Assembly (NCBI GenBank): GCA_027022105.1
Contig: JALVZH010000088.1
Coordinates: 6,253-38,259, forward strand
Length of the DNA: 32,007 nt
Direction of reading: 5' to 3'
From: Bacteroidales bacterium
Lineage (GTDB): Bacteria > Bacteroidota > Bacteroidia > Bacteroidales > F082
In this document: positions 1-32,007 of the stretch, piece by piece
Numbering within the stretch: the first letter of the stretch is position 1
Layout: each line of letters begins with the position of its first letter
Program-made: the position numbers and the translations under genes
The notes under the pieces: generated by a model
What the model saw: only the letters and a program-made list of their open reading frames with translations
Database searches by the model: none
What the model was told of the DNA's origin: nothing

Positions 1-1298
1 TCAATGATTATCCCGATTTTATGAAGGCATGGGGAATGATAAAACTCGCTACCGCCCGTGCCAATACCGAAGCCGGAAAAATGAAAAAGGAGACGCTCAG
101 ATTAATTGAGCCGGCATGCAAAGAGTTGATAGACGGGAAGTTGACCGATCAGTTTAAAATAGATATGTATCAGGGGGGAGCAGGCACCTCCACAAATATG
201 AATGCCAATGAAGTAATAGCAAACAGGGCTCTTGAACTGGCGGGATATAAAAAGGGTGATTATAAAAAGATTTCGCCCAACGACGACATAAATATGTCGC
301 AATCGACCAACGACACCTATCCTACGGCACTTAAGCTTACCATGCTTATGCAAAATGACGACTTGAAGCAAGAGCTAAAAGCATTGGCAAAATCATTTAG
401 AAATCTGGGGAATAAATACATTGATGTTCTTAAGATGGGACGTACCGAACTTCAGGATGCCGTTCCGATGACCGTGGGACAGGAATTCCACTCCTATGCT
501 TCAATGCTGGAATGGGAGCTTGACAACCTGGAACAGGCCGAAAAGGCGCTTATGTTATTAAATATGGGAGGAACCGCCATTGGAACCGGAATAAATACAC
601 CTGAAAATTATGATAAATATGTAATTAAACATCTTCGTGAAATTTCGGGATACGACCTGAAAAATGCCGATGATTTAATTGCAGCCACTTCGAGTTTGCA
701 CGGATTTGTAGTTTATTCTTCGGCTTTAAAAACACTGGCTACCACATTATCAAAAATATCAAACGATTTGATAATCCTCTCTTCGGGCCCACGTAACGGA
801 ATTTTTGAGATAAACCTCCCTCCCCGCCAGCCCGGTTCGTCTATTATGCCCGGAAAAGTAAATCCGGTAATTCCCGAGCTTACTGCGCTGGTAAGTTACA
901 GGGTTATCGGCAATGATGTTACGGTTAACATAGCCGCTTCTGACGGCGACCTCCAGCTAAATGCTTATGAACCTGTAGTGGGAATTGCCATTTTTGAATC
1001 ACAAAAACTGCTTACCAACACATTAAAAACTTTACGCGAAGATTGTGTGGACGGCATTACCATTAACGAAGATGTGGACAAAAAAAATATGGAAACCACA
1101 ATTGGAATTGTAACAGCCTTAAATCCCATACTCGGCCACCATGTTGGCGACGAACTGGCAAAAGAGGCAAAGGAAACGGGAAAAGGAATACTTGAACTGG
1201 TGCGCGAGAAAAAACTACTCACCGAAGACCAGATAAAAAAACTTCTTGACCCTGTAAATATGGTAGGGCTTGACAAAAAGAAATATGAAGGTAAATAA
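1..1298 (+). CDS. aspA: Aspartate ammonia-lyase (aspartase), 5'-truncated
   Basis: Converts L-aspartate to fumarate and ammonia in the cytoplasm. The reading frame is open to the left edge (residues NDYPDF precede the first in-window Met at 21), so the N-terminus lies outside the window; aspartases are usually about 465-475 residues and roughly 430 are present. Family hallmarks seen are QGGAGTSTNMNANEVIANRA, NMSQSTNDTYPTA, GRTELQDAVPMTVGQE, and the fumarase/aspartase signature GSSIMPGKVNP on the catalytic loop. The aspartase-like N-terminal part of these motifs favours aspartase over fumarase class II. It is followed on the same strand by asparaginase, a porin and GltS, which fits an asparagine/aspartate degradation operon supplying fumarate. 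Fumarase is the main alternative; the asparaginase neighbour argues against it. Confidence 0.95.
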   Translation, partial: NDYPDFMKAWGMIKLATARANTEAGKMKKETLRLIEPACKELIDGKLTDQFKIDMYQGGAGTSTNMNANEVIANRALELAGYKKGDYKKISPNDDINMSQSTNDTYPTALKLTMLMQNDDLKQELKALAKSFRNLGNKYIDVLKMGRTELQDAVPMTVGQEFHSYASMLEWELDNLEQAEKALMLLNMGGTAIGTGINTPENYDKYVIKHLREISGYDLKNADDLIAATSSLHGFVVYSSALKTLATTLSKISNDLIILSSGPRNGIFEINLPPRQPGSSIMPGKVNPVIPELTALVSYRVIGNDVTVNIAASDGDLQLNAYEPVVGIAIFESQKLLTNTLKTLREDCVDGITINEDVDKKNMETTIGIVTALNPILGHHVGDELAKEAKETGKGILELVREKKLLTEDQIKKLLDPVNMVGLDKKKYEGK

Positions 1299-1321
1299 AA
1301 TTAAAAAAATAATGTCTAACC

Positions 1322-1339
1322 GGTCTTAACTAAAAGACC
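1322..1339 (+). terminator. Small stem-loop between aspA and ansB (weak terminator or processing site)
   Basis: A perfect 6-bp inverted repeat GGTCTT / AAGACC with loop AACTAA sits in the 59-bp gap between the aspartase stop and the asparaginase start. It is followed by CTTTAAAAAC, which is not a strong T-tract. It may be an intercistronic attenuator or mRNA processing hairpin that sets the ratio of aspartase to the downstream export/uptake genes. It is weak as a terminator. Confidence 0.35.
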
Positions 1340-1357
1340 CTTTAAAAACAGAAAATT

Positions 1358-2434
1358 ATGAACACGGTAAAAACAAGAATGAATTTAATTGTAACGGCAT
1401 TCATGTTGTTTGTATTCCTGCCATACACCATGGGGCAGGAAAAACTTCCCAAAATTGTTATTCTGGCCACAGGTGGTACCATTGCCGGTGCCGGCGAGAG
1501 TGCCACGGGCTCGGCCTATACTTCAGGACAGGTAAGTATTGATGCCATGATAGATGCAGTACCCAATATTCGGAAACTTGCCAACCTGAGCGGCGAACAA
1601 CTTTCAAATGTCGGATCGCAGGACATGAGTATCAAAATATGGTTAAAACTGGCCAAAAGAATTAACGAACTTCTTGCCGGTGATGTTGACGGAATAGTGG
1701 TTACACATGGTACCGACACCCAGGAAGAAACGGCTTTTTTCCTGAACCTTGTGGTTAAAAGCGACAAACCTGTGGTTTTGACAGGTTCCATGCGTCCTTC
1801 CACAGCATTAAGTGCCGACGGCCCGCTCAACATGTATAATGCAGTTGCAGTAGCCGCCAATCCGGAAGCAAAAGGAAGAGGAGTGATGATTGTTATGAAC
1901 GATGAAATCCACTCGGCGCACTCGGCAAAAAAGATGATTACAACACCCGTTCAAACCTTCCAGTCACCGCAGCACGGCCTTCTGGGAACTGTTATTTTCG
2001 GGCAGGTTACCTTTTTCCATTATCCTTATGGTATCCACACCACAAAAAGTGAATTTTCGGTTGACGGCGTTAAAAAACTTCCGAGGGTGGACATAGTGTA
2101 TGGTTGTGCCGACATGTCACCCGACCTTATTCCCATGCTGGTTAAAGCGGGAGCCAAAGGAATTGTTGTAGCCGGTGTAGGCGACGGTAATATGCCCGAA
2201 TCAACACTTAAAGCGGTAAAAAGAGCTACAAAAAAAGGAGTAACCGTTGTCAGGGCTACACGGGTGCCCATCGGAACGGTTCTTTTACACGGAGAAGTTG
2301 ACGATTCAAAGTACGGCTCCGTTTCGTCTATGGATTTGAACCCTCAAAAAGCCCGGATACTTCTCATGCTTGCTTTACAAAAGAATCCGGAAATAAGCAG
2401 GGAAGAGCTGCAAAAAATGTTTATTAACTATTAA
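1358..2434 (+). CDS. ansB: Type II (periplasmic) L-asparaginase
   Basis: Hydrolyses L-asparagine to aspartate and ammonia, probably in the periplasm. The 358-residue product starts with a signal peptide (hydrophobic stretch about residues 8-24, MNLIVTAFMLFVFLPYTMGQ). Mature type II motifs follow: ATGGTIAG with the nucleophile Thr at about 41, a flexible-loop YTSGQ at 54-58, VVTHGTDTQEETAFFL with the second catalytic Thr-Asp pair at about 119-120, and HSAHSAKKM carrying the catalytic Lys. Length is normal for the family. An ATG start is directly followed by the signal peptide. It lies between aspartase and an outer-membrane porin plus GltS transporter, so the aspartate it makes in the periplasm can be imported and deaminated by its neighbours. 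A minor glutaminase activity is possible, as in relatives. Confidence 0.95.
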   Translation: MNTVKTRMNLIVTAFMLFVFLPYTMGQEKLPKIVILATGGTIAGAGESATGSAYTSGQVSIDAMIDAVPNIRKLANLSGEQLSNVGSQDMSIKIWLKLAKRINELLAGDVDGIVVTHGTDTQEETAFFLNLVVKSDKPVVLTGSMRPSTALSADGPLNMYNAVAVAANPEAKGRGVMIVMNDEIHSAHSAKKMITTPVQTFQSPQHGLLGTVIFGQVTFFHYPYGIHTTKSEFSVDGVKKLPRVDIVYGCADMSPDLIPMLVKAGAKGIVVAGVGDGNMPESTLKAVKRATKKGVTVVRATRVPIGTVLLHGEVDDSKYGSVSSMDLNPQKARILLMLALQKNPEISREELQKMFINY

Positions 2435-2445
2435 TCTCCAATCTT

Positions 2446-3645
2446 ATGAAATTAAAAGTTCTTCTTGGGATATTTTTACTGGCAGGTATTACAGGTAACG
2501 TTCATGCACAACTGAGACAGGCAGATACGGCTGCACATTACCGCTCTTTAATTCCCATTGACAAACAAAAACGTTTATCAAATATTGATTTTATTGCCAA
2601 TACCCAGTACGCTTTCAGAAATGATTTCTATAACGGTGATTATACCGGATCAAAGTTTAAAATGGAACAATTCCGCCTCGAATTCAGAGGCTGGATTACC
2701 GATAAGGTTTTTTTCAGATTCAGACACCGTTATACCAGCCCTTTCGAACCGCAAACAATAGATAAAATTGTGAAAGGGGTTGACATGGCTTATGTAGCTC
2801 TTAAACTGGGTAAAAGGGAAAAATGGGAACTCGTGGCCGGTAAGTTTTGTGTTGACTGGGGAGGTATCGAGTTTGATTTGAATCCCATTGACATTTACGA
2901 ATATTCCGACATAATAGAACAGGCCGATAATTTCCTTTCGGGAGTGGGAATTAAACATTTTATCAATAATAATAATTATGTAGGACTACAAATTTATAAT
3001 TCCAGAACCCAAACATACGATGAAATATACGGCAACGACAGCGTTATCGGCGGTGCAGGAATTAAGCCCTCAAAGGCTCCCTTAGGAGCAGTAGTAACCT
3101 GGAGAGGTACTCTATGGGACGGACTTGTAAATACTTTATGGAGTTATTCGATTACAAACGAAGCACAAAGTATCTTCAAAAATTATCTTGCACTCGGACA
3201 GCAACTCAATTTGAAAAATTTTACACTCTCTTATGATTTCAAAATAAGTAAAGAAGATCTTGACAGGACAGGTATTATAAGTCAGGAGATACCAAGAAAT
3301 GAATACGGGTATGTTTTGAGAAATACCCTCTATTACAGTCACTGGTTAAAAGCCGACTGGAATTTTTTACCCAAATGGCATGTTACCTTTACCGGATATA
3401 TTGATTATGCCGATTGGTTGGACGATGAAGATCCGGCAAAAAATACCAACAGAATACGAACAGCTTACGGCTATGTTCCCACTGTTGAGTACTATCCGTG
3501 GAACGACATCAACCTGAAATTCTTTGTTGGCTGGATTGGTCGCATTTACCGCTATTCAGACTATACGAAATTTACAATTAATGTAAAAGATTACGATACC
3601 GGCAGGTTAATGTTTGGCATTATCTCTCCATTGAAATTCTTGTAA
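2446..3645 (+). CDS. Outer-membrane porin, OprO/OprP-like beta-barrel
   Basis: The 399-residue protein has a cleavable signal peptide (MKLKVLLGIFLLAGITGNVHAQ) and then alternating, aromatic-rich strands typical of an outer-membrane beta-barrel, e.g. FKMEQFRLEFRGWITDKVFF and later LKFFVGWIGRIYRYSDY. The overall pattern resembles the phosphate-selective porin O/P family common in Bacteroidota. It starts 11 bp after the asparaginase stop and is followed 14 bp later by gltS, so it is almost certainly cotranscribed. Inference: it admits asparagine/aspartate or other small anions across the outer membrane, feeding the asparaginase and the inner-membrane symporter. The substrate is not visible from sequence; phosphate or another anion remains possible. 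No TonB-box or plug domain is present. Confidence 0.8.
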   Translation: MKLKVLLGIFLLAGITGNVHAQLRQADTAAHYRSLIPIDKQKRLSNIDFIANTQYAFRNDFYNGDYTGSKFKMEQFRLEFRGWITDKVFFRFRHRYTSPFEPQTIDKIVKGVDMAYVALKLGKREKWELVAGKFCVDWGGIEFDLNPIDIYEYSDIIEQADNFLSGVGIKHFINNNNYVGLQIYNSRTQTYDEIYGNDSVIGGAGIKPSKAPLGAVVTWRGTLWDGLVNTLWSYSITNEAQSIFKNYLALGQQLNLKNFTLSYDFKISKEDLDRTGIISQEIPRNEYGYVLRNTLYYSHWLKADWNFLPKWHVTFTGYIDYADWLDDEDPAKNTNRIRTAYGYVPTVEYYPWNDINLKFFVGWIGRIYRYSDYTKFTINVKDYDTGRLMFGIISPLKFL

Positions 3646-3659
3646 TTAATTAAATAAAA

Positions 3660-4859
3660 ATGGTATTCGATTCAAGACAAAGTATTATTGCAGCAATACT
3701 GGTTCTGTTTCTTGGAAAGTATTTAAAACGCAAAATCGGCTTTTTCAGAACGTACAACATTCCCGAACCTGTAGTCGGCGGATTCGTTGCATCGCTGTTT
3801 TTCGGTCTGATATATTGGATTTTTAACATTGAGATTGAATTCTCAACACATTACAGAGATATTTTATTACTTGTATTTTTTACCTCTATCGGGCTTTCTA
3901 CCGACATAAAGAACATTATAAAAGGAGGTAAAGTTCTGTTGATCATTACAGTGCTTGCCATCCTGTTTATATTTGTTCAAAACATTATAGGGGTTACCCT
4001 TTCACGGTTATTTAATTTAAAAGAGATAACAGGTATTATAGCGGGTTCGGTGCCTTTACAGGGAGGTCACGGAAATGTGGTTTCTTTTGGCACCATTATT
4101 AATGAAAAGTTTAAACTTTACAATGCCATGGAAATCGGGATGTTGATGGCAACATTCGGATTGATAGCAGGAGGAATTCTGGGAGGTCCCGTAGCAAAAT
4201 ACCTGATAAAGCGCCATAAATTAAAGCCGGAAGATGAAGAGGACAAACAGATAACCATAGGTTCGAAGTACGGTGAAAATCCGGTTATAGATTACGACTC
4301 CATTTTGAAAGTTCTGTTAATGCTTTCCATATCCATTGGCATAGGAATATATTTGCATGAGTTACTGAATTATGTTCATTTCACATTACCCCTTTTTGCC
4401 ACATGCATGCTTGGCGGACTCATTGTAATAAATTCCGTTCCATATATTGTCCCCAAACTCAAATGTCCTGCTCAGTCGCCCACTTTAGCCATAACATCCG
4501 ATATAAGTCTTGGACTGTTTCTTGCCATGGCCATGATGTCGCTTAAATTTTGGTCAATAGGAGATGAAGCACTGTTTATCATAACAAACACGGTGATACA
4601 AACGGCTGTTATAATTTTATATACGGTTTTTATCATTTTCCGTTTGGCAGGGAAAAATTATACCGCAGCGGTATTATCAGCCGGTTATATCGGCTCGGCG
4701 TTGGGAGCAACTCCTACTGCAATGGCAAACATGGCCGCCGTTACCAAAGAGTATGGCCCTTCAAAGATTGCTTTTATGGTAATTCCGATTTTGGGGGCAT
4801 TTATTATTCAGGTAAGTAATGCCGTAATTGTAAATCTGTTTATAAAATTAATGAATTAG
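3660..4859 (+). CDS. gltS: Sodium/glutamate (aspartate) symporter, GltS family
   Basis: Inner-membrane Na+-coupled acidic amino-acid uptake protein. The 399-residue product is almost entirely hydrophobic helices, matching GltS length (about 400). Two inverted-repeat signatures are visible: LQGGHGNVVSFG (GGHGT-like in family members) in the first half and LGATPTAMANMAAVTKEYG in the second. It begins with ATG 14 bp after the porin stop. In E. coli GltS is glutamate-specific; here the upstream periplasmic asparaginase and aspartase suggest that aspartate is the physiological cargo, which is inference. It is the last gene of the + strand operon and converges with the response regulator gene on the other strand across a gap of only 7 bases; no clear terminator hairpin is visible there, only a run of seven T. 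Confidence 0.93.
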   Translation: MVFDSRQSIIAAILVLFLGKYLKRKIGFFRTYNIPEPVVGGFVASLFFGLIYWIFNIEIEFSTHYRDILLLVFFTSIGLSTDIKNIIKGGKVLLIITVLAILFIFVQNIIGVTLSRLFNLKEITGIIAGSVPLQGGHGNVVSFGTIINEKFKLYNAMEIGMLMATFGLIAGGILGGPVAKYLIKRHKLKPEDEEDKQITIGSKYGENPVIDYDSILKVLLMLSISIGIGIYLHELLNYVHFTLPLFATCMLGGLIVINSVPYIVPKLKCPAQSPTLAITSDISLGLFLAMAMMSLKFWSIGDEALFIITNTVIQTAVIILYTVFIIFRLAGKNYTAAVLSAGYIGSALGATPTAMANMAAVTKEYGPSKIAFMVIPILGAFIIQVSNAVIVNLFIKLMN

Positions 4860-4866
4860 GTTTTTT

Positions 4867-5247
4867 TCATCTATATTTCGACATCACCTTATCTATCATC
4901 TTTTCCAGATCGGCCGGGCGGTAAGGTTTGGTCATATATTCGTCCATTCCTGCCGCAATACAGTTATCGCGATCGTGTTCCATTGCGAAAGCTGTAATGG
5001 CAATAATGGGAATCCTGTTTTTTACTCCCATCTGCTCTTCATACTCCCGTATTTTGGAAGCCGCTTCCAATCCGTTCATTACAGGCATTTGAATATCCAT
5101 TAATATAAGGTCATAGTCGTTGTTCAGAAACTTCTCAACACCCACTTTTCCATTGTGAGCAAAGTCCACCTGGTGCCCAAGACGACGGAGCACAGCATCT
5201 GCAAACTTGGCATTCAATGTATTATCTTCTACAACTAAAACCTTCAC
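4867..5247 (-). CDS. Single-domain response regulator (CheY-like receiver)
   Basis: A 126-residue stand-alone receiver domain with no output domain. All phosphorylation residues are intact: acidic pair E7-D8 (VVEDNTLNAKF), phosphoacceptor D51 (LILMDIQMPVMNG), T85 (AITAF) and K107 (MTKPY). The start is GTG, because an in-frame TAA lies two codons upstream. It is the last gene of the long minus-strand locus, 43 bp after the histidine-kinase-like gene. The sequence style (NTLNAKFADAVLRRLG, GMDEYMTKP) is that of receivers normally fused to hybrid kinases, so this may be the split-off last domain of an ancestral kinase-receiver-receiver hybrid. It could act by phosphotransfer or protein binding rather than DNA binding. 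Confidence 0.92.
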   Translation of the reverse strand: MKVLVVEDNTLNAKFADAVLRRLGHQVDFAHNGKVGVEKFLNNDYDLILMDIQMPVMNGLEAASKIREYEEQMGVKNRIPIIAITAFAMEHDRDNCIAAGMDEYMTKPYRPADLEKMIDKVMSKYR

Positions 5248-5290
5248 AATTTATTATAATTTACTGTTATACTCTAAAACTACTACAAAG

Positions 5291-6829
5291 TTACGAAATT
5301 TGTTCATTCACAAATACATTATTTATAATTTTAAACAAATTCTGCTTTACTACCGGTTTAGCAACATAGCCGTCAAAGCCATGATTCATCATCTCTTCTT
5401 CTTCGCCCAATTGAGGAAAAGAGGAAAGCGCAATAAATTTTGTATTGGCAACCGTTTTCATTTTACTCTTAAAAACATCCAGTAGTTTTTGCTTTTCTGT
5501 TTTCAAACCATTCATACCGGTTTCTATAATTATTAAATCGAAGTTTTTATTATGACTATTAAAAATCTCAACACGTTGCACGGCATCGTCACTATCCGAT
5601 GCAAGATATACCTCTCCGTAATCTTCCAACATCTTTTTCAACAACATTCCGTCAAGTTTCTCAGGATCCACAATCAGGATATTCATATTTCTTTTCTTTA
5701 ATCCGATGGATGTTTCCGTTTTCGTTTCTGCAGTTTCCGATTGTTGTTTTTGTTCTTCTTTCGCAGTTACCACAGCAGATTTTTTAAACGGAATGGTAAT
5801 GGTAACCGTTGTTCCCACCGTTTTTTCCGATTCAATCTCAATAGCACCGTTCATTTTTTCAATGAGCCGCTTAACTAATGGAAGACCCAGTCCGATACCC
5901 TGATAATTTTTCTTGGAATACCCCAGACTGTATTGCCGGTAAGGTTCAAACAGGTCGGGAAGATAAGCCTTGTCAATTCCGATTCCCGTATCTTTTATCC
6001 TTATTTCAACAGATTCCAGTTCACGATGATATGCCGTTGATATTTTAACGTAACCTTTCTCCGTAAATTTCACCGCATTGTCTATGGTATTTATCAGCAC
6101 ATGTTTTAAGACTTCGGTATCGGCAAGAAAAACGGGGATTCCTTCATCCTGAACAACAAGTTTTACATTTTTCTCATCCAGTTTGGCTTTGTATTCAGCA
6201 GTCACTTCGTCCAGCAATTGATGAATATCGCAGATACTTTCTTTTATATCCAGTGTATTTGCTTCAATTCTGTTAATATCGATGATATTATTCAGAAGAT
6301 ACATCAGCGATTCGCCACTGGTTTTAATGTCGCGGGTATATTCAAAAAGTTCATCCTCTTCGGTGAGTGCAAATTCATTCTCAAGCAAAATGGAGAAACC
6401 GATAATACCGTTAAGGTTGGTACGGATACTACTGCCCAGGTTGGAAAGCAACATACTGTTGTGTAACGAATCCTGTTTTGTTTTTTTCAGGGAGTCCTGC
6501 AGCGCTTTGTAGTTTAACGACATGTCTTCAATCTGAATTTTTAGTTCTTTAACCTTTTCTTTAAGCATTGTTTCTTCATGCTCCCGGAAATGTTCTGCCT
6601 GATCTTCAATATCATCTATTTTCTTTTTTAGTTCTTCTGTTTCCAGTTTATATCTTGATTTTCTTTTTTTTACAAGGTAAATCAGAACCAAAGAAATAGA
6701 AATAAACAATATACTGCTGAGAAACAGTTCCCAATCGGACAATCCTTGCGACAACGCTCCTTGTGCCCGTGAAAACAGAGGCTTCATTATCAGAGCAAAA
6801 TACAATATGACCGACAACACCCTTCTCAT
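5291..6829 (-). CDS. Hybrid histidine-kinase-like protein lacking the H-box histidine, with a degenerate receiver
   Basis: 512 residues. An N-terminal hydrophobic segment (about 4-22) and a membrane helix (about 36-53) precede a charged coiled coil (about 60-125). The DHp region aligns as SNLGSSIRTNLNGIIGFS, so the usual S-H-E-I-R-T-P-L-N box has Ser133 in place of His, Ser134 in place of Glu and Asn138 in place of Pro. The ATPase domain looks intact: N-box INTIDNAVKF (N247, N251), G1 DTGIGI (280-285), G2 GIGLGL (311-316). The C-terminal receiver (about 383-508) has D388-P389 instead of an acidic pair and Glu436 where the phosphoacceptor Asp should be, but keeps K491-P. It likely binds ATP but cannot autophosphorylate on a normal histidine. 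Its ATG overlaps the upstream methyltransferase stop (ATGA), so translation is probably coupled. Confidence 0.9.
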   Translation of the reverse strand: MRRVLSVILYFALIMKPLFSRAQGALSQGLSDWELFLSSILFISISLVLIYLVKKRKSRYKLETEELKKKIDDIEDQAEHFREHEETMLKEKVKELKIQIEDMSLNYKALQDSLKKTKQDSLHNSMLLSNLGSSIRTNLNGIIGFSILLENEFALTEEDELFEYTRDIKTSGESLMYLLNNIIDINRIEANTLDIKESICDIHQLLDEVTAEYKAKLDEKNVKLVVQDEGIPVFLADTEVLKHVLINTIDNAVKFTEKGYVKISTAYHRELESVEIRIKDTGIGIDKAYLPDLFEPYRQYSLGYSKKNYQGIGLGLPLVKRLIEKMNGAIEIESEKTVGTTVTITIPFKKSAVVTAKEEQKQQSETAETKTETSIGLKKRNMNILIVDPEKLDGMLLKKMLEDYGEVYLASDSDDAVQRVEIFNSHNKNFDLIIIETGMNGLKTEKQKLLDVFKSKMKTVANTKFIALSSFPQLGEEEEMMNHGFDGYVAKPVVKQNLFKIINNVFVNEQIS

Positions 6830-7659
6830 AATGTTTTTTTTATGCTTTCCGGCTTCGATGCCACGTAAAGATACTCTTTGGGATTCAAAGCATACTTTTT
6901 CAGATCACCGGCATGTTTTAAACCATCCTTCTGGTCGATTATTTCCACATCAAAACCGCACGAACGTAACCTGTCGGGATAATCCATTCCGTAAATCCTT
7001 ACATGATCAAACTGTCCGAAATGCTTTTCCCTTTCCTCAGGAGTCCGGTATCTATCATCTTCATAGGTTTTTTCCAACTTCAGCGAATAAGGTACCTGCA
7101 AAACCGCTTTCCCCCCCGGTTTCAGCACGCGGAAAATCTCACGCATGGCAGAAATATCATCGGGAATATGTTCCAATACATGATTACACATTACCCAGTC
7201 AAGGCTGTTTTCTTTAAAGGGTAACTCCATCAGGTCGATTACCTCTATGGAACTGTCGTAATAAAACCCTTCCTGATATTTTGTTCCGGGGTGATAATCA
7301 ATATTCTTTGCCTTTTTAAAAACATGATAGAGCGATGGTTCGGGTGCAATATGCAGAAAGGAAGCGGGTTTTTTAAAAAAGTCGGTTTCATATTTAAGAT
7401 AGAGAAAAACCAGACGGTCGCGGTCGGTACTCTGACAATAGGGACAAATATCCTGTTCCCTTCTGCCTGCACCTACAATTTCCATCTCTTTAATAACTTT
7501 CAGGTCGAAGCCACCCGGTAACATGGTTCTGAAAGAGTGGTTGCATACAGGGCACCGGTACCTGTTTCCATAATAAAATGCTCCCCTGACTGCAAAGAGA
7601 GAATGCTTGATAAATACCCCTAGTTTTACCGGAATATACTTTTTAATCTTCTCTTTCAA
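6826..7659 (-). CDS. SAM-dependent methyltransferase with N-terminal CxxC pairs
   Basis: 277 residues. A short basic N-terminus is followed by CPVC (36-39) and CPYC (72-75), a probable zinc-ribbon-like module, and then a class I methyltransferase fold. SAM-binding features are FLHIAPEPSL (motif I, in the non-glycine variant of this subfamily), DLMELPFKENSLDWVMCNHV with the acidic/NHVLEH motif at about 142-164, and RVLKPGGKAVLQVPY at 177-191, typical of Methyltransf_11-like proteins. The start appears to be TTG, 3 bp after the upstream stop; an in-frame TAG lies two codons upstream and there is no early Met. It sits among glycosyltransferase genes, so methylation of the polysaccharide or its lipid carrier is a plausible role, but the substrate is unknown. 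Confidence 0.85.
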   Translation of the reverse strand: MKEKIKKYIPVKLGVFIKHSLFAVRGAFYYGNRYRCPVCNHSFRTMLPGGFDLKVIKEMEIVGAGRREQDICPYCQSTDRDRLVFLYLKYETDFFKKPASFLHIAPEPSLYHVFKKAKNIDYHPGTKYQEGFYYDSSIEVIDLMELPFKENSLDWVMCNHVLEHIPDDISAMREIFRVLKPGGKAVLQVPYSLKLEKTYEDDRYRTPEEREKHFGQFDHVRIYGMDYPDRLRSCGFDVEIIDQKDGLKHAGDLKKYALNPKEYLYVASKPESIKKTL

Positions 7660-7662
7660 AAC

Positions 7663-9318
7663 CTATCTTTTTTGAATTTTAATGGTCTGTTTTACGTTAT
7701 CTTTTCCGATAAGTTTCAAAAGATAATTACCGGGAGGTAACAACTTTAAATCAAACCTGTATTCATTTAACGTCTTTGTACCGGCAAATACCTCTTTCCG
7801 TATGAGCAAATTTCCCGATAAGTCATACAAAAACAGATTCAACTTTTCCTTGCCGTTGACTTTAACGTTCAGAACAAAATAATCTTGACAGGGATTAGGA
7901 AATACACGAACACCCCTTACAGGCGATTCACCGGCAAAAACACCGGCATGAGGGTCATGGCACTCAAAGGCTCCCGCATCAAAATAATCGTGGAACGGAC
8001 GGGAACGGTTCAAAAGGTCAAAGTTTATTCCCTCACTGCTCAGATCGGTTCCGTAGTTTACCGCTTTTGACGAAGGTTGCAGGTCGTAATTATCATTTTC
8101 GGGATCAATAAATTTAACATCCCCCGAAACATATTTTACAAAGTTATTCTCAGTTTCGACGGCAGAGCTGTTTACATTGTTGTTTATAAACGCATCGTTT
8201 CCTATTACAGGAAACTGTCCCGGCCCTGTTATCAGATTGTTTTTCACAAAGGTTTTTTCCAAATCGCCGTTGGCAATGGTAATTCCGAAAGATTTGGGAT
8301 CAATAACGGTATTGTTGTAAATTCCCAGTAACGCATTTTCAGTGGTTACCGTATTGCCAATATAGATTCCGTGTTTGTAATCATTGGGATTTCCCGGGTT
8401 ATAGCTTTTCCCTGCCCTGACAATCAGATTATTAAAAACCTCATGGTTGCCAAGCCCGAAAATATCTATCCCGTCGCCTTTGCCATCAAATATTTGGTTG
8501 TTGTAAGTTTTGCACACACTTCCACCGCCAAGCAATATACCCGACATTTGCCCATACTCTTCGGCCTGAGAGTCGAACCGGATAATATTGTCGTGTATCC
8601 GGCAATTAGATTCTGCAGAACTCACCTGAATACCGTCCCAGCCCGTATTTTCTATAATATTGTTAAAAATCCGCGTACCTATCATAACATGAGGCAGCAC
8701 AGTTGTATCGCAGTCACTTAAATACTGACCCGTATATTTGGAACTGCCGATATAGAGCCCTTCATCCTCAATATCATGCACATAGTTGTGATGGAACCAG
8801 AAATTGTACATGGTAAACTTATCGCGGGTCGATGAAAAATCGGTACACGTGGGATCAGTTTTTGCATACACACCGGCTATTGCCGTATGTGCCGTTTCGG
8901 TATAGGCAATTTCGACATTTGTACTCAGTTCGCCTACGGAAATTCCCGCACCTTTACCAACACGTTGCACCTGAATACCGTATTCCGTGCCGGCATCGCC
9001 GTTTCCCAGGAGTCTGATGTAACTGCAGTGTGCTATCTTAATCCCGTAAAAGTTATCAGTATTGATAACAACAGCACCTCCTTTATTCACTATGGTAACG
9101 GGATTTCCTTCTGTGCCATTGATATTAAGCAGATACAGGTATTCCTTGTTTCCCGGTTTCAGGCAAATGGTTTCGCCCGGTTGAACACCCAATTCGTTAC
9201 CGTCAATCTGCGTAGTGGAAGCATCAAATTCATAGGTACACGTTTGTGCCGGCAGCGAATGAGTTATCCCCGAAAACAAAATAACAAACCCCAACAGAAC
9301 ATGTTTCATTTGTGTCAT
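7663..9318 (-). CDS. Secreted right-handed parallel beta-helix protein with T9SS sorting domain
   Basis: 551 residues. A signal peptide (MKHVLLGFVILFSGITHSLPAQ) is followed by repeating short strands rich in Asn, Gly, Ile and Val, e.g. NNIIENTGWDGIQVS, IHDNIIRF, NNQIFDGKGDGIDIFG, FNNLIVRAG, characteristic of pectate-lyase/NosD-type beta-helices. The last ~85 residues (VRVFPNPCQDYFVLNV to TIKIQKR) are a type A T9SS C-terminal sorting domain, predicting export through the type IX system and surface anchoring or release. Start is ATG at 9318 (ATGA overlap with the upstream GT2 stop) or the in-frame ATG at 9309, which better fits the signal peptide. Lyase, epimerase or binding function cannot be told apart from sequence. 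Its position inside the EPS locus suggests that it acts on, or attaches to, the exported polysaccharide. Confidence 0.87.
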   Translation of the reverse strand: MTQMKHVLLGFVILFSGITHSLPAQTCTYEFDASTTQIDGNELGVQPGETICLKPGNKEYLYLLNINGTEGNPVTIVNKGGAVVINTDNFYGIKIAHCSYIRLLGNGDAGTEYGIQVQRVGKGAGISVGELSTNVEIAYTETAHTAIAGVYAKTDPTCTDFSSTRDKFTMYNFWFHHNYVHDIEDEGLYIGSSKYTGQYLSDCDTTVLPHVMIGTRIFNNIIENTGWDGIQVSSAESNCRIHDNIIRFDSQAEEYGQMSGILLGGGSVCKTYNNQIFDGKGDGIDIFGLGNHEVFNNLIVRAGKSYNPGNPNDYKHGIYIGNTVTTENALLGIYNNTVIDPKSFGITIANGDLEKTFVKNNLITGPGQFPVIGNDAFINNNVNSSAVETENNFVKYVSGDVKFIDPENDNYDLQPSSKAVNYGTDLSSEGINFDLLNRSRPFHDYFDAGAFECHDPHAGVFAGESPVRGVRVFPNPCQDYFVLNVKVNGKEKLNLFLYDLSGNLLIRKEVFAGTKTLNEYRFDLKLLPPGNYLLKLIGKDNVKQTIKIQKR

Positions 9319-10508
9319 TTTCCACGTTTTGCGCGTTCCCAGTTAACACTTTGCTGGCCTTTAAAATACCTCCTGATACCTGCATACACTGCATAATTCA
9401 TAATAAAGAAGTAATAGGGAACAAAAAGTATTTTTATGCTGATTTTCCTGTTTTCAAGATACCAGCCTATCAACGCCATCAAATAAAACAACACTTCGGC
9501 ATAAAATAGCAGTGTATAAATGTTAGAAAAGTTTGTCAAACCGTAATGCAAAGCAAGTATCAGGTTGATAATAAAGATAAGCGGCAAAGAAAGCGGTGCC
9601 AAAGTCCAGCGGAGTACCCTGTGCGAAATGTACTGAAAGCTCAATACCCCGTATTTAAATATGTTTAGCAAGGGTTTCAGCCTGATAATTGATTGAATAC
9701 CGCCGGCTGCAATCCTGATTTTCCGTTTCAACTCTTCTTTAACATTTGCCGAAGCGCTCTCAATGGCATAGGCTTCGGGGTCGTACTGAATGGTATAACC
9801 TTTCATGGCCACCCTTAACGAAATGATAAAGTCATCCAAAAGGGTATCTTTTTCCACCGGCTGATATAAATCGGTACGAATGGCAAACAACTCGCCGGCA
9901 GCACCCACCACCGAATAGAGTTCGGCATCCCATTTTTTAAGTTTCGATTCATATTTCCAGTAAATACCCTCGGTTCCGGCAGCGGTATCTTTTTCTTTAT
10001 TGAAAATCCTTTTCTCTCCCGAAACACATCCGACTTTCGGGTCGGCAAACAGGTTAACAATTCTTCTGACAGACTCTTTACCCAGCATGGTGTTGCCGTC
10101 CGAAAAAATAACAATGGGCGTTTTCACAAACTGCATCCCCCGGTTCATAGCACCTATTTTACCCCCTCTTGCGGGTTCATGATATACTTCAACGCCTTTG
10201 TCCGAATATTTTTTCAACATCTCGGGTGTTCCGTCATCCGAACCGTCGGTTACCCAAACCTGCCTTACTTTTTCTTTTGGATACTCCAGTTCAAAAGAGT
10301 TTTGAACTTTATCGTCCACATAATCCTTTTCGTTGTATGCCGCCACAAAAAGCGTAACCTCAGGCTCATAATCGGGGTTCACATTCTTTTTCTTTTTAAC
10401 AAAAAGTCTTTTGAGTCTTACCAAAAAGAAAAGAAGGATTCCATAACCGAGATAGGCATAAAAAACTACAAACAGCAATACCCAAAAGATAATTTCCAAT
10501 GTTGTCAT
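9315..10508 (-). CDS. Membrane-bound family 2 glycosyltransferase (cellulose-synthase-like topology)
   Basis: 397 residues: an N-terminal membrane helix (about 6-30), a cytoplasmic GT-A domain and several C-terminal helices (from about 302). Motifs seen are VAAYNE near the UDP-sugar site, WVTDGSDDGTPE (85-96), the metal-binding FSDGNTM (135-141), and the acceptor/catalytic DDFIISLRVAMKGY (225-238) with KIRIAAGG and HRVLRW at the membrane. This layout is that of processive or polyprenyl-linked GT2 enzymes that take a nucleotide-sugar at the inner face of the inner membrane. Start is ATG, 1 bp after the FkbM gene stop. Substrate specificity is not deducible. Confidence 0.9.
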   Translation of the reverse strand: MTTLEIIFWVLLFVVFYAYLGYGILLFFLVRLKRLFVKKKKNVNPDYEPEVTLFVAAYNEKDYVDDKVQNSFELEYPKEKVRQVWVTDGSDDGTPEMLKKYSDKGVEVYHEPARGGKIGAMNRGMQFVKTPIVIFSDGNTMLGKESVRRIVNLFADPKVGCVSGEKRIFNKEKDTAAGTEGIYWKYESKLKKWDAELYSVVGAAGELFAIRTDLYQPVEKDTLLDDFIISLRVAMKGYTIQYDPEAYAIESASANVKEELKRKIRIAAGGIQSIIRLKPLLNIFKYGVLSFQYISHRVLRWTLAPLSLPLIFIINLILALHYGLTNFSNIYTLLFYAEVLFYLMALIGWYLENRKISIKILFVPYYFFIMNYAVYAGIRRYFKGQQSVNWERAKRGK

Positions 10509-10509
10509 C

Positions 10510-11313
10510 TTAACTATTTTTTAAAACTTTTCTGGCACCCATATTCAGGTCATCCACTTCAAGTATCTCAAAATCATCGATTTCCCGAAGCACTTTTGTC
10601 AATTCCTTTTTTCCGCTATGAACCGATTCCATCACCATAATAATATTGGGGTATTTTCGCAAAAATCTTTTGGCTCCCTGCAAGACATTGGCTTCCATTC
10701 CCTCAACATCAATCTTCATAAATATTTTGTCATCTTCATTAAGACCGAGTTCGTCCATTAAATCGTCAAGCGGTACCACCTCACTCTCAACACTCATCTC
10801 CTCCGCCGGAACATAGTCATCGTCCGTTACAATATCGGCTTTATGAGATGCCCCCGTATTAACAAGATCAAAGGTAAATGTTGTTTTATAGCGTGAAGCA
10901 CCGAGAGCCACCGGATAAACGGTGACCAAATCCTCCAGTTTATTCAGTATCAGATTGACCCTTATTGCATCATAATTGTCTTTTACAGGCTCAAAAGCAA
11001 AAGTTTTTATCCCCTCTTTGGCAAACAAAATTGCGTAAGTCCCTATATTAGATCCAATATCAAAAAAGACGTTGCAGTCTTTATAATGGTCATAAACAAA
11101 CTTTTTCACCTCCCACTCATAGGCATAATTGGCAAACTGAAAGTCAAGGGTTCCTTTCCGTACCAAAAACATGCCGAGGCTGCTTTTATATATCTGCGTA
11201 CGGGAGGTGGTTCTTTTGGTAATTAAATATTTTATGGAAGATAAAATATACCTGTACTCGCCATGCTTTATAAAATCCCTTGTATATCTGAGAAAAGTAA
11301 TTAATTTATGCAT
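10510..11313 (-). CDS. FkbM-family SAM-dependent methyltransferase
   Basis: 267 residues. Class I methyltransferase motifs are visible: VFFDIGSNIGTYAILFA (about 82-98, SAM-binding glycine loop), TFAFEPV (104-110, acidic residue at the end of strand 2) and FMKIDVEGMEANVLQGA, the hallmark near the C-terminal part of FkbM enzymes. Family members O-methylate sugars or other hydroxyl groups and often occur in O-antigen and EPS clusters. Start is ATG; it follows the acyltransferase gene by 23 bp. Here it probably methylates a sugar of the repeating unit; the site is unknown. Confidence 0.9.
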   Translation of the reverse strand: MHKLITFLRYTRDFIKHGEYRYILSSIKYLITKRTTSRTQIYKSSLGMFLVRKGTLDFQFANYAYEWEVKKFVYDHYKDCNVFFDIGSNIGTYAILFAKEGIKTFAFEPVKDNYDAIRVNLILNKLEDLVTVYPVALGASRYKTTFTFDLVNTGASHKADIVTDDDYVPAEEMSVESEVVPLDDLMDELGLNEDDKIFMKIDVEGMEANVLQGAKRFLRKYPNIIMVMESVHSGKKELTKVLREIDDFEILEVDDLNMGARKVLKNS

Positions 11314-11336
11314 TCCTTCTGTTTTCTGAATTATTT

Positions 11337-11960
11337 TTAATCCTTTTTAACCCGTTCCCAGCGCTTTGTTTCCCGGTTGTATTGCTTTAACAGCCTGCCG
11401 GGATTCCCCCCCACAATAGAATATGGCGGGACATCTTTTACCACAACACATCCGGCTGCTATAATAGAATGTTTACCAACCGTTACCCCTGCCGTAACAA
11501 CAGCATTGGCACCTATCCACACATCATCTTCAATAACAATCGGCTTTGTTTCAACCGGCTGGAGACTTGGTGGTGTATTGATATCCTCATATCCATGGTT
11601 AAGGCCCGAAAGTACAACATTTTGTGCAAACATAACGTCGTTTCCGATAGTTACCGGACCAATAAGTACATTTCCGATACCAATGCGGGTTCTGTTGCCT
11701 ATAATCACATCGCCCACGCCATTGTTTACAGTGGCAAAGTCTTCGATGGTAGAGTCGTCGCCGAGTACGAAATTGTTAAACGGCATCACATCCATGCGGG
11801 TGCGGCGGCGGATTAGCGAACGTTTTCCTTTTTTGTGCTTCAAAGGATTTACAAACAGTTTGACCCAGAGTCTCGGCCTTGCCTGGTTCCTCGGCATCAA
11901 AGCCCAAAGTGCCAGTTTTTTCAGCCCGGGGTTCGATTTTATTTTATTTACTATTCCCAT
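11337..11960 (-). CDS. Left-handed beta-helix acyltransferase (NodL/WbbJ-like)
   Basis: 207 residues from the ATG at 11960. Hexapeptide repeats of the LbH fold are evident: [56 protein letters not shown], and the C-terminal [13 protein letters not shown] typical of maltose/galactoside O-acetyltransferase-type enzymes. [10 protein letters not shown] supplies the probable catalytic His. The N-terminus is basic. Longer in-frame starts exist upstream to 12047 but lie wholly inside the preceding glycosyltransferase gene; the chosen ATG leaves a 17-bp overlap with that gene and starts at MGIVNKIKS. It likely O-acetylates a sugar in the EPS repeat. Serine acetyltransferase is less likely from the C-terminal pattern. 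Confidence 0.88.
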
Positions 11961-13161
11961 TTTCTTTTTGTTTTTCGATGAGTTCAATCTTCTCAAAAAT
12001 AGCATTTGCATTGGCTTCCCAGGTGTGGCTGCGGGCAAGTTTTTCACGCTCCAGCTCTTTTTCGGGAGTATTTTCTTTTAGCGCCCGTTCAACCAGTTCC
12101 AGATATTCCTCTTTATTATTGGCAAGATAAACATAATCTTTGAACACCTCCATGGCCTTGGTTTTAGTAGCCACAGTCGGCTTGCCCATGGCGAGGTATT
12201 CATCAATTTTTCTGGGATAATTTCCAATGGTAACCTCATTGAGCTTTTGCGGGTTTAAAGCCACATCAAAAGCATAGAGATATGCCGGAAGTTCTTCCAT
12301 CTTTTTACTACCGAGGAAATAAACATTATCCATTTGGTGCAGCTTGCTGGCCTTAAACTCCTCATCTTCGGGACCCACCAGTACTATTGACCAGTCGGGA
12401 CGGTTTTCGGCAAGATGTACCAACACATCTATATCCAGACGTAAAGTGTAAAGTACCCCGATATAACCGATAATCGGTTTCTTAATTTTGGCTATGTCGT
12501 CGGGTACCTTTTTTATCAGTTTCTTATCAAAAAGAGTAACATCGCAACCCTGTCCCACATAAAAGGAATTGGGGTTAAACCTGCGGGCCAGTTCGGCCAG
12601 ATAGGTGGAGTTGGCAACCACCAAATCAACCTTTTTCATCAGTGCAGCCTCTATCCTGATTCCCTGTGTTTTCCAGTAATCAACGGCTATCATGTTGTCG
12701 CGGGTATAATAGCAATGGGTTTTGGCACCGATTAATTCTTTCAGGTAAAAACTCCTGAACATATCAGTATCGTTAAAAATAATGATGTCTTTAAACCCAA
12801 GCTCTTTTATGGCCTTGTTTACCTCTTTTGCGAACCGTTTGTTGTTGATTTTGTTCAAAATATCAAAAAGCCAGTCAATAGGCAATTGGTTAATGGATTC
12901 GAGAACCGTCAAAGGGAAAAAGCTCCACATGTTCTCTTTTACCTTTACCAAGTTGGGCTCTTTTTTCTTCAACATCCTCAACCGCTTCTGAATCAAAGGA
13001 TCTTTCCGCTCCCTGAGAATAGTCAACCTGTCGAGGGGGTAATTGACATATAAAACGCGGTTATGTTTGGAAAATTCGTCTGCAAGATTGATTACATTGC
13101 TTCCGATACGGCTGTCCAGTGCAGCCAAACCAACCATAACTATATCTCTGTTCTTTATCAT
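11944..13161 (-). CDS. GT-B fold glycosyltransferase (group 1-like)
   Basis: 405 residues. The N-terminal half has a Rossmann-type start ([24 protein letters not shown]) and the central [15 protein letters not shown]; the C-terminal half has the GT4-like block [57 protein letters not shown] and [20 protein letters not shown], which binds the nucleotide-sugar. This looks like the divergent TuaH-type group 1 family found in EPS clusters. It is soluble or peripheral at the inner membrane. ATG start, 12 bp after the next glycosyltransferase gene; its last 17 bp overlap the acyltransferase. Donor and acceptor are unknown. Confidence 0.88.
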
Positions 13162-13173
13162 AACAGTAAATTT

Positions 13174-14328
13174 TTATTTATAATGTTTGTCATAAACCTC
13201 TTTGTACAGTTTCAGAACCTCTTTGGCCATGTTCCTCCATGAAAATTTCTTTGAATGTTCCAATCCTTTTTCAATAAGTTCTCTCCGTAAAGCTTCATCG
13301 TTAAGTAGTTTTTCAATTCCTTCGGTTATCTCCTCAGGTTTATAAGGGTCAATAATATAAGCGTTACCTCCCGAAACTTCGGGCATGGAAGATGTATTGG
13401 AAGTAATAACCGGCACACCGCAGCGCATGGCTTCAAGCATAGGAATCCCAAAGCTTTCGCGCAATGAAGGATACAGAAATACCGAACAAAGATTGTATAT
13501 GGCCGGCAAATCGGTATTTACCACATATCCTGTAAGTACTATGCGGTTTATCAGCTCTTTGTCACCTATCTCCTCCAGTAGCTTATCCAGTGCAGAGCGC
13601 TCATAATCAAGCATCACCAGATAGATATCGTCGTTTGTCTTTCTCAGGTAATCGGAAAAAGCCTTCAATACACCTTTGGTATTCTTTTTAGGGTCGGTAT
13701 TTCCGAGAAAGAAAAGGAATTTGTCGGGAAGGTTATATTGCTTTTTCACCCTGTCGAGTTCCTCTTTGTCGTTAATTACCTTAAAGTGGTTGCTTACTCC
13801 GTTGTAAACCGCAACCAGTCTGTCGTTGCCAGGGGGAAAGCCGAAAAATTCATTAATCCGGTTTCTCTCAAATTTAGAAACGGTAATAATTTTATCACTT
13901 ATTTTCACCACTTTGGGCACATTCCATCTCCGGTACATGTTGCCCAGTTTCTGGTACCAGGTTCCTCCTTTTTTAAAGATACTGATACTTTCGAGGTAAA
14001 TAATATCGTGGAGGGTAACCACCAGCGGCATCCCCGGATTTACCGGTGCCGTATTGCTGGTACAATGCAAAATATGGCACCCTTCCTTTTTTGCCGCCTT
14101 GGGTAATGCAACCTGCTCCCAGGTAGGATAAGGGCCTCCGCCAAGCTCCACAAATTTAAAGTTGGGTGTTTTTCTGAAAATTTTATTGTCTTCATCAGGC
14201 TTTACAAAAACAACATACTCGTTTTCTTTGTCGATTTGCTGCAATTCGTTGATAAGTTCCAGCGCCACCATATCCATCCCGTGTTTCTTTTTCCGGTACA
14301 GCCTTTGACCCTCTATTCCTATTTTCAT
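13174..14328 (-). CDS. GT4-family glycosyltransferase
   Basis: 384 residues with clear family 4 features: N-terminal GIEGQRLYRKKKHGMDMVAL, central ITVSKFERNRINEFFG and VYNGVSNHFKV, then FLFFLGNTDPKKNTKGVLKA, VLTGYVVNTDLPAIYNLCSVFLYPSLRESFGIPMLEAMRCGVPV containing the E-x7-E nucleotide-sugar signature, and TSNTSSMPEVSGGNA. Retaining enzyme that extends the lipid-linked oligosaccharide on the cytoplasmic face; mannosyl/glucosyl donors are common in the family but not proven here. Start is ATG. A 101-bp AT-rich gap separates it from the upstream GT2; no -7 element, strong hairpin or small gene was seen in that gap. Confidence 0.93.
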   Translation of the reverse strand: MKIGIEGQRLYRKKKHGMDMVALELINELQQIDKENEYVVFVKPDEDNKIFRKTPNFKFVELGGGPYPTWEQVALPKAAKKEGCHILHCTSNTAPVNPGMPLVVTLHDIIYLESISIFKKGGTWYQKLGNMYRRWNVPKVVKISDKIITVSKFERNRINEFFGFPPGNDRLVAVYNGVSNHFKVINDKEELDRVKKQYNLPDKFLFFLGNTDPKKNTKGVLKAFSDYLRKTNDDIYLVMLDYERSALDKLLEEIGDKELINRIVLTGYVVNTDLPAIYNLCSVFLYPSLRESFGIPMLEAMRCGVPVITSNTSSMPEVSGGNAYIIDPYKPEEITEGIEKLLNDEALRRELIEKGLEHSKKFSWRNMAKEVLKLYKEVYDKHYK

Positions 14329-14429
14329 ATCTTTGTTAATTTATTTGAAACTTGTCCGTTAATTGTTACCTCAACCGTTACAGTCATTTATACTTATTGC
14401 AATATTATTTGTTACATTATTAACAGTTA

Positions 14430-15656
14430 TTATTTTCCCTTCTTCCAAAAACCCGAATGTTTTCTGTGTTTAATCTGGAATGCATTGTAAGTATGCTTTG
14501 TATGTAAGAACTCTTTATTGCTGTTTCCTATTTTTAACAGTGAAAACATCATCAACAAAAATCCATAAGGCAGGTATGACACAGCCTTTAAAGTTCTAAA
14601 ATTATAAAAATATCCGGGAATTGAAAGAAAAAATACCAAAACTATCAATGCAAATACGGAAAGCCACATTATCCTCGGGAATAAATCCGGAAATATTAAC
14701 GAGAGAGCCGCTCCCAGAAACAGAAGACCAATAAGTAAAATACGCGGTGGCAGCAGATACTGCATGGCTTTATTAAAATAATCGATATTTCCTTTTTTAA
14801 TCAGGTCTTTCAAAGCGGGCAAAAAACTTTTACCAAAGTAGTGTACCTGGGCCGAGAGCCATCTTCTCCGTTGTTTCACAAAAACTTTTGCATTAGGTAC
14901 TTTTTCATCATATACATACGCATTGGGCAGATAATCTATTTTCATTCCTTTTTGAAGCATAACCACCTCAATCTCCTTATCAAATCCGCCAACCACTTCC
15001 ACTTTTTTCATCATTTCTTTAAAAAAACGGTAATCGAAAGCCATGGCCGAACCTATAAGGGATGATGAGAGCCCCAACACCTGGTGTGCTTTTCTGAAAA
15101 GGTGGTTGTTTATCTCTTCGCTTACCGCATCAAGAACAGCAAAAGGCGTATCCATATTTTTGGCCACCCTGTGTCCCTGAACAGCATGCCGGTTTCTTGC
15201 AAAATCGGCATTGATCAGGTCGAGAAAATCAGGCGCCATTATGTTATCTGCATCCAAAACAACGGCAATTTCGTAACTATCGTCAAGCGTTTCAAGAGCA
15301 GCATTCAGTGCCCGCGATTTGGTACTTACTTTCAAATCAACTTTTATCACTTTCACGTTAATCTCTTCGAGTTGCCGCAAGGTTTCCTCTTTAAACCCGT
15401 CTGCAATTATTACTACCTCGTAATTTTCAATACCATAGTTCTGGTTCAGCGCTTCGAGAGCTACTCCTATAATTACTTCATCCTCCCTGTAACCGGGAAT
15501 CAGCACAACGGTTTTTCTCTTTCTTTGTGGTATTGTCAGGTTTTTTTTAACAGGGAAAAGTCCGGCAACGGAAAGAACAAACAAATAAACGGTAGATGCC
15601 GTCAGGTACAGGTACAACAGCCAAAGAATTATTTCTGTAATTTGAGCAAATATCAT
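14430..15656 (-). CDS. Membrane-bound GT2 glycosyltransferase, copy A of a duplicated pair
   Basis: 408 residues: N-terminal membrane helix (about 8-33), GT-A domain and C-terminal helices. Motifs: VVLIPGYREDEV, VVLDADNIM (metal-binding DADN at 135-138), FDKEIEV, and KQRRRWLSAQ (the Q-x-x-R-W motif at 262-266), the arrangement of hyaluronan/cellulose-synthase-like enzymes. It is strikingly similar throughout to the protein encoded at 16597-17820. Its ATG overlaps the upstream GT2 stop by 4 bases (ATGA). The pair with its 308-residue GT2 partner is repeated as the next two genes upstream in the operon, so the two modules arose by tandem duplication. Each copy probably adds a different sugar. 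Confidence 0.92.
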   Translation of the reverse strand: MIFAQITEIILWLLYLYLTASTVYLFVLSVAGLFPVKKNLTIPQRKRKTVVLIPGYREDEVIIGVALEALNQNYGIENYEVVIIADGFKEETLRQLEEINVKVIKVDLKVSTKSRALNAALETLDDSYEIAVVLDADNIMAPDFLDLINADFARNRHAVQGHRVAKNMDTPFAVLDAVSEEINNHLFRKAHQVLGLSSSLIGSAMAFDYRFFKEMMKKVEVVGGFDKEIEVVMLQKGMKIDYLPNAYVYDEKVPNAKVFVKQRRRWLSAQVHYFGKSFLPALKDLIKKGNIDYFNKAMQYLLPPRILLIGLLFLGAALSLIFPDLFPRIMWLSVFALIVLVFFLSIPGYFYNFRTLKAVSYLPYGFLLMMFSLLKIGNSNKEFLHTKHTYNAFQIKHRKHSGFWKKGK

Positions 15657-16579
15657 AACATTGGGTTTTCGTGGATTTCTTTAGAAAACAGATGCGTAAT
15701 ATGCCAGCCAATGGCACGGTAATAGGCAAGAAAAAAGGATATTTTTCCCTTTAATAAAAATTTAAGCGCATTTTTTGGTATGGCCACAAAAAGCTGGTAA
15801 AGCAAACCATATACATATTCTTTTCCCTGAATATTGCGGCGCATAAATACAATTCTGTTCCGGTTTTGGTAATAAATCTTCAGCGGGCTCATTTTTCCAG
15901 TGGAAACCGACTCTTTGTGAAGCACATAAGTGCTGCCCACATAATATATTTTATATCCTGCTTTTTTTATCCGGGCACACCAGTCGGCCTCTTCGTAATA
16001 AAGGAAAAAGATATAAGACATCAAACCAATCTCTTTTACAACCCGCATGGGAACCATCATGGCTGCTCCATGCGCATAGGCTGTTTCCCTGTCCTCGTTG
16101 TATTGCCCTCTATCTTTCTCCCAATACCCAATGGCAAAATTGCGCATGGTTACGGGATTGATGGGTGTATATCCCGCGTATTGAATGGTATCGGGCTGAT
16201 AATAAAACTTTATTCTGGGACTAACGGCACCGATTCCGGGATTTTTTTCCAACTTTTCAACAAGAGGCTCCATAAAACCCGGTGGCACCTCAATATCGTT
16301 GTTCAGCAAAAGAATATAATCACCCCGAGCACGCATCAATCCGTAGTTGTTTCCTGCAGCAAAACCATAATTAATCGGATTGGCAATATAAACCACCTCG
16401 GGATACCTTTTTTTTATAATGGTCGGGTCATCTTCCGTTGAATGGTTATCCACCACAATAATCTCAAAATTGGGGTAGGTAATTTTGTTCAACGACTCAA
16501 TTAAAGCACACGTCACCTCCGACTGGTTATAATTAACCGTAATTATGGAAACGAGCGGATAGTATTTTAATCGTGCCAC
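15653..16579 (-). CDS. GT2 glycosyltransferase, rhamnosyltransferase-like, copy A
   Basis: 308 residues. Typical WbbL/rhamnosyltransferase-like GT2: VSIITVNYNQSEVTCALIES at the N-terminus, IVVDNHSTEDD, LLLNNDIEV (93-98, metal-binding NND), GIGAVSPRIKFYYQP, and FFLYYEEADWCARIKKAGY with the catalytic acidic residues. The GTG start is preferred because no ATG occurs upstream before the previous gene and its product aligns with the 308-residue paralogue. It has a C-terminal hydrophobic/basic tail that may attach it to the membrane. Located 17 bp after the copy B membrane GT2 gene and overlapping the next gene by 4 bp. Confidence 0.92.
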   Translation of the reverse strand: MARLKYYPLVSIITVNYNQSEVTCALIESLNKITYPNFEIIVVDNHSTEDDPTIIKKRYPEVVYIANPINYGFAAGNNYGLMRARGDYILLLNNDIEVPPGFMEPLVEKLEKNPGIGAVSPRIKFYYQPDTIQYAGYTPINPVTMRNFAIGYWEKDRGQYNEDRETAYAHGAAMMVPMRVVKEIGLMSYIFFLYYEEADWCARIKKAGYKIYYVGSTYVLHKESVSTGKMSPLKIYYQNRNRIVFMRRNIQGKEYVYGLLYQLFVAIPKNALKFLLKGKISFFLAYYRAIGWHITHLFSKEIHENPML

Positions 16580-16596
16580 AACAGTTTTTTTACTTA

Positions 16597-17820
16597 CTAA
16601 TTGTGTTTAATATCATCCACATGCGAGTGCTCGGTGTGGATAAACTTTTTGGTAGCCCCTTTTACTTTAAACAGGCTGACAAGCATCAACACAAAGCCAT
16701 AGGGCAGCGACAACAATGCTTTCAGGGTAGCCCTGTTATAGAATTTCCTTGGGACAGAAAACAGAAGAGCAAGTACCGTACCTGCGAACAAAACAAGCCA
16801 GGCAACCGGCGCTGGTTTGATCCATTCGTGCATAACATCTCTCCACAGGTTACAGGTTACCAGTTCCAGCACAAGGATAAGGAAAAGGATACCCGTAAGC
16901 AAAATACGGGGAGGTTGAACCATTTGCAGCACTTTGTCGAAATAGTCGAAATTACCTTTGGTAAACAGTTGAACCACACCATCCCAAAAGTGTGTTCTGA
17001 AATAGTCAAGTTGTGCGGCAATCCACCGGCGTCTTTGGTTAACAAACACATCCGATTTCTGTGTCTTTTCATCAAATATAATGGCATCATGAACATACTC
17101 GATAGTATGCCCCTGCCTGATAATTTTCAGTTCCACCTCTTTGTCCTCCCCTACCGAGTCAACGGTTGCCATGGTTGTTTTAAAAAGCCGGTAATCGAGC
17201 CCCATACCCGAGCCGATAAGTGCCGATGATATACCAAGAACACGATGACCTTTTCTAAAGATATGATTATTAATCTCTTCGCTAATGGCATCGAGAATAG
17301 CAAAATTGGCATTAAGGTTCTTGGCTGTACGGTGCCCCTGAACAGCCGTGAATCCACGGTCGAAAGCAGCATTTATTTTGGTGAGCACATCGGGTTTCAT
17401 AACGTTATCGGCATCCAGCACAAATGCCACATCATAATCGTCGCCGATAACCTCCATGCATTTATTCAAAGCTTTTGATTTTTTACTGACTTCAAAAACA
17501 ACTACTACGACCCTGATGGGCAACTTGCGCAAGGCTTCGAGCGTTTCCTCTTTAAACGAGTCGGCAATAACAATTACCTCGTACTTATCTTTCGGATAGT
17601 CCTGGTTAAGAGCCTCTTTTGCCACATGCACAATTACGGCATCTTCTTTATAACCGGGAATAAGAACCGCAAATTTTCTGTATTTCGAAACTTTTTCAAC
17701 CTGTTTCTGTCTGTAAAAAAGGCCTGCTACTGCATAAACAAATATATACACGGTTGCCGAAGCAAAATAGATGTACAAAATGTATTGAATAATAATTAAT
17801 GTAATTTTTACTATTTCCAT
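16597..17820 (-). CDS. Membrane-bound GT2 glycosyltransferase, copy B of a duplicated pair
   Basis: 407 residues with the same plan as the copy at 14430-15656: membrane helix at about 8-34, AVLIPGYKEDAVI, VLDADNVMKPD (DADN 136-139), GEDKEVELKI, NQRRRWIAAQ (Q-x-x-R-W 262-266), then C-terminal helices. Aligned catalytic stretches of the two copies share more than half of their residues by eye, including the invariant EEINNH(I/L)FRK and QGHR blocks. Start is ATG, 3 bp after the preceding gene. The C-terminal end (HTEHSHVDDIKHN) is short. Retention of all active-site motifs in both copies argues that both are functional. Confidence 0.92.
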   Translation of the reverse strand: MEIVKITLIIIQYILYIYFASATVYIFVYAVAGLFYRQKQVEKVSKYRKFAVLIPGYKEDAVIVHVAKEALNQDYPKDKYEVIVIADSFKEETLEALRKLPIRVVVVVFEVSKKSKALNKCMEVIGDDYDVAFVLDADNVMKPDVLTKINAAFDRGFTAVQGHRTAKNLNANFAILDAISEEINNHIFRKGHRVLGISSALIGSGMGLDYRLFKTTMATVDSVGEDKEVELKIIRQGHTIEYVHDAIIFDEKTQKSDVFVNQRRRWIAAQLDYFRTHFWDGVVQLFTKGNFDYFDKVLQMVQPPRILLTGILFLILVLELVTCNLWRDVMHEWIKPAPVAWLVLFAGTVLALLFSVPRKFYNRATLKALLSLPYGFVLMLVSLFKVKGATKKFIHTEHSHVDDIKHN

Positions 17821-17823
17821 AAC

Positions 17824-18750
17824 TTATTTTTTTCTTTTTAAGCGGGGTAACCCGTATATATTTTTATGATGTGTCCAGTTCCACCAAACCGCTTTCCAGT
17901 ACGCCAGCATCAAATCGGGCCTGCGTTTTAGCAAAAACTCCAGGCTTATTTTCGGCGCAGATATAAAATAAAGATACAACAGACTTAACAATCGTGTAAA
18001 GCCTCTGTTATTTCTGCGCGCATACAAAATCCTTCCCCGGTGCAAATAAAAAATCTGAAACGGGCTGTTTTTAACCGTTGAAATTGACTCTTTATGATAA
18101 ACCAGCGATTTTCCCTGATAATAAATCTTGTATCCTGTCTTCTTTATATGCTCCGCCCAGTCGTGTTCTTCATAGTAAAGAAAAAACACCTCGGTCATCA
18201 TTCCGACCTGTTCAATCACACGCATGGGAACCAGCATAGCCGCACCGAAAATAGAACCCGTCTCGCAGGTATGGTCGTACTGACCGTTGTCTGTTTCGCC
18301 AAATCCGATGGCAAAATTTCTGATTGTGATAGGATGAATGGGTGTAAAACCTGCAAACTGAAGTGTTTTGGGTGTATGGTAATATTGAATCTTCGGGCTT
18401 ACCATGCCTATTGACGGGTCGTTTTCAAGTACCTCCACAAGAGGTTCCAGGAAATTCTCTTCAACCTCGGTATCGTTGTTAATAAAAAGCACATATTTAC
18501 CTTTGCAGTATGGCAGTGCAACATTGTTTCCTCCTGCAAAACCGAGGTTTTTTTTCGTTTTAATTAAATGTACGTAAGGATACTTCTCTTTAATGATATC
18601 GGGATTATCATTGGGAGATGCATTATCGACAACAAAAATCTCTGTATTGGGATAGGTTATCTTTGCAAACGACTCCAGAAATTCACATGTTACAGCCGAT
18701 TGATTGTAATTGACCGTAACAACCGAAACAAGGGGTAATTGATTTTTCAT
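17824..18750 (-). CDS. GT2 glycosyltransferase, rhamnosyltransferase-like, copy B
   Basis: 308 residues from the ATG at 18750; a TTG at 18792 would add 14 residues but overlaps the polymerase gene, and the ATG gives exactly the length of the paralogue at 15653-16579. Motifs: LVSVVTVNYNQSAVTCEFLES, FVVDNASPNDN, LFINNDTEVE, IGMVSPKIQYYHTP, VFFLYYEEHDWAEHIKKTGY. The segment PITIRNFAIGFGETDNGQYD matches PVTMRNFAIGYWEKDRGQYN in copy A, a family-specific stretch. AAAGGG just upstream is a possible weak ribosome-binding site. Probably transfers a deoxysugar such as rhamnose to the growing lipid-linked unit, by family analogy only. Confidence 0.92.
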   Translation of the reverse strand: MKNQLPLVSVVTVNYNQSAVTCEFLESFAKITYPNTEIFVVDNASPNDNPDIIKEKYPYVHLIKTKKNLGFAGGNNVALPYCKGKYVLFINNDTEVEENFLEPLVEVLENDPSIGMVSPKIQYYHTPKTLQFAGFTPIHPITIRNFAIGFGETDNGQYDHTCETGSIFGAAMLVPMRVIEQVGMMTEVFFLYYEEHDWAEHIKKTGYKIYYQGKSLVYHKESISTVKNSPFQIFYLHRGRILYARRNNRGFTRLLSLLYLYFISAPKISLEFLLKRRPDLMLAYWKAVWWNWTHHKNIYGLPRLKRKK

Positions 18751-18767
18751 ACCCTTTCTACGTAATA

Positions 18768-20264
18768 TTAATCTCTTGGTTTCAATGACCAAGGTGAGAT
18801 TCCCTGGGCAATTCTTGCGACATACTCTCTGTCAAGCTGTTGGGCTGCAAAAATAAAACTCCAACTAAGATATAACAAAATACCGGTAGGCATCTGACCA
18901 AGCACACCATTCCCATAGGCGGCCCCGAAAATACCGGCATAGCCACCCAGCAAGGCTCCGAGAACCCCGCTCAGTTCTTTGCTTTTTACCCGGGCCATTA
19001 TCAAATAGAAACCCTTGAACATGATGTACATCAGGATAAAAACATGGAGAATTAAACCTACACGTCCCTGCTCTGCCCATATTTGTACATACCAACTGTC
19101 GGTAGCAACATTGGCAAGGAAACCCTGCGGTGAAAAACGTTGCCCCCAGTTACCTGCCGACCCGATACCACCTCCAAAAGGTTTATCGGACAGATATTCT
19201 TTTAAAATAGCACGGTTTTTTAAACGCACCTGATAAGAGGCATCATTTTCAGGACGAAAAGCGGTACGCATCCTTGCAATGGTATAATTACTTTCGCCAA
19301 TATAGGTATGAGCAAAAAAGACATATACAATGGCAAGCAACAGAGCTCCCCACATGATCACTTTAAAACGCTTCGACAAAATTAAGAAGGTAATACCCCC
19401 AAGCATAGGAACGATCATGGCACCCCTGGTACCCGAAATCATCATTCCCCATAAAGACATCAATCCTACAAAGTAAAAAAACAGTTTATTAAACCTCCCC
19501 CGTATAACCGGTGCAATACCAAGGAACACCGTTCCTGCAGCTCCCTGTGCAGCTCCAAACTGGCCGGCATCACTAAAAAAGGAAAATATCCTGAGTTTAC
19601 CATTAATAACATGGGTAATTGCACCCACTGTATCGAGCCAGTACTGCTCGGCAGAATCAAGACCGATATAGGATTGCTGTAAGCCTTTTAATGTGGCAAG
19701 GAGCGAGAAAATGGCCCATATCATCAGAAACGCATAGAGATGACGTAACCTGCTGAATATAAGCAACCCCAACGGTACCACCAACAAAGGATACATCGAC
19801 ATACCACGCATGGCATAAAACCAGGCTGTACGACTGAGCGCCAAAGGGTTAAAAAGTTCCATTACACCATATAAAAACCATATGAGTGTAAGATAAACTA
19901 TATCCCGTTTTATCTGGGTTAAATCAATCCTGTCATAAAAGTTCCTGAAAAAGAAAGCAATATAAGTAAGCACCAACAAGGCATCAATCGACAATCCGAA
20001 CGGGACGCCTTTTATATACCGGGTAAGACCGATTGCCAGAAAAGCCATTACGATGGTGGTATAAAGGCCAAGAGTAGGATGGTTAAAAAGACGGTTCAGG
20101 TAAATAATAATGGGAACCAATAAAAGAATGGCAAGAGAAACCTTTACCCCCCCTTTTGCTATGATATACCCCAAAACAAGAGTTGCAAGAAAAATAATCG
20201 CAATCACCAACGGGTGTTGCAACTTGTTCGCTCCTGTCTTTTCTTTTAACGATTCCAGCATCAT
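18768..20264 (-). CDS. O-antigen polymerase/ligase-like membrane protein (Wzy/WaaL type)
   Basis: 498 residues, about 11-12 hydrophobic helices. A large periplasmic loop near the C-terminal third, with YQVRLKNRAILKEYL and KPFGGGIGSAG, then TDSWYVQIWAEQGRVGLIL, resembles the Wzy_C/O-antigen ligase family, in which the loop carries the catalytic arginines. It would polymerise flipped lipid-linked repeat units on the periplasmic face, working with the flippase and the Wzc-like protein just upstream. Start is the ATG at 20264 (or the next codon, also ATG). The product length is normal. Ligase versus polymerase cannot be separated by sequence, but the gene order (flippase, co-polymerase next to it) favours polymerase. 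Confidence 0.88.
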   Translation of the reverse strand: MMLESLKEKTGANKLQHPLVIAIIFLATLVLGYIIAKGGVKVSLAILLLVPIIIYLNRLFNHPTLGLYTTIVMAFLAIGLTRYIKGVPFGLSIDALLVLTYIAFFFRNFYDRIDLTQIKRDIVYLTLIWFLYGVMELFNPLALSRTAWFYAMRGMSMYPLLVVPLGLLIFSRLRHLYAFLMIWAIFSLLATLKGLQQSYIGLDSAEQYWLDTVGAITHVINGKLRIFSFFSDAGQFGAAQGAAGTVFLGIAPVIRGRFNKLFFYFVGLMSLWGMMISGTRGAMIVPMLGGITFLILSKRFKVIMWGALLLAIVYVFFAHTYIGESNYTIARMRTAFRPENDASYQVRLKNRAILKEYLSDKPFGGGIGSAGNWGQRFSPQGFLANVATDSWYVQIWAEQGRVGLILHVFILMYIMFKGFYLIMARVKSKELSGVLGALLGGYAGIFGAAYGNGVLGQMPTGILLYLSWSFIFAAQQLDREYVARIAQGISPWSLKPRD

Positions 20265-20303
20265 ACTTTATTTATGCCTTAAAAATAGCAATTATTCTTT
20301 TTG

Positions 20304-21731
20304 TTATCTCCTCAATCTTAATAATCCGCTTCTAAAAAACCAGTAACCTCCGCGCAAAATATTTCTGTACTTCAGGTTCAACTCTTTGTTCAGATAGTGA
20401 AACCCTACAAAAATACCTATTAAAGTAAACAGTATGGTTACCCAGGCAACACTTTCAAGAACATTTATTACCGTAAACTGTTTGATAACATTTCCCAAAA
20501 GAGTTACGTCGTTGAAACCTGATAAAACCAAAGCCATAAAAGCAACAAACAGGCTTATATAATAAAAACCAAACACCATAATACTGTCGCCAATGATATT
20601 GGCCAGAGTCATATACACCACTTTTATAAAATTTTGTTTCGGCCTGTTCACACTGTCTAAAGCCACTCCAACAAACCTGTCGATGGGCAACAGCAGTCCG
20701 TACACACAAAATATTCTCAGTATGGCTGCCGTTTCTTCATACCCTTTACCCCCCACAATATACACAAATTCTTTGGCAAAGATAAATGTGATTAACATTA
20801 CCGGTACCATCAGGAGTGTCATCCCTCCGGCATTGTAATAAAAAATATTTTTTACCTCTTCATCATTTTTTTCAATGCTTGCTTTCGACATACTGGGAAA
20901 CGCAGTCATGGCAAAGCTGCGCAACGGAATCTCGATAATCTCCGTAAGTTTCAAAGGGATGCTGTATAAAGCCACACCCGTTGTCCCCAAAAACGGACTT
21001 AAACCGATAATAAAAGTGTCGGCACTTTTTAACAAATTACTCCCAATCAGGGTACCTGTAGTATATTTTCCAAAGTCGAGAATAACTTTATTGGCTTTCC
21101 GGGTAGCATGCCCGAAATATTTTATCCCGTCCCAATTGAACAAAGAGGCAACAAGTGATGTAATAAAATTGGTTATGAGATATGCATAAACAATAATCAG
21201 AAGACCCGCATGAAAAAAGATAAAGTTAGCCAAAAGAAAGAGCATAAAAAGTCCCACATTGATAATGCGCAACAACAGAATGTAATCAAACCTGAGTTTT
21301 GCCTGTAATACCGACTGTGCATTATTGAACGGAATGGTAATAACGGCAATAACCGGAAACCAGGTAAAAAACAGTGAAAATCCCGAAGACTTTATCTGAT
21401 CGGGAAACAGGTAATTAGCCAAAAGTACAAGTGCAATGATAATTATGGTACTGACAATACCAATAACATAATTGGAACCGATCAGCTCTTTGGCCTCTTT
21501 TTCGTCCGCTCCGGACAGAAAGCGGACAATTGCAGTCCGCGTAATACCAAAACGGAACATATCAATAAAATTAGCAGTGGTAATTAACAAAACCCATTCA
21601 CCGAAATCGGAAGTTGGAAGACTTCTGACAAGAATCAGAAAACTGAAAAAACCGAATACGGCAACCAAACCATTGTTGGCCAGCGAAAGAAAGTTCTTGT
21701 TTTTAAATATTTTAACAACAACATTTGCCAC
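20304..21731 (-). CDS. Polysaccharide flippase (Wzx / MATE-like MOP superfamily)
   Basis: 475 residues with about 12-14 membrane helices. FLSLANNGLVAVFGFFSFLILVRSLPTSDFGEWVLL is the usual N-terminal pattern of lipopolysaccharide/EPS flippases, and TGVALYSIPLKLTEIIEIPLRSFAMTAFPSMSKA sits at the middle cytoplasmic region. It moves undecaprenyl-linked repeat units across the inner membrane. The start is GTG, 3 bp after the Wzc-like gene stop; the preceding in-frame codons are TAA GCA, so no longer start is possible. Cotranscribed with the co-polymerase upstream and polymerase downstream. Confidence 0.92.
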   Translation of the reverse strand: MANVVVKIFKNKNFLSLANNGLVAVFGFFSFLILVRSLPTSDFGEWVLLITTANFIDMFRFGITRTAIVRFLSGADEKEAKELIGSNYVIGIVSTIIIIALVLLANYLFPDQIKSSGFSLFFTWFPVIAVITIPFNNAQSVLQAKLRFDYILLLRIINVGLFMLFLLANFIFFHAGLLIIVYAYLITNFITSLVASLFNWDGIKYFGHATRKANKVILDFGKYTTGTLIGSNLLKSADTFIIGLSPFLGTTGVALYSIPLKLTEIIEIPLRSFAMTAFPSMSKASIEKNDEEVKNIFYYNAGGMTLLMVPVMLITFIFAKEFVYIVGGKGYEETAAILRIFCVYGLLLPIDRFVGVALDSVNRPKQNFIKVVYMTLANIIGDSIMVFGFYYISLFVAFMALVLSGFNDVTLLGNVIKQFTVINVLESVAWVTILFTLIGIFVGFHYLNKELNLKYRNILRGGYWFFRSGLLRLRR

Positions 21732-21734
21732 TGC

Positions 21735-24686
21735 TTAAGCTTCTTTCTTGACTGATATTTTAAATTTGGTCGGATAGGTGATAATATATTTTATCTTTTC
21801 AATATATTTTTTCCTATTCTTTGGTAATTCGGTAATTATCTCATCCAGAGCGTAAGATTCAACATGATTCAAAATTACCAGAGGTTCTGTACCAAGCGCG
21901 GCTTTAAATGTTTCCAGTGCCCGTTCGTCGGCTTTGGTTAATTTTTGTGTCGCTTTTACAACATACAATGCCGCATCCATTTTCTTTAATAACCTCAGCG
22001 GATAAGAATGATAAATAATAGAGGGAATCTCAATAAAAATGTAATCGTATGATGAGTTTACCTTTCTAAGATATTTTTTCCCTATCAATTCACCAAGATT
22101 TTCCACATCAATAAAGTTATCGGAGATTTTATAGGTATAATAATAGTTAAAATCATTTTCCTCATTCTCTTCGCCCTCTTTGGAATAATTGAGGTACAAT
22201 ACCCTGTCGCCAATGGTTCGCAACCTGTTTACAATTTTATGGGTTATCAGTGTTTTTCCGGTTTTATTCTGTGTGCTGAACACCAGAATAAAGTATGGAT
22301 TATTGCCCTCTTTTTTCAGTGAGGACAATTGCAGTTTCAGATTTTGTATGGTCATGTCTATCAGACGCGTACTTATGGAGGCAAGTGCCAAAGCCTGTTC
22401 TTTATCCGAGAGAGCGGGATAGGCGCCGGCAAGTTTCATCTTGGTTTTTTCCACAACCCTGCTGGGGTTTTTCATGGAAGTATCGAAATACTCAAGCGAT
22501 ACAATGATGAAAGCGATAATAATAAATCCTGCCAGAAATGCGGCCACAACCATAAACTTGGCTTTGGAAGGATTGGGTGCAATGGGGAAATAGGGAGGAT
22601 CGACAATTTTAACATTGGTTGACATCTCCAGGTTTTGCTGTTTCATTTTGGCAATATTCAAGCTCCTTAACAACTCAAAGTATGTTTGTTCAGCAAGTTT
22701 TATTTCTCTTTCAATGCGAGTAAGCATTGCTCCGAGTGGTGCATATTTTTGGTAAGTCCGTATAAAATCAAGTTTTCGTTGTGACAAAACTTTCAACGAT
22801 GCTTTGGCCTCAACATAATCAATGGTATTTTTAAGCCACTCGTCGAGCAACTGTTTTATGGGCACTCCCTGTGTGGAATGGCCGTACAGATAGAGCTGGT
22901 CGGCATACAGCTTAATTTCGTCGCGTAACCGCTTCTGCCTCCTTTTTAGTGCTGCTATATCCTTCGCAATTCTGTCATCATAATTTGCCGCAAGCTGATT
23001 GATTAATATTTTTTCGGAAACATCGGCAAGTTCCTTTTTCCTTTGGTTTATTACATCACTCTTTAAATAAATGGAATCACGAGCAGTCATTTTGGTTTCA
23101 AGTTCCTGTAATGCAGCCGACGAGGAGGACATTCTGATTTGTTCATTTTGATAATATACATCCAGATCCTCTTTTTGAGCGGCAATATATTTACTTTGCT
23201 CGTAATAGTTTATAATGTTGTTTTTCTTGTTAAACCTGAGCAAACGGTCCTCCGCTTCCTGCAGTTTTTGATCCGCTTCTTTTACCTGTTGTTCAAAATA
23301 TTTAACCACAAGGTCTGTCTCATTAATTCGCAGCAACTTGTAATTCTTCATAAATACTGTCGAAAGTATCTTCAATGTTTGCTGACAAATTCCTGGGTCG
23401 TCGGAGGTAAAGGTCAGTTTCACAAGATCGCTGTTATTTATGCGGTATATTTGCACCTGACTGATGGAGCGAATGCTATAATGTTTGCTCTGGCCGTAAT
23501 GCAGCAAACCGTAAATATAATTGGAATCGCTGGAGGCGTAATAGTTTTTCATATTCCTTACCGTAGCCTCATAATCTTCTTTTTTAACTCCGGGCGGAAT
23601 AATGGGGTCTTTTACAAATATCCTGTCGCCGGAAGCTGATGACAAAGAGGCAAAGGGTTGTTGGGTTTCAGGTTCTGAAGTTACCTCAACCGGTTGAGTT
23701 TGAGAATAAATGGAAGTCTGATCTTCCGAAACCTGTTTCACGGCAAAATCATATGAACTCGTAGTACTTTTTCCCCCGTCGCTAATGATAATCCGCTGAC
23801 CCGGTGTAAGCGAACGGTTGTTTAAATTGTTCAACTCGCGCAATTTGCTAATATTTACCCCGTACCGCTTTGCTATAGAGTAAAGCGTTTCTCCGGGCTT
23901 TACCGTATGATATTGGAGTGAAGTAACTGTTTCAGGTTTTCTAATGATCAGATTCTGTCCGGGCGACAAATCGGAATCATCATTTATACCGTTAAGGTTC
24001 ATCAATTGCCCCCTTGAAACCCCATACCTGGCGGCAATACTGCTTAATGTTTCGCCGGGAAGAACCGTATGGTACTCAGGTAAATTATTTTCCTGATTAT
24101 TATACTCGGGTGCACTGTTTTTTTCTAATCCGTAACCGGCAGGCGATTTTTGGATACCCGATTGTACACGTTTTACCTGTGAGAGTTCCCGAATAGCTTT
24201 GTTCTTCTTTTTACTTATCTCTTTTTCAAGTGAACGGATCTCTTTTTCCAGTTTATGTATTTGTTCTTCCTTTTCACGCTCAACTCCGGACTTACCATTC
24301 TTCACCACAAGATTTTTAATATACTTCGGTGTTTCTGCCATCAGTTTATCATAATTCTCATTTGAAATGTACTGGCGATTATAACTTTCGAGAGAAAGAT
24401 CCTGAGCATAAAGACGAATAGCAGTCTCAACTATGGTCTGCCTGGAATTCAGCAGGTTAATCATGTTGTCAAATTGCGCACTGGTACTAAAAAAGTCCGT
24501 TGGCCGCTGAGAGGTACTTTCAATGGAATATCCGGTTGTAATACCGGTATAGATTATTGCTTCCGACTGGTAAACCTTCTCCTGGTTTCTTGTAAAGTAA
24601 TAGACAAGAATGGCCAGAAAAAGAGGAACTGCAAGAAGCAGCACAATATTCCTTTTAAAAAGCCTTATAAAATATAGTAAATCCAT
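21735..24686 (-). CDS. Wzz/Wzc-like polysaccharide co-polymerase with two LysM domains and a degenerate kinase-like domain
   Basis: 983 residues, longer than typical Wzc/GumC (about 700-800). TM1 at 13-31 opens a large periplasmic part; two LysM repeats lie at about 205-249 (YHTVLPGETLSSIAARYGVS) and 259-302 (YHTVKPGETLYSIAKRYGVN), inserted in a disordered, Gln/Ser-rich region. Long coiled-coil helices follow (about 455-690), then NVKIVDPPYFPIAPNPSKAK, the usual proline-rich segment before TM2 (711-731). The cytoplasmic part has a P-loop-like FSTQNKTGKT (803-812), but Walker A' (VLYLNY 829-834) lacks the aspartates and Walker B (IFIEIPS 883-889) has Glu in place of Asp. No C-terminal Tyr cluster is present. 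It probably controls chain length and links export to the peptidoglycan; kinase activity is doubtful. Confidence 0.9.
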   Translation of the reverse strand: MDLLYFIRLFKRNIVLLLAVPLFLAILVYYFTRNQEKVYQSEAIIYTGITTGYSIESTSQRPTDFFSTSAQFDNMINLLNSRQTIVETAIRLYAQDLSLESYNRQYISNENYDKLMAETPKYIKNLVVKNGKSGVEREKEEQIHKLEKEIRSLEKEISKKKNKAIRELSQVKRVQSGIQKSPAGYGLEKNSAPEYNNQENNLPEYHTVLPGETLSSIAARYGVSRGQLMNLNGINDDSDLSPGQNLIIRKPETVTSLQYHTVKPGETLYSIAKRYGVNISKLRELNNLNNRSLTPGQRIIISDGGKSTTSSYDFAVKQVSEDQTSIYSQTQPVEVTSEPETQQPFASLSSASGDRIFVKDPIIPPGVKKEDYEATVRNMKNYYASSDSNYIYGLLHYGQSKHYSIRSISQVQIYRINNSDLVKLTFTSDDPGICQQTLKILSTVFMKNYKLLRINETDLVVKYFEQQVKEADQKLQEAEDRLLRFNKKNNIINYYEQSKYIAAQKEDLDVYYQNEQIRMSSSSAALQELETKMTARDSIYLKSDVINQRKKELADVSEKILINQLAANYDDRIAKDIAALKRRQKRLRDEIKLYADQLYLYGHSTQGVPIKQLLDEWLKNTIDYVEAKASLKVLSQRKLDFIRTYQKYAPLGAMLTRIEREIKLAEQTYFELLRSLNIAKMKQQNLEMSTNVKIVDPPYFPIAPNPSKAKFMVVAAFLAGFIIIAFIIVSLEYFDTSMKNPSRVVEKTKMKLAGAYPALSDKEQALALASISTRLIDMTIQNLKLQLSSLKKEGNNPYFILVFSTQNKTGKTLITHKIVNRLRTIGDRVLYLNYSKEGEENEENDFNYYYTYKISDNFIDVENLGELIGKKYLRKVNSSYDYIFIEIPSIIYHSYPLRLLKKMDAALYVVKATQKLTKADERALETFKAALGTEPLVILNHVESYALDEIITELPKNRKKYIEKIKYIITYPTKFKISVKKEA
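23781..24074 (-). repeat. Tandem LysM domain pair within the co-polymerase gene
   Basis: Two in-frame LysM units (residues about 205-249 and 259-302), separated by about 9 residues. Both carry YHTV-PGETL-SIA-RYGV and end in SPGQNLIIRK or TPGQRIIISD. LysM binds N-acetylglucosamine-containing glycans such as peptidoglycan. They lie between the first membrane helix and the coiled coil, i.e. in the periplasm. Confidence 0.9.
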
Positions 24687-24705
24687 TGTTTTCTGTTTTT
24701 ATTCC

Positions 24706-25497
24706 CTATCGCAAAATATTTATCAAATTAAATTTCATTCCCGTTGTTACCTCCAACAATTGATAATTCTTATTGAATTGTGCCACAGCCTGCTGAAAAT
24801 TGATAGCTCCTCTTGTTTGAATCTCTTTTAAGCGGGTGTATTCTGCTGTTGTAATCTCCCCGTTTAAAAATTCATTTTGAGCCATCTGCATTTGCAGCAA
24901 TGTAAAATTCTGATAATCATTATAAATACGTATATATTGCTGATATTGTTGCAAATCGTTATAAATGGTAATTACCTCCTTTACCAAAAACCGTTTGTTA
25001 ATCTCTTTCTGTGCCATGGATATCTCCTGCCACTTTTTCTGCTTTTTAATCCGGTTACGCCGGTCAACAAGGGTAGCCAACGGAAAACGCATATAAAAAC
25101 CTATGGCATAATTATCGCGCCATGATTGTGTCCAATAGAACCTGTCTGTTCGTGTCAGCTCATCCTTATCCCAGTAATTCCATTTTCCGATATTGAGGTC
25201 GAGATTTACACTAAAATGTTCAAGCCACTCCCTTTCTACTGATAGCTGTTCGTAAGTATAATAGTCTCTCTTCAGGTCTTCATAAAGCATGGAAGGCGAA
25301 TTATAAGTAGCCGAATCAATAAGCACCTGTAACGGAGGTAACCGTTTGGTAATGTCATCCGTAATGGGATTAAAAAACATGGAGCTGTCTATCCTCCTTG
25401 CAAACTGAGCATTGATGTTTTTAAAAGGCATTACTGCCAACACCAATAGAATTCCCAAGAATGTTAATCCCGTTTTTTTGTGTATCATTTGTTTCAT
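24706..25497 (-). CDS. Half-length TolC-family outer-membrane protein
   Basis: 263 residues from the ATG at 25497 (MKQMIHKKTG), which places a signal peptide ending near NINAQ; an upstream in-frame start at 25518 is less favourable. A middle part has barrel-like strands (FSVNLDLNIGKWNYWDKDEL, YAIGFYMRFPLAT) and the rest is a single long helical hairpin (ISMAQKEINKRFLVKEVITI ... QNFTLLQMQMAQNEFLNGEI ... FNKNYQLLEVTTGMKFNLI). The end, LLEVTTGM, is the typical end of a TolC repeat. TolC proteins are normally about 420-480 residues with two such repeats, so only one is present. It lies 19 bp upstream of the LysM co-polymerase gene and is probably its outer-membrane partner, because no Wza homologue is in the locus. 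Confidence 0.78.
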   Translation of the reverse strand: MKQMIHKKTGLTFLGILLVLAVMPFKNINAQFARRIDSSMFFNPITDDITKRLPPLQVLIDSATYNSPSMLYEDLKRDYYTYEQLSVEREWLEHFSVNLDLNIGKWNYWDKDELTRTDRFYWTQSWRDNYAIGFYMRFPLATLVDRRNRIKKQKKWQEISMAQKEINKRFLVKEVITIYNDLQQYQQYIRIYNDYQNFTLLQMQMAQNEFLNGEITTAEYTRLKEIQTRGAINFQQAVAQFNKNYQLLEVTTGMKFNLINILR

Positions 25498-25524
25498 GTT
25501 CAAATATCGTTCTTCCATTTTAAC

Positions 25525-25559
25525 CCGGAAAATTAAGAGTTATTCATTAAGGTTTCCGG
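25525..25559 (-). other. Intercistronic inverted repeat CCGGAAA / TTTCCGG
   Basis: Perfect 7-bp arms separated by 21 bases in the ~100-bp gap between the sugar-transferase stop (25602) and the TolC-like start (25497). No T-run follows in the direction of transcription, so a Rho-independent terminator is unlikely. An mRNA stability or processing hairpin is possible. The long loop makes this weak evidence. Confidence 0.3.
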
Positions 25560-25601
25560 TCATTTTTACATTATATTTCAATAACTTATCAACAATCTGC
25601 A

Positions 25602-26813
25602 CTAAACACTTTCTTTTTGAAACAAAGCCGGTATCGTTCTCAGTATCAGCTTTATATCACCCCAGAACGAATAGTTCTGCGCATAATAGTTATCCAGCCG
25701 TTTCCTCTCTTCCTCCGACATTACACCGCCCTTTCCGCGCAATTCAACCTGCCATAAGCCCGTAATACCCGCCGGACCGAGGAACCGTGCACTCCAGTCG
25801 TCCGAAGTCAGCAACTCGGCTTCATACAAAGGTAGCGGCCTGTTCCCCACAATCGACATATCTCCTTTCAACACATTGATAAGTTGCGGTAATTCATCAA
25901 TGCTTGTATTTCTGATAATTTTCCCGACCTTGGTAATCCGCGGGTCGTTGGGTATTTTGACGAATGTTGTTTTTTTCTTTTTCTGTTGTTCGCGATACCA
26001 GTATTCGCAAATCTTTTTCCCTTCTATGTAAAGAACAGGTGAACAATATTCTCCTTCCGGCAGTTTTGCGCAGCGCGGACATTCTTCTTCAACTTCATTG
26101 GTTTTTTTCTGTTCTTCTTCTGCTGCTTTTTGTGCAGCAGCATATTGATTCATGTGCTCCAACTCTTTCAGTTTGGCATCTGCACCTGTGTACATGGAAC
26201 GGAATTTAAGGAAATCGAAAACCTTGTATCCCGTTCCCACACGTTTCGACTTATAAATAACCGGCCCTTTCGACTCCAGTTTTATAGCAATAGCTACCAG
26301 TAGCAGTAATGGCGAAAGGATAATCAATGCAGTAAGCGAAACGACAATATCAAAAAGCCTTTTGATAAACGGGATTTTATATTCCGGTACCGGTTCGTTT
26401 TCCGATTTCTTATCTGCAAGTTCACGAAGATAATAAATAAGAAAACGGATTCTTATTTCCAGATCTTTATTATCCACAGGAAGCTGATAATAATCGTCGA
26501 TAATCCCTTTCCTGGAGAACATTTCTTCCTTTTCTTTTTCGTTGTGTTCAAAAGAAATAAGGATGAAAGGAATTTTGGAAAATTGTTTTTTGCTTTTTAC
26601 CAGTTTGGCTACCTCATCACCATTGATACCGGGAAGACGCACATCACTTACAATAGCATCCACAGGACCTTCTTTACTTAGATAGTCCATAGCTTTGAGC
26701 CCGTTTTCTTTTCTTACGGCATCAAAAGAGTAATACTGGCCTAACTGCTCAAAAAATTCAAGGTTATTGCCAATATATAAAACTTTTAACTTTCCTCTGT
26801 TATCGGCTTCCAT
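25602..26813 (-). CDS. Phosphoglycosyl transferase (initiating sugar transferase) fused to an N-terminal pseudo-receiver
   Basis: 403 residues. The N-terminal 8-130 is a receiver domain: KVLYIGNNLEFF replaces the acidic pair with Gly-Asn, D57 is kept (IVSDVRLPGING), and the conserved Lys is Leu111 (YYQLPVD), so it is degenerate. A bacterial sugar-transferase domain follows: KRLFDIVVSLTALIILSPLL (151-170, membrane helix), VFDFLKFRSMYTGAD (198-212), the catalytic DE in TSIDELPQLINVLKGDMSIV (D306-E307) and FLGPAGITGLWQV. Between about 213 and 283 lies an unusual insertion with C245-x2-C248-x8-C257-x11-C269. It transfers a sugar phosphate from a nucleotide-sugar to undecaprenyl phosphate and starts the repeat unit. 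ATG start; it follows the stand-alone receiver by 11 bp. Confidence 0.92.
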   Translation of the reverse strand: MEADNRGKLKVLYIGNNLEFFEQLGQYYSFDAVRKENGLKAMDYLSKEGPVDAIVSDVRLPGINGDEVAKLVKSKKQFSKIPFILISFEHNEKEKEEMFSRKGIIDDYYQLPVDNKDLEIRIRFLIYYLRELADKKSENEPVPEYKIPFIKRLFDIVVSLTALIILSPLLLLVAIAIKLESKGPVIYKSKRVGTGYKVFDFLKFRSMYTGADAKLKELEHMNQYAAAQKAAEEEQKKTNEVEEECPRCAKLPEGEYCSPVLYIEGKKICEYWYREQQKKKKTTFVKIPNDPRITKVGKIIRNTSIDELPQLINVLKGDMSIVGNRPLPLYEAELLTSDDWSARFLGPAGITGLWQVELRGKGGVMSEEERKRLDNYYAQNYSFWGDIKLILRTIPALFQKESV

Positions 26814-26824
26814 GCGCTTTACCG

Positions 26825-27202
26825 TTATTTACTTATCCGTTTGAGGATATTGTTAATTCGAATAGCCAGCTCTTCGGGATTAAACGGCTTAACAATATAG
26901 TCGTCAGCACCCATTTTCAGGCATTTTACCCGTTCCTGACTACTTTCAATACCCGAAAGCATTATTACGGGAATATGTTTAAAAAAGCCGCTTGCTCTAA
27001 CTTTTTCCAAAAAAGCGTACCCGTCAATGTTGGGCATTTGAACATCGGCTACAATCAGGTCGGGCATTTCACCCTCTTCAAGGTATTTCAGTCCTTCCTG
27101 CCCATCCTTCTTTGTAACAACCTCATACTCTTTACCTAAAAAATTTTCGAGAAGCATCCTGATGCTTAACTCGTCATCTATTACCAAAATTTTTCTCTTC
27201 AT
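26825..27202 (-). CDS. Single-domain response regulator, first gene of the EPS operon
   Basis: 125 residues from ATG 27202 (MKRKILVIDDEL); a TTG at 27211 adds three residues and is less likely. A complete receiver: IDDE acidic pair, phosphoacceptor Asp in LIVADVQMPNIDG, MLSG Ser and IVKPFNP Lys are all present, so it can be phosphorylated. There is no output domain. It is the first gene of the minus-strand EPS locus and lies just below a consensus-type promoter, so it may act as an input to the receiver-fused sugar transferase that follows. Phosphodonor unknown. Confidence 0.93.
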   Translation of the reverse strand: MKRKILVIDDELSIRMLLENFLGKEYEVVTKKDGQEGLKYLEEGEMPDLIVADVQMPNIDGYAFLEKVRASGFFKHIPVIMLSGIESSQERVKCLKMGADDYIVKPFNPEELAIRINNILKRISK

Positions 27203-27249
27203 AATTTGCAATATTTTTCATTTATATTGAGGTACTAATTGCCAGTAAA

Positions 27250-27279
27250 CAAAAATAGTTAATTATTTATCAATATCAA
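27250..27279 (-). promoter_or_regulatory. Bacteroidota-type promoter for the EPS locus
   Basis: On the minus strand, TTG (27279-27277) is followed after 19 bases by TATTTTTG (27257-27250), a full match to the Bacteroidota -33/-7 pattern TTG-N17-23-TAnnTTTG. Transcription would begin near 27243, giving a leader of about 40 nt to the ATG at 27202. It directs the response-regulator/EPS gene run. Confidence 0.65.
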
Positions 27280-27314
27280 GTTATAATACTCAAGTTATTT
27301 ACATTCAAAAGTTA
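27276..27314. repeat. Direct repeats at and upstream of the EPS promoter -33 box
   Basis: TCAAGTTAT occurs perfectly at 27276-27284 and 27290-27298 (14-bp spacing), and a degenerate third copy, TCAAAAGTTA, begins at 27305. The first copy overlaps the TTG of the -33 box on the other strand (ATAACTTGA on the coding strand). The layout suggests repeated binding sites for a regulator next to the promoter. The MFS stop is at 27327, so these lie in a 115-bp noncoding gap. Confidence 0.45.
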
Positions 27315-27326
27315 ATAAAAACCCCA

Positions 27327-28502
27327 TTAAAATGAATCATCCACTCTGTTTTTTCGTTTTAACAATATCAATACCGGTATAGAGCCGGTAGCAATAATTG
27401 CCGCCAGAATATATGTTTTATCCAACCCGAAAACATCGCCCATAAACCCGGTAAACAATACAGCAAGAGCACTTGTAACAAAATTAATGGTTGTAAAACC
27501 GGCATTCATTAAAGCCGGCTGTGCCGAACCCTGCTCCTGTACCAGTGCCAGCAATACCGGTGTACCGGAATAAAGAGATAAACCCAACATCAAGAGTGCT
27601 GAAATTTGCAATATTCCTGTTGTATAAACATACATAAACATCAACAGCGGAGAGACCAAAGAAACCACAAGTAATGTATTGAATCTGCCCCATTTATCGG
27701 ATATTCCGCCACCAAGAAAACTACCGACGGCACCGGCAACCTGCAATATGGAAAGCGATACCGCTCCGGCCATTAATGTTCCTCCTTTATCTCCCACATA
27801 AACAGGCAAAAAAGTTGCCAGTGAAGATTTCATTACCGCCCTGAATATCAAAAACATGGTCAGCAGACCGAAAAACCCTGCATATTTCTTAAGAACACCA
27901 TGCCATTTCAGTATTTCACCTTCGTTTTTCACTGCATCTTTCTCAAAGGGTTTTTTCTCGATACCATAAGCCAATGCTATTGTAGCTGCAATGGCAGGCA
28001 AAATCAATCTCCAGGTTCCTTCAAGCCCCCACCAGCCTACAGCACTAATAATAAGCAGAGGACCTGTCATTCTGGCGGTTTCCCCTCCCAACATATAAAA
28101 ACTCATTCCCAGTCCGGCTTTCGGCCCCGAATACTCCTTTATCATCACCGGTGCCGGAACATGAAAAACAGCAGAACTGATACCCATTGTCAGCAATAAT
28201 ATGGCAAGGACGACGATTCCGGGTGCTACACCCAGCAAACTGCCTGCCGTGGCGGTAACCAGGGGTGCCATTAATATAATCAACCGCCAGGGCAACCTGT
28301 GAGCATAAGCCCCTACCACTACACTAAAAAGTGAAGGTAACCGCTGAAACAAACTTAACAAACCTGCAACGGAGAGGCTGATGCCGAATTTTTCAATCAA
28401 CAAAGGGAGAATGGGAGGTAAAAATGAAGAGTAAACATCGTGCACAAAGTGTGCCGACGAAATACTTATTACTTTTCCTGGCCGATATTTATTTTTTAAC
28501 AT
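27327..28502 (-). CDS. MFS transporter, fosmidomycin-resistance (Fsr)-like
   Basis: 391 residues, about 11-12 membrane helices. The N-terminus ISSAHFVHDVYSSFLPPILPLLIEKFGIS matches the Fsr-type subgroup of the major facilitator superfamily (typical pattern S-x-x-H-F-x-x-D-x-Y-x-S-F). The central basic loop (KKPFEKDAVKNEGEILKW) and the pseudo-twofold pattern, GGGISDKWGRFNTLL in the second half, are those of MFS proteins. Probably exports a small molecule or sugar by proton antiport; the substrate is unknown. ATG start; its first 14 bp overlap the preceding DHp-receiver gene, suggesting coupled expression. It may be unrelated to the EPS locus. Confidence 0.88.
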   Translation of the reverse strand: MLKNKYRPGKVISISSAHFVHDVYSSFLPPILPLLIEKFGISLSVAGLLSLFQRLPSLFSVVVGAYAHRLPWRLIILMAPLVTATAGSLLGVAPGIVVLAILLLTMGISSAVFHVPAPVMIKEYSGPKAGLGMSFYMLGGETARMTGPLLIISAVGWWGLEGTWRLILPAIAATIALAYGIEKKPFEKDAVKNEGEILKWHGVLKKYAGFFGLLTMFLIFRAVMKSSLATFLPVYVGDKGGTLMAGAVSLSILQVAGAVGSFLGGGISDKWGRFNTLLVVSLVSPLLMFMYVYTTGILQISALLMLGLSLYSGTPVLLALVQEQGSAQPALMNAGFTTINFVTSALAVLFTGFMGDVFGLDKTYILAAIIATGSIPVLILLKRKNRVDDSF

Positions 28503-29229
28503 TTTCCTGTTTTGTTGATTCTGTTAAACCGGAAATCATATCAGGCAGCCGGCTCCAGTTAAACGGCTTTGCCACAAATACATCCATACCGGCATCGAGA
28601 CACCGTTTGCGCTCCTCCGCCGTATTGTTTGCCGTAATGGCAACTATCAACGGACGCTTCTTCAATTTTTCTGCATTCTCCGGCAAACGCAATAGTCTGG
28701 TTGCCTCTATCCCGTCCATTACCGGCATTTGTACATCCATCAGTATTAAATCATATATCCTGTCAAAAGCCGCTTCCACCGCCTCTTTTCCATTCATTAC
28801 CACATCTACACGATAGCCGTTATTTTCCAAAATATTTTTTGCGAGCCGGGCATTAATATCATTATCATCCACTACCAAAATATTGTTAACCTCAACAGAA
28901 ATGGACGAATCCTTTCCATTATTCTCCATTTTTCTCCCGGGCAATTCATTTACAAATTGCGAAATAACATTTTGCAGGTTCAATCCGGCAGACTCTATAG
29001 TATTGGCCAATCGTAACGTTTCTTCATCATGATGCAACTCTTTCAGCAACTCAACGGCATTAAAAATAGCATGCAAGGGGGTATTTAGTTCATGCAATAA
29101 TTTTCCTGTTCCGGTTGTCTCTTCTTCGGTACCCGAAAGAACCTTTTCCCTGTTCTCACTCAGATTTTCCAGCCGGGCAGCAATTAATTTCCGTATCGTC
29201 GCCTCCTTTTTTTTCAAAAGGTTATCCAT
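28489..29229 (-). CDS. DHp (histidine phosphoacceptor)-receiver protein without ATPase domain
   Basis: 246 residues. A short charged N-terminus leads to a HisKA-like H-box, LLHELNTPLHAIFNAVELLK, with phosphoacceptor His46 followed by E-L-N-T-P, and a second helix, TLRLANTIESAGLNLQNVIS (71-90), the antiparallel DHp hairpin. Instead of an HATPase_c domain, a complete receiver follows (116-236): D121-D122, D165 (LILMDVQMPVMDG), T199 (AITANNT) and K221 (VAKPFNW). No N, G1 or G2 boxes are present. It could accept phosphate in trans and relay it, as Spo0B-type phosphotransferases do. Overlaps the MFS gene start by 14 bp. A deletion-derived remnant is the alternative. Confidence 0.9.
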   Translation of the reverse strand: MDNLLKKKEATIRKLIAARLENLSENREKVLSGTEEETTGTGKLLHELNTPLHAIFNAVELLKELHHDEETLRLANTIESAGLNLQNVISQFVNELPGRKMENNGKDSSISVEVNNILVVDDNDINARLAKNILENNGYRVDVVMNGKEAVEAAFDRIYDLILMDVQMPVMDGIEATRLLRLPENAEKLKKRPLIVAITANNTAEERKRCLDAGMDVFVAKPFNWSRLPDMISGLTESTKQENVKK

Positions 29230-29373
29230 GTTGCTAATTTATTAGTTCCTATCCATTCTCCCGTTAATACCTTGTTAAATTGTAAACAGCCGAATGTTAA
29301 AACCAAACCGTTATGACAAAATCCAAGCCAGCAAAGTCATTGATTTGATTTTATGTAATTTATAATAAAAAAA

Positions 29374-29381
29374 CAAAGGTA
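29374..29381 (-). promoter_or_regulatory. Candidate -7 box for the DHp-receiver/MFS operon
   Basis: TACCTTTG on the minus strand fits the Bacteroidota -7 consensus TAnnTTTG exactly. No TTG at the best distance upstream is seen. The leader to the ATG at 29229 would be about 135 nt and holds no recognised riboswitch or small gene. The 237-bp gap 29230-29466 otherwise contains only this and the hairpin at 29392-29414. Confidence 0.4.
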
Positions 29382-29391
29382 ATGACAAGGG

Positions 29392-29414
29392 TGTTTTCCG
29401 GAATTTGGAAAACA
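29392..29414. other. Inverted repeat TGTTTTCC-N7-GGAAAACA (terminator or operator)
   Basis: Perfect 8-bp arms around a 7-base centre, about 53 bp after the ABC permease stop on the minus strand. In that direction a T-rich run (TTTGTTTTTTT) begins about 14 bases later, so it is not a classical terminator. It also lies about 10-33 bp upstream of the TACCTTTG box, where an operator could lie. Confidence 0.4.
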
Positions 29415-29466
29415 TTTCATCTAATGGAATCAAAAATATTAGTAATAACAACTATTTAAACCCGGA

Positions 29467-30690
29467 CTACTCATACCGCAATGCCTTTGAAGGAGTAATT
29501 TTCATAATTGCATATGAGGGGACAACGAGTATCAAAAGAGAAACCGCAAACGCCCCCGCATTAATGAGTAAAACCTGATACAAAGTTAATTCTACGGGAA
29601 CATAACTCACATAATAAGAAACCGGATCTAACTTTATCAAATGATATTTTTCCTGTAATAAATAAAAGAGAAGGGCGATACCGTTTCCCCAAACCATTCC
29701 TTTTAAAATTATGCCCGATGCTTTATAAAGAAAAATCTTTCGCAAAGAACCGTCCTTTGCCCCTAGCGCTTTGAGCAATCCCACCATGGAAGTCCGTTCA
29801 ATAATGAGAATAAAAAGAGTGGAAACCATTGTGATTCCCGCCACCAGAATCATAAGAACCAAAATAACCACCACATTGGTGTCTAACAGGTCGAGCCAGT
29901 TATAAATTTCGGGATATTGATCCATCACCGTAGCAACCGTCATATCAAACGGAAGGTTGTAATAGAGGCTGTTTGCCACCTCTTTGATTTGTTTACGGTT
30001 GGCGACCAACAATTCGATACTTCCCGCCTGGTTCGATTTCCATCCGTTGAGTTTTTGAATATGCCGGATGTCACCAATAAGGTAACGGTTATCAAACTCT
30101 TCGAGGGAAGTACGGTAAAACCCGGTAACCGTCAACTTTCGCCCTCTTGCCTGAGATGTACCACTGATGAACCAAATGCGGACAGGATCGCCCGTTTTCA
30201 AGTGCAACATTTTACCCAACCGTTCCGATACGAGCACCTCATTAGAAGTTTTTATGCCGTTAATATGGGGAAGCCTACCCTCAACCAGGCTCTCTTTCAG
30301 AAAGGTCCGGTCGTAATCTTTCCCCACACCTTTTAATACAACACCTTGTATCTGGTCTTCGGTTTTAAGTACGCCACCCTTTTGGGCGGTAATCTGAACA
30401 TGCGTGACTCCGGGATATTTTCTAAAAGCCCGAAGCAACGAATCGGTAAAGGTAAGCGGCTGCTCTTCATAGGAATTGTTTCTGTCGTAAGGAACCACTT
30501 TCAGGGGAGCGGCAAATCCGGAAACCTTACGGCTTACAGAATGCTTAAACCCCACAACCACCGCTACCGATACAATCATTACGGCCAAACCAAGCGCCAC
30601 ACTTATATAAGCAATGCGTACCACAGGCGCCGAATATCCGGAATTGTTTCCGGTGTGTATTCTTCCCGCTATAAACCGTTCAAAATTCAA
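29467..30690 (-). CDS. LolC/E-like ABC transporter permease (FtsX/MacB_PCD family)
   Basis: 407 residues. N-terminal MNFERFIAGRIHTGNN, then a first membrane helix (about 27-48, IAYISVALGLAVMIVSVAVVVGF), a large periplasmic domain, and three C-terminal helices (around 275-300, 318-345 and 370-395) with TSMVGLLKALGAKDGSLRKIFLY, the typical FtsX-like cytoplasmic coupling stretch. This is the lipoprotein-release-like permease architecture; its ATPase partner is not in this window. The start is TTG: the product matches the family N-terminus from that codon and in-frame upstream codons reach a stop with no ATG. It is transcribed divergently from the NamZ gene. Confidence 0.9.
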   Translation of the reverse strand: MNFERFIAGRIHTGNNSGYSAPVVRIAYISVALGLAVMIVSVAVVVGFKHSVSRKVSGFAAPLKVVPYDRNNSYEEQPLTFTDSLLRAFRKYPGVTHVQITAQKGGVLKTEDQIQGVVLKGVGKDYDRTFLKESLVEGRLPHINGIKTSNEVLVSERLGKMLHLKTGDPVRIWFISGTSQARGRKLTVTGFYRTSLEEFDNRYLIGDIRHIQKLNGWKSNQAGSIELLVANRKQIKEVANSLYYNLPFDMTVATVMDQYPEIYNWLDLLDTNVVVILVLMILVAGITMVSTLFILIIERTSMVGLLKALGAKDGSLRKIFLYKASGIILKGMVWGNGIALLFYLLQEKYHLIKLDPVSYYVSYVPVELTLYQVLLINAGAFAVSLLILVVPSYAIMKITPSKALRYE

Positions 30691-30706
30691 GATTCCTATT
30701 TTTTTA

Positions 30707-30714
30707 CAAAACTA
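30707..30714 (-). promoter_or_regulatory. Candidate -7 box for the ABC permease gene
   Basis: TAGTTTTG on the minus strand fits TAnnTTTG. It ends 17 bases before the TTG start codon at 30690, so the transcript would have a very short leader. No good -33 TTG is seen in the 86-bp divergent region. Confidence 0.35.
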
Positions 30715-30729
30715 CGGCTTTTCTCCCCA

Positions 30730-30756
30730 TTGCTACCTGAAGAATTTGTATTTTTA
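30730..30756 (+). promoter_or_regulatory. Weak candidate promoter for namZ
   Basis: TTG at 30730-30732 and TATTTTTA at 30749-30756 (one mismatch to TAnnTTTG), spaced 16 bases, lie 20 bp before the ATG. It is slightly short in spacing and one base off consensus, so this is a suggestion only. Confidence 0.25.
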
Positions 30757-30775
30757 CGACTTTAAAAAGAAATAC

Positions 30776-31972
30776 ATGCACAGGGGATTTTTCAGTTTAC
30801 TGATAATAATAATTTTAGAATCGTTAATGCAGGTTTTGGCACAGGATACTCGTGTAAGACTGGCTGCTTATAATGAAATAGTTACCGGCAATATGCAAAC
30901 CGGGAAATACCTGCCGCTCATTAAAAATAAAAATGTTGCTCTTGTGGTAAATCAGTCATCGCTGGTCGGAAAAACACATCTTGCGGATACACTAAATGCT
31001 TTGGGGATTCAGATTAAGAGAATATTTACACCGGAACACGGTTATCGCGGCAATGTTTCGGAAGGCAAAGAAATAGAAAACTCGGAAACGGAAAACACAA
31101 AAATAGAAATTGTTTCGCTGTATGGAAAAAAGAAGAAACCGGCTACTGAAGACTTAAAAGATATTGAAGCCATCGTTTTCGACCTGCAGGACGTGGGAGT
31201 ACGGTTTTACACCTATATCTCAACATTAACCTTTGTAATGGAAGCCTGTGCCGAAAATCACATTCCTTTAATTGTGCTGGATCATCCCAATCCCAATGGC
31301 TTTTATGTTGACGGACCGGTGCTCGACACAACTTACCGCTCTTTTGTGGGAATGCACCCGGTTCCTGTTGTTTACGGAATGACCATTGGCGAACTTGCAA
31401 AGATGATAAACGGTGAAGGCTGGCTTAAAAACGGGATTAAGTGCAATTTGACTGTCATCCCCTTAAAAAATTACGATCATGGAATGATTGTAAAACTACC
31501 CGTAAAACCGTCGCCAAATCTCCCCGACTGGCGATCAATTTACCTCTATCCGTCCCTTTGCTTTTTTGAAGGAACAATTGTAAGCGTAGGAAGAGGTACC
31601 GATAAACCGTTTCAGATTTACGGACACCCCGATATTACTTATGGAAATTATCATTTTACACCCGTGGCGGGTAATGTTAGCAAACACCCGAAGCTGGAAA
31701 ACAAAACCTGCTATGGAGAAAATTTAAGCGGATATGCCGAAAACTATGTTTCAAACATGCCGAAACTAAATCTGAGTTGGCTTATCAAAGCATATAACAA
31801 CCTGAAAACCAAAGATAATTTTTTCAATAATTTCTTTGTAAAACTTGCGGGAACAGCTGAACTCAGGAAACAAATAGAAGACGGACTCAGTGAACCGGAA
31901 ATAAGAAAAAGCTGGGAAGAAGATTTAAAACGTTTTAAAAAAATCAGGGAAAAATATTTGATGTATCCATAG
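30776..31972 (+). CDS. namZ: Exo-beta-N-acetylmuramidase NamZ (DUF1343)
   Basis: 398 residues from the ATG at 30776, where a signal peptide begins (HRGFFSLLIIIILESLMQVL); the frame is open further upstream but that part lacks any family similarity. DUF1343 signatures are clear: VALVVNQSSLVGKTHLADTL, FTPEHGYRGN, VFDLQDVGVRFYTYISTL, IPLIVLDHPNPNGF, PSPNLPDWRSIYLYPSLC and FEGTIVSVGRGTDKPFQIYG. NamZ enzymes release N-acetylmuramic acid from non-reducing ends of peptidoglycan fragments, so the role is cell-wall recycling in the periplasm. Length is normal. It is divergent from the LolC-like gene; its function seems separate from the EPS locus. Confidence 0.92.
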   Translation: MHRGFFSLLIIIILESLMQVLAQDTRVRLAAYNEIVTGNMQTGKYLPLIKNKNVALVVNQSSLVGKTHLADTLNALGIQIKRIFTPEHGYRGNVSEGKEIENSETENTKIEIVSLYGKKKKPATEDLKDIEAIVFDLQDVGVRFYTYISTLTFVMEACAENHIPLIVLDHPNPNGFYVDGPVLDTTYRSFVGMHPVPVVYGMTIGELAKMINGEGWLKNGIKCNLTVIPLKNYDHGMIVKLPVKPSPNLPDWRSIYLYPSLCFFEGTIVSVGRGTDKPFQIYGHPDITYGNYHFTPVAGNVSKHPKLENKTCYGENLSGYAENYVSNMPKLNLSWLIKAYNNLKTKDNFFNNFFVKLAGTAELRKQIEDGLSEPEIRKSWEEDLKRFKKIREKYLMYP

Positions 31973-31999
31973 CAGGTCAATGATATTAAATTGAACCTG
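31973..31999 (+). terminator. Imperfect stem-loop after namZ
   Basis: Immediately after the namZ stop, CAGGTCAAT (31973-31981) can pair with ATTGAACCTG (31990-31999) through nine base pairs with one bulged A and an 8-base loop. No T-tract follows before the window ends, so it is at best a probable transcript-end structure. Confidence 0.35.
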
Positions 32000-32007
32000 T
32001 AATCACT

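Follow-up and report, generated by a model that had tools for sequence, protein, structure and literature searches.

Proteins of the TolC family contain two tandem repeats in about 420-480 residues, and each subunit contributes four strands to a trimeric, 12-stranded barrel that is continued by a periplasmic tunnel. Wzy-dependent polysaccharides are normally exported through Wza, and the exit for the Psl polysaccharide of Pseudomonas aeruginosa is the OPX protein PslD. In E. coli, the forearm of Wzc (the tip of its arm) contacts D1 of Wza, and this interface is essential for export (PMC12881504). The Myxococcus EpsX/EpsY exit is a composite of an OPX protein and a beta-barrel, the barrel being an 18-stranded, AlgE/PgaA-like monomer (PMC9601211, PMC9603273). 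The alpha-proteobacterial OMA proteins carry an MFP-like (adaptor-like) helical region, and they are a precedent for components passing between polysaccharide export and tripartite pumps of the TolC type (PMC2850547). The open-licence PMC literature yielded no precedent for a TolC-type exit in a Wzx/Wzy system or for a single-repeat TolC; the nearest published concept is the composite exit of Myxococcus, in which the OPX protein is still present (PMC9601211).

Here we describe a polysaccharide locus in a 32,007-nucleotide stretch of a Bacteroidales genome (GCA_027022105.1, contig JALVZH010000088.1, positions 6,253 to 38,259; hereafter the window). A first-pass annotation had proposed that a TolC-like protein with one repeat, the half-TolC, forms a multimeric exit that replaces Wza and is paired with a LysM co-polymerase. 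Like TolC, OprM and CmeC, the half-TolC has a Sec signal and the repeat fold of a helix, two long strands, a long helix and a helix, with a conserved glycine in the periplasmic turn. It differs from them in having one repeat rather than two and two strands per subunit, so the number of subunits would also differ, and its partner is a polysaccharide co-polymerase, with no membrane-fusion protein or pump adjoining. The locus resembles the E. coli Wza-Wzc system in having a Wzx/Wzy operon and a co-polymerase of the Wzc fold next to an outer-membrane protein of a channel family, but it lacks Poly_export/SLBB, and its co-polymerase is a predicted pseudokinase that has no tyrosine tail and carries LysM domains in the nearer relatives. 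Among proteins of known structure, the co-polymerase is closest in sequence to PslE (profile search, E = 1.5e-20) and next to Wzc; Psl has PslD, whereas the half-TolC locus has no OPX protein. With EpsX/EpsY the locus shares a Wzx/Wzy pathway and, in the route proposed here, a beta-barrel protein that makes the membrane crossing, but the Myxococcus system retains its OPX protein and its barrel is monomeric rather than a TolC-type oligomer. Finally, the OMA proteins gained adaptor-like helices, whereas in half-TolC loci the place of the OPX protein seems to be taken by a TolC-type protein.

Gene content of the locus

The initiating phosphoglycosyl transferase (PGT), Wzx, Wzy, polysaccharide co-polymerase (PCP) and glycosyltransferases of a Wzx/Wzy-dependent pathway lie in one operon (Table 1), and the genes from the glycosyltransferases to the methyltransferase probably build the repeat unit. 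On the contigs of named genomes, the order is response regulator, receiver-PGT, half-TolC, PCP, Wzx and Wzy, and synteny places the receiver-PGT fusion directly upstream of the half-TolC in nearly all loci.

Table 1. Genes of the polysaccharide locus in the window.
Gene	Positions	Strand	Features or evidence
Glycosyltransferases, hexapeptide acyltransferase, FkbM methyltransferase	9315..18792	-	Pfam
Wzy-type polymerase (Wzy_C/O-antigen ligase superfamily)	18768..20264	-	Pfam, synteny
Wzx-type flippase (MatE/MOP)	20304..21731	-	Domain scan, synteny
Wzc/PslE-like polysaccharide co-polymerase (PCP), 983 aa	21735..24686	-	TM, two LysM, helical arm, TM, predicted pseudo-tyrosine-kinase
Half-TolC	24706..25518	-	Single-repeat OEP, Sec signal peptide, one membrane beta-hairpin and one helical repeat
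Initiating PGT with N-terminal receiver fusion	25602..26813	-	Pfam Bac_transf 6.9e-60, Response_reg 1.6e-7
Single-domain response regulator, conserved first gene of core operon	26825..27211	-	Domain scan, synteny

Within positions 25602-27211, the receiver fused to the PGT lacks the usual acidic pair and has a Cys-rich insert (CPRC...C...C), and the single-domain response regulator precedes it. This arrangement resembles the EpsW/EpsZ control of Myxococcus, in which a PGT is controlled by a single-domain regulator (PMC12802240). The regulator and receiver-PGT may replace control by tyrosine phosphorylation, which we propose because the co-polymerase appears to be a pseudokinase. Two further genes were noted. 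Inside the locus, 7663-9318 encodes a right-handed beta-helix protein bearing a sorting tail for type IX secretion; it has a homologue in a remote locus (L186) and may be a polysaccharide lyase or binding protein that is secreted. A NamZ exo-beta-N-acetylmuramidase (30614-31972) is encoded beside the locus, on the other strand.

The half-TolC is a complete single TolC repeat

The half-TolC reading frame encodes 270 residues, or 263 if translation starts at the ATG at position 25497, and it begins with a good Sec signal peptide that ends in ...NINA before Q (cleavage site judged by eye). Pfam identified a single OEP stretch (E = 4.9e-9, profile positions 52-187 of 187) and matched OEP in all 27 aligned members of the family, and a domain scan of the protein detected neither Poly_export (PF02563) nor SLBB. 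A half-TolC HMM matched most full-length TolCs of the window's genome once per half, and thus the half-TolC corresponds to one TolC repeat in both length and register. The AlphaFold2 model, computed from 27 sequences (pLDDT 84.6), has helices at 68-94, 140-211 and 217-252 and strands at 95-111 and 120-136, which is the content of one TolC repeat. With two strands only per subunit in this model, the protein lacks the two tandem repeats of the TolC family. The top PDB matches of the model in Foldseek were all outer membrane factors of the TolC/CmeC/OprM/CusC type (probability 1.00), with loose monomer superpositions (TM ~0.5, rmsd ~8-10 Angstrom). A PDB profile search with the half-TolC alone gave nothing meaningful. 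Strand amphipathicity relative to shuffled sequences had the same sign in 27/27 half-TolCs and was not significant for any one sequence. N212 and G213 are nearly invariant and form an NG turn that joins the two long helices and is equivalent to the periplasmic tip of TolC, the part that meets adaptor proteins. With agreement among Pfam, the HMM, AlphaFold and Foldseek on the single repeat that the first-pass annotation had read in the sequence, we conclude that the gene product is a half-TolC, secreted and comprising one complete TolC repeat.

The half-TolC family is linked to its co-polymerase

Of 149 genomes belonging to the nearest groups, 61 had the short form; the search gave 62 matches, one of which (in G100) was a full-length TolC. 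These short forms are mostly one intact frame of ~253-308 residues, with 58-77% identity within the family, and a few of the 61 are cut by contig ends. Over all searches, intact members have about 227-318 residues. The 60 loci in named GTDB genomes belong chiefly to Bacteroidales MAGs, with one in Lentimicrobiaceae and one in a genome labelled Prevotella. A phylum-wide sample gave matches in 26 of 396 genomes, of which ~21 were short forms, and the pair of half-TolC and co-polymerase recurs in ~5% of the genomes sampled over the phylum. Other half-length OEP matches in the window's genome, on contigs C366, C303, C230 and C113, lay at contig ends and were not counted as further half-TolCs.

In the window, the half-TolC is separated by 83 nt from the PGT and by 19 nt from the gene downstream (24686..21735), which is the LysM co-polymerase, as first annotated. 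The co-polymerase directly follows the half-TolC on 59 of 60 named contigs, and the sixtieth contig stops just past the half-TolC. When the co-polymerase was searched for in these 149 genomes, it was found in all 61 that have a half-TolC and in three more: one with a divergent half-TolC directly adjoining (G091), one in which the locus is cut by a contig end (G147) and one whose co-polymerase has no helical arm (G111). Among 20 remote loci, 17 had the two genes side by side and two others had them within one cluster; L177 alone had no co-polymerase. LysM domains were found in 24 of 44 aligned co-polymerases, those nearer the window, and the remote ones that still pair with a half-TolC have none. 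We therefore rejected LysM as an essential partner. The co-occurrence that had been anticipated between half-TolC and a LysM-Wzc held for the co-polymerase, a nearly invariable partner, but not for LysM; because the LysM insert is limited to nearer relatives, the true partner is the PCP itself.

Two side observations were made in these loci. A truncated relative of the co-polymerase (L197:9816-11024, 402 residues) keeps LysM and has no helical arm, and no half-TolC was detected in its genome. Beside the half-TolC cluster, several remote loci encode LruC-domain proteins of ~675 residues (TIGR04456; L183:12720-14741 and L193:5371-7395), with ORFs of similar size in L185 and L187; these proteins may be an extra surface component.

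The co-polymerase is Wzc-like with a predicted pseudokinase domain

In the AlphaFold model of the co-polymerase, a first TM helix is followed by two LysM domains (204-302), whose linkers are of low confidence, and then by a long helical arm (431-688); a second TM helix (709-733) precedes a kinase-like domain. Its fold is closest to Wzc (Foldseek E = 2e-16), and Pfam gave weak Wzz and GNVR matches, with GNVR in 34 of 44 sequences. The co-polymerase shares the architecture of PCP-2a proteins, in which two TM helices enclose a periplasmic Wzz/GNVR portion with a long helical arm. The structure entries of PslE and Wzc have eight chains each. In the 44 aligned co-polymerases, the Walker A lysine is invariant (44/44), the Walker B aspartate is replaced by glutamate (44/44), Walker A' is lost, and the C-terminal tyrosine tail of active BY-kinases is absent. 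Because of the last three features, we conclude from the motifs that the kinase-like domain is a pseudokinase. The Wza-linked Wzc of the window's genome (C48; L020:3460-5934) has a long (GY)n tyrosine tail, unlike the co-polymerase linked to the half-TolC.

Half-TolC operons lack Wza

Pfam scans of the large ORFs found no Wza/SLBB gene in the window, and a whole-genome search with PF02563 gave only two matches, on contigs C48 and C120 and none on the window's contig. The locus is thus free of Wza, as the first-pass annotation had stated; the genome is not, and both of its Wza genes adjoin their own Wzc-type gene. A Poly_export search found at least one Wza somewhere in the genomes of 54 of the 61 half-TolC relatives and none in seven. 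A Wza in the same regulon had been named as grounds for abandoning the proposal, and no half-TolC operon that we read contains one. Likewise, in no remote half-TolC genome with comparable positions was Poly_export within the operon, the nearest being ~19 kb away (G492).

The best Wza-less genomes are drafts of one genus, G023 (completeness 98%, contamination 1%), G072 (98%, 4%) and G081 (93%, 9%). Poly_export was not detected in these three, and their SLBB matches are only to proteins of other sizes (~340-780 residues). The ~820-residue Wzc, which lies directly beside a Wza in 7/7 comparison genomes, is absent from G023 and G072. In these two drafts, the Wza-Wzc pair is therefore missing as a unit while the half-TolC and its co-polymerase are retained. 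This is the strongest argument that Wza seems dispensable for the half-TolC module.

A proposed export route and its alternatives

We consider it likely that the locus encodes a complete Wzx/Wzy exopolysaccharide pathway in which the half-TolC is the outer-membrane exit in place of Wza, and we infer the oligomer, its docking and export. Each half-TolC would give one beta-hairpin and one helical repeat. With one hairpin per subunit, a ring would need more subunits than the TolC trimer; three half-TolCs could supply six strands at most. Six would reproduce the TolC geometry with 12 strands, and eight would form a wider, 16-stranded barrel in keeping with the eight-fold symmetry that Wzc and PslE show. 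At its periplasmic tip, where the NG turn lies, the ring would dock on the tips of the helical arms of the co-polymerase, much as the Wzc forearm sits on Wza D1, and a single duct would then run from the Wzy polymerase out to the cell surface. Where LysM domains are present, in the closer relatives of the window, they would hold the co-polymerase to the peptidoglycan. Of the original proposal of a multimeric exit paired with a LysM co-polymerase, the replacement of Wza is favoured by the conserved family, the linkage, the fold and the Wza-free operons, but LysM is not the partner.

A different role would be accessory: the half-TolC would help at the outer membrane, and the polymer would exit via a Wza whose gene lies elsewhere in the genome. 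Such a Wza could act in trans, as most half-TolC genomes carry one, including the two genes in the window's genome, and EpsX/EpsY is a known case of an exit composed of two outer-membrane partners (PMC9601211). We regard this as unlikely, since each Wza of the window's genome adjoins its own Wzc, G023 and G072 keep the half-TolC operon without Wza and its Wzc, and no half-TolC operon that we read includes a Wza.

Because the Wzy_C family, which the polymerase matches, also holds O-antigen ligases, the product is perhaps a cell-bound glycan. Bacteroidota decorate LPS and proteins with glycans, and a glycan on lipid A or on a lipid or protein carrier might cross by Lpt or another route, with the half-TolC in a structural or sensing role. 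However, several genomes have a separate short Wzz-type PCP (~360 residues) of the O-antigen kind, the arm of the co-polymerase is long, as is typical of the export-type Wzc and PslE, and the reading gives no account of why a beta-hairpin protein of outer-membrane type should be conserved. We find this reading improbable.

It appears less probable still that the half-TolC works with a tripartite pump or in type I secretion and lies in the operon by accident. Characterised members of the OEP superfamily do serve such pumps, but the ORFs scanned in the window include no HlyD/AcrA-type adaptor and no RND or ABC exporter, several full-length TolCs in the genome are available for pumps, and the linkage to the co-polymerase holds across the phylum.

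Lastly, the protein spans just half of TolC, and decay or a frameshift of a full-length TolC had been raised as a possible refutation; we reject this with near certainty, because dozens of orthologues, in 61/149 genomes, share length, intact frames and synteny, the flanking gaps leave no space for a second repeat, and the half-TolCs group as a single clade that lies apart from both repeats in the sampled full-length TolCs.

Origin of the half-TolC

That clade was recovered in a tree of 46 half-TolCs together with the two repeats from each of 14 full-length TolCs. The topology argues against recent shortening; the tree is effectively three-group and unrooted, and is compatible with either an unduplicated ancestor or an ancient loss. 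The half-TolC profile scores the C repeats of TolC higher, which is not evidence of origin because the Pfam OEP model generally favours them as well. A combined reading, in which eight half-TolCs form an OPX-free, 16-stranded C8 exit on an octameric PslE/Wzc-like co-polymerase that acts as the adaptor, and in which the half-TolC also descends from an unduplicated TolC ancestor, is tentative, and we lean against its holding in full.

Implications

If the half-TolC is indeed the exit, TolC-type efflux and Wza-type capsule export, which are taught as separate, would be combined in one machine. This would account for Wzy-type exopolysaccharide operons without Wza in some Bacteroidota, which searches based on Wza would overlook. 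The family would also offer a natural single-repeat TolC in which to study the evolution of barrels by duplication.
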